This document shows positions 1-64,000 of a stretch of 64,000 nt of DNA, one piece after another. The notes beneath the pieces were generated by a model. The model did no database searches. It saw only the letters and a list, made by a program, of their open reading frames with translations, and was not told the origin of the DNA. The position numbers and the translations under genes are program-made. Origin of the DNA: Anaeromyxobacter soli (GTDB lineage: Bacteria; Myxococcota; Myxococcia; Myxococcales; Anaeromyxobacteraceae); contig NZ_JAKZLF010000002.1 in NCBI RefSeq assembly GCF_022808855.1, forward strand, positions 186,001-250,000. Reading direction: 5' to 3'. Position 1 is the stretch's first letter; the number at the start of each line of letters is the position of its first letter.

Positions 1-202
1 ACGCCGCGGCGCCGAGCCACGTCTGTCCGGGCATCCGCATCCAGGCCATCGACATCGTCCAGCCGCCGGGCATCGGCATCCCGCCCATGGCCGACATCGA
101 CGCGCACCAGCCGATCGTCACCGCCGCGCTGCCAGCGAAGAGCAGCGCCGAGACGCCCAGGAACCTCTGCCGGGAAGCTCGCTCGGAAAGCTCGGAGAGC
201 AT
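1..202 (-). CDS. Partial DUF2182 (predicted metal-binding integral membrane protein), N-terminus
   Basis: Only the first 67 codons lie in the window; the gene runs off the left edge. Translation from the ATG at 202 gives a short polar head (MLSELSERASRQRFLG), one hydrophobic segment (about residues 14-32) and a methionine-rich stretch (GGMPMPGGWTMSMAW). A Met/Gly/Trp-rich segment between membrane spans is typical of DUF2182 proteins, which are annotated as predicted metal-binding membrane proteins with no proven function. A GGGAG stretch lies about 10 nt before the ATG. The DUF899 gene next door is on the same strand with its stop at 251, so the two could be co-transcribed. The assignment rests on the N-terminus alone. 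Confidence 0.7.
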   Translation of the reverse strand, partial: MLSELSERASRQRFLGVSALLFAGSAAVTIGWCASMSAMGGMPMPGGWTMSMAWMRMPGQTWLGAAA

Positions 203-250
203 GCGTGAGATCTCCCGTCCCGCAGCCGCGCCAGCAGCGCCGGTCTCGCT

Positions 251-1030
251 TCAGCCCCTGTAGTACTCGTCGTGGCGGCGCCACCAGACGCCCGTCTCGT
301 TGCGCCCCCTGGGTGCGCGATCGAGCCACTGGTACATGCCCCAGAGCCCGTCGACCCCGCGCGAATAGGCGGAGTAGGTGTGGTAGACGACGCCGTCCTC
401 GAGCACGAACGCGCTCACGCCCGGCCGCTCGCGCGTGTACGTGGCCACGTCGGTGCCGGTCATGGCCGCGATCTCGGCGACGGGGCCCTCGCCGTCTTCC
501 CCGACCAGCGCGCTCTGCTGCCAGGCCGCCCCCTCGCGCCGGTAGTTGTACTCGATGCCCCCCTCGCGCTGTTGCCTCTCGGTGAAATGGACGGCGAAGT
601 CGAGGTTGAAGTCGCCGCCGAACGAGGACGCCCAGGGGAACGTCCACCCCATCCGCCGCTTGTAGGCCTGCAGCTTCGCGAGCGGCGCCCGCGACACGGC
701 CGAGAGCGTGACGTCGTGGTGGGCCAGGTGGACGACGGAGCCGCTGAACCCATCGGCGATCGCCGAGCAGGACGGACACCCCGCCGCGTAGTCGGGCCCG
801 AACATGAAGTGGTAGACGAGGAGCTGCGAGCGCCCGCGGAAGAGCTCCTTCAGCGAGGCGCTCCCCTCGTCGGTCTCGAAGCGATACTCCTTCTCGACCC
901 GGACCCACGGCAGCTCCTGCCGCCGCCGCGCCAGCTCGTCGCTGCGCCGCGTCAGCTCCTTCTCCGCCTCGAGCAGCTCCAGCCGAGCTGCGAGCCACTC
1001 TCCACGTGTACCGGTGTGGTGCGTCGTCAT
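251..1030 (-). CDS. DUF899 family thioredoxin-like protein
   Basis: A 259-residue protein of the DUF899 family, thioredoxin-fold proteins of unproven function. Visible hallmarks are the ELPWVRVEKEYRF segment, the LVYHFMFGPDYAAGCPSC region with a CxxC pair (C-P-S-C), the conserved F-P-W-A-S-S block, and a C-terminal WWRRHDEY motif. The open frame extends far upstream on the minus strand, but homology begins at the ATG at 1030 (MTTHHTGTRGEWLAAR), so that start is chosen; the upstream extension is low-complexity shadow of the regulator gene on the other strand. The gene is divergent from the TPR/wHTH regulator at 1169, a likely controller. A redox role is inferred from the CxxC pair only. Confidence 0.85.
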   Translation of the reverse strand: MTTHHTGTRGEWLAARLELLEAEKELTRRSDELARRRQELPWVRVEKEYRFETDEGSASLKELFRGRSQLLVYHFMFGPDYAAGCPSCSAIADGFSGSVVHLAHHDVTLSAVSRAPLAKLQAYKRRMGWTFPWASSFGGDFNLDFAVHFTERQQREGGIEYNYRREGAAWQQSALVGEDGEGPVAEIAAMTGTDVATYTRERPGVSAFVLEDGVVYHTYSAYSRGVDGLWGMYQWLDRAPRGRNETGVWWRRHDEYYRG

Positions 1031-1168
1031 CGCGCTCTCCCTTCCTGTCACGCTTCGGGGCGGCGTCGGTCCGCCCGCTGTCGGCAGGGATCGTTCCCTG
1101 CGTGGCCAGAGGTAACGTCCACCGAAGGGAGTCGGGAGTAACAACGGCGACGGGATTAGGTTCCGAAG

Positions 1169-2413
1169 ATGGACGCCTCGATCACGGCGGCAGGGCGCGC
1201 GCTGCGCGCGGGGGATCCGCTCGGCGCGCTCGGGCGCGTGGCCCTGCGGGACGACCCGGCGGCCCTCGCGCTGCGCGGGATCGCGATGGCCCAGCTCGGG
1301 GACCTGGGGCGGGCGCGGGAGCTCTTGCGACGGGCCGCGCGTGGCTTCGGGCCGCGGGAGACGCTCGCGCGGGCGCGCTGTCTCACGGCGGAGGCGGAGG
1401 TGGCGCTGGCCGCGCGGGATCTCGCCTGGGCGCCGCGGGCGCTGAGCGAGGCCCTGCGCACGTTCGCCGCTCGCGGCGAGCGGGACAACGCGGCCCACGC
1501 CCGGCTGCTGCAGATCCGCCGCCTCTTGCTGCTCGGCCGGGTCGACGAGGCGGACGTCGCGTGCGCTCGGCTCGAGCTCGACGCCGGGCCCGCCCGGCTC
1601 GCGGCCGTGGCCGCCCTGGTGACCTTCGAGATCGCGCTCCGCCGGGGGCGAGCCGAACGGGCGCGCGCGGCCCTCGCGCGCGCGCGGGAGGCGGCGGCGC
1701 GATCGGGCATCGGGGCGCTGCGCGCCGAGATCGAGCAGGCAGGACGGGCCCTCGTCCTGCCGGCGGCGCGTCTCGTCGCCGCGGGCGAGGCGCGATCCCT
1801 GACCCTGGCGGAGGTGGAGGCCGTGCTCACCTCGTCGGACCTGGTCGTCGACGGCTGCCGGCGGGCGGTGCGCCGCGGGGAGCGGGTGGTGCGGCTCGCG
1901 CGCCGGCCGGCGCTGTTCGCGCTGCTGTGCGGTCTCGCGGAGGCGTGGCCCGGCGAGGCAGCGCGCGACGGCCTCATCCAGCGCGCGTTCGGCGCGCGTC
2001 GGACCAACGCCTCCCACCGCGCGCGCCTGCGGGTCGCGATGGGGCGCCTGCGTCACACGCTGCGGCCGCTCGCCGGGATCCGGGCCACCGCCGGTGGCTT
2101 CTGCCTGGTCGCGCCAGAGGCGGGCACGGTGCGGCTGCTGGCACCGCCCATCGAGAGCCCCGACGCCGCCGTCCTGGCGCTGCTCGCCGACGGCGAGGCC
2201 TGGTCGACCTCGGCGCTGGCGCTGGCACTGGGGTCCAGCCAGCGGACGGTGCAGCGGGCCCTGGCAGCCCTCGAGGAGGCCGGCCAGGTGCGCGCCCTGG
2301 GCCGCGGCCGCTCCCGGCGCTGGCTCTCCGCGCCAGTGGCCGGATTCGCGACATCCTTGTTGCTCCCGGTCTCCGACGGACACGGTCAGGATAGGGAAAG
2401 GGGCAGGCGATGA
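1169..2413 (+). CDS. Regulator-like protein with TPR-like helices and C-terminal winged-helix domain
   Basis: A 414-residue, Ala/Arg/Leu-rich protein. Residues 1-210 form repeated helix pairs resembling TPR units (for example DLGRARELLRRAARGF). Residues about 240-320 look like a transcriptional-activator type DNA-binding segment (RRTNASHRARLRVAMGRLR). The last 80 residues read as a winged helix (ALALGSSQRTVQRALAALEEAGQVRALG). The whole therefore looks like a one-component regulator. Its stop overlaps the ATG of the beta-propeller gene (ATGA at 2410-2413), so the two are translationally coupled, and it is divergent from the DUF899 gene. The extreme GC bias inflates open frames here, but both neighbours and the HTH signature support this frame. 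Confidence 0.75.
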   Translation: MDASITAAGRALRAGDPLGALGRVALRDDPAALALRGIAMAQLGDLGRARELLRRAARGFGPRETLARARCLTAEAEVALAARDLAWAPRALSEALRTFAARGERDNAAHARLLQIRRLLLLGRVDEADVACARLELDAGPARLAAVAALVTFEIALRRGRAERARAALARAREAAARSGIGALRAEIEQAGRALVLPAARLVAAGEARSLTLAEVEAVLTSSDLVVDGCRRAVRRGERVVRLARRPALFALLCGLAEAWPGEAARDGLIQRAFGARRTNASHRARLRVAMGRLRHTLRPLAGIRATAGGFCLVAPEAGTVRLLAPPIESPDAAVLALLADGEAWSTSALALALGSSQRTVQRALAALEEAGQVRALGRGRSRRWLSAPVAGFATSLLLPVSDGHGQDRERGRR

Positions 2414-3075
2414 GCAGAGAGAGCGACTCGGAGCGGCCGGCCGAGGTGGTGCGCGAGTACGGGCCCTTCCCCGACGCACGGCGCGTGAACGGCGTCAGCT
2501 TCGACGGCAGCCTGGTCTGGTTCGCCAGCGGCGAGAAGCTGCAGGCCTTCGAACCGGCGAGCGGCAGGATCGTGCGCGCGCTCGACGTCCCCTGCGATGC
2601 CGGGACGGCCTTCGACGGCAGGCACCTCTTCCAGATCGCGGGCGATCGCATCCACAAGATCGACCCGGTGACCGGTGAGGTCCTCTCGAGGATCCCGGCT
2701 CCGGGTGGCGGCGCCGGAGACTCGGGGCTCGCCTGGGCCGAGGGTACGCTCTGGGTCGGCCAGTACCGCAACCGGAAGATCCACCAGATCGATCCCGACA
2801 CGGGCGCGATCCTGCGCACGATCGAGTCGAACCGCTTCGTCACCGGAGTCACCTGGGTGGACGACGAGCTCTGGCACGGGACATGGGAAGGCGGCGAGGC
2901 CGAGCTCCGCCAGGTCGATCCCGAGACGGGCGAGGTGCTGACCCGCCTGACGATGCCCGAGGGCACGGAGGTGAGCGGGCTCGAGTCGGATCAGGGCGAC
3001 TTCTTCTACGCAGGGGGCGGCGCGAGCGGCCGGATCCGCGCGGTGCGCAAGCCGCGCCGCCGGTCGGGACGCTAG
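2410..3075 (+). CDS. YncE/glutamine-cyclotransferase-like beta-propeller protein
   Basis: A 221-residue protein without signal peptide, made of repeated four-strand blades. The repeats show the pattern of bacterial propeller and SMP30-like proteins: KIDPVTGEVLSRI, QIDPDTGAILRTI and QVDPETGEVLTRL recur about every 45 residues, each preceded by a G-L-x-W type strand. Five or so blades are visible, fewer than a closed seven-blade propeller, so it may dimerise or be a short member. It starts within the stop codon of the upstream regulator, so the two are probably one transcription unit; it may sense or bind a ligand for that regulator, but this is speculation. No catalytic residues can be assigned. 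Confidence 0.8.
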   Translation: MSRESDSERPAEVVREYGPFPDARRVNGVSFDGSLVWFASGEKLQAFEPASGRIVRALDVPCDAGTAFDGRHLFQIAGDRIHKIDPVTGEVLSRIPAPGGGAGDSGLAWAEGTLWVGQYRNRKIHQIDPDTGAILRTIESNRFVTGVTWVDDELWHGTWEGGEAELRQVDPETGEVLTRLTMPEGTEVSGLESDQGDFFYAGGGASGRIRAVRKPRRRSGR

Positions 3076-3465
3076 ACCGCGCGCGCTGGAAGGCGCTCGC
3101 GCTGGCCGATTCGCGCCGGCGCTCGGAGCACCTCGCCCCCTCGCCCAAGGCGAGAGGCGCTTCGCCAGGCCGGCAGCCGAGGCGCCGCGGGGCAGCCAAC
3201 GCGCTCTCCTGCGAGGCGAGCCATCTCGCACGGCGTCGTTCGGATCCACGCGACGGGATCTCGCCGCGGCCGGCCACGAGCTCTCGCCGAGACGGGAGCT
3301 CGCCGGATCCCGTTTCGGGGCGCCGCCGCACGGAAACCGCTGCAGGGCACACGGATCCTCGCCGCGGCGCGCCTGGTACAGGCCATGCGATGGCGTCGGG
3401 TGTCCCACGCGAGACCGAGCGGCTCGAGCAGAGCTGCAGCTCGCCGTGGTCGAAGGAGCGGAGCC
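3076..3465. other. Gene-free interval with three strong inverted repeats
   Basis: No supportable gene. Three hairpins lie close together: 3140-3154 (CTCGCC, 3-nt loop, GGCGAG), 3210-3230 (TGCGAG, 9-nt loop, CTCGCA) and 3277-3302 (CGAGCTC, 12-nt loop, GAGCTCG). None has a downstream T run. They may terminate the upstream unit or be remnants of a palindromic repeat element. The SD sequence of the efflux adaptor gene (GAAGGAGCGG) lies at the right end. Confidence 0.5.
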
Positions 3466-4469
3466 ATGACGCGCACCCTCGCAGTGGTCCTGGCAGTGGC
3501 GGTGCCGGCGGCGGCGCTGGCCGAGCCGGCTCCTGCCTCGCCGGCGGCGCCCGCGCGCGTGCGCGTCGTCACCACCGCTCCCGCCCGCGGCACCCGATGG
3601 GCGGCAGGGAGCCTGGCGGCGGTGCGCCGGGCCGTCGTCTCCACGCGGACGCCGGCCTCGGTCCGCTCCGTGAACGTGCAGGAGGGCGCGTGCGTCCGCC
3701 AGGGCGAGCTGCTCGTGCGGCTGTCGGACGATGACGTCCGGGGGCAGCTCGCTGCGGCACGGACCGCGCTCTCGACCGCCGCCGCCCAGGAGCGCCGGAT
3801 GGAGGTGCTCGCGGCGCAGGGGGCGGCCACCGCGGTCGAGCTTGACCGAGCGCGGGCGGAGCGGGCGCAGGCCCGTGCGGCCGTGGCGGCCGCGCGCGCG
3901 ACCCTCGCCTACACCGAGATCCGCGCCCCGTTCGCCGGCACGGTGCAGGCCCGCCGCGTCGACGCCGGCGACCTCGTCGGCCCGGGCCAGCCGCTGCTCG
4001 AGCTGGAAGGGAGCGCGCTGGAGATCGTGGCGAGCCTCTCCGAAGCGGAGGCGCGCGGGATCGCGATCGGCCAGACGATCCGGTTCGAGGCGGGCGGTGA
4101 GGCCGGCGCAGCGCAGGTCTCGGCGCTCGCGGTCGGCGGCGATCCGCTGTCCCATCGCCGGACGCTGCGCGCTCGCGTGCAGCAGGGCGGCGCGACGCTC
4201 CGCAGCGGCGCCTTCGCCCGGCTCGTGCTCCCGGTCGACATTGCCGCGCCGCCGCGCGGGGTGTGGGTCCCGCGCAGCGCCCTCGTGGAACGAGGCGACC
4301 TCACCGGCGTCTTCGTCGTGACCGGAGGGCAGGCGCAGCTCCGCTGGCTCGCGCTCGGCGAGGGCGTCGGCGACCGCGTCGCGGTGCGCGCGGGACTGGA
4401 GGCGCGTGAGGCGGTCATCGACGCTCCGGGCAGCGCGCTGCGGGATGGGCAGCGGGTGGAGGTGACGCC

Positions 4470-4473
<4 letters not shown>
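3466..4473 (+). CDS. RND efflux periplasmic adaptor (membrane fusion protein)
   Basis: A 335-residue adaptor that would link the inner-membrane RND pump to an outer-membrane channel. Residues 1-20 form a signal peptide (TLAVVLAVAVPAAALA). Then come the lipoyl/barrel-sandwich half (SVRSVNVQEGACVRQGELLVRL), a short alpha-hairpin (about residues 95-145, Ala/Glu/Arg-rich), the second lipoyl half (TEIRAPFAGTVQARRVDAGDLV) and a beta-barrel with the typical VPRSALVERGD motif. The open frame extends 81 nt upstream, but the ATG at 3466 follows GAAGGAGC and begins the signal peptide. The stop overlaps the start of the pump gene (ATGA). No outer-membrane factor is encoded next to it. Confidence 0.93.
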
Positions 4474-7844
<3,371 letters not shown>

Positions 7845-7892
7845 GCTCTCCCGCGCGCTGGCCGATCGCCTTCGGCACCCGCGTCATCGCGA

Positions 7893-7912
7893 GCCCCGAT
7901 GGCAAGCGGGGC
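7893..7912 (+). terminator. Candidate terminator of the RND operon
   Basis: A hairpin with stem GCCCCG/CGGGGC and an 8-nt loop (ATGGCAAG) lies 49 nt after the pump stop and is followed by a pyrimidine-rich stretch (CGTCTTCGTCT). There is no long U tract, so it is only a candidate. Confidence 0.4.
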
Positions 7913-7985
7913 CGTCTTCGTCTAGGTTTGCCGCCGCGCGACGCCACCGCCCGCCTCCGGGAGGCGCGCCGCGAGGGAGCCAGGC

Positions 7986-8558
7986 ATGAAGGTCGTCGCA
8001 TTCAACGGCAGCGCACGGAAGGACGGCAACACTGCGCTCCTCATCGGCCGGGTGCTCGACGTGCTCGAGCGCGAGGGGATCGAGACCGAGGTCGTGCACC
8101 TCGCCGGCCACGACATCCACGGCTGCACCGGCTGTCGCCGCTGCGGCGAGCGTCGCGACCGACGCTGCGCCCGGAACGACGACATGGTCAACGCGTGCAT
8201 CGAGAAGATGACCGCCTCCGACGGCATCCTGCTCGGCTCGCCGACCTACTTCAGCGACGTGTCCACCGAGATGAAGGCGCTCATCGACCGCTGCGGGTTC
8301 GTCGCCAAGCAGAACGGCGACCTGTTCCGCCGGAAGGTGGGCGCCGCGGTCGTCGCCGTGCGACGAGCAGGCTCGACGCACGCCTTCGACACGATGAATC
8401 ACTTCTTCACGATCAACCAGATGATCGTGCCCGGCTCCAACTACTGGAACGTGGGGATCGGGCTCGAGAAGGGCGACGTGGAGCGGGACGAGGAGGGGCT
8501 GCGCACGATGCAGGTCCTCGGCCAGAACATGGCCTGGCTGTTGAAGAAGCTCGCGTGA
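7986..8558 (+). CDS. NADPH-dependent FMN reductase-like flavodoxin-fold protein
   Basis: A 190-residue flavodoxin-fold protein. The N-terminus VVAFNGSARKDGNTALL is the FMN phosphate-binding loop of NADPH:FMN reductases and iron-sulfur flavoproteins. It is followed by GCTGCRRCGERRDRRC, a cluster of four cysteines where iron-sulfur flavoproteins carry their compact cluster motif, and by LLGSPTYFSDVSTEMKALIDR, the second FMN loop. It could therefore be an Isf-like flavoprotein or a simple quinone/FMN reductase; spacing C-x2-C-x2-C-x6-C looks cluster-capable. An SD (GAGGGAGCC) lies just before the ATG at 7986. It faces the MarR gene at 8581 convergently, so co-regulation with it is not implied. 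Confidence 0.88.
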   Translation: MKVVAFNGSARKDGNTALLIGRVLDVLEREGIETEVVHLAGHDIHGCTGCRRCGERRDRRCARNDDMVNACIEKMTASDGILLGSPTYFSDVSTEMKALIDRCGFVAKQNGDLFRRKVGAAVVAVRRAGSTHAFDTMNHFFTINQMIVPGSNYWNVGIGLEKGDVERDEEGLRTMQVLGQNMAWLLKKLA

Positions 8559-8580
8559 CTCCCGCTCCCACGGACGACGG

Positions 8581-8988
8581 TCAGGTCATCTTCTCGAGCA
8601 GGGAGAGGAGGACCGCCTGCTCGGCGACGCCGAGGCGCCCCAGCCGATCGCTGAACGCCTTCGACAGCAGGGCCTTCCCCTGCGCTGCTGCCTTGCGCCC
8701 GGCCGCAGTCAGCACCAGCCGGTGACGCCGCAGGTCGGCGGGATCGATCTCGCGGCGCAGGAAGCCGGCGGCCTCGAGCCGCTTCACGTACACGGTCACG
8801 CTGGGCTTCGGCATGCAGAGGGTGGCCGCGAGCGCCGCCGGATACGGGTGCTCCTCGACCTCGCCGAGGACGAACAGCTCCTTCGTCTCGAGCCCGAGCG
8901 CCGCGATGGCGGGCGCGGCGGCGGTTATCACCGACATGAGCAGCCGGTAGTTGAGCGACCAGACCCTGGCGGGTTCGATCTTCGGCAT
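8581..8988 (-). CDS. MarR family transcriptional regulator
   Basis: A 135-residue MarR-type winged-helix protein. The HTH is visible around residues 45-70 (YPAALAATLCMPKPSVTVYVKRLEA), followed by the wing with the typical D-L-R-R-H-R-L-V-L-T motif. It is divergent from the aldo-keto reductase gene at 9092. A 20-bp perfect inverted repeat lies 25 bp upstream of its start codon, between the two genes, and is the likely operator for auto-repression and for control of the reductase. Ligand unknown; MarR proteins commonly respond to phenolics or oxidants. Confidence 0.9.
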   Translation of the reverse strand: MPKIEPARVWSLNYRLLMSVITAAAPAIAALGLETKELFVLGEVEEHPYPAALAATLCMPKPSVTVYVKRLEAAGFLRREIDPADLRRHRLVLTAAGRKAAAQGKALLSKAFSDRLGRLGVAEQAVLLSLLEKMT

Positions 8989-9012
8989 GGGTTGCGGCTC
9001 TGTGGTTCAGGA

Positions 9013-9032
9013 TTAAAGTAGTTCCACTTTAA
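9013..9032. promoter_or_regulatory. Candidate MarR operator (inverted repeat)
   Basis: TTAAAGT-AGTTCC-ACTTTAA, a perfect 7-bp inverted repeat with a 6-bp centre, in the divergent gap between the marR-like gene (start 8988) and the aldo-keto reductase gene (start 9092). It is strikingly AT-rich for this genome and has the size of a MarR dimer site. A second, looser palindrome (GTTC-TT-GAAC) lies at about 9041-9050. Confidence 0.6.
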
Positions 9033-9091
9033 ACGACGTGTGTTCTTGAACCAGCTGCATCTTTGAACAAGTTAGCACGATGGGAGATCCC

Positions 9092-10177
9092 ATGCCTCTC
9101 GACCACTACGTGACGCTGGGCCGGTCCGGCCTGCGCGTGAGCCCGCTCTGCCTCGGCGCGATGACCTTCGGCGAAGATCTCGGGTGGGGCTCGAGCGTCG
9201 AGGAGTCGCAGCGCATCATGGACCGCTACATCGAGCGCGGCGGCAACTTCATCGACACGGCGAACTTCTACACGAAGAGCCACTCCGAGAAGATCATCGG
9301 CGACCATCTCGGACGCCACGCCGCTCGCCGCGATCGCCTGGTGCTCGCGACCAAGTTCAGCGGGAACCTCTACCCAGGTGATCCCAACGGCGGCGGCTCC
9401 GGCCGGAAGTCGATCCTCGCCGCCTGCGAGAACTCGCTGCGGCGGCTCCAGACCGACTACATCGACCTCTACTGGCTGCACAACTGGGACGTCCACACGC
9501 CCATCGAGGAGACGATGGCCGCGCTCGACGACCTGGTGCGCGCGGGGAAGGTGCGCTACCTCGGCGTCTCCGACACGCCGGCCTGGAAGATCGCCGAGGC
9601 GAACGTCCTCGCCCGCTTCCGCGGGTGGTCGGCGTTCATCGGGCTGCAGATCGAGTACTCGCTGCTCGAGCGCAGCGTCGAGCAGGAGCTCGTGCCCATG
9701 GCGCTGGAGCTCGGCCTGGGGATCACTCCCTGGTCGCCGCTCAAGAGCGGTGCGCTGAGCGGCAAGTACACCCGCCGCAACGCCGGCCAGGTGAAGACGG
9801 ATCGGGCTCAGTTCCTAGAGTCGTTCCTGAACGAGCGGACCTACGCGACCGTGGACGCGCTCGAGGCCATCGCCCGGGCGCACCAGTCGACGGTGGCGCG
9901 CGTGGCGCTCGCGTGGCTCCGCCAGCGGCCCGGCGTGACCTCCACCATCATCGGCGCGCGCCGGTGGGAACAGCTCGAGGACAACCTCGCGTCGCTCGAG
10001 GTGGAGCTCACGGCGGACGAGCGCGGGCGGCTCGACGCGCTCACCCAGCCGACGTTCGGCTTCCCGCAGAGCATGCAGCCCATCTTCCCGGCCATCCACA
10101 ACGGCGGCACCACGGTCAACGGGGTGTTCGCGCCGGCGTCACCCTTCGGGCTCGTGAAGGGAGACCAGCCGTACTGA
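9092..10177 (+). CDS. Aldo/keto reductase
   Basis: A 361-residue NADPH-dependent reductase of the AKR superfamily, TIM-barrel fold. The catalytic tetrad is visible: Asp and Tyr in NFIDTANFY, Lys in LATKFSG, His in LYWLHNWD. The C-terminal cofactor motif STIIGARRWEQLEDNL is present. The ATG at 9092 is preferred over that at 9080 because GGGAG lies just before it and the protein then starts MPLDHYVTLGRSGLRVSP, matching the family. It is divergent from the MarR gene, which probably represses it. Its last 62 bp overlap the end of the convergent AraC gene. Confidence 0.92.
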   Translation: MPLDHYVTLGRSGLRVSPLCLGAMTFGEDLGWGSSVEESQRIMDRYIERGGNFIDTANFYTKSHSEKIIGDHLGRHAARRDRLVLATKFSGNLYPGDPNGGGSGRKSILAACENSLRRLQTDYIDLYWLHNWDVHTPIEETMAALDDLVRAGKVRYLGVSDTPAWKIAEANVLARFRGWSAFIGLQIEYSLLERSVEQELVPMALELGLGITPWSPLKSGALSGKYTRRNAGQVKTDRAQFLESFLNERTYATVDALEAIARAHQSTVARVALAWLRQRPGVTSTIIGARRWEQLEDNLASLEVELTADERGRLDALTQPTFGFPQSMQPIFPAIHNGGTTVNGVFAPASPFGLVKGDQPY

Positions 10178-10976
10178 CGGCGGCCCGCGCGCGGTCCCTC
10201 GAGGCGGCGTCCTTCCGGAGCTTGCTCGGCGACGTCCCCGTCATCCGGTGGAACATGGCGATGAAGGCCGACGAGCTGCCGTAGCCGAGGTCGAAGGCGA
10301 TGGACTCCACCGAGCGCCCCGCCTCGAGGAGCGCGAGCGCCCGCACGACCCGCAGCCGTTGCCGCCACTCGCCGAAGGACATCCCGAGGTCGCGCTGGCA
10401 CCGCCGGACGAGCGTCCGCTCCGTGGTGTGCACCTGCCTCGCCCAGTGCGCGAGGGACCGCTGGTCGTCCGGCTGCGCCTGGAGCGCGGCGAGGATGGGG
10501 CCGAGCAGCGGGTCCTCGGAGCTGGGCAGGTAAGTGCCCTGGCGCGGCGCCGCAGCGAGCTCGTCGACGAGCACCTCCACGAGCCGGGCGTCCGGCGCCG
10601 TCCGCGGCGTGTCGATGCCGCGCGCGCGGAGCTGATCGAGCAGCGCCTTCAGGAGCGGGCCCACCGCGAGCGCGCAGGCGTCCCGCGGAAGACGGCGGCA
10701 GCGCTCGCGCGCGAGGTAGAGCGAGCAGAACGTCGCCTCGTGGCGGTTGAGCCCGACGTGCTCGACCTCGGGCGGGAGCCAGATCCCGTACTGCGGCGGA
10801 GCGAGGTAATGGCGGTCGGCCAGCTTCAGCTCCATGACCCCGCTGAACGCGTAGACGAACTCGCCCCAGTGGTGCCGGTGGCGTGGGTACGACGAGTCCG
10901 GCTGCAAGCTGTCCGTCCGGAAGTACACCGGATGCGGCAGCGTCTCGTCGAGAGGTGTGCGGAGATGCCTGGGCAT
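10116..10976 (-). CDS. AraC family transcriptional regulator
   Basis: A 286-residue regulator with an N-terminal cupin-like sensor domain (SYPRHRHHWGEFVYAFSG and the following beta strands) and a C-terminal double-HTH AraC domain (SLAHWARQVHTTERTLVRRC, then SVESIAFDLGYGSSSAFIAMF, the family signature). The basic tail of about 25 residues is extra. Its 3' end overlaps the aldo-keto reductase gene by 62 bp in convergent orientation. It is divergent from the EamA exporter at 11082, a frequent pairing in which the AraC protein controls export of its ligand. Confidence 0.92.
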   Translation of the reverse strand: MPRHLRTPLDETLPHPVYFRTDSLQPDSSYPRHRHHWGEFVYAFSGVMELKLADRHYLAPPQYGIWLPPEVEHVGLNRHEATFCSLYLARERCRRLPRDACALAVGPLLKALLDQLRARGIDTPRTAPDARLVEVLVDELAAAPRQGTYLPSSEDPLLGPILAALQAQPDDQRSLAHWARQVHTTERTLVRRCQRDLGMSFGEWRQRLRVVRALALLEAGRSVESIAFDLGYGSSSAFIAMFHRMTGTSPSKLRKDAASRDRARAAVSTAGLPSRARRVTPARTPR

Positions 10977-11081
10977 GGCGCCTTCGCTGCAATGAATGTC
11001 CGGATCGCACTATATCCAGCCCCGGCGCCAGCGGCATCATCGCGCTCGCGCAGGCCGCGACGGCCCGCGGGAACGGAACGC

Positions 11082-12017
11082 ATGAGCGCGGCGCGCAAGG
11101 GTCTCGACGGCTTCGTGATGGCGACGATGGTGCTCCTGTGCGCGATCTGGGGCGCACAGCAGGTGGCGATCAAGCTGGCCGCGCACGACGTCGTCCCGAT
11201 CATGCAGGTCTGCCTGCGCTCCGGGATGAGCGCCGCGCTCGTCCTGCTGCTCATGTCCATCCGCCGCGAGCCGCTCTCGCTGCGAGACGGCACGCTGCGG
11301 CCAGGGCTCGTGGCGGGTGCGCTCTTCGCCGCCGAGTTCATGTTCGTCGCCGAGGGGCTGCGCCGGACCTCGGCGTCGCACATGGCGGTCCTCCTCTACA
11401 CCTCGCCGATCTTCACCGCGGTCGGGCTCCACTGGACCGTGCCCGGCGAGCGGCTCCGCCCCCGACAGTGGCTCGGCATCCTCCTCGCCTTCACCGGGAT
11501 CGCCGTGGCGTTCGCGGGCGGCTGGGCGCGCGGCGCCGTGTCGCTCCGGATGCTCGGCGGCGATGCGCTCGGCGTCCTCGCCGGCGCGGCATGGGGCGCG
11601 ACCACGGTCGTGGTGCGCCGCTCGGCGTTGTCCGATGCGGCGCCCGCCAAGACGCTGCTCTACCAGCTCGCGGTCGCGAGCGTCCTCCTCGGCGCTGCCG
11701 CCGCGGCCTCCGGGCAGGCGACGCAGGTGTCGCTCACGCGGCTCGCCTGGACGAGCCTCCTGTTCCAGGGCGTCGTCGTGTCCTTCGCGAGCTACCTCGC
11801 GTGGTTCTGGCTCCTCCGCCACTACGCCGCGTCGCAGGTCTCGGTGTTCTCGTTCCTGACGCCGCTCTTCGGCGTGACCTTCGGCGTGCTCGTCCTGGGG
11901 GAGCACGTCGACCCCGCCTTCGGGATCGGGGCGGCGCTGGTGCTCGCGGGCATCGCCACCGTGAGCGCGCCGAGGCTTCGCCGCCGCGCGGCGCGCCTGG
12001 AACCGGATATCTGCTAG
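11082..12017 (+). CDS. DMT superfamily (EamA) transporter
   Basis: A 311-residue inner-membrane protein with ten predicted hydrophobic segments in two EamA repeats (first repeat from MATMVLLCAIWGAQQVAIKL; second from GGDALGVLAGAAWGATTVVV). The C-terminal half carries the family features FLTPLFGVTFGVLVLGEHVD and GAALVLAGIATV. The frame is open far upstream, but the upstream part is shadow of the AraC gene; ATG 11082 follows GAACGGAACG and begins a short cytosolic head. It is divergent from the AraC gene and overlaps the stop of the convergent FAD oxidoreductase by 4 bp. Substrate unknown; probably an amino acid or metabolite exporter. Confidence 0.92.
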   Translation: MSAARKGLDGFVMATMVLLCAIWGAQQVAIKLAAHDVVPIMQVCLRSGMSAALVLLLMSIRREPLSLRDGTLRPGLVAGALFAAEFMFVAEGLRRTSASHMAVLLYTSPIFTAVGLHWTVPGERLRPRQWLGILLAFTGIAVAFAGGWARGAVSLRMLGGDALGVLAGAAWGATTVVVRRSALSDAAPAKTLLYQLAVASVLLGAAAAASGQATQVSLTRLAWTSLLFQGVVVSFASYLAWFWLLRHYAASQVSVFSFLTPLFGVTFGVLVLGEHVDPAFGIGAALVLAGIATVSAPRLRRRAARLEPDIC

Positions 12018-13183
12018 GTCGGGATCCGCCCGCGTAGCGACTCCGGATCGTGCGGACCGGGCTCCGCGATGAGCTCTCGCGCGGAGTCCATCTTGCCGAA
12101 GACGCCCCACGTCAGCACGCCGCGCACCCTGCCATTCGCGACGTAGTAGACGATTCCCCTGCGGTACGGCTCCTTCCATTCGGCGACGACCTCGAGGCGC
12201 GGGTCCAGAACGCCGACTGCCTCGTACCCGAGGTCGAACAGGTCCGAGTAGAAGAATGGCAGGTGACGGTAGGCGACGTCGGCCCCGGCCATCGCGCGGC
12301 CGGCCTCCCGTCCCATGCGGTTGGCGTTGTCCTCGTGCTCGACCCGGATTCTCGTTCCGAGTGCCGGATTGAGGAATCTCGCGACGTCACCTGCAGCGAA
12401 GATTGCGGGGTCGGACGTGCGTAGCGTCTCGTCCACGAGGATGCCGTCGTCGACCTCGAGTCCCGCCTCCGCGGCGAGGCGGTCGTTCGGGACGATGCCG
12501 AGCCCCGCCACCACGAGGTCGGCCTGGATCTCGTCCCGGTCGGTCCGGAGGGTGAATCCCGAGCCGCGCGCCACGAGCCCCGTGACGCGCTCCCCCGCCC
12601 GAACCTCCACCTCACGCTCGGCGTAGTAGCCGTTCAGGTGAACCGCGAGGTCTCGCGGGAAGAGCCGTGAGCCGATCCCTTCCTCCGGGAAGACGAGCGT
12701 CACCCGATAGCCAGCGGTCGCGAGAGAGGCCGCGATCTCCGACCCGATGAAGCCGCCACCGACGATCGCCACGTGCTTTCCCGCCGGGAGCGCCCGGACG
12801 CGCCTGAAGTCCGCGACCGTCCGGTAGTAGACGACCCCGTCGCCGTCGAAGGGCAGCCGACGCGGAGTGCCACCGGTCGCGAGGAGGAGCCGCTCGTACC
12901 CGATGGTCTCCCCTCCCTCGAGCCCGATGCGCCGCTCGGCACGGTCGATGGCGACGACGCGCGTGCCAGTCCGAAGCTGGATCCCCTCGACCGAGGGCAG
13001 CCAGATCGATCCCTCCTCCTGCCCCGTCCAGAGCCCCTTCGTGAGCGGCGGGCGCACGTAGGGTCCCACGGGCTCCTCGCCGACCAGCAGGACGGGCGCG
13101 CTCGCATCCACCGAGCGGATCCCCATCGCGGCGGCGTGCCCCGTCATCCCGCCGCCCACCACCACGTACTTGAAATCAGGCAT
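12014..13183 (-). CDS. NAD(P)/FAD-dependent oxidoreductase (AIF/ferredoxin-reductase type)
   Basis: A 389-residue pyridine nucleotide-disulfide oxidoreductase-fold flavoprotein. The FAD loop is VVVGGGMTGHAAAMGI at the N-terminus, the NAD(P) loop is VAIVGGGFIGSEIAASL (about residues 148-165), and the second FAD motif is AIFAAGDVARFL. There is no redox CxxC, so it belongs with AIF and rubredoxin/ferredoxin reductases rather than thioredoxin reductases. The frame is open upstream to 13264, but MPDFKYVVVGGG from ATG 13183 fits the family. It is divergent from the aldo-keto reductase at 13504, so the LysR-type site between them could act on both. Confidence 0.92.
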   Translation of the reverse strand: MPDFKYVVVGGGMTGHAAAMGIRSVDASAPVLLVGEEPVGPYVRPPLTKGLWTGQEEGSIWLPSVEGIQLRTGTRVVAIDRAERRIGLEGGETIGYERLLLATGGTPRRLPFDGDGVVYYRTVADFRRVRALPAGKHVAIVGGGFIGSEIAASLATAGYRVTLVFPEEGIGSRLFPRDLAVHLNGYYAEREVEVRAGERVTGLVARGSGFTLRTDRDEIQADLVVAGLGIVPNDRLAAEAGLEVDDGILVDETLRTSDPAIFAAGDVARFLNPALGTRIRVEHEDNANRMGREAGRAMAGADVAYRHLPFFYSDLFDLGYEAVGVLDPRLEVVAEWKEPYRRGIVYYVANGRVRGVLTWGVFGKMDSARELIAEPGPHDPESLRGRIPT

Positions 13184-13354
13184 CCGTCCTCCGCCTGGCG
13201 CGCTGAAACGTACTGTAGAAGCCGTTCGTCGCCCGTCACGTCCCTCGAGGCCAGTCCTGCACACCTCCGGAGGGATCCCGCTTTCGGGCAGGCACGGCGT
13301 GCTCGAGATCGTCCCCCGCGCGAAGCATCAGGCGCTCGGCCGCGGAGTGGCACA

Positions 13355-13424
13355 TCGTGAAGCTTTCCTGCACGGGCCATCCGCGATCGACCTCTTTCGA
13401 GACTGCCGTGCCGCGCGTAGTTTC
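13355..13424 (+). promoter_or_regulatory. LysR-type site plus promoter, copy 1 of 3
   Basis: A 28-bp block (13355-13382) matches the block at 24023-24050 at 26 of 28 positions. Its core GTGAAGCTTTCCTGCAC (13357-13373) is a degenerate palindrome of T-N13-A type. After 44 bp comes TAGTTTC (13418-13424), a plausible -10 region; the site centre then lies at about -65 from the start point, the classical LysR recognition position. It precedes the aldo-keto reductase gene at 13504, first gene of the unit that includes a LysR gene. The rest of the 13184-13503 gap shows nothing else. Confidence 0.6.
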
Positions 13425-13482
13425 CCGTTCGATGACGACGGGGATGGAGAGCCGCCACAGCATCGGCGTGAGCCGAGGTTGA

Positions 13483-14481
<999 letters not shown>

Positions 14482-14507
14482 CGGCTCGTGTTCGGAGATA
14501 GCCAACC

Positions 14508-15743
14508 ATGAAGAATCAGATTGCGAAGCGGCCGCCCGAGCGCGAGCCGGATTCCCACGACACGACGACCCTGAGCCGGCGCGGCTTCATGTGGACGGGC
14601 GCCCTCGCCGCGGCGGGCGCAGGTGCCGCCGGGTTGTTCAAGCCGTCCACGGCGGGAGCCGCTCCAGGCGTCGAGAGGACGAGCTACGGACAGGGCCCGT
14701 TCCCGGTCGAAGGAATGGCCCTCTACTCGTCCCAGGGCCCGCACAAGCCGATGAAGTTCCAGCGGCGCGCGCTCGGGCCGAAGGACGTCGCGATCAAGCT
14801 CCAGTACTGCGGCATCTGCCACTCCGACATCCACCATGGGCGCGAGCACTGGCGGAAGGAGACGTTCCCGCTCGTCACCGGGCACGAGCTGGCCGGGGTG
14901 GTGGTGGCGGTCGGCTCGAGCGTCAGCAAGTTCAAGGTGGGCTCTCGCGTGGGGGTGGGCTGCATGGTGAACTCCTGCCGCCACTGTGGTCCGTGCGAGG
15001 CCGGCATGGAGCAGTACTGCGAGAACGGCAGCGTCCTCACCTACGGGTCGAAGGACCGCGACGGCTCGCTCACGCAGGGCGGCTACTCGACCTTCGACGT
15101 CGTGGACGAGGACTTCGTCATCGCGATCCCCGACGCGATCGACCTCGCGCACGCTGGACCGATGCTGTGCGCCGGGATCACCGTCTACTCTCCTTTCCGG
15201 AGGTGGAGCGTCGGCCCCGGGAAGAAGGTCGGCGTCGTCGGGCTCGGCGGCCTTGGTCACATGGCGACGAAGATCGCCGCCGCGATGGGCGCCCAGGTGA
15301 CGGTGCTGACGACGTCGAGAGGCAAGGTCGACGACGCGAGGCGGTTCGGCGCGAAGACCGTCATCGTGAACGATCAGGGAGCGGATCTGGCGAAGTACCG
15401 GCGGTCGCTCGACTTCATCCTCGACACGGTCCCGTACCAGCACGACCTCGAGCGGCTCATTCCGCTGCTGAAGATGGACTCCACGCTGTGCATGGTCGGC
15501 GTCGGCAAGACCACCGAGCCTCACCAGATCGGCCCGTTCTCGCTCCTGAGAGATCGCACCTCGTTCGCGAGCTCGCAGATCGGCGGGATCCGGGAGACGC
15601 AGGAGCTCGTGCAGTTCTGCGAGCTTCACGGCATCAGGCCGGAGATCACCAAGGTCCCGATGTCCAGGATCGACGACGCCTGGACCAAGGTGGTCGACAA
15701 GGCGGCGCGCTACCGCTTCGTCATCGACATGACGAACGCCTGA
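14508..15743 (+). CDS. Zinc-dependent alcohol dehydrogenase with twin-arginine signal
   Basis: A 411-residue medium-chain dehydrogenase of the YahK/cinnamyl-alcohol type. Residues 26-50 carry a Tat-like motif (LSRRGFMWTGALAAAGAGAAG), unusual for a NAD(P)-dependent enzyme. Catalytic zinc ligands sit in YCGICHSDIHH and TGHELAG; the structural-zinc cysteines in NSCRHCGPCEAGMEQYC; the cofactor loop is VGLGGLGHMATK. The C-terminal part follows the family (SSQIGGIRETQELVQFC). The enzyme would reduce aldehydes or oxidise alcohols. Fourth-gene LysR and the upstream site suggest induction by a substrate. A cytosolic paralogue without signal is at 24151. Whether the signal is functional cannot be told. 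Confidence 0.92.
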   Translation: MKNQIAKRPPEREPDSHDTTTLSRRGFMWTGALAAAGAGAAGLFKPSTAGAAPGVERTSYGQGPFPVEGMALYSSQGPHKPMKFQRRALGPKDVAIKLQYCGICHSDIHHGREHWRKETFPLVTGHELAGVVVAVGSSVSKFKVGSRVGVGCMVNSCRHCGPCEAGMEQYCENGSVLTYGSKDRDGSLTQGGYSTFDVVDEDFVIAIPDAIDLAHAGPMLCAGITVYSPFRRWSVGPGKKVGVVGLGGLGHMATKIAAAMGAQVTVLTTSRGKVDDARRFGAKTVIVNDQGADLAKYRRSLDFILDTVPYQHDLERLIPLLKMDSTLCMVGVGKTTEPHQIGPFSLLRDRTSFASSQIGGIRETQELVQFCELHGIRPEITKVPMSRIDDAWTKVVDKAARYRFVIDMTNA

Positions 15744-15762
15744 CGACGATCGCGAGCGCACC

Positions 15763-16623
15763 ATGAAGCAGGTCATCGCCGTCGCGGCGTTGACGTTGAC
15801 GTCCCTGGCCGCGTGCAGCGCCCACTCGAGGATCGAGATGAACTCCACCCGAAACCGTCCGGTCGCTCATCTGACGGAAGCGGCCGTCCGAAACCACGAG
15901 CAGCTGTTTCCCGGGTACGAGTCCAAGCTGAAGGAGACGGACCCGGAGTTGATCGAGATCTTCGACAACTTCGCGTTCGACGAGGTTCTCCGTCACGGGA
16001 ACCTGGACCCGAAGACGAGGGTCATGGTCATCCTGGCGTCGACGATCGCGAGCCAAGCCTCGAGCGAGTACAGGATGATGCTCGGCGGAGCGCTGAACGT
16101 GGGCGTCACCCCGGTCGAGGCCAAGGAGATCCTGTACCAGGCCGTCCCCTACGTCGGCATCGCCAAGGTCGTCGACTTCATCCACACGACCAACGACGTG
16201 CTGCGGGCCAGGGGCGTGGAGTTGCCGCTGGAGGCTCAGTCCACGACGGCGCCGGAGAACCGGCGCGCGAGGGGGCTGGCCCTCCAGAAGGAGATCTTCG
16301 GGGGTCGCATCGACGAGCTGTACGCGGCCGCGCCCGCCAATCAGCGCCACGTCCAGGAGCTCCTTTCCGCGAACTGCTTCGGCGATTACTGGACCCGGGG
16401 TGGCCTCGATGCCAGGACGCGGGAGCTCCTGACGTTTTCGATGCTGGCGGCGCTCGGGGGCGCCGAGCCTCAGCTCAAGGGGCACATCCAGGGCAACGTC
16501 AACGTCGGGAACGACAAGGAGAAGCTCATCGCGGTCGTGACGCAGCTTCTTCCGTACATCGGCTATCCTCGGGCGCTCAGCGCGCTGACTTGCGTGAACG
16601 AGGTCATCCCCGAGCAGCGATAG
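15763..16623 (+). CDS. Lipoprotein with two carboxymuconolactone decarboxylase (AhpD-like) domains
   Basis: A 286-residue protein. The N-terminus MKQVIAVAALTLTSLAAC is a lipoprotein signal with lipobox L-A-A-C, so it should be anchored in a membrane facing the periplasm. Two CMD domains follow: residues about 65-150 (DPKTRVMVILASTIASQ ... VPYVGIAKVVDFI) and about 195-280 (DARTRELLTFSMLAALGG ... LPYIGYPRALSAL). Neither has the redox CxxC of AhpD, so peroxidase activity is unlikely; the fold may serve a lactone-like or other small substrate. It lies 19 nt after the alcohol dehydrogenase and 7 nt before the LysR gene, hence in one operon. Confidence 0.88.
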   Translation: MKQVIAVAALTLTSLAACSAHSRIEMNSTRNRPVAHLTEAAVRNHEQLFPGYESKLKETDPELIEIFDNFAFDEVLRHGNLDPKTRVMVILASTIASQASSEYRMMLGGALNVGVTPVEAKEILYQAVPYVGIAKVVDFIHTTNDVLRARGVELPLEAQSTTAPENRRARGLALQKEIFGGRIDELYAAAPANQRHVQELLSANCFGDYWTRGGLDARTRELLTFSMLAALGGAEPQLKGHIQGNVNVGNDKEKLIAVVTQLLPYIGYPRALSALTCVNEVIPEQR

Positions 16624-16630
16624 CGTCCCC

Positions 16631-17548
16631 ATGGCCTTCACTCCGCTCAACGCCCTCAGCTCCTTCATCGCGGTGGCGCGCCGCAGGAGCTTCGCGGCCG
16701 CGGCGAGGGATCTCGGGGTGTCCACCTCCGCGCTCAGCCAGTCGGTCCGGCAGCTCGAGGCGCGGCTCGGCGTGACGCTGCTCACGCGGACCTCGCGGAC
16801 GGTGGCGCTCACGGACGCTGGGCAACGCCTCGTCGAGAACGCGGGTCCGGCGGTGGATCAGGCGCTGGAGTCGCTGAAGACGGTGTCCGCTCGCCCGGGA
16901 GAGATCACGGGCCGCGTCCGGCTGTCGGTCCCGACGGTGGCGGTGTCGCTCGTCGTCGCTCGCCTGCTGCCGAGGTTCCTGGAGCGGCATCCGAAGGTGG
17001 AGGTCGAGGTCCAGGCCGAGAACCGCTTCGTGAACATCGTCGCCGAGGGCTTCGACGCGGGCATCCGCCTGTCGGAGGCCATCGAGCGCGACATGGTCCA
17101 GGTCCGTCTCACGCCGCCCGGGCGCTTCGTCGTGGTCGCGGCTCCGTCGTACCTCGAGCGCCGCGGGGCGCCGCAGAGGCCAGAGGACCTCCTCCAGCAC
17201 GACTGCCTCTGCATCCGCACGGACGTCGGCGGCGCGCGGTACGCGTGGGAGCTCGAGCGCGGAAAGAAGGAGTGGCGCGTGCCCGTCCACGGATCGGTCA
17301 CGACGAACGACCCCGAGCTCATGCGGCTCCTCGCCGAGGCGGGAGTGGGCCTCCTCTACTCGTTCGAGCCCCTGGTGGCAGACGAGCTGCGCCGCGGCGC
17401 CCTGCGCATCGTCCTCGAGGACTACGCCGCCGCGGTGCCCGGGTTCTTCCTGTACTTCCCGAGCAGATCGCAGGTGTCGCCGGCGTTCAGGGCGTTCGTG
17501 GACGTCGCGCGCGAGCTCTCCGTCGGCTCGAAGCAGCGCGTGCGCTGA
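16631..17548 (+). CDS. LysR family transcriptional regulator
   Basis: A 305-residue LysR regulator: N-terminal winged HTH (residues 5-65, SFAAAARDLGVSTSALSQSV) and a periplasmic-binding-fold effector domain (PBP2; VRLSVPTVAVSLVVARLLP onward). It follows the CMD lipoprotein by 7 nt, so it is co-transcribed with the genes it probably controls. It is clearly paralogous to the LysR at 58652 (shared stretches TVALTDAGQRL, EAIERDMVQVRLT, APSYLER). The two regulators may recognise the same site family found at 13357, 24025 and 58561. Confidence 0.94.
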   Translation: MAFTPLNALSSFIAVARRRSFAAAARDLGVSTSALSQSVRQLEARLGVTLLTRTSRTVALTDAGQRLVENAGPAVDQALESLKTVSARPGEITGRVRLSVPTVAVSLVVARLLPRFLERHPKVEVEVQAENRFVNIVAEGFDAGIRLSEAIERDMVQVRLTPPGRFVVVAAPSYLERRGAPQRPEDLLQHDCLCIRTDVGGARYAWELERGKKEWRVPVHGSVTTNDPELMRLLAEAGVGLLYSFEPLVADELRRGALRIVLEDYAAAVPGFFLYFPSRSQVSPAFRAFVDVARELSVGSKQRVR

Positions 17549-17568
17549 CCGGAAGGAGGTCCACCGAC

Positions 17569-18357
17569 GTGAAGTCCTTCGCAGACGTGGAGCGTGACTA
17601 CATCCGGGAGAAGCTCCTCCCAGACTTCGAGTTCGAGTCGTACGACGAGCCGTCCCGCGTCAACGCGCTCGGCCGACCCGTCTCGACGGGGACCGTGGCG
17701 CTCGTCGTCACCGCCGGCGCGTACCTCGCCGGCGAGCAGGAACGGTTCCGGCGTAGCAAGGAAGGTGACCCGAGCTTCCGGGAGCTTCCGCACGACGTCG
17801 ACCTCGCCCGCATCGGGCTCTCTCACGGCGGCTACGACACCCGGCGCGCCCTGGACGACGTGGACGTCGTCTTCCCGCTCCGCGCGCTCCGCACCCTGGA
17901 GCGAAGCGGCCGGATCGGCGCCGCGGCACCTCGCCACTACAGCTTCATGGGCTACGCCATCGAGACGGACGTGCTGCGAGACAACGGCCGGGAGGTCGCG
18001 CGGCGGCTGCGGTCGGACGCGGTCGACCTCGCCCTCCTCGTGCCCGCGTGACCCGTCTGCAACCAGTCGGTCGGACTGGTCCAGCGGGTCCTCGACGAGG
18101 AGGGGGTGAGCACGATGTCCCTCACGCTCTCCGCCAGCATCACGCGCCGCATCAAGCCCTCCCGCGCGCTCCTCGTCGAGCACCCCTTCGGCCTCACCAT
18201 GGGGGACCTGCACGACGACGCCACCCACGTCGCCATCCTGGACGAGATGCTCGCCGCAGCGGAGCGAATCCAGCGCGCCGGTACGCTGGAGGCGCTGCCC
18301 TTCGAGTGGACGAAGGACGACCTGCGCTCGAGGCAGCTCCGCAAGGAGGCCTCCTGA
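17569..18357 (+). CDS. Selenoprotein of the GrdB-like (glycine/betaine/sarcosine reductase selenoprotein B) family, Sec at codon 161
   Basis: Read normally the frame stops at UGA 18049-18051 after 160 codons, but the same frame continues for 102 codons to a TGA at 18355. The UGA begins a U-P-V-C motif (Sec161, Cys164), and the sequence before it (DLALLVPA) and after it (NQSVGLVQRVLDEEG) forms one continuous protein related to GrdB-type proteins, where homologues may have Cys at this place. A 7-bp hairpin 10 nt after the UGA has bacterial SECIS geometry. N-terminal motifs FADVERDYIREKLLPDFEFES and SHGGYDTRRA fit the family. The start is GTG 17569, behind GGAAGGAGGT. UxxC suggests thiol redox chemistry; the substrate is unknown. 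It lies 20 nt after the LysR gene. Total 262 aa. Confidence 0.88.
18062..18080 (+). promoter_or_regulatory. Bacterial SECIS element within the selenoprotein gene
   Basis: ACCAGTC-GGTCG-GACTGGT: a perfect 7-bp stem with 5-nt loop, starting 10 nt after the UGA at 18049-18051. The E. coli fdhF minimal SECIS is a 17-nt hairpin about 11 nt from the UGA whose loop contains GGUC; position, size and loop agree. It would bind SelB. No selA, selB, selC or selD lies in the window. Confidence 0.8.
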
Positions 18358-18366
18358 TCGGAAGGT

Positions 18367-18408
18367 GGCCGCGCCGGGATGGGCGCACCCGTCAACGCGG
18401 GCGCGGCC
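18367..18408 (+). terminator. Possible terminator after the selenoprotein gene
   Basis: GGCCGCGCC (18367-18375) pairs with GGCGCGGCC (18400-18408) across a 24-nt loop, 10 nt after the stop. It is followed by GGGGCGAAAAATC, not a U tract, so rho-independent function is uncertain. Confidence 0.3.
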
Positions 18409-18532
18409 GGGGCGAAAAATCTCGGAGCAGGCCGTCCAACCCCCTGAGGGGACGGTGGGGAGCGCGCCGTAACCTTGCGCGTGCCCGCCGGACGCTACAT
18501 GGAGGCCGTCGAGGCTAGGCGGGAGGCGCTCC

Positions 18533-19666
18533 GTGAATCAGTGCCAGGTCATCGTCGTGGGGGGCGGCATCGGGGGGAGCGCGGCTGCGCTGCGCGCAGC
18601 GCAGCACGGCCTCACGGTCGCCTGGATCCGCGGCGACGCGGGGACCGCTCGCGCGAGCCGGGCCCGTTACGTCTACAACGTGGACAACATGATCGGCGTC
18701 TCGGGGGGCATCGTGCAGCGAAAGGTGCTCGAGCTGCTCTCGGGCCCCGAGCACGCGGCCGCGCGCGAGGCGATCGCCCGGACTCACTTCCACGTCGGCG
18801 TCCCGGAGATCGTCGAGGACGTGACGCTTCGGCTGACCGCCGACTTCGCCGACGTGGCCATGCTGCTCGACGAGAAGGCCGTCGCGGCGCGTGCAGAAGA
18901 CACCGGGTTCGTCGTCGAGACGGACCGCGGCCAGCGCCTCCGCGCCGGCGCGGTCATCCTCTCCACCGGCGTGATGGACCGCCAGCCGCGAGTGAAGCTC
19001 ACCACGAAGGGCGGCAAGGTGGTGGACGACATCCACTGGATCTATCCCTGGGCCAACGCGGAGTCCCTCCTCTACTGCATCCTCTGCGAGGGGCACCTCG
19101 TGCGCGGCACGCCGGTGGCGGTGCTCGGGGCGAGCGACGCCGCCGCTCAGGTCGCGCTCCTCCTGCACGAGCGCTACGGTGTGGCCGTCGTCCTCCTCGG
19201 AAACGGCGAGGCGCTCGAGGCCAGGCCGGAGACGCTGCGACTCATGGAGGCCTACGGGGTGGTGTTCCATGGAGCGCGGCTCGTCGAGATCCTGGACGGC
19301 GAGAGCGGCCGGAAGGGCGAAAGCCTCCGCGGGTTCCGCCTCGAGGATGGCGCGCAGGTACCGGCGCGGTTCGGGATGGTCGCCATGGGGCTGCACCGCG
19401 TCTACAACGACCTCGCCCTCCAGCTCGGCGCGGAGCTCGACGCCGGCGACGGTCCGGAGGACGCCCGCCACGTGCTCGTCGACGACGCGACGAGCGAGAC
19501 GAGCGTGCGCGGGCTCTTCGCGGTGGGGGACATGAGCCGGCACCGAAGCGGCACCCCATCCCTGAAGCAGATCTACACGGCGCAGGAGTACGCGGTCCGC
19601 GCCGTTCAAGCGATCGACCGGCGCGAGCGCGCGGTCCGCCGCGCGCGCGTCCTCGAGCGGCGGTGA
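18533..19666 (+). CDS. Thioredoxin reductase-like FAD/NAD(P) flavoprotein with CxxC
   Basis: A 377-residue flavoprotein. The N-terminal FAD loop is VIVVGGGIGGSAAALRAAQ, a CxxC pair sits in LLYCILCEGHL (about residues 183-192), the NAD(P) loop is VAVLGASDAAAQVALL, and the last FAD motif is GLFAVGDMSRHRSGT. This order (FAD, CxxC, NAD(P), FAD) is that of low-molecular-weight thioredoxin reductases, but the protein is about 60 residues longer. It starts at GTG 18533 after GGGAGGCGCT. Its position 175 nt after the selenoprotein suggests a possible electron donor for that protein; no thioredoxin gene is nearby. Function beyond the fold is inference. Confidence 0.87.
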   Translation: MNQCQVIVVGGGIGGSAAALRAAQHGLTVAWIRGDAGTARASRARYVYNVDNMIGVSGGIVQRKVLELLSGPEHAAAREAIARTHFHVGVPEIVEDVTLRLTADFADVAMLLDEKAVAARAEDTGFVVETDRGQRLRAGAVILSTGVMDRQPRVKLTTKGGKVVDDIHWIYPWANAESLLYCILCEGHLVRGTPVAVLGASDAAAQVALLLHERYGVAVVLLGNGEALEARPETLRLMEAYGVVFHGARLVEILDGESGRKGESLRGFRLEDGAQVPARFGMVAMGLHRVYNDLALQLGAELDAGDGPEDARHVLVDDATSETSVRGLFAVGDMSRHRSGTPSLKQIYTAQEYAVRAVQAIDRRERAVRRARVLERR

Positions 19667-19818
19667 CGGGGCTCGCGCTCCGGGCGCCGCGAGCCGACCA
19701 GATCGTGCCCGAGGCGGGCCGGTGATGCTCTGGGGTCTCGCGGGCGTGCCTCCGCGATCGCTCATCGGGGCGATTCGATCGGCATCCGTGGCGCTTCCGT
19801 CGCGGGCGCCGGGCTCCT

Positions 19819-19847
19819 TTGACGCGAGGCGGAAACGGGAATACCAT
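19819..19847 (+). promoter_or_regulatory. Sigma-70-type promoter for the amidase/TetR unit
   Basis: TTGACG (19819-19824), 17-bp spacer, TACCAT (19842-19847), placing the start near 19854, 26 nt before the amidase ATG. The rest of the 19667-19879 gap shows no gene. Confidence 0.55.
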
Positions 19848-19879
19848 GTTCGCGTTTCGACCTCGCGAGGAGGCGTCTC

Positions 19880-21298
19880 ATGGCGAAGTTCCGCGGTCTT
19901 TCCCGGCTCGACGGGGTCGGGCAGGCGGCGCTGGTCGCGCGCGGCGAGCTCACCGCGTCCGACCTGCTCGATGCGTTCGCCGAGCGGCTCGAGGCTCTGA
20001 ACGCGCTGCTGCGGGTGGTCCCCGCCGTGGACCTCGAGCGCGCGCGCGCGGCGAAGGTGCCGCCCGGACCGTTCGCCGGCGTGCCGTTCCTGGTGAAGGA
20101 GGTGACCCCGTACCCGGGCCTGCGCTGGTCATGTGGCTCGCGGGTGTTCGCCGGCAACGTCGCGGGGCCCGAGACCCGCACCCCGTACATCGGCCGCATC
20201 GATGAAAGCGGGCTCGTCACCGTCGGAAAGTCCGCTGCCTCGGAATTCGGGCTGCTGGGCAGCACGGAGACACTCCTCGAGGGCGTGACGCACAACCCGT
20301 GGGACCTGTCGCTGTCGGCCGCGGGCTCATCCGGCGGGGCCGCTGCAGCGGTCGCCGCCGGGATCGTTCCTCTCGCCCACGCGAACGACGGCGGCGGGTC
20401 GATCCGGATCCCCGCCTCGGTGTGCGGCCTCTTCGGGTTCAAGCCGAGCCGGACGCGCTGCGTGCCGGCGAGCCTCCCTTCCGAGTTCGGCGCCCTCGTC
20501 TCCGACCACTGCGTGAGCCGCACCGTTCGCGACAGCGCCCTGTTCCTCTCCGTGACGGAGGACCGGGCCGGTCCGCTCCCCGCCGTAGGGTACGTGCGGG
20601 AGCCGCTCGCGCGTTCGCTGCGGATCGCGACCTGGACGCGCACCCTCCTCGGCGAGGAGCCGGAGCCGGCGGTGCGCCGCGCCGTGGACGACGCGGCTGG
20701 GCTCTGCGCGGCTCTCGGACACCGGGTCGAGCCCGTCGCTTCGCCCGATCTCGACGGCGCGGCTCTCGGCGACGCTTTCTTCATCGTCGCCGGGGCGGCG
20801 GTGGCCGGCCTCGTGGAGCTGGTGGACCGGCTGCGAGGACACCCGGTGCAGCGGGACGAGCTCGAACCGTTCAGCTGGGCGCTCGTCGACGAGCTCGAAC
20901 GCCGGGGCCCGGGCGCGCTGCCCGCGGCGCGCGCGGCGTTCGCCGCTGGCACCGAGCGGTACCTCGAGACGATCCGCGGCTACGATGCGGTCCTCACGCC
21001 GACGCTCGCGACGACGCCCTGGCGCCTTGGCCACCTCTCCCCGGTCCTGCCGCGCGAGGAGCTGCTCCGGCGGACCGGGCGCACCGTCGGCTACACGCCC
21101 ATCCACAACATCGCGGGCTGCCCGGCGATGTCAGTGCCGCTGCACTGGACCGAAGAGGGCATCCCCATCGGCGTCCACTTCGCCGCCGCACCGGGCGCGG
21201 ACGCGCTCCTGCTCGGTCTCGCCTATCAGCTCGAGGAGGCGCGCCCCTGGGCGGAACGCTGGGCACCCTTCTCCTACCCGCGGCTGTTCGAGGCCTGA
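19880..21298 (+). CDS. Amidase (amidase-signature family)
   Basis: A 472-residue hydrolase with the amidase-signature Ser-cisSer-Lys triad: Lys in FLVKEVTPYPG (about residue 75), cis-Ser and neighbours in the glycine/serine-rich loop SAAGSSGGAAAAVA, and the nucleophile Ser in NDGGGSIRIPASVCG. The C-terminal segment PIHNIAGCPAMSVPL is also typical. It cleaves an amide bond of an unknown substrate; GatA is excluded because GatB/C are absent and the C-terminal half differs. An SD (GAGGAGGCG) precedes ATG 19880. Its TGA overlaps the ATG of the TetR gene, so the two are co-translated. Confidence 0.92.
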   Translation: MAKFRGLSRLDGVGQAALVARGELTASDLLDAFAERLEALNALLRVVPAVDLERARAAKVPPGPFAGVPFLVKEVTPYPGLRWSCGSRVFAGNVAGPETRTPYIGRIDESGLVTVGKSAASEFGLLGSTETLLEGVTHNPWDLSLSAAGSSGGAAAAVAAGIVPLAHANDGGGSIRIPASVCGLFGFKPSRTRCVPASLPSEFGALVSDHCVSRTVRDSALFLSVTEDRAGPLPAVGYVREPLARSLRIATWTRTLLGEEPEPAVRRAVDDAAGLCAALGHRVEPVASPDLDGAALGDAFFIVAGAAVAGLVELVDRLRGHPVQRDELEPFSWALVDELERRGPGALPAARAAFAAGTERYLETIRGYDAVLTPTLATTPWRLGHLSPVLPREELLRRTGRTVGYTPIHNIAGCPAMSVPLHWTEEGIPIGVHFAAAPGADALLLGLAYQLEEARPWAERWAPFSYPRLFEA

Positions 21299-21969
21299 TG
21301 CCCCAGGTCCTCAAGGACGAGGTGCGCGCGCGCATCGAGGCGGCCGCCCTCCAGATCTTCGCGGAGCGCGGGTACGCCGGCGCGAAGATGACCGCCATCG
21401 CCGAGCGCGCCGGGGTCGGAACGGCGAGCACGTACCGCTACTACGCCGGGAAGTACGAGCTCTTCCATGCGCTCGTCACGCCTGCGCTCGCCGAGGAGTT
21501 CGAGTCGCTGCTCGACCGACGTGTGCGCGCCCTCTCCCGCGCGTTCCGGGCGGAGGCGACCCGGGGCGCCGACGACATCGGCGACGAGATGCTGCGCTTC
21601 TGGGCGGAGCACCGGCTCGCGGTCGTGATCCTGCTCGACCGCGCCGCGGGAACCGACTACGCCGCGTTCGGCGCGCGCTTCGTGGAGCGTCTCGTCGCCT
21701 CGACGCTCGCCGATCTGCATCCGCGTCGCGGCGCAAGCGCGGCCGCGCGCTTCGTGCTCGCCCGGATCTTCGACAACACCCGGCGGATGCTCGCGGCGAT
21801 CCTGGAGGCGCACGCCGACGAGCGCGCGCTCCGCGAGGCGATCGAGGCATTCTGGAGCTACCAGATCCCCGGGCTGCAGGGGTTCGCACGCTGGTCCAAT
21901 CGTCGCCCCCGACGCCGGCTGTCCCCGAGCGAGCGGCGCGTGCCGCCCGTCACCGTGCCTCGTCCGTGA
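21298..21969 (+). CDS. TetR family transcriptional regulator
   Basis: A 223-residue TetR protein. The N-terminal HTH is clear: AALQIFAERGYAGAKMTAIA and GVGTASTYRYYAGKYELFHAL. The C-terminal ligand domain is all-alpha and variable; the tail is Arg/Pro-rich. Its ATG overlaps the amidase stop (TGATG at 21296-21300), so it probably represses its own unit and responds to the amidase substrate or product. The frame is open upstream through the amidase gene, but homology starts at 21298. Confidence 0.93.
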   Translation: MPQVLKDEVRARIEAAALQIFAERGYAGAKMTAIAERAGVGTASTYRYYAGKYELFHALVTPALAEEFESLLDRRVRALSRAFRAEATRGADDIGDEMLRFWAEHRLAVVILLDRAAGTDYAAFGARFVERLVASTLADLHPRRGASAAARFVLARIFDNTRRMLAAILEAHADERALREAIEAFWSYQIPGLQGFARWSNRRPRRRLSPSERRVPPVTVPRP

Positions 21970-21991
21970 GCGCCGTGCAGATCGCAGGCGG

Positions 21992-22210
21992 GACGTCGAG
22001 GCGTACCCGCTCGACAAGGAGGCGCTGTTCCAGGCGGGCGACGTCCGCTGGCACCTCAGCGAGACCGGCGAGTACTTCGAGCGCGAGCGCGACCTCAACG
22101 CCTGGACGAGCTCCTGCGGGCGTGGCGGCGCGCGGACGCGAACGCGCCGCTCCTTGCGGACGCGCGGTCGCTCGAGGCGCGGCTCGCGCGGGCCCGTTGG
22201 CGCCGCCACG
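21992..22210 (+). pseudogene. Possible decayed coding remnant, unidentified
   Basis: Between the TetR stop and the antiporter stop one frame reads DVEAYPLDKEALFQAGDVRW and on to YFERERDLNA, then a shift of frame at about 22102 continues LDELLRAWRRADANAPLLAD and ALEARLARARW-like sequence. The composition looks coding (GC-rich third positions, amphipathic), but there is no start, and the family is not recognised. It could equally be chance in high-GC DNA. Confidence 0.3.
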
Positions 22211-23833
22211 TCAGCGCGCGGCAGCCGCCTCGTCCGGTCCGAGGGGCTGGAAGTTCAGCTCCTCCCGGTCGAGCTCCTGCTCGACGCGCTGGAACGCAGC
22301 GTCGCCGATCGTGCCGTCCGCCCGCAGCGCGAGGATCCGGCTGCGCGCGGCGGCCGTCGCCTTGCGTACCAGGTCCGTCCCGACGTCGAGCCGCTGCCCC
22401 TCTTGCCCATCCGCGCCCACCGCCCCGCCGGCGTTGTCGGCTTCGGCGCGGCGGAGCAGCACCTCGTAGCGGCGGCGCAGCATGCTCGACATGTCGTCAC
22501 CGGGCGCCTCTCCCGCCGCCGCGACCGACGCCCGCAGCGCCTCCACGCGAGCCAGGCGCAGCTCGCGCTCGATCTCGCCGTCATCCCGCAGCCGCAGCGC
22601 GCTCATCAGAGGCCGGAGCGTCAGCCCCTGAACGACGAGCGTGCCGAGCACGACCGAGAACGCCGTGAACAGGACCAGGTCGCGGTACGGGAACGCCGCC
22701 CCGCCGCCTCCTCCCGCGGGAAGCGCGAGCGCCGCGGCGAGCGTGACGATCCCGCGCATCCCGCACCACCCGACGACGGCCGCCGCGCGGGGCGACAGCC
22801 CGACGGCGTCGCGGCGCGGCTCCTCGCCCTCGGCAGCGGGACGGCACCGCCACCGGCTGACCGCGGCTGCGCCGGAGACCCAGACGATGCGCGCGAGGAT
22901 GGTGGCGGCGCAGACTGCCGCCGCGACCACGACGTAGCGAGCCAGCGTGGCCGCGTCGATCCGGCCCAGGATCGCCTTGAGCTGGAACCCGACGAGGATG
23001 AACGCGAGCACGTTCAAGACGAAGACCGCGAACTCCCACACCGCGTACGACGGGACCCGGACCCGCGCGGGAACGGAACGCGACGCGGCCCGCGTGCTCG
23101 CCATCGCGAAGACGACGACGGTGAGGATGCCCGAGAGGTGGAGGCGCTCCGCGAGCATCCACACGGCGAACGTGCCGCAGAACTGGACGACGACCGCGAT
23201 GGGCACGTCCTGGATCCGCGCGGTGAGCGGTACGATCACGCGCGACAGCACGTACCCGAGCACCACGCTGCCGGCGGTCACCACGACGAGCAGCGGGATG
23301 GCCTTCACCGGGGACACCGAGCCCGCGAGTGCGGCGCCGAGCGCGAGCCGGAAGACGAGGAGCGCGGTCGCGTCGTTGAAGAGGCTCTCGCCCTCGAGGA
23401 TCACGAGGAGGCGGTGCGGCGGGCGGAGCTGCCCCAGGACCGCCATCGCGGCGGCCGCGTCGGGTGGAGCGACGATCGCGCCGAGCGCCACCGCGGCGGC
23501 CCACGGCATGTCCGGCACGACCGCCCGGGCCACCACCGCCACGAGGGCGACGGTCAACGCGACGGCCCCCACGGCGAGCCCGGCAACGGACCGCCAGTTG
23601 GCGCGAAGATCGCGCGCGGACGAATCGAACGCGGCGTCGAGGAGCACCGGCGCGACGAAGAGCGTCAGCGCCAGATCGGGCTCGAGCACCAGCGTCGGAG
23701 TGCCGGGGACGAGCGCCAGGGCAGCGCCGGCGAGCGCCAGCATCGCGGGGTACGGCGTCCCCAGGCGCCGCGACAAAGCGGTCAGGCCGGCGCCCGCGAG
23801 CAGCAAGGCGATGACGATCTCGAAGACGACCAT
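22211..23833 (-). CDS. CPA1-family Na+/H+ antiporter
   Basis: A 540-residue inner-membrane cation:proton antiporter. About twelve hydrophobic segments occupy residues 1-410. Conserved motifs are LGAIVAPPDAAAAMAVLGQ, the ion-binding EGESLFNDATALLVF, and GWCGMRGIVTLAAALALP, typical of NhaP/NHE proteins. The last 120 residues are cytosolic, alpha-helical and charged (ELRLARVEALRASVAAAGE onward), a likely regulatory tail as in bacterial CPA1 members. It would move Na+ or K+ out in exchange for protons, in pH or salt homeostasis. It stands alone and is divergent from the alcohol dehydrogenase at 24151. Confidence 0.93.
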   Translation of the reverse strand: MVVFEIVIALLLAGAGLTALSRRLGTPYPAMLALAGAALALVPGTPTLVLEPDLALTLFVAPVLLDAAFDSSARDLRANWRSVAGLAVGAVALTVALVAVVARAVVPDMPWAAAVALGAIVAPPDAAAAMAVLGQLRPPHRLLVILEGESLFNDATALLVFRLALGAALAGSVSPVKAIPLLVVVTAGSVVLGYVLSRVIVPLTARIQDVPIAVVVQFCGTFAVWMLAERLHLSGILTVVVFAMASTRAASRSVPARVRVPSYAVWEFAVFVLNVLAFILVGFQLKAILGRIDAATLARYVVVAAAVCAATILARIVWVSGAAAVSRWRCRPAAEGEEPRRDAVGLSPRAAAVVGWCGMRGIVTLAAALALPAGGGGGAAFPYRDLVLFTAFSVVLGTLVVQGLTLRPLMSALRLRDDGEIERELRLARVEALRASVAAAGEAPGDDMSSMLRRRYEVLLRRAEADNAGGAVGADGQEGQRLDVGTDLVRKATAAARSRILALRADGTIGDAAFQRVEQELDREELNFQPLGPDEAAAAR

Positions 23834-24022
23834 GCCGTAGGGTTGTGCGGTGGCACACGCGTCCGCAATTCAGGCGCCCGCTCCGCACGGGTCGGGCCGA
23901 CCGCGAGTCAGAGCCGCCATTCTCGTGCTCGCCCGGCTGAGTAACGGGCTGCGGGATCGTTCGAGGCGGGCGGGACGCTCCATCCCTCCCCCCCTCACGG
24001 TAAGCCCGTGGAGTCCTGCATT

Positions 24023-24093
24023 TCGTGAAGCTTTCCTGAACGGCCCATCCACTTCTCGCCCGTTTCGCGGGACTCGGGGCGCGCGTAGGTTTC
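24023..24093 (+). promoter_or_regulatory. LysR-type site plus promoter, copy 2 of 3
   Basis: The block 24023-24050 matches 13355-13382 at 26 of 28 positions (core GTGAAGCTTTCCTGAAC at 24025-24041). TAGGTTTC follows at 24086-24093 after 44 bp, the same spacing as in copy 1, and TTTCGC lies 17 bp before it as a possible -35, mirrored by TTTCGA in copy 1. It precedes the alcohol dehydrogenase gene at 24151. Nothing else is seen in the 23834-24150 gap. Confidence 0.6.
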
Positions 24094-24150
24094 ACGGCGT
24101 CGCCCGGCTCCGTGCAGGGCCGCAGCGCACCCCGAAGGGAGAAACAGTCC

Positions 24151-25209
24151 ATGTTCCACGCCAAGGCCTACTCCGCGGCGAGCGCGACCGCGCCGCTCGC
24201 CCCTACCACCATCGCCCGTCGCGAGCCGACCCCGCATGACGTGCAGCTCGAGATCCTGTTCTGCGGGATCTGCCACTCCGATCTCCACACTGTCCGGAAC
24301 GAGTGGAGCAGCCTGATGTCCACGGTGTACCCGTGCGTTCCCGGCCACGAGATCGTCGGTCGCGTGACGAGGGTCGGTTCCGCCGTGACGAAGTTCGCGC
24401 CCGGCGACCTCGCCGCCGTCGGCTGCCTCGTCGACTCGGACCGCACCTGCCCCGAGTGCAAGGCCGGGTTCGAGCAGTTCTGCCCCGGCCAGGTCCTCAC
24501 CTACAACGCGCCCGACAAGCACCTCGGCGGCGTCACCTACGGTGGCTACTCGGACGGCATCGTCGTCGACGAGCGCTTCGTCCTGCGTGTCCCCTCGAAC
24601 CTCGACCTCGCCGGCGTCGCGCCACTGCTCTGCGCCGGCATCACGACCTGGTCGCCGCTGCGCCACTGGGGTGTCACGAAGGGAAAGAAGGTCGGCGTCG
24701 TCGGCATCGGCGGGCTCGGCCACATGGGCGTGAAGTTCGCCCGCGCGCTCGGCGCTCACGTCGTCGCCTTCACCACCTCCCCCAGCAAGAAGGAGGACGC
24801 GCTGCGCCTCGGCGCGCACGAGGCCGTCGTGTCGCGCAACGCCGACGAGATGCGGAAGCATGCGGCCAGCTTCGACTTCATCCTCGACACGGTCTCCGCC
24901 GAGCACGACCTCAACGCGTACGTCCAGCTCCTCCGGCGCGACGGCACCCTCACGCTCGTCGGCGCGCCGGAGAGGCCGTCCGCTCTCGCCGCCTTCGGGC
25001 TGATCCTGGGCCGCCGCAGCATCTCCGGCTCGCCCATCGGCGGCATCCCGGAGACGCAGGAGATGCTCGACTTCTGCGGCAAGCACGGCATCACCGCCGA
25101 CGTCGAGGTGATCCCGGTGCAGAAGGTGAACGAGGCCTACGAGCGGATGCTGCGGTCGGACGTGAAGTACCGCTTCTCGATCGACATGGCTTCCCTGAAA
25201 GCGGCGTAG
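24151..25209 (+). CDS. Zinc-dependent alcohol dehydrogenase (YahK/CAD type)
   Basis: A 352-residue cytosolic medium-chain dehydrogenase. Catalytic zinc ligands are in FCGICHSDLHT and PGHEIVG, structural-zinc cysteines in DRTCPECKAGFEQFC, and the NADP loop is VGIGGLGHMGVKFARALG. It closely parallels the Tat-signal enzyme at 14508 (shared CAGIT, IGGIPETQE-type motifs) but lacks an export signal. Likely an NADPH-dependent aldehyde reductase. ATG 24151 is chosen over an upstream start at 24112 because GAAGGGAGAAAC precedes it. Its upstream LysR-type site ties it to the 13.5 kb operon. Confidence 0.93.
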   Translation: MFHAKAYSAASATAPLAPTTIARREPTPHDVQLEILFCGICHSDLHTVRNEWSSLMSTVYPCVPGHEIVGRVTRVGSAVTKFAPGDLAAVGCLVDSDRTCPECKAGFEQFCPGQVLTYNAPDKHLGGVTYGGYSDGIVVDERFVLRVPSNLDLAGVAPLLCAGITTWSPLRHWGVTKGKKVGVVGIGGLGHMGVKFARALGAHVVAFTTSPSKKEDALRLGAHEAVVSRNADEMRKHAASFDFILDTVSAEHDLNAYVQLLRRDGTLTLVGAPERPSALAAFGLILGRRSISGSPIGGIPETQEMLDFCGKHGITADVEVIPVQKVNEAYERMLRSDVKYRFSIDMASLKAA

Positions 25210-25296
25210 GCCGTCGAGGCCGGCGACATGAACCTGCTCGCAGCGATCGTCTCCCTCTCCGTCCTCGCTCCACCGCCCGCGCAGTACGGTCGGTGA

Positions 25297-25584
25297 GCCC
25301 GTCATGACGAAGCGTTCCGCAAGCTGCGATCCCGGTTCGGAATTCGACGGCTGCTCCTCGAGGGCGGCGGAAAGATCAACGGCTCGTTCCTGGCAGCCGG
25401 CGTCATCGACGAGCTCAGCGTCCTCGTCGCTCCCGTCGCCGACGGCGGGGTCGGCACGCCGACGCTCTTCGACGCGCGTGAAGGGCCCGGGCCAGCGCGC
25501 CACCTGAAGCTCGTGTCCGTCGAGCGTCGTCGCGGCGACCTGCTCTGGGTCCGGTATCGGATCCGGAGCTCGGGCCACAGGTGA
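25297..25584 (+). pseudogene. RibD C-terminal/dihydrofolate reductase-like fragment
   Basis: The frame reads HDEAFRKLRSRFGIRRLLLE, then GGGKINGSFLAAGVIDELSV, and ends DLLWVRYRIRSSGHR before TGA 25582. These are the last 90 residues of a RibD_C (5-amino-6-ribosylamino-uracil reductase type) domain: GGGKINGSFL is the conserved nucleotide-binding glycine motif and DELSVLVAPV the following strand. The N-terminal half is missing and an in-frame TGA at 25294 cuts it off, so it is a remnant. Upstream, 25228-25296 encodes a 22-residue hydrophobic peptide (MNLLAAIVSLSVLAPPP) in the same frame, perhaps the start of another lost gene. Confidence 0.7.
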
Positions 25585-25731
25585 ATGCGCCCGAGACCAC
25601 CTTTACTGACGACCGCCCACGCTCACCGACCCGTCTCGGCACCGCGCGGTTGCGCGGAGGCCTGCACGCTCGGAGTCCGTCCCGTCCGGGTCTCGCGCAC
25701 CAATGATTCACTTGCTAGATCCGCGACACAG

Positions 25732-26736
25732 TTGAGCGCCCTGAAGAAACGTGAGAGTCCCCCCGCCCGGCCGGAGGCGCGCTGGATGCTGCTGATCCAC
25801 CAGATCCCGCCGACACCAGCCTATCTGCGGGTCAAGATCGGCCGGCACCTGGCTCGCATCGGGGCGGTCGCCATCAAGAACTCGGTCTACGCCTTGCCCT
25901 ACGACGACGAGTCGCAGGAGGACTTCCAGTGGGTCCTTCGCGAGGTCGTCAAGGGCGGCGGCGACGCGTCGATCGTCGAGGCCCGGTTCATCGAAGGCCT
26001 CTCCGACGAGCGGGTGATCGAGCGGTTCCAGTCGGAGCGCGAGGCCGACTTCCGCCACCTCGCGGAGCAGGCGCGCGCCATCGCGGCAGCTTTTCCGAAG
26101 CGAGGCGTCGTTCCCGAGGACCGCCGCGCCGAGCTCGCAAGGCAGGTTGCACGCCTCCGCCAGCGCGCGACCGAGCTCGCCGCGATCGACTTCTTCGGAG
26201 CACCCGGGCGCGAGGTCGTCGATGGCCTCCTGTCCGGAATGGAGGCACGCATGAGGCCCGTCGAAGGAACGGAGCCGGCGAAGGCGTCGCTGGCTCGTGA
26301 GCAGCACCAAGGCCGCACCTGGGTGACACGCACCGGGATCAAGGTGGACCGGATGGCGAGCGCATGGCTCATCCGGAAGTTCATCGATCCGAAGGCGCGC
26401 TTCAAGTTCGTCCCGGCGAAGGGGTATCGCCCGGAAGAGGGCGAGCTTCGCTTCGACATGTTCGAATCGGAGTTCACTCACGAGGGCGAGCTGTGCACGT
26501 TCGAGGTGCTCGTGCGGCGATTCGGCCTCACAGATCCCGCCCTCCGCGCGATCGCCGAGATCGTCCACGACATCGACGTGAAGGACGCGAAGTACGGCCG
26601 CGAGGAGGCGCCTGGCATCGGGCAGCTCGTCGCGGGCATCGCTGCCGCGCATGCCGACGACGAGCAGCGCCTCGCCCGCGGCACGGCGCTGTTCGACGAC
26701 CTGTACGCCGTGCACAGCGGCGCCACCAGGCACTGA
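25732..26736 (+). CDS. chrB: Chromate resistance protein ChrB-like
   Basis: A protein of about 334 residues with both ChrB domains. The N-terminal domain begins RWMLLIHQIPPTPAYLRVKI and continues AIKNSVYALPYDDESQEDFQ; the C-terminal domain has RTWVTRTGIKVDRMASAWLI, FKFVPAKGY, MFESEFTHEG and EIVHDIDVKDAKYG with conserved His/Glu/Asp residues. ChrB acts as a chromate-responsive regulator, and the C-terminal domain has been linked to superoxide/metal handling. The start is unclear: TTG 25732 (LSALKKRES) or ATG 25786; the frame is open to 25585 but the added residues look non-coding. The transporter gene chrA is not adjacent, so the role here is uncertain. Confidence 0.85.
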   Translation: MSALKKRESPPARPEARWMLLIHQIPPTPAYLRVKIGRHLARIGAVAIKNSVYALPYDDESQEDFQWVLREVVKGGGDASIVEARFIEGLSDERVIERFQSEREADFRHLAEQARAIAAAFPKRGVVPEDRRAELARQVARLRQRATELAAIDFFGAPGREVVDGLLSGMEARMRPVEGTEPAKASLAREQHQGRTWVTRTGIKVDRMASAWLIRKFIDPKARFKFVPAKGYRPEEGELRFDMFESEFTHEGELCTFEVLVRRFGLTDPALRAIAEIVHDIDVKDAKYGREEAPGIGQLVAGIAAAHADDEQRLARGTALFDDLYAVHSGATRH

Positions 26737-26806
26737 TCGCTCGACAGGAGGTGCTCGGGCGTGCCGAGGAGCTCTGCGTCGAGCGCCGTCCGCTCGAGCG
26801 CTTCTC

Positions 26807-26841
26807 GCCCGCCTTGACATTCCAGGGCGGGCCGCTATCTT
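26807..26841 (+). promoter_or_regulatory. Strong promoter with overlapping palindrome for the AaeXAB-like efflux operon
   Basis: TTGACA (26814-26819), 16-bp spacer, TATCTT (26836-26841), start near 26848. The inverted repeat GCCCGCC (26807-26813) / GGCGGGC (26826-26832) flanks and includes the -35 region, a good place for repressor binding; the MarR protein encoded by the second gene is the candidate. Confidence 0.65.
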
Positions 26842-26866
26842 CTCCGCCGCGGGAGAAACACCAACT

Positions 26867-28354
26867 TTGGATTATTCAGAATCGCGGGCTCGCGGCGTTC
26901 CGGCCGTCGCTGCCTTGTCCCTCGTCGTGCTCGGCGCCGCCGGCTGCGCCTCTCCGGGCCGGATCGCCCCCCGGGAGCACCTCGCCGACACCGCTGCGCT
27001 GGCGCCCGGTCACGAGATCGCCGAGGCCGAGCTCGCCGGCCGCTGGCCCGACGCCGACTGGTGGCGATCGTTCGGCGACCCCCAGCTCGACGCCCTCGTG
27101 GCCGAGGCCCTCGACCACGCCCCCCGGCTCGCGCTGGCCTCGGCGCGCATCCGCCAGGCACAGGCGTTCGCCGCCGGCGCACGGGCGAGCCTCCTCCCCT
27201 CCGCGGACGCGAGCGCGGCCGCGATGCGGGTCCATCCCTCCGACCACCAGCCCCCCAAGACCACGGAGTGGCAGAACCAGGTGCGGCTGGGGCTCTCGTA
27301 CGAGCTCGATCTGTGGGGACGCCACCGGAGCGCCCTCGAGGGCGCCCTCGACGGCGTCCAGGTTGCCGCCTACGAGGCGAGGTCCGCCCGCCTCGCCCTG
27401 GTGGGCGCCATCGTGCGCACCTACGCCGAGCTCGCGCTCCAGCTCGACCTCCAGGACTCGGCCCGGAGCGTCCTCGAGGACCAGCAGAAGAGCCTCGACG
27501 TCGCGCGCCGGCGGGCGGCGGCCGGCATCGGCACCGAGCTCCCCGTCCGCCAGGCAGAGACCCAGATCGCGACCACGCGCTCCGAGCTGGAGCAGCTCGA
27601 CGGGCGCGCCGCGCTGCTCCGGCACCAGCTCGGCGCCCTCGTCGGCGTCGGCCCCGGCGCCGGCGACCCGCTCCGCCGTCCGGCGCTCCGGCTCGATCCG
27701 ACCGTCGCCCTGCCGAGCAGGCTCCCCGCGGAGCTCCTGGGGCGCCGCCCCGACGTCCTCGCCAGCCGCTGGCGCGTGGAGCGCGCCGCGCGGGAGATCG
27801 ACGTGGCGCGGGCAGCCTTCCTCCCCAACGTGGACCTCGCCGCGTTCGCTGGCGTGTTCGCGTTCGGCTTCCAGAAGCTCTTCTCCGCGGACGCCGCCGG
27901 ATGGGGCGCCGGTCCGGCGATCTCCCTCCCCGTCTTCGAGGGGGGGCGGCTGCGCGCCGGGCTCGAGGGGCGCACGGCCGCCTACGACGCCGCGGTGAGC
28001 GACTACCAGGCCACCCTGGTGGACGCGCTGACAGACGTCGCCGACCAGCTTGCCCGGCTCGGGTCGCTCCGGCGCGAGCAGGCGCAGCGCGAGGTCGCGC
28101 TCTCGTCGGCGGAACGCGCGCACACCCTCGCGCTGCAAGCCTACCGGGCGGGCTTCGGCGACTACCTCGACACCCTCGTGACCGAGATCGCTCTCCGCGG
28201 CGAGCGCGACCAGCTCGTCCGGCTGCGGTACGCGCAGCTCGAGGCGGGCGCCAGCCTGACCCAGGCCCTAGGCGGCGGCGTCATGCCGGAGGCGGCGCCG
28301 CTCGCCGCCGCCGACGCCGCGCCGGTGCGCGTGGCCGCGGAGGAGAAGCCATGA
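26867..28354 (+). CDS. Outer-membrane efflux lipoprotein (NodT/OprM family)
   Basis: A 495-residue outer-membrane factor of tripartite efflux systems. The signal ends in a lipobox-like sequence (VVLGAAGC). Two repeated alpha-hairpin/beta domains follow, each with family motifs: GRWPDADWWRSFGDPQLDAL and ALASARIRQAQAFAAGARA early, LSYELDLWGRHRSALEGAL, ELLGRRPDVLASRWRVERA and FGDYLDTLVTEIALRGERDQ late. The start is TTG 26867, because the promoter places the transcript start at about 26848 and GGGAG lies 12 nt before it; there is no ATG between. The ATGA overlap couples it to the MarR gene. Confidence 0.9.
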   Translation: MDYSESRARGVPAVAALSLVVLGAAGCASPGRIAPREHLADTAALAPGHEIAEAELAGRWPDADWWRSFGDPQLDALVAEALDHAPRLALASARIRQAQAFAAGARASLLPSADASAAAMRVHPSDHQPPKTTEWQNQVRLGLSYELDLWGRHRSALEGALDGVQVAAYEARSARLALVGAIVRTYAELALQLDLQDSARSVLEDQQKSLDVARRRAAAGIGTELPVRQAETQIATTRSELEQLDGRAALLRHQLGALVGVGPGAGDPLRRPALRLDPTVALPSRLPAELLGRRPDVLASRWRVERAAREIDVARAAFLPNVDLAAFAGVFAFGFQKLFSADAAGWGAGPAISLPVFEGGRLRAGLEGRTAAYDAAVSDYQATLVDALTDVADQLARLGSLRREQAQREVALSSAERAHTLALQAYRAGFGDYLDTLVTEIALRGERDQLVRLRYAQLEAGASLTQALGGGVMPEAAPLAAADAAPVRVAAEEKP

Positions 28355-28929
28355 GCGAACGTGTCGCGAAGCACGCCGGCGCCGCCGAGGCGGCGACCGC
28401 GGACGGCGGACGGCGCGCGGCCGCGAGCGATCGCGCCGGCGTCCTGGGGCGCCTGGAGCAACACCTCGAGACGGTCGCCGACCTCTTCCCGGGCTTCCCC
28501 TCCGATCTCTGTCTGCTCGTCCGGACCGCGGCGCTGGTGGAGCGGCGCATGGTCGAGGCCGGGAACGCGGTGCTGAAGCCCCACGGCCTCACCTACCCGA
28601 TGTATCAGGTCCTCGTCGTCGCCCCTCCGACCGGCGCGGGCGGGATCACTCCGGGCGAGATCGCGACGATGACGGGCGAGCGTGCCACCAACGTCACCCA
28701 CCTCTGCGACGAGCTCGTGCGCCATGGGTGGATGACGCGCCGGCGCGACGCCTCCGATCGTCGCCGGGTGCTGCTCGGCCTGACCGCCGCCGGCCGGCGA
28801 GTCCTCGCCGAGGTCCAGCCGCAGATGTGGGCGACCTGGCGCCGCCGGTTCGCCGGGCTCGACGCGGGCGAGCGGCGGGCGCTCCTCGCGCTCCTGCGCC
28901 GCGAGCACGCGAACCTCGAGGTCGACTGA
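28351..28929 (+). CDS. MarR family transcriptional regulator
   Basis: A 192-residue MarR protein with a longer N-terminus (about 45 extra residues, Ala/Glu-rich). The winged helix is at about residues 75-140: ITPGEIATMTGERATNVTHL is the HTH and RRRDASDRRRVLLGLTAAGR the wing. Embedded between the outer-membrane channel and the FUSC pump genes, it probably represses this operon through the palindrome at 26807-26832. Its ATG overlaps the upstream stop codon. Confidence 0.92.
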   Translation: MSERVAKHAGAAEAATADGGRRAAASDRAGVLGRLEQHLETVADLFPGFPSDLCLLVRTAALVERRMVEAGNAVLKPHGLTYPMYQVLVVAPPTGAGGITPGEIATMTGERATNVTHLCDELVRHGWMTRRRDASDRRRVLLGLTAAGRRVLAEVQPQMWATWRRRFAGLDAGERRALLALLRREHANLEVD

Positions 28930-28930
28930 G

Positions 28931-31090
28931 TTGGCGCGCGGCTCGCCCCCCGCAGCCGCCGCCCCGGTGCCTCCGCGCAAGGGCTGGCGCGGGCTCCTGC
29001 GCGAGGAGGCAGGCTGCTGGGGTCACGCGCTGCGCACGGCGTCGGCCGCGTCCCTCGCGCTCTGGATCGCGCTGCGGCTCGACCTGGGAGCGCCCGGCTC
29101 CGCGGCGATGACCGCCGTCCTCGTCTCGCTCCCCACCGCCGGACAGTCCCTGGAGAAGAGCCTCGCCCGGCTCCTCGGGACCGCCGTCGGCGCCGGGGTG
29201 GCGCTGCTCCTCGTGATGGCTCTCGCGCCGGAGCGGGACCTGTTCATCCTGGCCCTCTCGGCCTGGCTGGCGATCTGCGTCGCGGGCTCGGCCTGGTACC
29301 GGCAGAAGGCGGCCTACGCCGGGATGCTCATGGCGATCACCGCCTGCTTCGTCGGGCTCCCCGGCTTCCAGGCCCCCGAGCGCGCCTTCGACCTCGCCGT
29401 CGACCGGCTCACCGTGATCTCGATCGGCGTGATCTGCGGCGGGCTCGCCACGGCCCTCGTGTTCCCCCGCGCCTCGCGCGACGACGCGGTCGCAGCGGTG
29501 CGGGCTGCGTTCCGCGACTTCGTCGCCCACGCCTCGCGCTGCCTCGCGGGTCAAGGCCGGCGGTCGGAGGCCGAGGTGCTCGATCGGCACTTCGTCCGCC
29601 AGACGATGAACCTCGAGTCCGCCCGGATCTCGACCGCTTTCGAGGAGCCGGAGCTTGCACGAACCCGGCGGCTCGACGGCTTCATCAGCGCCTTCATGCT
29701 GTCGTCCACGACCGCTCGCGCCGTCGAGCACCTGCGCGCGGACCTCCGGGCGCGCGGCCAACACGCGGTGCTCGCGGCGCTCCACCCGGTCGCGGAGCGG
29801 CTCCTCGCGGCGCTGCGCGTCCCCGGCGAGCGCGCGCCAGCCAGCGCGGCGGAGGCAGCACCGGTCGCCGAGACCCTGGACGCGCTCGCGGCGCGCTGGG
29901 GGGCGCACGCCGACGAGGCCCGCGGCCGGCTCGGGACGTCCGTCCCACCCGTCGACCGGCTCGCGCTCGACGGCGCCCTCGCCCTGCTCCGGCAGCTCGT
30001 CCGTGAATCGCGGGAGCTCGCCCGGACCTACGCCGACCTGCGGGCGCCTCCGGGCGGCGCCCCGCTCCCGGCACGCCCGCTGTGGCGCCGGCCCGACACG
30101 CTGGGCGCCGCCGTGGCGGGACTGCGCGCGGCGTTCACGTTCCTCGTCGTCTGCGCGCTCTGGATCCTGACCGCATTTCCGGACGGTGAGTTCGCGGCGA
30201 CGACGGCGGCGGTGGGGCTCTCGGTCTTCCAGGCGACCCCGAGGCCAGTGACGTCCACCCGGAGGGAGCTCATCGGGTACGTCCTGGTCTTCCCCATCGC
30301 CTTCGCGGCGTGCGCCTTCGTGCTCCCGGCGATGCAGGGGTTCCCGCTCCTCGTGGCCGGGCTCGCCCCGTTCCTGCTCGTCGCAGGCTATCTGACCGCC
30401 CGTCCCGCGACCGCGGCGTTCGCCTGGCCGGTCACCGCCCTCTTCTTCATGTCGCTCCGGATCACCGAGCGGACGACCTACGACGTGGGCGCGGTGATGA
30501 ACACCACGCTCGCAGCCATGCTGGGGATCGCGGTCCCCCTGGTGAGCTTCGCGGTGGTGCTGCCCAGCGAGAGCCGCGTGCGAGCCGCCCTGCTCGAGCG
30601 GGCGCTGACCCGCCAGCTCCGCGCCGCTCTCGGCCGGCGGCGGTCACACTCGCGGCACCGGTTCGAGGCGGCCGTCCGGGACCTCACGCTCGAGCTCGCG
30701 GACCTGCCGGGCGCCAACGCCGACGAGCGACGCCGTCGCGTCCTCCACGGGATCCGCGTCCTCGAGGCCGGCCACGCGGCGCTCTCCCTCGCGGCCCTCA
30801 GCGGGCGCGGCGCGCTCCGCGCCTGGAGCCCCGAGATCGGCGCGGTCCTGGAGGCCTCCGTCCGCGCGCTCGAGTCGCGCCGCCCGGGTGATGCCGCCCG
30901 TGCGCTCGCCGCGCTGGAGGCGCTGGGCGCCCGCGTGGACGCTGCCGCCGCCGCGGCACCCCGGGCGACCCTCGTCGCGCTCCGCACCAGCGGCTGGCTC
31001 CTGCGCCTGGCGGTGGAGGAGCACGCCGGCGCCCCCGCCGCGGGCGCCGGCGCTCCCACCCGTCTCCCCGAGGTGATCCATGCCGCGTGA
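28931..31090 (+). CDS. FUSC family protein (AaeB-like aromatic acid efflux pump)
   Basis: A 719-residue inner-membrane protein with two blocks of about six TM helices: residues about 30-185 (ASLALWIALRLDLGAPGSAA) and about 395-560 (LRAAFTFLVVCALWILTAFP), separated by a soluble helical region and followed by a cytosolic tail. This duplicated plan is that of AaeB and the FUSC family, which export aromatic carboxylic acids with an AaeA-type adaptor. It starts with TTG 28931, two nucleotides after the MarR stop; the SD is weak, consistent with coupling. It overlaps the DUF1656 gene by 11 bp. Confidence 0.9.
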   Translation: MARGSPPAAAAPVPPRKGWRGLLREEAGCWGHALRTASAASLALWIALRLDLGAPGSAAMTAVLVSLPTAGQSLEKSLARLLGTAVGAGVALLLVMALAPERDLFILALSAWLAICVAGSAWYRQKAAYAGMLMAITACFVGLPGFQAPERAFDLAVDRLTVISIGVICGGLATALVFPRASRDDAVAAVRAAFRDFVAHASRCLAGQGRRSEAEVLDRHFVRQTMNLESARISTAFEEPELARTRRLDGFISAFMLSSTTARAVEHLRADLRARGQHAVLAALHPVAERLLAALRVPGERAPASAAEAAPVAETLDALAARWGAHADEARGRLGTSVPPVDRLALDGALALLRQLVRESRELARTYADLRAPPGGAPLPARPLWRRPDTLGAAVAGLRAAFTFLVVCALWILTAFPDGEFAATTAAVGLSVFQATPRPVTSTRRELIGYVLVFPIAFAACAFVLPAMQGFPLLVAGLAPFLLVAGYLTARPATAAFAWPVTALFFMSLRITERTTYDVGAVMNTTLAAMLGIAVPLVSFAVVLPSESRVRAALLERALTRQLRAALGRRRSHSRHRFEAAVRDLTLELADLPGANADERRRRVLHGIRVLEAGHAALSLAALSGRGALRAWSPEIGAVLEASVRALESRRPGDAARALAALEALGARVDAAAAAAPRATLVALRTSGWLLRLAVEEHAGAPAAGAGAPTRLPEVIHAA

Positions 31091-31280
31091 GCTCGAGCTG
31101 TTCGGCGTGCTCTTCCCGACGTTGCTCCTCGTCTTCCACGTCGCGGCGATCACCTTCTGGTTGCTCGACCGCGCGCTGGCGCGAACCGGGCTCTACCGGC
31201 TCGTCTGGCACCCTGCCCTCTTCCGCGCGTCCGTGCTCGCCGTTCTCTTCGGCGGCCTCGGGCTCGCCGTCTACCGCTGA
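31080..31280 (+). CDS. DUF1656 small membrane protein (AaeX-like)
   Basis: A 66-residue protein with two hydrophobic helices (VLFPTLLLVFHVAAITFWLL and ASVLAVLFGGLGLAVY). DUF1656/AaeX proteins sit between the FUSC pump and HlyD-type adaptor genes in aae-type operons, exactly as here. Its ATG lies inside the end of the pump gene. Its role in the complex is not known; a structural part of the pump is often assumed. Confidence 0.9.
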   Translation: MPRELELFGVLFPTLLLVFHVAAITFWLLDRALARTGLYRLVWHPALFRASVLAVLFGGLGLAVYR

Positions 31281-31298
31281 CCCCAGGAACCCGTCGCC

Positions 31299-32171
31299 AT
31301 GTGGAAGGCCATCCTTCGTCCCACCCTCACGCTCGTCGTCCTGGCGCTGGCCGTGCTCGCCGGCCGCGCGCTCTGGAGTCACTACATGTACGCGCCGTGG
31401 ACGCGCGACGCCCGCGTCCGCGCCGACGTGATCGCCATCGCGCCCGAGGTGGGCGGCCAGGTGCTGGACGTCGCCGTCGTGGACAACCAGATCGTCCGCA
31501 AGGGCGACGTCCTCTTCGCGATCGACCCGGCGCGCTACCGGCTCGCCGTGCAGCAGGCTCGCGCGGCGCTCGCCGCGACCCGGACCGAGCGGGCGCAGAA
31601 GCGCGCCGAGGCGCGACGTCGGGCCGCGGTGGACACCACCGTGGTCTCGAGCGAGAGCCGCCAGTCCGCGCAGTCGACAGCGGAGGCCGCCGACGCGCGC
31701 GCGCAGCAGGCGGAGGCGATGCTGGCGGCCGCCGAGCTCGACCTCGAGCGCACGAAGGTCCGGGCTCCGGCGGACGGCTGGGTGACGAACCTGACCGTCC
31801 GCCCCGGGAGCTTCGCGGTCGCCGGCCACCCCATGCTGGCCGTGGTGGACGCGCGCTCGTTCCGGGTGGAGGCGTACTTCGAGGAGACGAAGCTCGGCAG
31901 CGTGCGCCTCGGCGCGCCGGTGGACGTCCGCCTCATGTCCGGCGGCGCCCGGCTCGCCGGTCACGTCGCGAGCATCGCCCGCGCGATCGGCGACCCCGAG
32001 GTGGAGGGCCTCCTCTCCAACGTGAACCCGACGTTCCACTGGGTCCGGCTCGCCCAGCGGATCCCCGTGCGAATCACCCTCGACGAGATCCCCGAAAGGA
32101 TCATGCTCGCCGCCGGAATGACCTGCACCGTGATGATCCATCCGGGCGGCGAGCTGGCGGCGGCCGAGTGA
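31299..32171 (+). CDS. HlyD-family efflux adaptor (AaeA-like)
   Basis: A 290-residue membrane fusion protein anchored by an N-terminal TM helix (LTLVVLALAVLAGRALW). The motif YAPWTRDARVRADVIAIAPEV is the hallmark of AaeA/EmrA-like adaptors. The barrel-sandwich halves are VLDVAVVDNQIVRKGDVLFA and TKVRAPADGWVTNLTVRPG, separated by a helical hairpin (residues about 80-140). GMTCTVMIHPGG near the end is also typical. With the channel, FUSC protein and DUF1656 it completes a tripartite exporter. Confidence 0.93.
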   Translation: MWKAILRPTLTLVVLALAVLAGRALWSHYMYAPWTRDARVRADVIAIAPEVGGQVLDVAVVDNQIVRKGDVLFAIDPARYRLAVQQARAALAATRTERAQKRAEARRRAAVDTTVVSSESRQSAQSTAEAADARAQQAEAMLAAAELDLERTKVRAPADGWVTNLTVRPGSFAVAGHPMLAVVDARSFRVEAYFEETKLGSVRLGAPVDVRLMSGGARLAGHVASIARAIGDPEVEGLLSNVNPTFHWVRLAQRIPVRITLDEIPERIMLAAGMTCTVMIHPGGELAAAE

Positions 32172-32283
32172 CAGGAGCCGCCGGCTCGGCAACGACGTCG
32201 CGTTCCAGGGCTCGGGGCGCGGGCGCACCGTGTCTCCGAAGAACGCTGGGATCGTGTACGCTGCGAGTCCGGAGGGAGGCTCC

Positions 32284-33519
32284 ATGTCCCGGATCTCCTG
32301 CCTGCTCGCGATGACCCTCTGCGCAGCATGCTCCGGCCCCCGCGCCCCCACGACGCTCTCCCCGCGGGTGCCCGCGTCCGCCGAGGAGGTCCACCGCGAC
32401 GCCCTCGTGGTCGACCTGCACCTCGACACTCCGCAGCGGCTCCTCGACCGGCACTTCGACCTCGGCGAGCCGCTCCGCGATTTCGGCCAGGTGAATCTCG
32501 AGACGCTCCGCCGCGGGAACGTCGGCGCCGTCTTCTTCGTGCTCTGGCACGCGCCGGAGCTACCGGAGTCCGGCGCACACGCCCGCGCGCTCGCGCTCGC
32601 GGAGGCCGTCCGCGCCCAGGTGGCGCGCCACCCCGACGCGCTCGTCCTCGCGGAGAGCGCCGACGAGATCGTCGCCGCCCGGCGCGCCGGGAAGATCGCA
32701 GTGCTGCTCGGGCTCGAGGGCGGCGAGGCGCTCCGCGGAGACGTCGGCGAGCTCTCGCGGATGCACGCGCTCGGCGTCCGTTACGTCGGGCTCACCTGGA
32801 ACGCGCACACCGCCTTCGCCGACGCGGGGAAGCCGGACACCCCCCGGCACGGCGGCCTCTCCGCCCTGGGCCGCGCCGCGATCGCCGAGATGAACCGGCT
32901 CGGCATCGCCGTCGATCTCTCCCACCTCTCCGACGCCTCGGCCGCGCAGGCGATCGCCGTCAGCAAGGCACCGGTCCTCGCGACGCACTCGTGCGCCCGC
33001 GCGCTCGCCGACCACCGCCGGAACCTGCCCGACGACCTCGTCCGCGCCGTCGCCGCGAACGGCGGCGTCGTCGGCGTCAACTTCCACTCGGCCTTCCTGG
33101 ACGCCGCATACGCCGCGCGCGTCGCCGCCGCCGAGAAAGCGCACGCGCCCGAGCTCGAGGCGCTCACCCGATCGCTCGAGAACGCCGACCTCGCGACGAG
33201 GATGTGGTCGCCGTTCCTCTTCGAGATGCGCCTCGGCTACGAGCTGCCGCGCCCCCCGCTGTCGGTGCTCGTCGACCACGTCGAGCACCTCGTGGAGGTG
33301 GCCGGGGTGGATCACGTCGCGATCGGGACCGACTTCGACGGCGGCATCGTCCCGCCCGCGGGCATCGACTCGCCGGCCGACCTGCCGGAGCTCACCGCCG
33401 CGCTGCTCGACCGCGGCCACTCGCCCGACGACGTCCGCAAGATCCTGGGCGGCAACTTCCTGCGTGTGCTCCGCGACGTCGAGCGCGTCTCCCGCGAGCT
33501 GGGCGGAAGCGCGCGGTAG
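32284..33519 (+). CDS. Membrane dipeptidase (peptidase M19) lipoprotein
   Basis: A 411-residue zinc dipeptidase of the renal dipeptidase family. The signal ends at a lipobox (LCAAC, about residue 16). Metal ligands are visible: His-x-Asp in VVDLHLDTP, Glu in LLGLEGGEAL, His in LATHSCARAL, a second His in VGVNFHSAF-type context, and Asp in DHVAIGTDFDGG. Such enzymes cleave dipeptides, including D-amino acid-containing ones. The ATG at 32284 starts the signal peptide; the frame is open to 32230 but without an SD. It probably has its own promoter, 112 nt after the adaptor gene. Confidence 0.93.
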   Translation: MSRISCLLAMTLCAACSGPRAPTTLSPRVPASAEEVHRDALVVDLHLDTPQRLLDRHFDLGEPLRDFGQVNLETLRRGNVGAVFFVLWHAPELPESGAHARALALAEAVRAQVARHPDALVLAESADEIVAARRAGKIAVLLGLEGGEALRGDVGELSRMHALGVRYVGLTWNAHTAFADAGKPDTPRHGGLSALGRAAIAEMNRLGIAVDLSHLSDASAAQAIAVSKAPVLATHSCARALADHRRNLPDDLVRAVAANGGVVGVNFHSAFLDAAYAARVAAAEKAHAPELEALTRSLENADLATRMWSPFLFEMRLGYELPRPPLSVLVDHVEHLVEVAGVDHVAIGTDFDGGIVPPAGIDSPADLPELTAALLDRGHSPDDVRKILGGNFLRVLRDVERVSRELGGSAR

Positions 33520-33582
33520 GCTCTCAAATAGTAGAGGAGGCGGCGCGCACGACGCGCTCGTGGCGCACGCCGAGCCGGGGGA

Positions 33583-33603
33583 ACGCGCCCGTTACGGGCG
33601 CGT
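33583..33603. terminator. Bidirectional hairpin between convergent genes
   Basis: ACGCGCCCG-TTA-CGGGCGCGT: a 9-bp GC-rich stem with 3-nt loop, lying between the dipeptidase stop (33519) and the convergent small membrane gene stop (33615). Symmetric, so it could stop transcription in both directions. No T tract. Confidence 0.5.
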
Positions 33604-33614
33604 CCCACAGCGAC

Positions 33615-33722
33615 TCAGGCGAAGTTCAGGACGAGGACGAGGACGACCGCGAGGATCCCTCCGATTCCGACCGTGAGCTTCGTCCCAAGCGACCAGGTGC
33701 TCCAAGAATTGTTGGTTGTCAT
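33615..33722 (-). CDS. 35-residue single-span membrane protein, unknown function
   Basis: MTTNNSWSTWSLGTKLTVGI begins the protein, followed by GGILAVVLVLVLNFA, a single strongly hydrophobic helix that reaches the C-terminus. The ATG at 33722 is preceded by GAAGGAGTCAG, a near-perfect SD at the right distance, which is the best evidence that this tiny frame is translated. The amino acid composition (Ser/Thr/Asn head) differs from chance high-GC frames. No family is recognised. It could be a regulatory micro-protein of a transporter or protease, but nothing in the context says which. Confidence 0.65.
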   Translation of the reverse strand: MTTNNSWSTWSLGTKLTVGIGGILAVVLVLVLNFA

Positions 33723-34417
33723 CTGACTCCTTCTCTCGCCGCAGTATCGCGGCCGTAACCACCATGTGCCTATTTCACGCGCCGCGATAGCCGCGTCGCG
33801 AGATGGTGGCCCGATGGGGCGGATGCGAGCGATCGGTTCGAGCCGTCCGCAGCTTGATCGCGAACCGCGCGTCGAGCGCCTCGAGCGCATTCGTGATGAG
33901 GAAGTCGAAGGTGTTGACGTTCGGTGTCGACTGCCGCCCGGATTCGCGTCGAATCATCGGTCGCGGTGACGACCACGGCGAACATGAGTCCAGGCGCCGA
34001 GATCCCCGCGCACCGGAGCCGCCCACGCGCGAGTCGAATCGGTCGCGGTTCGCTCGCCCGACTGAAGGAGTCCGCGGGCAGCGTCGCGTCGGCTCGCGTC
34101 GAAGACCGACGTGGACCTTGGCGCGACTACCGCCGACCGGCCGCCGCCGCGGCGGCTGCGCGAACGATAAGCGCCCGCTCTTCACGGGAGTGTGCTGCGA
34201 GGACTCGACTGCTCGCTCGGGCGCGGGTGGAGGCGTGCCCGCGGAGTGGAAGACCGTGCGCATCCTCTGGCCTGCGTCCTCGAGGCATGCGCCGGCGAGC
34301 GCCGCCGCCTCCCCGCGCGGCAGCAGAACGCTCGCCAATCACTTGGGTCTCACCCGTCCGCGCTGTGCGGTTTTGGTAACGTGGGGCTGCGCAACCGGCG
34401 TCGGGATGGAGGGCGCA
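33723..34417. other. Gene-poor interval
   Basis: No firm gene. On the minus strand, about 33985-33780, MFAVVVTATDDSTRIRAAVD is followed after a frame change by NVNTFDFLITNALEALDARF; together they read like a short decayed gene, but there is no family match. The right end leads into the STAND ATPase with GGAGGG before its ATG. Confidence 0.35.
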
Positions 34418-37049
34418 ATGCGCACCGCGGTGTCACTGGGGCGAGGTGTCGCGCCGACCACGCCGATCCGGACGCCTGACCAGCACCTGCGCGTCTTCAT
34501 CAGCTCGACGCTCGACCTGATGCCGGAGCGCAGGGCGGCGCGCGCCGCGGTGGAGCGGCTCCACCTCGCGCCGGTGATGTTCGAGCTGGGGGCGAGGCCG
34601 TACCCGCCGCGTGCGCTCTACCGCGCATATCTCGAGCAGAGCGACGTCTTCGTGGGGATTTATGCGCGCCGCTACGGCTGGACCGCTCCCGAGGAGACGG
34701 TGAGCGGGCTCGAGGACGAGTACGCGCTCTCGGGTGATCGGCCGAAGCTGCTCTACGTCGAGCGGGCATGCGACCGCGAGCCGCCTCTCGACGCGCTGCT
34801 CGAGCGCATCCGTCAGGAGGACCAGACCTCGTACAAGGAGTTCGACAGTGCCGACGAGCTCGGGAGGCTGCTCGAGGACGACCTCGCGACGCTACTCAGC
34901 GAGCACTTCGACATTTCGGGCGCGATGCCGTCGCGCGAGCCGGAGCCCGCCTCGCGCCTGCCCGTCTCCTCCACCTCGTTCGTCGGGCGCGAGGACGCCA
35001 TCCACGAGGTGCGAGCGCTCCTGTGCGCCGGTCGGGCGCGGCTCGTGACGCTCACCGGGCCGGGCGGGATCGGCAAGACGCGCCTCGCGTTCGAGGCGGT
35101 GCGAGGGCTCTCGTGCCGCTACCGCGACGGCATCACTCCGGTGTTCCTCGAGGCGGTGGCCTACCCCGAGGAGGTGCTCGGGGCGATGGCGGAGGCGCTC
35201 GGGGTGGCGGACACCCCGGGCCTGTCGCGCCTCGAGATGCTGGTCGCCTATCTCCGCGACCGCAGGGTCCTGCTCGTGCTCGATAACTTCGAGCACGTCA
35301 TCGACGCCGCGCCGCTGGTGGCGAAGCTTCTCGCCACGGCGCGCGGGCTGCGAGTCCTCGTCACGAGCCGTGAGCTCCTCAACGTGCGCGGCGAGCACGG
35401 GTACGAGGTGGGCCCCCTCAAGCTGCCGGACCCGAGCTGCGGGTGCGACCTCGGCGCGGTGCTCGGGTCGGAGTCGGTCCGGCTGTTCCGCGATCGCGCC
35501 TGCGCGGCGCTCCCCGGGTTCGCGCTGGACGAGCAGAACGCCGCGGCGGTCGTGGAGATCTGCAGGAAGCTCGAGGGGCTGCCGCTCGCGATCGAGCTCG
35601 CGGCCGCCCGGGTCCGGATGCTGCGCGCGTGCGAGATCGCCTCCCGCCTCGATCGGCGCCTCGGCTTCCTCGTCTACGGGCCGCGGGATCTGCCGGAGCG
35701 GCAGCGCACGCTGCGCGCCACCATCGCCTGGAGCCACGGCCTGCTGTCGGAGGAGGAGCGCCGCGTCTTCTCGAGGCTGGGTGTGTTCCGCGGAGGGTTC
35801 ACCCTGGAGGCGGCCGACGTGGTGTGCGAGCCGGGCTGCGACCTGCTCCAGGTGCTCTCGTCGCTGCTCGACAAGAGCCTCGTGCGCGGCGGCGACGGCC
35901 GCGCGGGGAGCGTCCGGTTCACCATGCTGGAGAGCATCCGGGAGTTCGCGCTCGAGCAACTCGGCGCCGCGGGCGAGGAGGAGCCGGTCCGGCGCCGGCA
36001 CGCCGCTTGGTTCCGCGAGTGGGTCGTGCAGTGGTGGCTCGCGTTCGAGCGGGACCTGAGCCGCGAGCCGGAGCTCGCCGCGAGCGTGTCGGACGAGCTC
36101 GACAACGTCCGGGCCGCGGTCCGATGGCACCTCGATGCGCACCAGCCCGGCGTCGCGGCGGCGATGGGTCTCGCCCTGTGGCCCTTCTGGTGGATCCGGA
36201 GCCACTTCACGGAGGCGCGGAGCTGGATGGAGGAGGTGCTCCGCTCGGAAGGCTTGGCCCCCCGGGATCGCGCGACCGCGCAGCTCGTCATCGGGCTCGC
36301 GGCCGTCGGGCAAAACGACTACGCGGCGGTGGCGCGGACGCTTCCGCCGGCGCGCGCGGGGCTGCTCGAGGCGGGGGACGAGATCGGAGCCGCCATCGCT
36401 TCCGTGCCCCTCGGCCTCGGGCAGTGCCTCGCCGGGGACGCCGCCGGAGGGGAGGCCGCCATCCGGGAGGCGCTCGAGACGTTCGAGCGCTCGCACCACC
36501 CGTTCGGCGTGTGCTTCTCCCTGATCGTGCTCGGGCGCGTGCTCATGCTCCAGGGTCGCCTCGAGGACGGCATCGCCGCCGACGAGAGCGCCGCCGCGCG
36601 CATGCGGAGCAAGGGCGAGCTCATGATCCGGAGCCTGAGCCTGCTCGCGCTCGCCTGGGCCTACGTCGGGAAACGGACGCCTCGAGCGCGCGGCCTCCGC
36701 GGTAGACGAGGCGCTGACGGTGCTCGCGACCCTCCAGAACCCGGAAGGCATCGCCCGCGCGCTCGACGTGGCCGGGGCGGTCGCGTTCGAGAGGGGAGTC
36801 GCGCGGACCGCGGCTCTCCTGCTGGGCGCGGCGGAGGGCACGCGCCGATCGGTTGGAGCACGGCCATGGCTCCTCGACGAGCCGGCCCGCTCCCGCCTCA
36901 CCGCGCACGCCTGCGCGGCGCTCGGCGCGAAGGCTTTCGAGGCCGCCCACGCCGAGGGCGTGGCGCTCCGGGGCGCGCGCGCCGTCGCAGTCGGACGCGC
37001 CGCGATCGTAGGTGCCGGCGCGGCGGGGTCCCAGGCGGCGGCGGGGTGA
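34418..37049 (+). CDS. DUF4062-STAND (NB-ARC type) ATPase with TPR region, interrupted by one frameshift
   Basis: Domains in order: DUF4062 (residues about 24-170; LRVFISSTLDLMPERRAA, VFVGIYARRYGW), a STAND NTPase (Walker A GPGGIGKT at about 213, Walker B RVLLVLDNFEH at about 282, then SRELLNVRGE and GLPLAIELAAARVR), a winged helix (LRATIAWSHGLLSEEERRVF) and a TPR-like helical C-terminus. Such proteins resemble AfsR/MalT-type signal-transduction ATPases; DUF4062 is also found in proteins suspected in defence. At about 36670 (GGGAAACGG) one base is extra: dropping it gives NGRLERAASAVDEALTVLAT and continues to TGA 37049, about 876 aa. Without it the frame runs as Arg-rich noise to 37063. The slip is in an A run, so a sequencing error is possible. 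ATG 34418 has GGAGGG upstream. Confidence 0.85.
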
Positions 37050-37066
37050 GGAGAGCTCGCTGAGTA

Positions 37067-37135
37067 GGTCGCTCCGCGCCCGATCAGAGCCGAAGAGAAA
37101 CTCGGTCGCGCTCGCTTTCCGGCGCCGCCATGTGC
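37067..37135. repeat. Intergenic repeat, copy A
   Basis: About 69 bp that match 61454-61520 at roughly 80% (for example CGCTCGCTTTCCGGCGCCGC against CGCTCGCTTCCGGCGCCGC, and CTCGGT just before). It lies after the STAND gene; copy B lies directly after a decayed transposase gene. Confidence 0.6.
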
Positions 37136-38161
37136 TGTGCGCGAAGCGCAGAGCACCGGATCGCCTCGCACGTCGCGCTCCCACGGCGATCCTCCCCGGG
37201 TTCCCATCACTCCTTCAAACAGGCCCGGACTCCGCCAGCGATGAACGTCGTCTTATCGCACCACGTTGCAACGGGGTAATAGTCGCCCATCACTTCCTGG
37301 GCACACTTCCCTGCCTCGTCCACGGAGGAACGGTCCAGAGTACCCGTCAACACGAGCGCGAACGTGCAAGGGGGATCGGCCGCAACGGCATCCTGGACGG
37401 AGTGGTGAAAGTCGGGGGAAGGCAGCATGTTTCGGAAGAACAGCATCTTGGGATACTGCTCGTCGCCCCACGGCAGCCACCTGATGTTGGGCCTCAGCCA
37501 GGCCGGGCGCAGCAGATCGTCCGATATGACGATCGTGTAATAGCCACCCACGACATCGGCGGTCAGGTCGGTCACGCAGCCCACCGTCGGCACCGGCAAC
37601 GCAAGATCGGCCTCGCAGATCGACCAGTACCGCAGGTCGACGGTGCGAAAACCCCGTGCCGGGGTCGCGATCGACGATCCGTGGAACGTGTCGGGAAACC
37701 CCGGAGCCTTCCCATGGATGACGATGATCCGCCCAGGCTGGTACGTGTCGCCCGGGAACATGCCCAGATACTTGTTCTCTGGATTTGGAAGCAGCGACGG
37801 TGGCGGGGCCGTCGGCGCCGCAAACCAGAGCCGGTCGGAGGTTGGCGTGCCTTCGATCACCGTCAGGTCGACCGGGAAGAGCCCTTGAAGAAGCGCGCTC
37901 ACGTCGGCCAGCCTGTTGACCCGCAAGCATGGCTGCAACTGCTGACTCGCGCCGTTCCTCGTCACGGATACGGTGGGCAGTGGCACGCCGCCCATCAGGT
38001 TGTGACCGCCAAGGGATGGATCCGCGTCCGGTACGTACATCCGCAGGAGCAGCCAGGCAAAATCCGACGAAACCCTGATCGTATTCCCGGGAGGCTGGCC
38101 GGCGCGCGAGATCACGACCGTATACGTTGACCTCCCCCCGAATCCTGGACGGTTTCAGACC

Positions 38162-39019
38162 TTAGGAAACCTCACTGATGGTCTGAGCCTCCGTCCTGAG
38201 CTTGGTCGCGAACTCGGCTGGCGTCAGGTCGCCAATCGAGCTGTGAGGCCTGTTCTGGTTGTAGTCCCGCCGCCAGGCCTCGAGCTTCTGGCGGGCATCA
38301 AGTAAGCCCATGAAGAGCTCACCATTCAAGAGCTCGTCGCGCAGCCTCCCGTTGAAGCTTTCTATGAAGGCGTTCTCGACCGGCTTCCCGGGGCGGATGA
38401 ACTGCAGTTGCACGCCGTGCCGGTAGGCCCAGGAGTCCATCGCCTGTGAGTAGAACTCGGAGCCATTGTCGACGGTGATGCTTTTCGGGTATCCGCGCTC
38501 GCCTGCCACCTCGTCGAGCAGCTCCGCAACGCGCTTGCCGGTCAGCGATACGTCGGCCGCGAGCAATGGGCACTCGCGCGTGAAGTTGTCGACGACCGTC
38601 AGGATCCGGAACGGCCTCCCGCCATCGAAGGTGTCCCGCATGAAGTCCATGCTCCAGCGCTCGTTGGGCGCGGTGGGCGGAGGCGGCACCACGCGCAGGT
38701 GGCTCGCGCGCTTCTTCCTCTTCTTGTACCTGAGGTTCAGCCCTTCCAACCGATAGAGGCGGTAGACGCGCTTGATGTTCACCTTCCAGCCCTCGCGGCG
38801 AAGCAGGACGTGAAGGCGCGGGTACCCGAACCGCGGCCGCTCCGCAGCGAGCTCGCGCAAGCGTGTCCGGAGCGGCGTCTGGTCCTTCGCCCGGCTCTTC
38901 CAGTAGAACGTCGACCGCCCGAGCCCGATGACCTGGCACGCCCGCTGCGCGCTGACGTTGAACGCGCCCATCAACCAGCGGGCGCGCTCTCGGAGCGCAG
39001 CGGGCTTTAGAACTTTTTT
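38162..39019 (-). CDS. IS3-family transposase OrfB (integrase catalytic domain)
   Basis: Produced as an OrfAB fusion by -1 frameshifting. After the slip at 39013-39019 the product reads [18 protein letters not shown], then an HTH-like part ([15 protein letters not shown]), the HTH_21 region [20 protein letters not shown] and the rve catalytic core: first Asp in [10 protein letters not shown], second Asp in [11 protein letters not shown], Glu in [16 protein letters not shown]. The C-terminus [18 protein letters not shown] is standard for the family. The DDE triad is complete. An open frame extends upstream to 39193 but that part is out of register with OrfA homology. Confidence 0.93.
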
Positions 39020-39273
39020 CGGAGGACCTCCTGAAGCATGTGCTTGTCCAGGGTGAGGTCCGCGACCAGGCCCTTCAGCCGGCGGTTCTCGTCCTCGAGC
39101 TGCTTCACTCGACGCATCTCGACGATGCCCATGCCCGCGTACTTCTTCTTCCACGAATAGAAGGTCTGCTCGCTGATGCCGAGCTTGCGGCACAACTCGG
39201 CGACGGGCACCCCGGCATCCACCTGCCGGAGCGCGAGAGCGATCTGCTCCTCCGTGAACCTCGACTTCCGCAT
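39007..39273 (-). CDS. IS3-family transposase OrfA (HTH protein)
   Basis: An 88-residue protein with the IS3 OrfA HTH ([40 protein letters not shown]) and a leucine-zipper-like C-terminus ([18 protein letters not shown]). It ends ...LRKKF-stop; the codons CGA AAA AAG contain the A-AAA-AAG heptamer at 39013-39019 (minus strand), where a -1 slip leads into OrfB. This is the usual IS3 control of transposase amount. Confidence 0.93.
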
Positions 39274-39778
39274 CGGCGATCCCCTTTCCAGTGGGGCTCA
39301 GCCAAGCGAAGTTCTAAAGTCCGTTTCCGTCCAGTTTTCCGGGGGAAGGTCAACGTACCGTTGCCGGCGCCGAATTCGACGAACGGATTGACGCTGCCTG
39401 GATCAGGGGTGATCTCGGCGTCGTAGAGATCGCCATCGATGACGCCGGTCGGCGTCTTCTCGCTGTTCGTCTGGTAGGCGACGAACGAGAAGAAGCGGGC
39501 ATGAGGATAGGTGCCCCTGAGCGTCATCGTGTCGTAGCTGGCGAAGGGCATGAGCCAGTATCGCGCGGCCGTGTCGGGTGATGTTGCGTTGCCGAATCCC
39601 TCCGGTGAAAGCTCGATCGGCCACGCACACTCTTCGACGTTCTGGGCGCGAGCGGCGCCGGGGCCGATCACGATCGCGCAAGTCACGAGAGCCGCGGGTA
39701 TCCCCATTCGAGCGAGTACCTTCATGATTCCCTCCCCTTGATCGATTCGAGCGTTCGTCTCGGTCATGCGAAGCATGG

Positions 39779-41398
39779 CTACTCGGCGAGCCGGAACCAG
39801 ATCGCGCGATCCGGGACGACGTCCTCGTGACGCGGGCCCGATCGCGTCACCGGGTTCAGGTAGGCGCGGTACCCGATCATCATGGAGTTCTCGAGGGGGA
39901 TCCCATTCCCCGAGGGTTCCGGGAAGCCGTACGGGTTCGGGTCCGGCTCCGGCACGACGACGCGGTACGGATCCGTCCCGGCAGCCCGGGCCTTCCTCAC
40001 GACGCGGACGGCGTAGAGATAGCGCGCCATCGGGTCGCCGGGGAGGTACTGCTCGGCGCTGCCGGCGAAGTCGTGGCTGTTCATGGACGCGACGCCGTTC
40101 CAGATCGGGTCTCCACAGCCGTTGAGGTAGCGCGGTGCGGCTCCCGGGTCCGGACACGGGTAGCGCACCCAGTCGCCGTACACGGCGAAGCTCGAGTACG
40201 TCGCGACTCCGATCGCGGCATGGTTCACGCCGTACACGACGACCATGTCGTCGTCGCCGAGCGTGAAGTCGGACGGCGCGCCGTCCTCCGCGGTCCTGAA
40301 GTACGGGGTGTCGGAGCTCTCGCCGGCGACGAAGGCGCGGAACGCGGGAGATGCCGGATCGTCCTCCAGCACGTCCTTCGAGTCCGCGAACCAGCGGACA
40401 GACTCGAACTGCCGCGACGACGTCGCCGCCGTCTGATCGAGGATCGCTCCCCCGAGTCGATCCAGTGCCTCCAGCAATCCCGGCACCAGGACGGTCTCGT
40501 GAGTGAAGGTCCGGTCTCGCCACGCGGGCGTCGGGAACGGCTCCAGCGTGGGAGCCACCCTCGGCGTTACCCGGTACACCCTGGCCCAGGAGTCGTCGTG
40601 CAGGTAGTGCCTCCCCTCGGCCTCGCTGGTGAAGTTCGCCGTCCGCAGCAGGAAGAACAGGGTGTCGGCGTCCTCGCCGATGCCCATCCTCAGCTCCTCC
40701 CCGGGCAGCACGTACGAGTTCAGCATCGAGGCGGGATACCCAGCAGCGCGGGCGCTCTTCGCGACGCGCTCGTAGATCCCCTCGTCCGCCGTGAACACCA
40801 CGATGGTGTTCTTGTGGAACGGGTTTCCGCTCCCTTCGGTACGGATCCGCAGGTCGTTCAGCGGATCGCGGAGCGACGCGAATACCCAGTCGCCGGTCGC
40901 CGTCACCCGGACGCCCGGGTACCTCGCCCAGAGCATCGGACAGAAGCTGAAGTAGTCGCCTCGCGGCGGGGTCCGACCCGCGTAAACGATCGCCTCGTTC
41001 GGCGCCAGCTTGAAGGCGTCCGACGCCTCGTCGATCCCGCCCCCCTGGTCCGGGTGGGCGGGGACCACGAATCGCTTGTAGTACTGGGGAAAGTTGAACC
41101 CCGACGCGGAGTCGATGGCGTGCCGGTCGAGGGCGTCGATGGGGTCCACGAATGTCGCCAGCCCATCCTGGACGATGAAGCCTTCGGCCTCGAGCGCGGC
41201 ACGGAACGCCCTCGCCCGTCCGCCGTCGACGCCGTCCCGCTTCTCGCGGCTCTCCGCAACAGGAGGCGTCGCCGACTGCGCTTCGGTGACGGTAGGTGAT
41301 GTGTTCGAGGGCTCCTCACCGCCCGAGGAGCAGCCAGCGACCCCGACTGCCACCGCGACGGCGGCGCCGATGCCGAGGAGCAGTTGCCTGGAAGCCAT
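39779..41398 (-). CDS. Large secreted lipoprotein of unknown function
   Basis: A 539-residue protein with a lipoprotein signal (LLLGIGAAVAVAVGVAGC, lipobox V-A-G-C), a Ser/Thr/Pro-rich linker (residues about 25-50) and a long globular region with the motifs FNFPQYYKRFVVPAHPDQ, PPRGDYFSFCPMLWARYPG, NTIVVFTADEGIYERVAKSA and VVYGVNHAAIGVATYSSFAV. No family is recognised; the DYFSF module recalls the ARFFSF module of the IS-split secreted protein downstream, so the two may be distant relatives or partners. ATG 41398 starts the signal; the open frame upstream is not conserved-looking. The pair forms an operon (gap 53 nt). Confidence 0.75.
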   Translation of the reverse strand: MASRQLLLGIGAAVAVAVGVAGCSSGGEEPSNTSPTVTEAQSATPPVAESREKRDGVDGGRARAFRAALEAEGFIVQDGLATFVDPIDALDRHAIDSASGFNFPQYYKRFVVPAHPDQGGGIDEASDAFKLAPNEAIVYAGRTPPRGDYFSFCPMLWARYPGVRVTATGDWVFASLRDPLNDLRIRTEGSGNPFHKNTIVVFTADEGIYERVAKSARAAGYPASMLNSYVLPGEELRMGIGEDADTLFFLLRTANFTSEAEGRHYLHDDSWARVYRVTPRVAPTLEPFPTPAWRDRTFTHETVLVPGLLEALDRLGGAILDQTAATSSRQFESVRWFADSKDVLEDDPASPAFRAFVAGESSDTPYFRTAEDGAPSDFTLGDDDMVVVYGVNHAAIGVATYSSFAVYGDWVRYPCPDPGAAPRYLNGCGDPIWNGVASMNSHDFAGSAEQYLPGDPMARYLYAVRVVRKARAAGTDPYRVVVPEPDPNPYGFPEPSGNGIPLENSMMIGYRAYLNPVTRSGPRHEDVVPDRAIWFRLAE

Positions 41399-41757
41399 GG
41401 AAACTCCCTCGCGGAAGACCCGCCGCCCGAGACGAGGCCGAGCGCGATCATCGTGAGTCCGCGAAGCGACCGCGTACATCGATTACGCGGGTTCTCGCGT
41501 TCGGGGCTACGTTCCCTTCGTCGAGTGCGAACGCGTCTCCACGCCTCGTGCCCGAGGCTCGCTAAAGCGCGAGAAGTGTCCGGACGACGAGCTCGCCGGT
41601 CGAGCGTGCGCACGCGTGAGCGAGTGGCACGACGCGTCGCACCCGGGCTCCGCAAGCAATTGGACCGACCCCGAGCTCGCCCCTCATGTCGGCGAGTGAC
41701 GGGCGTGGCACGGGGCCTCTACCTGCCGTCGCTCCGTCCACCCCGCCTGGCGCCTCA
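41399..41757. other. Interval without supported gene
   Basis: Between the lipoprotein start and the sigma factor stop. Long open frames exist on the plus strand but are Arg/Ser-rich and lack SD or family features. It should hold the promoter of the lipoprotein gene. Confidence 0.4.
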
Positions 41758-42981
41758 TCATCTTCCCGACGAGGCCGATTCCTGGGCGGAGATCTCGTTC
41801 AGGCGCCGTTCGAGCAGGGCTTTCTCGGGATTCGTCGGTGCGGCCTCAAGGGCGCGCTTCGTATGCCTGAGCGCGCGGTCGCGATGCCCGCACCTTCGAT
41901 GAAGCTCGCCGAGCGTCGCGTCCCACAAGTAGAAACCAAGGAGCCAGCTCGGCGCCTCGAACGCCTCGAGCGCGGCGAGGCCCGCGTCGGGCCCCTTCCA
42001 CTCGGCCAGCGCGATCGCGCGATTCAGGACGTTGAGCGGCGACGGAGCGACGCGCTCGAGCACCTCGTAGAGCCGAACGATCTCCTCCCAGTCGGTCTCG
42101 GCATACGAGGGCGCGAGGCAGTGCTGCGCCGCAATGCCGGCCTCGACGTGATAACGCGAGACCGCCTCGCCGCGCGCGGATCGCATGAGGTGATCGAGCC
42201 CCCGCTCCACGAGCTCGCGATCCCAGTGCGAGCGATCCTGCACCTCGAGGAGCAAGAGGCCTCCCCATCCGTCCACGCGAGCGTCGAAGCGCGCTCCGTG
42301 AAAGCACATGAGCGCGACGAGCGCGTCCGTCTCCGGGAGCGCTCCTGCGGGATCTTGCCTCAGCATGAGCGCCAATCGAAGCGCTTCGTCGCAGAGCTCG
42401 CGGCGGATCACGCGATCGGGCTGCGCGGAGCTGTAGCCCTCGTTGAAGAGCAGATAGAGCATGTGAAGGACGCCCTGCACACGCTCCGGATCGACGCCCT
42501 GCACCTCCGCGTGCTCGCGTAGCCGGGCGCGGGCGCGTTGCAATCGCTTGTGAACGGCGTCTTCGCTCTGGAACAACCGAAGCGCGATCTCCTCGGTGCT
42601 GAAGCCGCAGAGGGTCTTCAGCGCGAGCACGAGCTGCGACTCGGGCGGGATCGCAGGATCGGCGCACACGAAGAGCAGCCGAAGCACGTCGTCCTGGACC
42701 TCTTGCTGCGCGTAGTCGGCATGGACTTCGGCGAGGTAGCGCTCTCCTCGTTTCTCGCGACGAAGCTCGTCGAGCACGTAGTTGTGCGCGACCCGATAGA
42801 GCCACGCTTCTGGGTTGTCGGGCAGCTTCGACGACCACGATTGCGTCGCCTGGAGAAGAGCGGTCTGCGCGGCGTCTTCGCAGAGCTCCATGCGATCGAC
42901 GCCGAATCGGCGCGAGAGAATTGAGACCAAGCGCCCGAGCTCCCGGCGGAACCAATGCTCTGGAAGCTCGGGCGTCGTCAT
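41758..42981 (-). CDS. ECF-type RNA polymerase sigma factor with C-terminal TPR-like extension
   Basis: A 407-residue sigma-70 family protein. Region 2 is at about residues 15-80 (CEDAAQTALLQATQSWSSKL, PDNPEAWLYRVAHNYVLDEL), region 4 at about 115-165 (VLALKTLCGFSTEEIALRLF, AVHKRLQRARARLRE), and a long C-terminal domain of helical repeats (residues 170-400; LFNEGYSSAQPDRVIRRELC). This architecture with an adjacent YciI/DGPF-domain gene is that of ECF42-type sigma factors, which have no anti-sigma factor and may be controlled through the C-terminal extension. The upstream yciI-like gene ends 1 nt before its ATG region (TGACATG), so they form one unit. Confidence 0.92.
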   Translation of the reverse strand: MTTPELPEHWFRRELGRLVSILSRRFGVDRMELCEDAAQTALLQATQSWSSKLPDNPEAWLYRVAHNYVLDELRREKRGERYLAEVHADYAQQEVQDDVLRLLFVCADPAIPPESQLVLALKTLCGFSTEEIALRLFQSEDAVHKRLQRARARLREHAEVQGVDPERVQGVLHMLYLLFNEGYSSAQPDRVIRRELCDEALRLALMLRQDPAGALPETDALVALMCFHGARFDARVDGWGGLLLLEVQDRSHWDRELVERGLDHLMRSARGEAVSRYHVEAGIAAQHCLAPSYAETDWEEIVRLYEVLERVAPSPLNVLNRAIALAEWKGPDAGLAALEAFEAPSWLLGFYLWDATLGELHRRCGHRDRALRHTKRALEAAPTNPEKALLERRLNEISAQESASSGR

Positions 42982-42982
42982 G

Positions 42983-43318
42983 TCAGAACGACGTGATCTC
43001 GATGATCTCGACGCTCGGAAACATGGGAACTTCCTTGGCGATCTCGACCGCTCGCGCGAGCGACTCGACCTCGATGAACGACCAGCCTGCGACGATCTCC
43101 TTGCCTTCGACGTAGGGTCCGTCGGTCACGGCGCCGGCCTTGCACACTGCCGATGCGCCGCCCGGCTTGGGGCCCGAGCGCGCAGGGGGCTGTTCGAGGA
43201 TCTCCTTCGTGTGCTTGGTCATCCAGGCCTTCCACTTCATGTAGCCAGCCTGCATGTCGGCGGGAGAAGGCTGATCGCCCGGATCGGGTGACTTTCGATA
43301 GAGAAACAGGAACTTCAT
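42983..43318 (-). CDS. YciI/DGPF-domain protein
   Basis: A 111-residue protein starting MKFLFLYRKSPDPGDQPSPA, with the DGPF motif as TDGPYVEGKEIVAGW and the C-terminal IEVESLARAVEIAKEVP helix-strand. The ferredoxin-like YciI fold is found in proteins encoded beside ECF sigma factors. ATG 43318 has AGGAGGTCC before it. It is the first gene of the unit with the sigma factor. Its biochemical role is unknown, and the catalytic His/Asp pair of enzyme-like YciI members is not obvious here. Confidence 0.9.
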   Translation of the reverse strand: MKFLFLYRKSPDPGDQPSPADMQAGYMKWKAWMTKHTKEILEQPPARSGPKPGGASAVCKAGAVTDGPYVEGKEIVAGWSFIEVESLARAVEIAKEVPMFPSVEIIEITSF

Positions 43319-43501
43319 CGTCGGACCTCCTGAATGACCTGCTCCATCGCAGGTCTGATCGGGTGACGTTGGGACGTCCTCGAATGGACACGCTGATTTC
43401 GCGCACCAGAGGCGCCGGATGGGTGCATGCCCGGCGTCCACCTCCACGAGTGGCCCGGCCCCACGGGGTTGACTCGCCCCGAAGGCAGCGCGCGTAGCGA
43501 G

Positions 43502-44122
43502 TCACCTCGACATCGCCCGGAGCTTCGCTGGCATGGGGCGACAGCCGCAGTTCTTCTCGTGCGCTCGGTGCCATTCGAGCCGCTGCTCGATCGTCGGGCT
43601 CTTCGGCATCGGATGACGTGCGTGCCAGGCGGCGTTCACGCGTGGCCGATTCGCGGCGACGGTCTTCGGGGACTTCGCTGACCTGGGTCGCGGCGGCGCG
43701 TTCGCCGTGCGGGACGCGGCGGGGGAACGCGCGCGGAACCACTCGGCGATCTCTGCCATCTCGGGCTCGAAGTCGCCGGGCACCGAGAAGTTGAGCGCCC
43801 CCGCCGGCTTCGCGGTGCGGTTCTCGAAGTCGTGCGCCGTGCCTCCGGGCGCCATCACCAGCGAACCCTTCGGCGCGTCGATCCACGCGCCGCCCACGAA
43901 GAAGCTCATCGTCCCCTCGATCACGAAGAAGACGTCGTCCTCCTCATGCTCGTGCGCGCCCGGACCGCGCGTGTATGGCTCGAGCCACCACTCCGAGATC
44001 GAGTACCGCCTGCGCGTCTCTTCGCCGTCCGCCTTGAAGACGGCGTGCACCGGGCCCATCGCGTACGCGCGGCCTGCGCCCGGAGGGAGACGGATGGGAG
44101 CGCGCTTCTTCTCGCGTGGCAT
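43502..44122 (-). CDS. Cupin-domain protein with extra C-terminal Cys-containing segment
   Basis: A 206-residue protein. Residues about 35-125 form a single cupin barrel with metal-binding motif 1 (HEHEEDDVFFVIEG) and motif 2 (PGGTAHDFENRT). A Pro/Ala/Arg-rich linker (residues 135-170) leads to a separate segment TIEQRLEWHRAHEKNCGCRP that looks like an independent small conserved module. The fusion may be real or a read-through of a lost boundary. It is divergent from the VOC protein at 44396. Substrate not predictable. Confidence 0.83.
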   Translation of the reverse strand: MPREKKRAPIRLPPGAGRAYAMGPVHAVFKADGEETRRRYSISEWWLEPYTRGPGAHEHEEDDVFFVIEGTMSFFVGGAWIDAPKGSLVMAPGGTAHDFENRTAKPAGALNFSVPGDFEPEMAEIAEWFRARSPAASRTANAPPRPRSAKSPKTVAANRPRVNAAWHARHPMPKSPTIEQRLEWHRAHEKNCGCRPMPAKLRAMSR

Positions 44123-44395
44123 GACCCAGTGGTGTTAGCGCGGTGCCACGTTGCGCGCTACGAGGCCGCTGCGTGCCCCACGCTGATGCTTCGCGGTCCT
44201 CGGCGACACGGAGCGCGGCTTCAACGTGGAAGAGTCATCGCTTCCCGCCGGTCGTCGCATCGAGGGGCGCTGGACGATTCCTGGTGCAGCGGGTGGCGGC
44301 TACGACTAGCACCTCACACGGATCGACTGCCCCTCGTCATCTGGCCGACAAGGCCTCAACCCAATACCGACCGTTGCGAGATGGAGGAGGAGCAC

Positions 44396-44869
44396 ATGGC
44401 CAAGAACACGATCGTTCTGTGGTACGACAAGGACGCCGAAGCCGCGGCCCGCTTCTACACGCAGACCTTCCCAGACAGCGCGATGGGTCGCGTCTTTCGC
44501 GCGCCCAGCGACTACCCCAGTGGCAAGAAGGGCGACGTGCTGACGGTCGAGTTCACCGTAGCCGGGGTGCATTGCATGGGCTTGAATGGTGGGCCCGAGT
44601 TCAAGCACAGCGAAGCGTTCTCTTTCCAGATCGCGACCGACGACCAAGCAGAGACCGATCGCTACTGGAACGCGATCGTCGGCAATGGTGGCCAGGAGAG
44701 CGCGTGCGGGTGGTGCAAGGACAGGTGGGGCGTGTCCTGGCAGATCACGCCGCGGGTCTTGACCGAAGCGCTCGCGGCAGGGGGTGAGGAAGCGAGGCGC
44801 GCTTTCCAAGCGATGATGCCCATGAAGAAGATCGACGTCGCCACGATCGAGGCTGCGAGGCGTAGCTGA
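44396..44869 (+). CDS. VOC/PhnB-like protein (3-demethylubiquinone methyltransferase-like domain)
   Basis: A 157-residue protein of the VOC superfamily. It begins NTIVLWYDKDAEAAARFYTQ and has MGLNGGPEFKHSEAFSFQIA and WGVSWQITPRVLTEALA, all standard for the PhnB-type group. Despite the domain name, these are not methyltransferases; function is generally unknown. ATG 44396 follows GGAGGAGGAGCAC; the frame open to 43832 is shadow of the cupin gene. Confidence 0.92.
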   Translation: MAKNTIVLWYDKDAEAAARFYTQTFPDSAMGRVFRAPSDYPSGKKGDVLTVEFTVAGVHCMGLNGGPEFKHSEAFSFQIATDDQAETDRYWNAIVGNGGQESACGWCKDRWGVSWQITPRVLTEALAAGGEEARRAFQAMMPMKKIDVATIEAARRS

Positions 44870-45054
44870 CGCTTCGACTCTCCTCTTCACGCGTCGGACC
44901 TGCTGAATGGGGAGCCGCGCTGGGCCTGCTGAGCCCGGGAGACCGCGTACGTCCCACTCCGCGAGGATGGGCACGCGCCGGTCAACTCATTTTGACGCGC
45001 GATCCTCGGCCCCGAGTTGCCGGGCCTCTGGACCGCGCCGAGCAGCTCGCAGCT

Positions 45055-45453
45055 TCACCTTCCGCGCTCGTGTTCCCTCACCCGGTGATACCGCTCCAGC
45101 GAGAGCTCGGGATGGAGCGTCTCGACGTAGATGCGCTCCACGCTTCGCCCCATGCTCTTTCGCTTGACCCTCAGTGGACCGAAGGCGGTGGAGACCGCGT
45201 GCGTGCCCCCGCAGGGAATGGTCACCCCGTCGCACCGCCAGTACCACGCCTCCGGTTCATCAGGGTGCGGGAAGACCTCGACCGGAAGGCTCTTCTCCAC
45301 CGCGCGCGAGGTGAAGTCCGAGATGGCCTGCATCTCCTCAGGCGAGAAACGCTGGCGCGCGGCAAAGTCGAGCCGTGCAGATTCCTCCGCGATGTGGCAG
45401 CCGCAGATCACATCGGAGATGCCCGGGCGGAGCCGTTCGATCCCCATCAGCAC
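45055..45453 (-). pseudogene. Alanyl-tRNA editing protein (AlaX-type), C-terminal fragment
   Basis: The minus-strand frame reads ISDVICGCHIAEESARLDFA, then a helical part, and IPCGGTHAVSTAFGPLRVKR. CGGTH is the zinc-binding motif of the second additional domain (SAD) of AlaRS and AlaX, and EESARLDF is also a family feature, so this is the C-terminal two-thirds of an AlaX. The N-terminal strand domain is missing from this strand and appears, inverted, at 45446-45547. The gene is thus broken by rearrangement. AlaX enzymes deacylate Ser/Gly-tRNA(Ala); this copy cannot be complete. Confidence 0.7.
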
Positions 45454-45547
45454 GAGGTGCCTGTTCTACGAGGACCCGTTCCTCACGGAGTGCGCGGCCG
45501 TTGTCACCCACGTCTCGGCGTCACGCGTTGCTCCTCTCGGACGGTGA
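45446..45547 (+). pseudogene. Alanyl-tRNA editing protein (AlaX-type), inverted N-terminal fragment
   Basis: The plus strand reads ISTRCLFYEDPFLTECAAVV followed by THVSASRVAPLGR-stop. L-F-Y-x-D-P-[FY]-L-T-x is the typical N-terminus of AlaX proteins. It is head-to-head with the minus-strand C-terminal fragment, overlapping its start by a few bases, so an inversion breakpoint lies at about 45445-45455. The connecting segment of about 60 residues is not present in either piece. Confidence 0.6.
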
Positions 45548-45576
45548 GGCAACGTCCCCGACCGCAGCAGCCAGGC

Positions 45577-45712
45577 TCAGTGCGCCCACTTCGCGATGAA
45601 GATACCAAGGAGCGTCAGCCCCATCCCCAAGCCCTCTGTCCACGAGAGCCTCTCGCCGAAGACCATCGCGCCTATCGCCCGCCGCGAACAGGTTCAGGAA
45701 CGCGTCGGCGCG
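45577..45712 (-). pseudogene. EamA/DMT transporter C-terminal remnant
   Basis: From 45666 the minus strand reads MVFGERLSWTEGLGMGLTLL and GIFIAKWAH before TGA 45577, the last TM helix of an EamA transporter (GERLS.TE..G..L...G). Just upstream, ADAFLNLFAA, the preceding conserved helix (family form ...FLNLFPVFA...), is in another frame, so there is a frameshift. The rest of the gene is gone. It is divergent from the MocR gene, the usual arrangement for a MocR-controlled exporter. Confidence 0.6.
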
Positions 45713-45758
45713 ACCGGAACAGGCGATTTTGCTTGCCCCGAGGCGGTAGACTGAACGT

Positions 45759-47231
45759 ATGGGTCTCAGCACGCGCCGCATACCCCTGTACGAGCGACTC
45801 GCACGTCGGTACGCGCTGGCGATCGAGGCGGGCGCGCTGCGCGCCGGCGACAGGCTTCCGTCCATCCGCGCGCTGCGCGCCCAGGATGGCGTCTCCACCG
45901 CCACGGTGATTCAGGCGCTCGCGCGGCTGGAGTCGCTCGGGCTCGTCGAGGCTCGCCCGAGGCTCGGCACCTTCGTGCGCCCACACCGGGCGTTGCCGGC
46001 GCCCCAGCCCACTCGCCCGGAGCAGGGCGCCTGCGCCGTGACCCACTCCGCGCTCATCGCGCGGGTGCTCACCGTCATCGGCGACGAGCGGCTCGTGCCT
46101 CTCGGGATCTCCAGCCCCTCGCCCTCGCTTCTCCCGGCGGAGCAGCTCGCGCGTGCGGCTTCGGCGGTGTTCCGCGGCACGGCCGGCGCGGCGCTGCGCT
46201 ACGAGCCGGCCGCGGGGTGTCCGCAGCTCCGCCGCACCGTCGCCCGGCGTGCGCTCACCTGGGGATTCGCGGCGCGGCCAGAAGAGGTCATCATCACCGC
46301 CGGAGCGTCGGAGGCGATCCACCTGGCGCTGTCGGCCGTCGCCCGACCCGGCGACGCCGTAGCCATCGAGTCGCCGGCGCACTACACGACCTTCCAGGCC
46401 CTCGAGGCGCTGGACCTCAAGGCGATCGAGGTGCCGTGCCGTCCGGACACGGGGCTGGACCTCGATGCGCTCGGGCGCATCCTGCGGCGCCGCCGCGTCG
46501 CCGCCGTGCTGGCGGTCCCGAGCTACAGCAACCCGCTCGGCAGCTGCATGCCGGAGTCGGCCAAGCGACGGCTCGTGGCAATGCTGGCGGAGCGCGGCGT
46601 GCCGCTCGTCGAGGACGACGTCTACGGCGACGTCGGGTTCGCCAGACGGCCGCCCGCAGCGAAGGCCTTCGACCGCCAGGGGGAGGTGCTGCTCTGCGGC
46701 TCGTTCTCGAAGACCGTGGCGCCCGGATGGCGGGTCGGCTACGTGCTCGCGGGGCGCTATCACGAGGACGTGCTGCTGCGGAAGTTTGCCCTCAACGTCA
46801 CCACCAGTTCCGGACCGCAGCGCGCCATCGCGCGCTTCCTCGACTCCGGCGCGTACGATCGCCACCTCCGGCGGCTGCGGACGGCGCTCTCCGAGTCGGC
46901 GACCCGGATGCGTCACGCCGTCGCGAGATCGTTTCCGGTCGGCACCCGCGTCTCCAAGCCCACCGGAGGCTACGGGCTGTGGGTGGAGTTGCCAAAGTCG
47001 GTCGACGCGCTCGCGCTGTACTCCGCGGCGGTCGAGGAAGGGGTCAGCCTCGTGCCGGGGCACCTCTTCGGCCTGCGCGACGCGTTCCGCAATTTCGTCC
47101 GGTTGAGCTACGGCCACCGGTGGTCCGACGAACTTCAGGTGGCCGTGCAGAAGATCGGGCGGATCGCCTGTCGGATGGCGCAGGCTGACGCTGACACCCC
47201 GCCCACGGCGACCGGCGGAACGGGGAGGTGA
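45759..47231 (+). CDS. MocR/GntR-type PLP-dependent transcriptional regulator
   Basis: A 490-residue fusion: N-terminal GntR winged helix (residues about 5-75; YERLARRYALAIEAGALRAG, LPSIRALRAQDGVSTATVIQ) and a class I/II aminotransferase fold (residues about 120-480). The PLP lysine is in GSFSKTVAPGWRVGYV; SYSNPLGSCMPESAKRRL and VEDDVYGDVGF are further family motifs. MocR proteins sense PLP or an amino compound and usually activate a neighbouring gene. Here the natural target, a divergent DMT exporter, is only a remnant, so the regulator may be orphaned. It is convergent with the Y-family polymerase gene. Confidence 0.93.
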   Translation: MGLSTRRIPLYERLARRYALAIEAGALRAGDRLPSIRALRAQDGVSTATVIQALARLESLGLVEARPRLGTFVRPHRALPAPQPTRPEQGACAVTHSALIARVLTVIGDERLVPLGISSPSPSLLPAEQLARAASAVFRGTAGAALRYEPAAGCPQLRRTVARRALTWGFAARPEEVIITAGASEAIHLALSAVARPGDAVAIESPAHYTTFQALEALDLKAIEVPCRPDTGLDLDALGRILRRRRVAAVLAVPSYSNPLGSCMPESAKRRLVAMLAERGVPLVEDDVYGDVGFARRPPAAKAFDRQGEVLLCGSFSKTVAPGWRVGYVLAGRYHEDVLLRKFALNVTTSSGPQRAIARFLDSGAYDRHLRRLRTALSESATRMRHAVARSFPVGTRVSKPTGGYGLWVELPKSVDALALYSAAVEEGVSLVPGHLFGLRDAFRNFVRLSYGHRWSDELQVAVQKIGRIACRMAQADADTPPTATGGTGR

Positions 47232-47314
47232 CTGGCCCAGCCCCACGCTGCGCCCGTCGTGGACTCCAGCAGGTCGCGGTGGATCTGAGGAGTGGACGAT
47301 GCGCGCACGCGGGC

Positions 47315-48631
47315 TCAACCCCCGCGCGTCCGTACGCATGCTCGCGGCCCGGAAGGCGCGCGCCTCGTCGGGCTGCCGCGCGCGGTCGCCAGCGAGACCG
47401 TCGAGAAGCCGAAGCGCTCCCGGATGCTGTCGACGACCGCGCCGACGCGATCGTTGCGATCGAAGAGCGGGAGCTGCTCGAACGTGCCGAGGTTCGAGAG
47501 CTGGAGGCCGAGCAGGCGGATCGCCAGCGACCGCGTACGCGCCGCCGCGAACATCTCCTTGACGATGGGATAGAGCTCGAGCTCCGAGTTGGTTGCCATC
47601 GTGGTGTGCGAACGCGTGAGCGTGTGGAAGTCGGCGTAACGCAGCTTGAGGGTCACCGTTCGCGCCTTGACGTGGCGCTTGCGCGCGCGCCAGCAGACCC
47701 GCTCGCACAGCCCGCACAGGACCGCCTCGATCGACGCCGGGTCGCTCACGTCCTCGCGGAAGGTCCGCTCGTTGGAGATGCTGCCGACGGTCTCGCCCTC
47801 GGGATCGTGCTCGGAGAACGCCGGGCGCTCGCGGCCGAGGTCGCCCGAGCCCAGGCCCTGCACGCCGCGCGAGATCGACGCCGCCCAAGCGCCGAAGATC
47901 TTCTGCAGATCCGCCACCGGCGCCTCGGCGACCGCGCCCAGCGTCTGGTAGCCGGCGGCGTGCAGCTTGGCCTCGGCGACGGGACCGATACCGGGGAACG
48001 ATCGCACCGGCAGCGGCGCGAGCACGGCGCGCTCGACGCCCGCAGGCACCAGCATCACACCGCGTGGCTTGGCCAGCGCCGACGCCACCTTGGCCACGAC
48101 CTTGCTCGTCGCGACCCCGGCGCTGGACGGCAGGCCGATCTCGTCGAAGACGGCCGTCGTCAACTGCAGCACCGCGCCCTCGATGACGGCGTCGCCAGCG
48201 CGGTCTTCGCCGCCGTTCCCGCAGGCGGGGTCGCCGGAGGCATAGAGACGCTCGCAGCCGGAGAAGTCGAGATACATCTCGTCGATGCTGGCGACCCGCA
48301 CCGTGGGCGCGAAGCGACGCGCGAGCTCGCGCACGCGCTCGGCGTAGGTGCCGTAGATCTCGTGGCGTGTGGGCAGGTAGATCGCGTTCGGCGCGCGCTT
48401 GCCGGCCTCGACGAGCGACATGCCCGACTTCACGCCGAGGCGGCGCACCTCGTAACTGGCGGCGGTGACCACGCCGCGGCTTCCCGGCTTTCCCCCGACG
48501 ACCACCGGTTTGCCTTCAAGCGTCGGATCGAGCAGCCGCTCGACGGACACGAAGAACGTATCGAGATCCAGGCAGCAGATGCGCGGCGCCGTGAGCGGCT
48601 GCGCGCGCGCGAGCTCCGATGCCATCCCCAT
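47315..48631 (-). CDS. dinB: Y-family DNA polymerase (DinB/Pol IV type)
   Basis: A 438-residue error-prone polymerase for translesion synthesis. Catalytic carboxylates are in CCLDLDTFFVSVERL and VRVASIDEMYLDFSG; the Tyr gate region RGVVTAASYEVRRLGVKSGM is present, as are the helix-hairpin-helix (PVRSFPGIGPVAEAKLHAAG) and the little-finger domain (RKRHVKARTVTLKLRYADF). It is the third gene after the DHFR-like and LigD-polymerase genes on the minus strand (42-nt gap), so they probably form a DNA-damage unit. No LexA box is obvious. The last 20 residues are Arg-rich. Confidence 0.93.
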   Translation of the reverse strand: MGMASELARAQPLTAPRICCLDLDTFFVSVERLLDPTLEGKPVVVGGKPGSRGVVTAASYEVRRLGVKSGMSLVEAGKRAPNAIYLPTRHEIYGTYAERVRELARRFAPTVRVASIDEMYLDFSGCERLYASGDPACGNGGEDRAGDAVIEGAVLQLTTAVFDEIGLPSSAGVATSKVVAKVASALAKPRGVMLVPAGVERAVLAPLPVRSFPGIGPVAEAKLHAAGYQTLGAVAEAPVADLQKIFGAWAASISRGVQGLGSGDLGRERPAFSEHDPEGETVGSISNERTFREDVSDPASIEAVLCGLCERVCWRARKRHVKARTVTLKLRYADFHTLTRSHTTMATNSELELYPIVKEMFAAARTRSLAIRLLGLQLSNLGTFEQLPLFDRNDRVGAVVDSIRERFGFSTVSLATARGSPTRRAPSGPRACVRTRGG

Positions 48632-48673
48632 GTGCCGACGTTACCTGATCATCCGTTCAGGTACAAGTACAAG

Positions 48674-49672
48674 TCACCGCCTGGTCTTCGAGGGGGTGCT
48701 CCTGGTCGGCTTCAGGGCCTGCTTGCGCGGTGCCTTGCGCGACACCGGCCGCCGCGTCGACGCGGCCAGCGCCTCGCTCCGTTCCGCGTCGGTCAACATC
48801 GTTTGCAGCCTCGCCGTCGCGTCGCGCAGCGAGCACCGCCGATCGTCCAAGTCGGACCAGAGCTCGCCCACTTCACCGATGCGCGCCGCCATCGTGCGCA
48901 GCGTGAACGTGCGCGGGCCGGCGGTGCCTTCCTCGAGCTCGGCCCACGTGCACGGCGCCGAGATCGGCGCGCCCGGCCTGGCACGAACCGCGTAGACCGC
49001 GGCGAACGTCGCGCCCGGCAGGTTGCGCCCGGTGTCGACGAAGATGCGGTCGCCACGGTCGGCCTTGATGAACTCCTGGGTCAGGATGTGCGGGTGGCGC
49101 TTGACCAGCACCGCGCCAGCGTCGTGCGCAAACCGCCAGACGCTCTCCGCGTCGGCCTCGCCGTCGAGCGGGATCAGGATATGGAATCCCTTCGAGCCCG
49201 AGGTCTTCACGTACGACGGCAGCCCGAGCTCGTCGAGTAGCTCGCGCACCGCCAGCGCGGCCGTGCGCAGCGACTGCGGATCCTCCGCGGAGGGATCGAG
49301 ATCGAACACGCACAGGTCCGGCTGATGGAGCTTCGGTACTCGCGAGATCCAGACGTGGGGCGTGACCGAGTTCTGGTTGGCGAGCCAGACCAGCGATCGC
49401 GCGTCGCCGACCAGCGGGTAGTGCACGGACTCGCCCGCCTTGCCGTCGCGCTTCTCGACCTCGACGCGCTCGAGCCAGCTCGGGAACCCCTTCGACACAT
49501 CCTTCTGGATGAAGCCCTTCTTCTCGATGCCGGCGGGGAATCGCTCCATCGTGATGGGACGCCCGCGAATGTGCGGGATCATCAACGGCGCCACCGCGTC
49601 GTAGTACGCGCACAGCTCACCCTTGGTGATGGCGGAGTCGGGAAAGAGCACCTTCTCGGGGTGAGTGATCAC
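48674..49672 (-). CDS. ligD: LigD-type NHEJ polymerase domain protein (primase-polymerase)
   Basis: A 332-residue stand-alone polymerase domain of bacterial NHEJ LigD. Motifs: LFPDSAITKGELCAYYDAVA at the N-terminus, the metal-binding D-x-D in CVFDLDPSAED, KTSGSKGFHILIPL (nucleotide/DNA binding) and FIKADRGDRIFVDTGRN. A basic tail of about 35 residues (SRKAPRKQALKPTRSTPSK) follows. It lacks the ligase and phosphoesterase domains, and no Ku gene is in the window, so it may work with partners elsewhere or in another repair reaction. It fills short gaps with ribonucleotides in known relatives. Confidence 0.93.
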   Translation of the reverse strand: MITHPEKVLFPDSAITKGELCAYYDAVAPLMIPHIRGRPITMERFPAGIEKKGFIQKDVSKGFPSWLERVEVEKRDGKAGESVHYPLVGDARSLVWLANQNSVTPHVWISRVPKLHQPDLCVFDLDPSAEDPQSLRTAALAVRELLDELGLPSYVKTSGSKGFHILIPLDGEADAESVWRFAHDAGAVLVKRHPHILTQEFIKADRGDRIFVDTGRNLPGATFAAVYAVRARPGAPISAPCTWAELEEGTAGPRTFTLRTMAARIGEVGELWSDLDDRRCSLRDATARLQTMLTDAERSEALAASTRRPVSRKAPRKQALKPTRSTPSKTRR

Positions 49673-49721
49673 GCTCGCTAAACTTGCCGTTGGCGCCCAT
49701 TTGGGCGGGCCGTCGTAGCGA

Positions 49722-50336
49722 TTAAGCGCCCATCCGCCCGTACTCCGGTTTCCCGCCGCGCTCGAACCGGTGGTACGTCGCGCCCTTGCTGCTCGTGACC
49801 GACTCCACCTGCTTGAGCGCCACCGGCACCGTGCCGCTACCGAAGAGCCGCTTGCCGGAGCCGAGCACCACCGGGAAGATGAACAGCCGGTACTCGTCGA
49901 TCAGGTCGTTCTTCAGCAGCGTCTGGAGCAGCTCGGTGCTGCCCCAGGTGTGCACGGTCCGGCCGGGCTGCTGCCGGAGCTTCCGGAGCTCGGCGACCAC
50001 GTCGCCCTTGATCAGGCTGGAATTGTTCCAGGTGACGCGATCGAGGCTGCGCGAGACCACGTACTTCGGCCGCGAGTTGAGCGCGGTCGCGATGGGGTCG
50101 TTGGGGTCGGTGACCTTGGGCCAGTAGTTGGCGAAGATGTCGTAGGTCTTTCGCCCGAGCAGGAAACCGTCGGCGTCCGTGATCCCCTCGGTGACCAGCC
50201 GTCCCATGACGTCCTCGACGTAGGGGGCCTGCCAGCCTCCGTGCGCGAACCCACCGTCGCGGTCCTCGTCGGGGCCGCCGGGAGCCTGCATGACGCCGTC
50301 CAGGGTCAGAAATGCATTCACGACGATCTTGGGCAT
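49722..50336 (-). CDS. Dihydrofolate reductase family (RibD C-terminal-like) protein
   Basis: A 204-residue reductase-fold protein of the YyaP/RibD_C group: KIVVNAFLTLDGVMQAPGGP at the N-terminus, FLLGRKTYDIFANYW, KYVVSRSL, TVHTWGSTELLQTLLKNDLI and the strand LFIFPVVLGSGKRLFG. These resemble DHFR but are not shown to reduce dihydrofolate. ATG 50336 follows GGAGGACTTGAGT; the frame open to 50351 is only five codons longer. It is the first gene of the minus-strand unit with LigD-polymerase and DinB, 49 nt apart; a functional link is not implied. Confidence 0.92.
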   Translation of the reverse strand: MPKIVVNAFLTLDGVMQAPGGPDEDRDGGFAHGGWQAPYVEDVMGRLVTEGITDADGFLLGRKTYDIFANYWPKVTDPNDPIATALNSRPKYVVSRSLDRVTWNNSSLIKGDVVAELRKLRQQPGRTVHTWGSTELLQTLLKNDLIDEYRLFIFPVVLGSGKRLFGSGTVPVALKQVESVTSSKGATYHRFERGGKPEYGRMGA

Positions 50337-50745
50337 ACTCAAGTCCTCCACCAGGGCTATGACTCACGCCGGCCCGAGTCGACAGATTCGGCACAGAAGA
50401 GATGGTCTGCCGCCGAGCCGTTGGAAGCGGAACACACGCATTCGACCCGGCGGCCGGGAAACTCCATCGGTCGCGACCCAAGCGAGACGGCGCCGAGATC
50501 GACGCCAGCGTCGAGGACGCCCGTGCGCGTGCCCCAGCGGCGAGACGCGGAGGCGAGGTGTTCGCGCTCGACGGGCTGACCGGTAACCTCAGCTCGTACC
50601 GCTCGGCGACGGGCGAACCCTGCGAGCAGGCGTTCATACGTGCCGTCGGCGCGGCCGACAGCGAGCTGACGGTTTGGCGACGGGCGCTGGTGCGCAGCGT
50701 GATCTTGGCAACCTCGTCCGCGCGTGGTCCTGTGCTGGAGCTCTC
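50337..50745. other. Interval without supported gene
   Basis: The divergent promoter region of the DHFR-like gene and the SUMF1-domain gene. A plus-strand frame (50402-50788) is open but has no family features; the frame continuing upstream from 50746 is likewise unremarkable. No clear operator was seen. Confidence 0.4.
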
Positions 50746-51960
50746 ATGCGTCACCCTTCGCTCGCCCTCGCGACGGCGGCGCTCCTGATCGTCGTCGCCC
50801 TGCCGCTCGCGATCAGTCTCGCAGTGTTCGCGCGGATCGAGCGCCGCGCCCAGGACCGCGCGGATCGCCGGGCTCGGGGTGAGGTCGAGTTGCGCGTCTC
50901 GAACCCGGGCGCGGCCCGCCTCGCTCTGTACCGCGCGGGGCAGAACCAGGGAGAAGCGGTTCCCGTCGCTGTCGAGTCGTTCACCTCCGCCTGGCTTCCG
51001 CCGGCGCGGTACTTCCTCGAGGCGAACGGTCCGCAGGGACGCCTGCTCTATCCCGTCACGTTCGATCCCGAGCGACCGGGCCCCAACGGCGACGGTTCGC
51101 TCGACCTCGTGGTGAGACCGATGCCGCCCTATCCGACGCCGCCGACCGACGACGGTCCGGGCTTCGTCTACGTGCCGAGCGGACCATTCGAGATCGGGGA
51201 TCGGAGCACTCCGCGCCTGGCGCACCACCCGTGGGTGGCGGGCTTCTTCATCGCGACGTTCGAGACGACGAACGGCGAGTTCCGGCGCTTCCTCGCGGAC
51301 CCTGGCGGTTACGACGATCGGGCCAACTGGACCGACGCCGGGTGGGCCTGGCGCGCGCGGGCCGCTTCGCAGACGACGGCCCGGCTCACACCGAGCGACC
51401 CCCGGTTCCCGCGCTTCGGTCGCGACCCGCTCCCCGTCGTGCTCGTCACCTGGTACGAGGCGGACGCCTACTGCCGCTGGCTGACCCGGCGCTTCGGAGG
51501 TGGCCGGTTCTGGTACCGGCTGCCGACGGAGGGGGAATGGGAGAAGGCAGCGCGCGGTCCGGACGGCTTCGACTACGGCCTCGGCATGGCGCTGAGCGAA
51601 CCGCAGGCGGCGCTCTACAACTGGAGGAAGAACCCGGATGCCGATCCTACCGTCGTCGGCGCGGGTGAGAGCCTCGAGCGGTACCGCGCCAATCGCTACG
51701 GCCTCTACCACATGTCCGGCAACGCGGCGGAGTGGACGGCGTCGCTCTATCGTCACTACAACGTCGAGCAACCCTACCGCGAGGACGATCGCAACGACCG
51801 GGCGCTGCCCGGCATGCGCGTGACGCGTGGCGGCTCCTGGTACAGCGCGGCCAACGTGCGGCTCAACCTCGCGTACCGGGAGGAGTTCCAGCCGGACATG
51901 AGCAGCGACGATCTCGGATTCCGCGTGGCCGCCGTGCCGCTGGTTGGACCGCTACGCTGA
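50746..51960 (+). CDS. Membrane-anchored SUMF1/formylglycine-generating-enzyme-like domain protein
   Basis: A 404-residue protein. An N-terminal TM helix (ATAALLIVVALPLAISLAVF) is followed by a beta-rich domain of about 90 residues (ELRVSNPGAARLALYRAG, ARYFLEANGPQGRLLYPV) and a C-type-lectin-like SUMF1 domain (residues about 140-400): FVYVPSGPFEIGD, TFETTNGEFRRFL, YRLPTEGEWEKAARG, SGNAAEWTASLY and VTRGGSW. The copper-binding cysteine pair of true FGE is absent, so it is unlikely to make formylglycine. In myxobacteria this beta-plus-SUMF1 pattern often follows a Ser/Thr kinase; here the kinase is missing. ATG 50746 lies in CTCTCATG. Confidence 0.87.
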   Translation: MRHPSLALATAALLIVVALPLAISLAVFARIERRAQDRADRRARGEVELRVSNPGAARLALYRAGQNQGEAVPVAVESFTSAWLPPARYFLEANGPQGRLLYPVTFDPERPGPNGDGSLDLVVRPMPPYPTPPTDDGPGFVYVPSGPFEIGDRSTPRLAHHPWVAGFFIATFETTNGEFRRFLADPGGYDDRANWTDAGWAWRARAASQTTARLTPSDPRFPRFGRDPLPVVLVTWYEADAYCRWLTRRFGGGRFWYRLPTEGEWEKAARGPDGFDYGLGMALSEPQAALYNWRKNPDADPTVVGAGESLERYRANRYGLYHMSGNAAEWTASLYRHYNVEQPYREDDRNDRALPGMRVTRGGSWYSAANVRLNLAYREEFQPDMSSDDLGFRVAAVPLVGPLR

Positions 51961-51968
51961 GGGCGTGT

Positions 51969-52943
51969 CTACAAACTCACCGAGTACGCGGCTTCCCTGA
52001 ACACCAGGACGTTCGAGTGAATGGTCGGCATACCGTCGGGCAGATCAATATAGAACCCGGCCGGCCCTGACCCGTCCCCGATATAGGAAGTCGGGTGCAC
52101 ATAGGGTCCCAGGTTGTCCAAGATGCCATACGAACCGGCCGATTCAACGAAGACGACCGGGTAGTCGGGCGCTGTAATCTCAAGGGTGAATCCCGCCACG
52201 TCGGCGTTGATCAGGTCGACGGTGCCGACACCCAACAACGTAGGCGGAGTCACGGAAAAGTTGAGGTTGAGGTAACTCCGCCAAGAACCTGGGTCGAACG
52301 TAATGAGGCCGACGTCTCGCGGGGGCAAGGTGACCGTGACTTGCGTTGAGAAGTTCTCCGCCATTGTCGTCCCGCTGCTGGGCACGAAATTCGCCAGCCG
52401 AACCTGTGCACCGATGCCGTTGAGCGTGAAAGACAAGGAGTAGAGGCCGGAGGCGTCTCGGCTCAAGACGCCGGTGAAGGGAACGGCAAAGCCGGAGGCG
52501 GATCCGAAAATGCCCATGGCGAGCAGGGCGGCTTTGGGGTCGATCATGCCAACGCCCGCCCTGGGACACATGCCAATGAGGCTCTCGCCATCGAGGCCGA
52601 CGGAAAGCCGACATGACAGGCCTCCGCAGTCTGCATCCGAGCAGCATTGTCCTGCGGAGACGTCATAGACGAAGTCTCCGTGGTTCCCGACGTGGCTCTT
52701 GACGGCGGCCTCGGGAAGCGTGAGGGGAACCCATCGCCCGCCGGCGCGGTGGCACACGGAGACCTTCGCCGCCGAGCTCGCGCGCACGGAATCCCGGTCC
52801 CATGCCGTCGAGCCGGTGCCAGGCTCGACGGCGTCCGGGGTCAACGCTGATGTCGCATGCGACCCGCTCACGGGATCGGCATCGCCCGGCGCCCCGCAAG
52901 CCAGCAACAAGCAACTGGCAATAGCCATCGCTGTTCGCTGCAT
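51969..52943 (-). CDS. Cys-rich lipoprotein of unknown function
   Basis: A 324-residue protein with a lipoprotein signal (TAMAIASCLLLACG, lipobox L-L-A-C). After a Thr/Ser/Pro-rich linker a cysteine-rich module VCHRAGGRW, then AGQCCSDADCGG and RLSVGLDGESLIGMC (seven Cys within about 60 residues), precedes a beta-rich domain (ITFDPGSWRSYLNLNFSV, DVAGFTLEITAPDYPVVF). No family is recognised. GC content and codon use are lower than in the neighbours, suggesting recent acquisition. Its stop is 8 nt from the SUMF1 gene stop (convergent). Confidence 0.75.
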   Translation of the reverse strand: MQRTAMAIASCLLLACGAPGDADPVSGSHATSALTPDAVEPGTGSTAWDRDSVRASSAAKVSVCHRAGGRWVPLTLPEAAVKSHVGNHGDFVYDVSAGQCCSDADCGGLSCRLSVGLDGESLIGMCPRAGVGMIDPKAALLAMGIFGSASGFAVPFTGVLSRDASGLYSLSFTLNGIGAQVRLANFVPSSGTTMAENFSTQVTVTLPPRDVGLITFDPGSWRSYLNLNFSVTPPTLLGVGTVDLINADVAGFTLEITAPDYPVVFVESAGSYGILDNLGPYVHPTSYIGDGSGPAGFYIDLPDGMPTIHSNVLVFREAAYSVSL

Positions 52944-53373
52944 AGAGTCTCCTCTCGTCGAGCAAGCCGATCATGCTCCGGGCTGCATGACCATCAGAAC
53001 GGCTCCTGGGTAGGCCACTGCGGTGTACGTCTCACCGGTGTGACCGCCTGCCGCGTTCCTCTGGACCGGCCGCGCGCTGCCGCTCAGCGCTCGACGCGCT
53101 CCCCGGGTCCGTGGGCGAAGAGGAGCCGGGTCCGCGCCGCTCCGCCCGCCGCCCGCACGCCGAGCGCAGGGGCCGGCACTCGCCGCAGTGCCTCGGCGTG
53201 ATGTGGGTGGTGAAGCAGGCCGACGACCGGACCCAGGCCTACTGCTCCGCATGCCGCGACGTCGAGGCGGTCATCTCAGGCCGACAGGATCGCTCTTCGG
53301 CGACCGGCGTCGCAGAGGCGTCGGATCGGGGCGGGCGCCCGGGCTGACCCCGAGGCCTTCGGTGCGAGCAGCC
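52944..53373. other. Interval; at most one small ORF
   Basis: Between the start of the Cys-rich lipoprotein and the stop of the VWA gene. Apart from the small CxxC frame noted separately at 53201 nothing recognisable is seen. Confidence 0.4.
53201..53347 (+). CDS. Possible small CxxC protein
   Basis: MWVVKQADDRTQAYCSACRD then VEAVISG and a Gly/Ser/Arg tail: 48 residues from ATG 53201. The CSAC pair and the non-random, hydrophobic beta-like pattern look coding; it resembles half of a zinc ribbon. No clear SD (GCGTG) lies before it, and the frame is open upstream to 53111. Could be a fragment of a larger lost gene. Confidence 0.3.
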   Translation: MWVVKQADDRTQAYCSACRDVEAVISGRQDRSSATGVAEASDRGGRPG

Positions 53374-54486
53374 TCAACCGATGGAGACGGTCCCCGGCAC
53401 GACCCCGGCGTTCACGTCGCCCGCGCGGAAGCGGAACTTCACGCGCGCGACGCCGCCGTTCACCTCGATCAGCTCCTCGTACTGGTACTCGCCGGGCGGG
53501 AGCGGCATCGTGATTCCGTCGCGGCGGATGGTCGTGAACTCGCGCGCGATCTGCTGGAACAGGGTCGCCACCTGGCTGCTGTCGGGGTTTGACACGAACC
53601 GGCCGTGCCCCGCCGCGGCGATCGCCGACAGCTCGGAGGCCTTGATGGTGTTCCCGAGACCGATGACGTGGACCTCGAGCTGCGGGAACGCGCTGAGCTT
53701 CTCGAGCAGGCCGTCGAGCGTCATGGGCGCCGTCCCCGCGCAGGAGAAGGAGCCGCCCGCCGCGGGGTAGCTGATCGCGGGCGCGGTGGAGTTGTCGTAC
53801 CAGCTGTAATTGTCCCAGCCGTCGGTGAAGACCACCATCGCGAAGTGATCGGACGACCCCGGCGCCACGAGCGCGTCATACTGCTGCTTCATCCGATCGA
53901 CCATCCGCGCCGTCGCCGCGAAGAGCTTCGTCGCGTCCCCCGGAACCGGCGCGGGGATGTCGAGGACCGCCGCGTCCGGCATCGCGGGCGACGGCTCGCA
54001 GACGTAACCGTCCTGGAACCAGTCGAGCAGCGACGAGAACGTCCCGGTGTTCCAGGTCGTGAACTGCTGGCGGATGGACGCCTGCGTGTCGAGCGCCGCC
54101 TGCTTCATGGGCTCGAACGCCGGCGGCTGCCATTGCGTCATCGAATAGCTGGCGTCGAGCACCATCCCGACGCGCAGGTTCGCCATCATCTTCGTGTCGC
54201 GGAAGTCGGGGACCGACTCGAGGTCGACCTCCTGGCCGTCGACGAGCCGCCGAATCTGCGCCGTCGTAGGATCGATGGAGTTCCCCGAGGAGTCGCGCAA
54301 GACGAAGTCGAGGACGACGGTCGTCTTCCCGGTGGTGGGCTCGAAGATCGCGACCGGCGCGCCCCGCACCTCCACGCTCGGCCGCCGCGGCGGTGGCCCC
54401 ATGGAAGCGCCCCCGCCGCACCCGGCGACGGAAATGGCGAGCGCGAGGGCCGTCCAGAACGAGGAACGATGCGGTTGGAGCGTCAT
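53374..54486 (-). CDS. VWA-domain lipoprotein
   Basis: A 370-residue lipoprotein: signal FWTALALAISVAGC with lipobox V-A-G-C. The von Willebrand A domain spans residues about 105-320 with the metal-ion-dependent adhesion site D-x-S-x-S in GMVLDASYSMTQW, a Thr in FAMVVFTDGWD-type region, and a final beta strand ISDLEVHVIGLGN-like (LEVHVIGLGNTIKASE). A beta-sandwich tail (ITMPLPPGEYQYEELIEV) follows. VWA lipoproteins in myxobacteria are common and unassigned; adhesion or complex assembly is likely. It is divergent from the ArsR gene. Confidence 0.87.
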   Translation of the reverse strand: MTLQPHRSSFWTALALAISVAGCGGGASMGPPPRRPSVEVRGAPVAIFEPTTGKTTVVLDFVLRDSSGNSIDPTTAQIRRLVDGQEVDLESVPDFRDTKMMANLRVGMVLDASYSMTQWQPPAFEPMKQAALDTQASIRQQFTTWNTGTFSSLLDWFQDGYVCEPSPAMPDAAVLDIPAPVPGDATKLFAATARMVDRMKQQYDALVAPGSSDHFAMVVFTDGWDNYSWYDNSTAPAISYPAAGGSFSCAGTAPMTLDGLLEKLSAFPQLEVHVIGLGNTIKASELSAIAAAGHGRFVSNPDSSQVATLFQQIAREFTTIRRDGITMPLPPGEYQYEELIEVNGGVARVKFRFRAGDVNAGVVPGTVSIG

Positions 54487-54710
54487 TCTCCTGCCGTACC
54501 ATGATCATGGGACCACGCAAGAAAAATCTCGGGGGTTCTTCGCGATGTGGGAGTTCCGACCGGGAGTCCCGACCGGGGAGTCCCGACCGACAGTACCGCC
54601 GCGCGAACCGCCGACCATTCCGCGGCCGTTCTTGGCTCCAGCCGCGCGCTCCATGTTGTTCCTGCACCCGCACGGGAAAGGGCCCTTGACCCATGCCGTA
54701 TGCGTGTTCA

Positions 54711-54720
54711 TGCATATGCA
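54711..54720 (+). promoter_or_regulatory. Candidate ArsR operator
   Basis: TGCATATGCA, a perfect 10-bp palindrome, flanked by further ATGCA words, 5 bp before the ArsR ATG at 54726. AT-rich for this genome and at the right place for auto-repression. It argues against the upstream start at 54693. Confidence 0.4.
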
Positions 54721-54725
54721 CGTAC

Positions 54726-55070
54726 ATGCACCTCGACGCGTTCCAGGCCCTCGCGGATCCCACCCGGCGACGCATCGTCGAGGCGCTGAGCGTCGGGGAG
54801 CAGCAGGTCAACGACGTGGTCGGGAAGCTGGACATCCATCAATCCGGCGTGTCGCGGCACCTCCGGATCCTCCTGGAGGCGCGGTTCGTCCAGGTCCGTG
54901 CGGATGGGTCTCGCCGGCTCTACTCGCTACGTCCGGAGCCGTTTCAGGAGCTGGATGCCTGGCTGGAGGGCTACCGGAGCCTCTGGGACAGGCGGCTGGA
55001 CCGCTTCGGCGAGGCGCTGCGGAAACGGCGCGCGGCTCGCGCCACCCACTCCAAGGAGAAGGCGAGATGA
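54726..55070 (+). CDS. ArsR/SmtB family transcriptional regulator
   Basis: A 114-residue winged-helix regulator: MHLDAFQALADPTRRRIVEA, LSVGEQQVNDVVGKLDIHQS (HTH) and GVSRHLRILLEARFVQV, with the wing at ADGSRRLYSLRPE. No metal-binding ELCVCDL-type motif, so it is of the non-metal type that pairs with SRPBCC genes, as here: its TGA overlaps the next ATG. Start ATG 54726 chosen over 54693 because the extra residues (PYACSCICTY) have no family match. Confidence 0.92.
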   Translation: MHLDAFQALADPTRRRIVEALSVGEQQVNDVVGKLDIHQSGVSRHLRILLEARFVQVRADGSRRLYSLRPEPFQELDAWLEGYRSLWDRRLDRFGEALRKRRAARATHSKEKAR

Positions 55071-55582
55071 AGAACGAGAGCGCAGCACCGAACCCTCAGC
55101 CGGTCCGGTTCGAACGCACCTACGACGGCCCGGTAGACGACCTCTGGGACCTCTGGACCACGATGGACGGCTTCGAGTCGTGGTGGGGTCCCGAGGGGTT
55201 CCGGGTCAAGGTGTCGAGGATCGAGCCACGCGTCGGCGGCAGGCTCGACTACGACATGATCGCGACCCGCGCCGAGGAGATCGCGTACATGCAGAAGGAA
55301 GGCTGGGCGGTCCGCCACGGGACGCACGGCACCTTCGTCGAGCTCGAGCCGAAGCGCCGGCTCAAGCTCCGCCATCGGATCGACTTCATCCCCGGCGTCG
55401 AGCCGTACGACAACGACATGGTGGTGGAGCTCGTTCCGGAAGGCGCACGCGTTCGCATGGTGGTCGAGATCGAGCCGCACCGGGACGAGCAGTGGACTCG
55501 CATGTCCGCTCAGGGCTTCGAAAGCCAGCTCACGAAGGTCCCCGCGGCGCTGGCGGCGCGCCGGAGCTCGTCGCTCAGCTGA
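55067..55582 (+). CDS. SRPBCC (AHSA1-like) protein
   Basis: A 171-residue START/Bet v1-fold protein: RFERTYDGPVDDLWDLWTTM, FESWWGPEGFRVKVSRIEPR, GGRLDYDM and VVELVPEGARVRMVVEIEPH are the expected strands. AHSA1-like proteins encoded with ArsR regulators are of unknown ligand, presumably hydrophobic. Its ATG overlaps the ArsR stop. It faces the aldo-keto reductase at 55602 with 19 nt between stops. Confidence 0.93.
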   Translation: MKNESAAPNPQPVRFERTYDGPVDDLWDLWTTMDGFESWWGPEGFRVKVSRIEPRVGGRLDYDMIATRAEEIAYMQKEGWAVRHGTHGTFVELEPKRRLKLRHRIDFIPGVEPYDNDMVVELVPEGARVRMVVEIEPHRDEQWTRMSAQGFESQLTKVPAALAARRSSSLS

Positions 55583-55601
55583 CGGCGCCTGGCATTCCTA
55601 C

Positions 55602-56758
<1,157 letters not shown>

Positions 56759-56759
<1 letters not shown>

Positions 56760-57520
56760 CACAGCTCCTGCCGCGTCGGGCGGAAGAGGATCTCGTTGAT
56801 GTCCACGTCCTCGGGCTGCTCGATCGCGAACGCGACGGCACGGGCGAACGAGGACGGCGGGATCGCGTACTCCTCGTAGAACTGCGCGATGCCCTTCGCG
56901 ATGTCAGGCTCCGTGATGCTCTGCGGCAGCTCCGTCGCGACTGCGCCCGGCGAGATGATCGTCGAGCGGATGTTCCAGGGCTTCACCTCCTGTCGCAGCC
57001 CCTCCGAGATCACGCGCACCGCGGTCTTCGTCGCCGAGTAGACCACTCCCGCCGGACGGACCTTGTGGCCGGCGACGGACGAGACGTTGATGAAGTGGCC
57101 GCTCTTCTGCCGCTGCATGTGGGGCAGCGCGGCGGCGATACCGTAGAGCACGCCCTTGATGTTGACGTCGATGGTCCGGTCCCAGTCGGCGATCTTGCGG
57201 CGCTCGAGGGGCGAATGCGGCATGAGCCCGGCGTTGTTGAGCATGACGTCGATGCGGCCGAACCGCTCCACGGCAGCATCGACGAGGCGTTGCACTTGCG
57301 CGGAGTCGGTGACGTCGGTGGCGAGGGTGAGCGCCTTGCCGCCGCCCTTGGTGATCTCCCCCACCAGCGCATTCAGGCGGTCCACGCGACGAGCGCCGAG
57401 CACGACGATCGCGCCCCGCTCGGCGAGATGACGGGCGGTCGCCTCGCCCATGCCGCTGCTGGCGCCGGTGATGACGACGACCTTGCCCGAGATGTTGGTG
57501 CCGTTCATGTGTCCGTTCAT
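56759..57520 (-). CDS. Short-chain dehydrogenase/reductase
   Basis: A classical SDR of about 253 residues: cofactor loop [24 protein letters not shown] motif (LNNAGLMP), catalytic Ser in [10 protein letters not shown], Tyr/Lys in YSATKTAV. The protein belongs to the group of oxidoreductases with a downstream [11 protein letters not shown] segment. Start ATG 57520 ([14 protein letters not shown]); a GTG two codons earlier is possible. It is the middle gene of a three-gene reductase operon with AKRs before and after. Confidence 0.94.
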
Positions 57521-57553
57521 GTTCACGCTCCTGTCGCTGATGTCGCTGTGGGC

Positions 57554-58441
57554 TCACGCCTCGGGGATCGGCCTGCCGTAGCTCTCGAGGGTGATGCTGC
57601 CGGGCTCCGGTCCGCCGCGGACGCCGGTGTCGAGCGCGTCGATGGCGGCGAGCTGCTCCCGCGTGAGCTCGAAGTCGAAGACGGCGAAGTTCTCGGCGAT
57701 GCGGGCGGGCTTGGTTGACTTCGGGATCGCCGAACGGCCCTGCTGCAGATGCCATCGCAGCATCACCTGGGGGGCCGACTTGCCATGCTGGCGCGCGATC
57801 TCGAGCAGCGTCGGGTCCGCGAACGACGTCTTCTCGAGGCCTCGGTAGGCGGTGATGCCGCCGATCGGCGACCAGGCCTGCGTCGCGATGCCGTGCTCCG
57901 CGTGTACGCGCTGGAGCGCCGTCTGCTGAAAGTACGGATGCACCTCGATCTGGTTCACGGTCGGTACAACGGACGCGGTGCTCAGCAGCCGCTCGAGGTG
58001 CTCGGGCATGAAGTTGCTCACGCCGATCGCGCGCACCCTGCCGTCCGCGAGGAGCTTCTCGAGCGCCCGGTACGCTTCGAGGGTGAGGTCGAACGCCGAC
58101 GGCAGTGGCTGATGCAGGAGGAGCAGGTCGATCTGCTCCACGCCGAGCTTGCGGGCGCTCTTGTCGAACGCGTGCAGCGTGGCGTCGTAGCCGTAGTCGC
58201 TGATCCAGACCTTCGTCTCGATGAACACCTGGTCGCGGGGAAGCCCGGAGCGACGGAGGCCCTCGCCGACCTCGCGCTCGTTGGCGTACGCGGCGGCGGT
58301 GTCGATGAGCCGGTACCCGGTCGCGAGGGCGGTCTCCACGGCTCGCGCGGTCTCGGCCGGCGGGCTCTGGAACACGCCGAGCCCGAGCGCCGGCATCTGG
58401 ACACCGTTGTTGAGGGTGATGGAGGGACTCTTCGCGGTCAT
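57554..58441 (-). CDS. Aldo/keto reductase (2,5-diketo-gluconate reductase-like)
   Basis: A 295-residue AKR of the AKR5-like group: GLGVFQSPPAETARAVETAL, tetrad LIDTAAAYANE (Asp, Tyr), FIETKVWI (Lys), LLLLHQPLP (His), then AIGVSNFMPEHLERLL and SAIPKSTKPARIAENFAVF (cofactor). It is first in the operon with the SDR and the Tat AKR. Start ATG 58441 chosen (MTAKSPSITLNNGV) over the frame open to 58498. The LysR gene at 58652 is divergent and the promoter between them carries a clear LysR-type palindrome. Confidence 0.93.
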   Translation of the reverse strand: MTAKSPSITLNNGVQMPALGLGVFQSPPAETARAVETALATGYRLIDTAAAYANEREVGEGLRRSGLPRDQVFIETKVWISDYGYDATLHAFDKSARKLGVEQIDLLLLHQPLPSAFDLTLEAYRALEKLLADGRVRAIGVSNFMPEHLERLLSTASVVPTVNQIEVHPYFQQTALQRVHAEHGIATQAWSPIGGITAYRGLEKTSFADPTLLEIARQHGKSAPQVMLRWHLQQGRSAIPKSTKPARIAENFAVFDFELTREQLAAIDALDTGVRGGPEPGSITLESYGRPIPEA

Positions 58442-58508
58442 GGTCGAACTTCCTTCGGGTGGGATTCCGTCTGTGGCCGGTTCGGCACCCCTCCGCACCG
58501 GTCGGAAG

Positions 58509-58578
58509 GAAACTAGCGGCCTCGCGAGCCACGCAGTAGGCGCCGAGCCCGCAATGGGCCTTCAAGCTGTGCTTGAAG
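58509..58578 (-). promoter_or_regulatory. LysR-type site plus promoter, copy 3 of 3
   Basis: CTTCAAGCTGTGCTTGAAG (58560-58578), a perfect 8-bp inverted repeat with a TGT centre. In the direction of the AKR operon, TAGTTTC occurs 45 bp further (58515-58509, minus strand), the same arrangement as at 13418 and 24086. The core AAGCTnTnCT is shared with the other two sites, with T and A at the same symmetric positions (T-N13-A). Binding by the LysR at 58652 is likely. Confidence 0.65.
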
Positions 58579-58651
58579 ATCTCCCCCGCTGACGCGCTAC
58601 GCTCTACGGGGCGAGGAGGCGGGCTCCCCTCCCCCACCTCCGAGCCTCTCG

Positions 58652-59557
58652 ATGAAGACGACACTTCTCCCGCAGCTCCAGACCTTCCTCGTGGCGGCCC
58701 GGCGGAAGAGCTTCAGCGCGGCGGCGCGCGAGCTCGGCGTCTCACCGGCGGCCGTGAGCCAGTCCGTGCGTCAGCTCGAGGAGCAGCTGCGCGTCGTGCT
58801 CTTCACCCGGACCACGCGTACCGTGGCGCTCACGGATGCGGGACGGCGGCTCTTGGAAGGCGCGGGGCCGGGCCTCGGCCAGGCGCTCGCCTCGCTGCAA
58901 GAGGTGTCGGCGCAGCCTGGGGAGGCAGTGGGTCGGCTGAAGCTGACCGTGCCGGAGGTCGCGGTTCCGTACGTGGTCACGCCCGTGCTGGCGGCTTTCC
59001 GCGCCCGCCACCCGCGCGTCGAGGTCGAGGTCGTCGTCGAGAACCGCCTCGTGGACATCGTCGCGGAGGGTTACGACGAAGGCGTGCGCCTGCACGAGGC
59101 GATCGAGCGGGACATGGTGCAGGTGCGCCTCACCGACGCCTTCCGCTTCGTGGTGGTGGGGGCGCCCTCGTATCTCGAGCGTCAGGACGCGCCGCGGCGC
59201 CCCGAGGACCTGCTGCGGCACGAGTGCTTCACGTTCCGCGTCCCGTCGAGCGGCGCGCTGTATGCGTGGGAGCTGGAGCGTGGCCGGAGGAACTGGCGGG
59301 TGCCGGTGCGAGGCAGCGTCGTGACGAACGACCGCCGGTTGACGCTGGCGCTGGTGGAGCAGGGGCTGGGGCTCGCGTACGCCTTCGAGCCCGCCGTGAA
59401 GGAGGAGCTGCGCACGGGGCGGCTCGTGCCCGTGCTCGAGGAGTACGCGCCGACCGTCCCCGGGTTCTTCCTCTACTTCCCGAGCCGGGCGCAGCGCTCG
59501 GGTCCCTTGCGCCTCTTCATCGAGGTCGCCAAGGAGTTCGCGACGAAGGCGCCTTGA
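58652..59557 (+). CDS. LysR family transcriptional regulator
   Basis: A 301-residue LysR protein: HTH FLVAARRKSFSAAARELGVS, PAAVSQSVRQLEEQLRVVLF, and an effector domain (LKLTVPEVAVPYVVTPVLAA onward). It is paralogous to the LysR at 16631 in both domains. It is divergent from the AKR-SDR-AKR operon. The perfect palindrome 74 bp upstream of its start is a likely autoregulatory and activating site. Confidence 0.94.
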   Translation: MKTTLLPQLQTFLVAARRKSFSAAARELGVSPAAVSQSVRQLEEQLRVVLFTRTTRTVALTDAGRRLLEGAGPGLGQALASLQEVSAQPGEAVGRLKLTVPEVAVPYVVTPVLAAFRARHPRVEVEVVVENRLVDIVAEGYDEGVRLHEAIERDMVQVRLTDAFRFVVVGAPSYLERQDAPRRPEDLLRHECFTFRVPSSGALYAWELERGRRNWRVPVRGSVVTNDRRLTLALVEQGLGLAYAFEPAVKEELRTGRLVPVLEEYAPTVPGFFLYFPSRAQRSGPLRLFIEVAKEFATKAP

Positions 59558-59636
59558 AGCGGCGGGGCACCCGGCGCGGCGCCGGTGCCGTGTTCGCTTC
59601 AAGCGTCTCGTCGCGTATCTTCGAACGGAGGACACC

Positions 59637-60203
59637 ATGGGCAAGCTGATCTACATCGCGAACATCTCGCTCGATGGCTACGTCGCCGACCGCGCCGGAA
59701 ACATCGGCTTCACCGTCCCGACACCCGAGGTGTTCTCGACGATCCTCGAGCTCGTGCGAGGCGCCGGCACGTACGTGTACGGCCGCAAGATGTACGAAGT
59801 CATGGCGGCGTGGGAGACGGCGCACCTGACGCCCGGTGCACCGTCGTTCGTGCCCGGCCTGGGCGATCTCGAGCGCGACTTCGCGAACGTGTGGCGCGGG
59901 GCCGACAAGCTCGTGATCTCGACGACGCTAGCCACCGCGACAACGCAACGAACGCGCATCCTGCCCTCCTTCGACGCCGACGCGATCCGCCACCTGAAGC
60001 GCGACCAGACGCTCACGGTGGGCGGACCGCACCTCGCCGCAGCGATGCTGAACGCCGATCTCGTCGACGAGCTTCACGCCTTCGTCAGTCCGGTCATTCT
60101 CGGAGGCGGGAATCCCTGGCTCCCACCAGACCTCCGACGAACCCTCACGCTCGTGGGCGAGCGCCGGATGGGCGGCGTCGTGCACCTCCACTACGCGCAG
60201 TAG
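59637..60203 (+). CDS. Dihydrofolate reductase family (RibD C-terminal-like) protein
   Basis: A 188-residue protein of the same YyaP/RibD_C group as that at 49722: LIYIANISLDGYVADRAGNI, TYVYGRKMYEVMAAWE, ADKLVISTTLATA and AAMLNADLVDELHAFVSPVI, ending GGGNPWLPP. Start ATG 59637 after GGAGGACACC. Stands alone after the LysR gene. Substrate unknown. Confidence 0.92.
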   Translation: MGKLIYIANISLDGYVADRAGNIGFTVPTPEVFSTILELVRGAGTYVYGRKMYEVMAAWETAHLTPGAPSFVPGLGDLERDFANVWRGADKLVISTTLATATTQRTRILPSFDADAIRHLKRDQTLTVGGPHLAAAMLNADLVDELHAFVSPVILGGGNPWLPPDLRRTLTLVGERRMGGVVHLHYAQ

Positions 60204-60345
60204 CGGATCCCGGACTCGGGTGCAGGCGTTGAGTCATAGGCGCCCCGCCGCGACGCGGCCCGAGGACGAAGAGCCCCTGCCGCCTTGCGGCGACCGGGGC
60301 CACGGCGCGGCGCTCCTGCGCTAGGCTGGGGGAGGAGGACGCCAC

Positions 60346-60828
60346 ATGCCCGAACCCACGAGCGCACCGATAGCCGTCGACGCGACCGCCGTCCCGCCAC
60401 GCCGCGGGGCCGCGTTCGTCCCCGAGCCGTTCCGGACCATGCTCGCCGGCCGTGTGAAGCACCCGCTCGGCGATCACTTCGGCCTGAAGGCCTTCGGCGT
60501 GAACCTCGCCCGGTTGGCCCCGGGCGACCGCTCCGCCCTCCACCACCGGCACTCCGTGCAGGACGAGTTCGTCTACGTGCTCGACGGGCACCCGACCCTC
60601 GTCACCGACGCGGGCGAGGTGACGCTCTCCCCGGGCATGTGCGCGGGCTTCCCGGCAGGCGGAACGGCCCACCACGTCGAGAACCGCACCGGCCGCGAGG
60701 CCGTGTTCCTCGAGGTCGGGGACCGCGGCACGGGCGACCAGGTGGTCTGGCCGAACGACGACCTCGCGCTCGTCACCGGACCCGACGGGAAGCGGCGGTT
60801 CACGCACAAGGACGGGACCCCGTACTGA
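60346..60828 (+). CDS. Cupin-domain protein
   Basis: A 160-residue cupin: motif 1 as SALHHRHSVQDEFVYVLDGH and motif 2 as AGFPAGGTAHHVENRTG, so the metal site (two His, Glu, His) is complete. The N-terminal 25 residues are Pro/Ala-rich without hydrophobic signal. Such small cupins include sugar-binding and dioxygenase-like proteins; substrate not known. Start ATG 60346 follows GGGGGAGGAGGACGCC. Confidence 0.9.
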   Translation: MPEPTSAPIAVDATAVPPRRGAAFVPEPFRTMLAGRVKHPLGDHFGLKAFGVNLARLAPGDRSALHHRHSVQDEFVYVLDGHPTLVTDAGEVTLSPGMCAGFPAGGTAHHVENRTGREAVFLEVGDRGTGDQVVWPNDDLALVTGPDGKRRFTHKDGTPY

Positions 60829-60908
60829 CTCACGAAACGCGAAGCCCCGGTCGCCGCCAAGGTGACCGGAGCTCCGGATGGTTGCGGGGGCCTGCAACGC
60901 CGAGAATC

Positions 60909-61453
60909 ATGATCGCGTACGTGCTCGCGAACCCGGTCGCCGCCGGCCTCGTCCGCCGCGGCGCTGAGTGGCCCGGCCTCTGGACCGCGCCCGAGCAGCT
61001 CGCGGGCACGACGCTCTCCGCGCGAAGGCCGAAAGTCATCTTCGACCCGAAGAGCTACATGCCCGACGTAGCGAGCTCGAGCTGACCGTCCCCCCCGGTT
61101 TCGAATCGGCGGAGCACTTCCGGGCGCTCGTGTCGGAGGCCCTCGGCGCCCTCGAGGAGGAGCACCAGCGGGAGCTCGCGTTAGAGAGGCGCCGGTTTCT
61201 CGGGCCTGCGCGCGTCCTCGCCCAGAACCCCTTCTCGCGTCCGCCGCCCGGCGAGCCGCGCTTCGCGCTCAGTCCGCGTATCGCCGCCCGCGACAAGTGG
61301 AGGCTCGAGGGGATCTTCCGCTTGAAGACGGTCCTGCGCGAGTACCGGCAGGCCTGGACCGCGCGGCAGTCGGGCGCGTCCGACGTGACGTTCCCGGCGG
61401 GCACCTACCTCCTCCGCATCTTGCACGGCGTGCAGTGCGCCGGCGCTGCGTAA
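60909..61453 (+). pseudogene. Y1-type (IS200/REP-associated) transposase, C-terminal remnant with frameshift
   Basis: The first part reads MIAYVLANPVAAGLVRRGAE, WPGLWTAPEQLAGTTLSARR and PKVIFDPKSYMPD, then stops in that frame at 61083; the next part continues in another frame as LELTVPPGFESAEHFRALV, RFLGPARVLAQNPFSRPPPG and LSPRIAARDKWRLEG, ending TGA-type stop at 61453. ANPVAAGLV and WPGLW are hallmarks of the REP-associated tyrosine transposases common in such genomes. The catalytic HxH and Tyr N-terminal domain is missing, and a one-base change at about 61070 breaks the rest. Confidence 0.75.
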
Positions 61454-61520
61454 GGCCGTTCCGCGCTCGGTCACGCCGTAGAGGAACTCGGTAGCGCTCG
61501 CTTCCGGCGCCGCAATGTGC
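61454..61520. repeat. Intergenic repeat, copy B
   Basis: About 67 bp, roughly 80% like 37067-37135 including CTCGGTAGCGCTCGCTTCC and GGCGCCGCAATGTGC. It starts at the stop of the decayed transposase gene, which suggests that the repeat family belongs to this kind of element. Confidence 0.55.
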
Positions 61521-61670
61521 GCGGCGACGCGCCGACAATCGTCTGGGCGTTGTCCGGGCCGTCCACATACCGGTTCGAGCGGTACTCACGGTCACTTGCT
61601 TCGGCGCCAGCGCGCCCCCTCCCGCACACCAGAGGCTGGGCGCGGCCCGCCTTCAGGTTTCGCGGAGCGG

Positions 61671-61820
61671 GTACTCTGGGGCGGGGAGCCCCGTCACATT
61701 CTTGTCGCAGCGCTCCCTTTTTCGGACGCCGGAGTCGCCCCGTCAGGCTTCGCATAGCGTTGTTCTCGGACAGGGCGCCCCGGTTACTCTCGGGCGGGGC
61801 GCCCGCGCCCGTGTCAGACC
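61671..61820 (+). repeat. Two related GC-rich palindromes (REP-like)
   Basis: GGTACTCT then GGGGC-GGGGA-GCCCC (61679-61693), and GGTTACTCT then CGGGCG-GGG-CGCCCG (61791-61805). The shared lead ACTCT plus a GC hairpin, and the similar words TCAGGTTTCGCGGAGCG and TCAGGCTTCGCATAGCG before them, indicate two copies of one repeat of about 90-110 bp. They lie right after a Y1-type transposase remnant. The rest of the 61521-61877 interval holds no gene; the promoter of the next operon should be near its end. Confidence 0.45.
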
Positions 61821-61877
61821 CAACGTGTAGGCATATGCGCTCCGATGCCGGCTGTTCCGGCGTCGCGGGGGAAAGCC

Positions 61878-62552
61878 ATGGCGATGACGGCGCGCAGTCG
61901 AGTGGTCTTCGGGGCAGTCGCAGCGCTCGTCGTGGGTTGCGCGTCCGTCCCGCAGCAGGCCGTCGACCTCTCTGTGACAGCGGGGCGCGACCTCGACGCG
62001 GTCCACCGCGCGCACATTGCGCTGCTCGACAGCTATTTCGATCGGATGGAGTCGGACGTCAACGCTTTCGTCGACTCCGAGTACCGGACGTACAGCATCG
62101 AGCGCAACATGAAGGACTTCAAGCTCGTCGATAAGATCCGCGACCCGTCCACCGCTGGAGAGGGGCTCGACGCCCTCGACGTGATGGAGGTGTTCGTTGA
62201 GGAGATCGTCGCGGACGTCGAAGCGTTCCGCGCGTCCTTGCTCGGGCCGGTGCGCGCGCAGCGCGCTGAGGTTCGGACCGCGATCGAGGATGCATACCGC
62301 CGAATCCAGGATGCGCAGGCCATCGTCACCGGCCACCTCGCCTCCGTCCGGCGCGTGCACGATCTGCAGGACGAGATGCTTGCGCGTGCCGGCCTCGAGG
62401 GACTTCGCGAGAAGTTCGTCGACACAACGGCCAAGAGCGCAGACGCGATCGCCAAGCTCACGAAGGAGACTGAGTACGTGAGTGGCAAGATGGTCGACTT
62501 CCAGAAGGAACTCGAGAAGCTGAAGGCCACTACCGGAGCGCTGAAGAAGTAA
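61878..62552 (+). CDS. Alpha-helical lipoprotein of unknown function
   Basis: A 224-residue lipoprotein: signal VVFGAVAALVVGC with lipobox V-V-G-C, followed almost entirely by helices with charged heptads (ALLDSYFDRMESDVNAFVD, VEEIVADVEAFRASLLGPVR, AIAKLTKETEYVSGKMVDFQ), probably a coiled coil. ATG 61878 is preceded by GGGGGAAAGCC. It is the first gene of a four-gene operon. No family is recognised. Lower GC than the window average suggests recent acquisition. Confidence 0.78.
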   Translation: MAMTARSRVVFGAVAALVVGCASVPQQAVDLSVTAGRDLDAVHRAHIALLDSYFDRMESDVNAFVDSEYRTYSIERNMKDFKLVDKIRDPSTAGEGLDALDVMEVFVEEIVADVEAFRASLLGPVRAQRAEVRTAIEDAYRRIQDAQAIVTGHLASVRRVHDLQDEMLARAGLEGLREKFVDTTAKSADAIAKLTKETEYVSGKMVDFQKELEKLKATTGALKK

Positions 62553-62563
62553 GGGAGATTAAC

Positions 62564-62881
62564 GTGCCGACTCGGCGAAACGAGGCGAAAGAGAAGATGC
62601 GCCTCGAGCTCAAGGCCATCATCAAGAAGAATAGCGAGGCGTTCCAGGGCGAGTTCGCGGAGGAGATCAAAGGACTACTTGGCCTTTCGCGCGAGGAGAT
62701 CGACGCGATCACCCCCGACGTTACCGACCTCGCGACCTACGCCACGCTGATCGAGGTGGTGAAGGACGCCTCGAGGAAGAACCTGTCCCAGGCCGAACTG
62801 AAGGCTCGGGTCCGCGCGCTCGGGGGCGTCGCGGTCGAGATCGCGAAGAAGGTGCCGCGTCTCGCGAAGCTCCTCGCCTGA
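62564..62881 (+). CDS. Small helical protein of unknown function
   Basis: A 105-residue protein without signal: KEKMRLELKAIIKKNSEAFQ, EFAEEIKGLLGLSREEIDAI, then a Leu/Ala-rich C-terminal helix (VAVEIAKKVPRLAKLLA). GTG 62564 is the start, preceded by AAGGGAGATTAAC, 11 nt after the lipoprotein gene. No family recognised; it may bind the lipoprotein or the phospholipase-like protein, both in the same operon. Confidence 0.72.
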   Translation: MPTRRNEAKEKMRLELKAIIKKNSEAFQGEFAEEIKGLLGLSREEIDAITPDVTDLATYATLIEVVKDASRKNLSQAELKARVRALGGVAVEIAKKVPRLAKLLA

Positions 62882-62898
62882 CTGGATCGGAGGTCCGG

Positions 62899-63825
62899 AT
62901 GCCCGGCGCGTATGCGCACCTCACGCTCGTGGCGATCGCGAGGGAGCCTGCCGAACTCGAGGCGGCAGGCGTCTCGGAACAGGCGATCGTCGCGCTCCTC
63001 GACTTTGCAAAGTACTGCGAGCTCGGGGCGGTGAGCCCTGACTACCCTTACCTCGCGATCACGCATCCCGCACAGAAGGAGTGGGCCGACGCGATGCACT
63101 ACGTACGGACGCGCGAGGTGATCTCCTCCGGGATCACGCGGCTCCGGACGATGCAGGGCGACGCAGCTCGAAAGTGCTTGGCGTGGCTCCTGGGATACGC
63201 CGCCCACGTCACGACCGACATGACCATTCACCCGGTCGTCGAGAAGAAGGTTGGCCCGTATCGCGGAAACGAGCTCCAGCATCGCATCTGCGAGATGCAC
63301 CAGGACGCGTACATCTTTCAGCGCCTCGAGCTCGGCGGAATCGAGTTCGCCGAGTACCTGGATCACGGCATCGCTGCGTGCTCGAGCCCGTCGGACCACG
63401 ATCGCCTCGACGGCGATGTCGCGACGCTCTGGACGCAGGTGCTCGGCGAAGTCTACGCCGGCACTCCGATGCCTCAACCGGATCCCGACGCTTGGCACCG
63501 CGGCTTTCGTCGCGGCGTCGACAAGTTCGCCGAGTCGGGACGGTACCTGTTCCCGCTCGCGAGGCACGTCGCCCAGGGGCACGGGTTGGTCTACCCGCTG
63601 AAGCACGAGATCGATCGTCAGTTCATCGACGACCTCCTCACGCCAAGCGGCGCGCGCCTGCCCTACGACTTGATCTTCGACCGCGCCGTCGCGAACGTCC
63701 GCGCACAGTGGGCGCTTATCGCCGCCGAGCTCGCCGGCGGCCCCCTTTACGCCAGCGCTGGCGGAACGTGGAACCTGGACACGGGCCGTGACGGCGATCG
63801 TTACGTGTTCTGGGAGGTCGCATGA
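62899..63825 (+). CDS. Zinc-dependent phospholipase C-like protein
   Basis: A 308-residue protein of the zinc-dependent phospholipase C (Zn_dep_PLPC-like) group: MPGAYAHLTLVAIAREPAEL with the conserved early His, CELGAVSPDYPYLAI, YAAHVTTDMTIHPVVEKKVG (His, Asp, His ligands), EMHQDAYIFQRLELG and EYLDHGIAAC. No signal peptide, so unless exported otherwise it acts in the cytoplasm. Whether it cleaves lipids is inference; several related proteins have no known substrate. It follows the small protein with 17 nt and overlaps the next ATG (ATGA). Confidence 0.85.
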   Translation: MPGAYAHLTLVAIAREPAELEAAGVSEQAIVALLDFAKYCELGAVSPDYPYLAITHPAQKEWADAMHYVRTREVISSGITRLRTMQGDAARKCLAWLLGYAAHVTTDMTIHPVVEKKVGPYRGNELQHRICEMHQDAYIFQRLELGGIEFAEYLDHGIAACSSPSDHDRLDGDVATLWTQVLGEVYAGTPMPQPDPDAWHRGFRRGVDKFAESGRYLFPLARHVAQGHGLVYPLKHEIDRQFIDDLLTPSGARLPYDLIFDRAVANVRAQWALIAAELAGGPLYASAGGTWNLDTGRDGDRYVFWEVA

Positions 63826-64000
63826 GGCCACCCGCAGCGAGCGTCCTCTTGATCGCCGCCCTCACTGTACCCTCGTCTGCCTCTTCTGATGACGTGGCCG
63901 AGCGCATGTACGCGCTCGCACCCGCCCTGACGCGGCTCACGTCCGCCGTCGAGTCGGCCGTCCGATACAAGAACGCGCCGCCGGGGCTGAGGGACGACGC
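63822..64000 (+). CDS. Secreted protein of unknown function, partial
   Basis: The first 59 codons only, cut by the right edge. The N-terminus MRPPAASVLLIAALTVPSSA is a Sec signal peptide with an Ala-x-Ala-like site, then SDDVAERMYALAPALTRLTS begins a helical region. Start ATG 63822 overlaps the end of the phospholipase-like gene, so it is the fourth gene of the operon. No family can be named. Confidence 0.7.
   Translation, partial: MRPPAASVLLIAALTVPSSASSDDVAERMYALAPALTRLTSAVESAVRYKNAPPGLRDD

Follow-up and report, generated by a model that had tools for sequence, protein, structure and literature searches.

The window analysed here, a stretch of 64,000 nucleotides from Anaeromyxobacter soli, contains a selenoprotein gene that is read through an in-frame UGA, which confirms the central observation of the initial annotation and supports its interpretation. 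The overall best explanation, to which we assign a probability of about 0.72, is that the product is a PrdB-like selenoprotein that acts as a thiol/peroxide oxidoreductase by means of a UxxC motif. Ordinary gene calling would yield a truncated version of this gene. The gene and the features around it are as follows.

16631-17548, plus strand: LysR-family regulator gene (PF00126 and PF03466), directly upstream of the selenoprotein gene with a gap of 20 nt
17553-17559, plus strand: Shine-Dalgarno-like AAGGAGG ahead of the GTG start, read from the sequence, with a similar site before the start of the nearest relative (L024)
17569-18357, plus strand: PrdB-like selenoprotein gene of 262 codons and a stop TGA, based on translation, homologues and a shared GTG start
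18049-18051, plus strand: UGA codon for selenocysteine 161, based on the homologue codons, in a column that holds only Cys or Sec
18050-18090, plus strand: bacterial SECIS-like hairpin, based on folding, a synonymous-recoding test and compensatory changes
18058-18060, plus strand: TGC codon for Cys164 of the U-P-V-C motif, invariant in 21 of 21 aligned homologues
18533-19666, plus strand: gene for a thioredoxin reductase-like FAD enzyme with a C-x-x-C motif (YCILCEGH; Pyr_redox_2, E 3e-18; TIGR01292, 69.5 bits against a cut-off of 343)

When TGA is read as U, positions 17569-18357 encode 262 residues including U161 and C164, and the frame ends at a genuine stop at 18355-18357. A mechanical list of open reading frames breaks at 18049 and resumes with a short frame at 18106, exactly as had been predicted for a normal gene caller. 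The GTG at 17569 is also the start used by L024, and a GGAGG-like site precedes that gene as well. Third-position GC is 0.91 before the UGA and 0.96 after it, a coding-like composition in both halves. Comparison of the window gene with L024 gave a dN/dS of approximately 0.41 on the 5' side of the UGA (dN 0.294, dS 0.719) and approximately 0.29 on the 3' side (dN 0.185, dS 0.641). Purifying selection thus acts on both sides of the codon, and the downstream half belongs to the same protein and is maintained by selection.

Homologues were collected from a public genome collection and from 195 genomes of the same phylum, which gave 37 loci with a readable residue 161. The codon aligned to 18049 is TGA in 35 of these loci, which span several phyla and many genomes, and TGC in the other two (L047 and L049). 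An alignment of 21 sequences has Sec or Cys at residue 161 and Cys at 164 without exception, and the UxxC motif with conserved flanks described earlier was recovered. A tblastn search added homologues on alphaproteobacterial plasmids of Roseomonas and Haematobacter, which carry CPVC and CPIC at the motif, and the Roseomonas CPVC aligns directly with the UPVC of the window protein. At the same position, the annotated PrdB of clostridial and enterococcal plasmids has UGTC. The closest relative, L024, is 68% identical to the window protein and aligns ungapped across all 262 residues. It lies in an Acidobacteria assembly in which selA was not detected, and its neighbours are wholly different from those in the window; this placement suggests horizontal transfer or mis-binning.

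The RNA that follows the UGA folds into a SECIS-like hairpin. Its lower stem pairs 18050-18059 with 18082-18090, and its apical stem pairs 18062-18068 with 18074-18080 around the loop GGUCG (18069-18073), which sits 18 nt 3' of the UGA. The initial annotation had placed a hairpin 10 nt after the codon; this is correct for the apical stem, but the lower stem already starts inside the UGA. The long hairpin is formed by the 42 nt that start at the UGA, and the 47-nt stretch from that codon has a fold energy of -26.2 kcal/mol (z -3.8, reached by 0 of 200 shuffles). As a control, 1000 synonymous recodings of the same peptide were made with the codon usage of the window, and only 1.1% of them folded equally well (p = 0.011), so the encoded peptide does not by itself account for the hairpin. 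Among 14 homologues of the window branch, 87.8% of the apical-stem cells are paired and seven carry double changes. The covariation score of this stem was reached by none of 500 shuffles, and slid registers scored far lower. The loop resembles the GGUC loop to which SelB binds in E. coli fdhF. Several distant homologues have only a weak version of the full hairpin, the two Chloroflexi sequences have not kept the apical stem, and a fold check found no hairpin in the two TGC homologues. No Rfam family matched the window at the gathering threshold, which is uninformative for a SECIS inside a coding region, and neither sigma-70 promoter nor intrinsic terminator patterns were seen near the gene.

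The genome encodes the complete selenocysteine machinery, as the initial annotation had proposed to check: selA (538 bits), selB (307 bits, cut-off 242), selD (393 bits) and selC, a tRNA-Sec with the anticodon UCA. A match to RF01852 at another locus (L013) was rejected as tRNA-Sec, since ARAGORN identified it as tRNA-Ser. The selD gene (L020, on contig C44 of the same genome) is itself a selenoprotein gene with UGA in a GUACK motif. Across the phylum, selA was present in 30 of 30 genomes with a protein match and exceeded the cut-off in 150 of all 195, counts that ignore kinship. It was also present in four of six assemblies from other phyla. The other two, the metagenome-assembled genomes of L024 and L026, have the TGA form but gave no selA match, and incompleteness may account for the gap.

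Two explanations would deprive the UGA of its recoded meaning. If it were a true stop, 17569-18051 would encode a short protein and 18106-18357 would be a separate frame or debris, as the break in the mechanical list would have it. This is highly improbable: the codon is kept as TGA or exchanged for TGC across phyla, conserved sequence spans the junction, selection continues beyond it, the hairpin is present and the sel machinery is complete. The presence of TGC in some homologues could also point to a sequencing error or a recent nonsense mutation that turned a Cys codon into TGA, but the same TGA recurs in nearly all of the loci and in many genomes, and the probability of such an accident is negligible. 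The window gene is almost certainly a genuine selenoprotein gene.

Its family had been described as GrdB-like. The protein does match PF07355 (GRDB) over residues 41-158 with 40.3 bits, above the Pfam gathering threshold of 22, but its nearest characterised relative is PrdB. TIGR04483 (PrdB) was the best NCBIfam match and extended over the full length with 123.9 bits, below the equivalog cut-off of 300. Identity to PrdB is approximately 30%, the Sec and Cys of the UxxC motifs align, and the sizes are alike: Sec is residue 161 of 262 here and residue 152 of 242 in the C. sticklandii protein (PMC3091704). The differences are the motif, UGTC in PrdB and UPVC here, and the setting, as the window gene has no PrdA in its genome and no surrounding prd cluster. 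GrdB-type models gave 36-48 bits overall. The B selenoproteins of glycine, sarcosine and betaine reductases (GrdB, GrdF and GrdH; PF07355) have a C-terminal part that is homologous to the window protein and share UxxC, but they are approximately 435 residues long, their models gave 37-48 bits where the cut-offs lie at about 600-800 (36.9 against 602 for TIGR01917, GrdB), and PF09338, a pyruvoyl-partner model searched without a positive control, was not matched. The UGSC family model NF041046 did not match the window protein and matched only 3 of 21 homologues weakly. No relatives were found in a viral collection.

In the tree, the window protein and L024 form a strongly supported pair separate from PrdB. 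Support for the deep branching order is weak, and long-branch attraction may have affected it; for these reasons, the joining of a further branch, described below, with PrdB was not used as proof. The plasmid proteins of Roseomonas and Haematobacter, annotated as "Glycine/sarcosine/betaine reductase selenoprotein B family protein", resemble the window gene in lying outside any prd or grd cluster, but differ in having Cys instead of Sec and a long tree branch. In Roseomonas (L074:5878-8263), the Cys form adjoins a SelO-annotated gene (protein adenylyltransferase), with a LysR gene near. PrdB-like selenoproteins from the Sargasso Sea and GOS data and the "proline reductase" of A. dehalogenans (PMC1088965, PMC2398784, PMC1794560) share with the window protein the superfamily, the UxxC motif and bacterial Sec.

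PrdB-like selenoproteins are already known from ocean metagenomes and from Anaeromyxobacter, and the window gene belongs among them. The family comprised 42 genes in the Sargasso Sea data (PMC1088965) and 235 in GOS, where it is abundant (PMC2398784). PrdB is also listed as one of the bacterial selenoprotein families with the widest occurrence (PMC9312934). In a survey of 2006, the selenoproteins listed for A. dehalogenans included peroxiredoxins and a single "proline reductase" (PMC1794560). The genome studied here contains a second PrdB-like copy (L002, contig C3), which is 29% identical to the window protein. This second copy is genus-wide and is the likelier equivalent of the Anaeromyxobacter protein in the literature, and the window copy would represent a separate, sporadic branch.

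The second copy lies on the minus strand (L002/L067, at about L067:7976-8900). It carries an in-frame TGA in the motif URLC and starts 10 nt after a peroxiredoxin gene that has an in-frame TGA of its own (TPVU). A peroxiredoxin gene is directly upstream in 23 of 23 loci of the second-copy branch (L002 and 22 counterparts), and in 21 loci of this branch it has TGA in a T-P-x-U motif. L047 and L049 have Cys in both genes (TPTC in the peroxiredoxin and GGCRMC in the PrdB-like protein), and both genes have Sec in L052, which belongs to the same genus. Both genes have switched between Sec and Cys together in the L047/L049 lineage although selA is retained there, and the joint Cys forms probably reflect one evolutionary event. 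The second-copy branch has its own stem after the UGA, in a slightly shifted register and 96% paired. The joint change of the two genes suggests that the peroxiredoxin and the PrdB-like second copy function together. In a limited literature search, the selenoprotein gene pairs reported included Prx-SelW and Prx-Prx-like, no Prx-PrdB pair was found, and nothing specific was found on an operon of a PrdB-like protein with a peroxiredoxin. The conserved pairing and the joint Cys forms point to a peroxide-related function that can be put to the test.

In D-proline reductase, PrdA is the pyruvoyl proprotein that binds proline (PMC3091704). The search for PrdA covered 22 genomes or records, namely 18 genomes with either of the two branches, two control plasmids and two alphaproteobacterial plasmids. 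The control plasmids of Terrisporobacter and Enterococcus gave matches of 976 and 970 bits. PrdA was not found in the window genome, in the 17 others with homologues or on the two alphaproteobacterial plasmids. As two branches lack PrdA in all genomes tested, the name PrdB or proline reductase is probably misleading for them, and the direct evidence for two such branches is somewhat new. The function, which had been left open, can thus be narrowed: the window protein is PrdB-like, and with PrdA absent it is very unlikely to be a subunit of D-proline reductase.

An AlphaFold2 model of the window protein (pLDDT 89, pTM 0.89) places U161 in a loop that follows the strand 154-158, and C164 where the helix 164-177 begins, a predicted location that would be the usual site of a redox-active pair. 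Sequence searches of the PDB found no solved relative, a profile search returned only short or chance-like matches, and Foldseek gave no match below E 0.001. The best VIA-align hit, part of microcystinase C (Z 8.9), was rejected as evidence of function, since the matches were only of a general Rossmann-like kind. For PrdB, it has been proposed that Sec attacks the substrate, after which a Cys elsewhere in PrdB forms a mixed selenide-sulfide (PMC3091704). The related GrdB reportedly has peroxidase activity, according to the title of a paper from 2007 that this article cites.

The window protein most likely works as follows. SelB and tRNA-Sec almost certainly decode the UGA at 18049 as selenocysteine, aided by the downstream hairpin, to give a stand-alone PrdB-like protein with the redox pair of U161-P-V-C164. 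The selenolate of Sec161 would attack a peroxide or a disulfide-type substrate, and C164 would resolve the product as a selenenylsulfide. The enzyme could be regenerated by a thiol or flavin reductase, possibly the adjoining CxxC flavoprotein encoded from 18533, which is a plausible electron donor on the basis of its sequence and position. A gap of 175 nt separates the two genes and the neighbourhood is unconserved, so caution is needed on this donor. With the pyruvoyl partner missing, reduction of a peroxide or disulfide is the simplest chemistry left, and this part of the proposal appears reasonably probable.

Other substrates have to be weighed against this reading. A subunit of an amino acid reductase of the D-proline or glycine type, in which a pyruvoyl partner holds the substrate while Sec attacks it and breaks its C-N bond, would fit the full-length match to PrdB as the best curated family (124 bits), the alignment of Sec and Cys with UGTC and the published mechanism. 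The score nevertheless falls well short of the cut-off of 300, PF09338, of the pyruvoyl partner type, was unmatched in all 195 genomes of the phylum (a model used without a positive control), and the neighbours are unlike a prd or grd cluster. The absence of PrdA from 18 genomes, with working positive controls, largely refutes this role, which we consider improbable. A glycine- or proline-reductase operon was dropped on the same grounds, and the earlier statement that the setting is not a glycine reductase operon was correct. A specialised non-peroxide substrate, for instance a small electrophile that is reduced in concert with the nearby oxidoreductases under control of the upstream LysR protein, would suit a neighbourhood that is rich in such enzymes (aldo-keto reductases, alcohol dehydrogenases, a CMD protein and flavin reductases) and has the regulator gene only 20 nt away. 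This neighbourhood is not conserved beside homologues, however, and we regard such a specialised role as unlikely. It is also doubtful that the window protein forms the centre of a selenoenzyme that needs no PrdA, has a substrate chemistry of its own and is reduced by the adjoining CxxC flavoprotein. If it did, many metagenomic "PrdB" selenoproteins would be of the same kind and not proline reductases.

No conserved gene neighbour that bears on the substrate of the preferred thiol/peroxide role was found beside homologues, and a search there for 16 neighbours from the window gave one weak LysR match only. The region around the gene (7986-25209) is rich in oxidoreductases and encodes aldo-keto reductases, zinc alcohol dehydrogenases, an FMN reductase, a CMD-domain protein and a ferredoxin-reductase-like flavoprotein. 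Two more sites in the window, at 31278 (plus strand) and 57556 (minus strand), have a TGA between coding-looking stretches in one frame, and these are possibly merely neighbouring genes.
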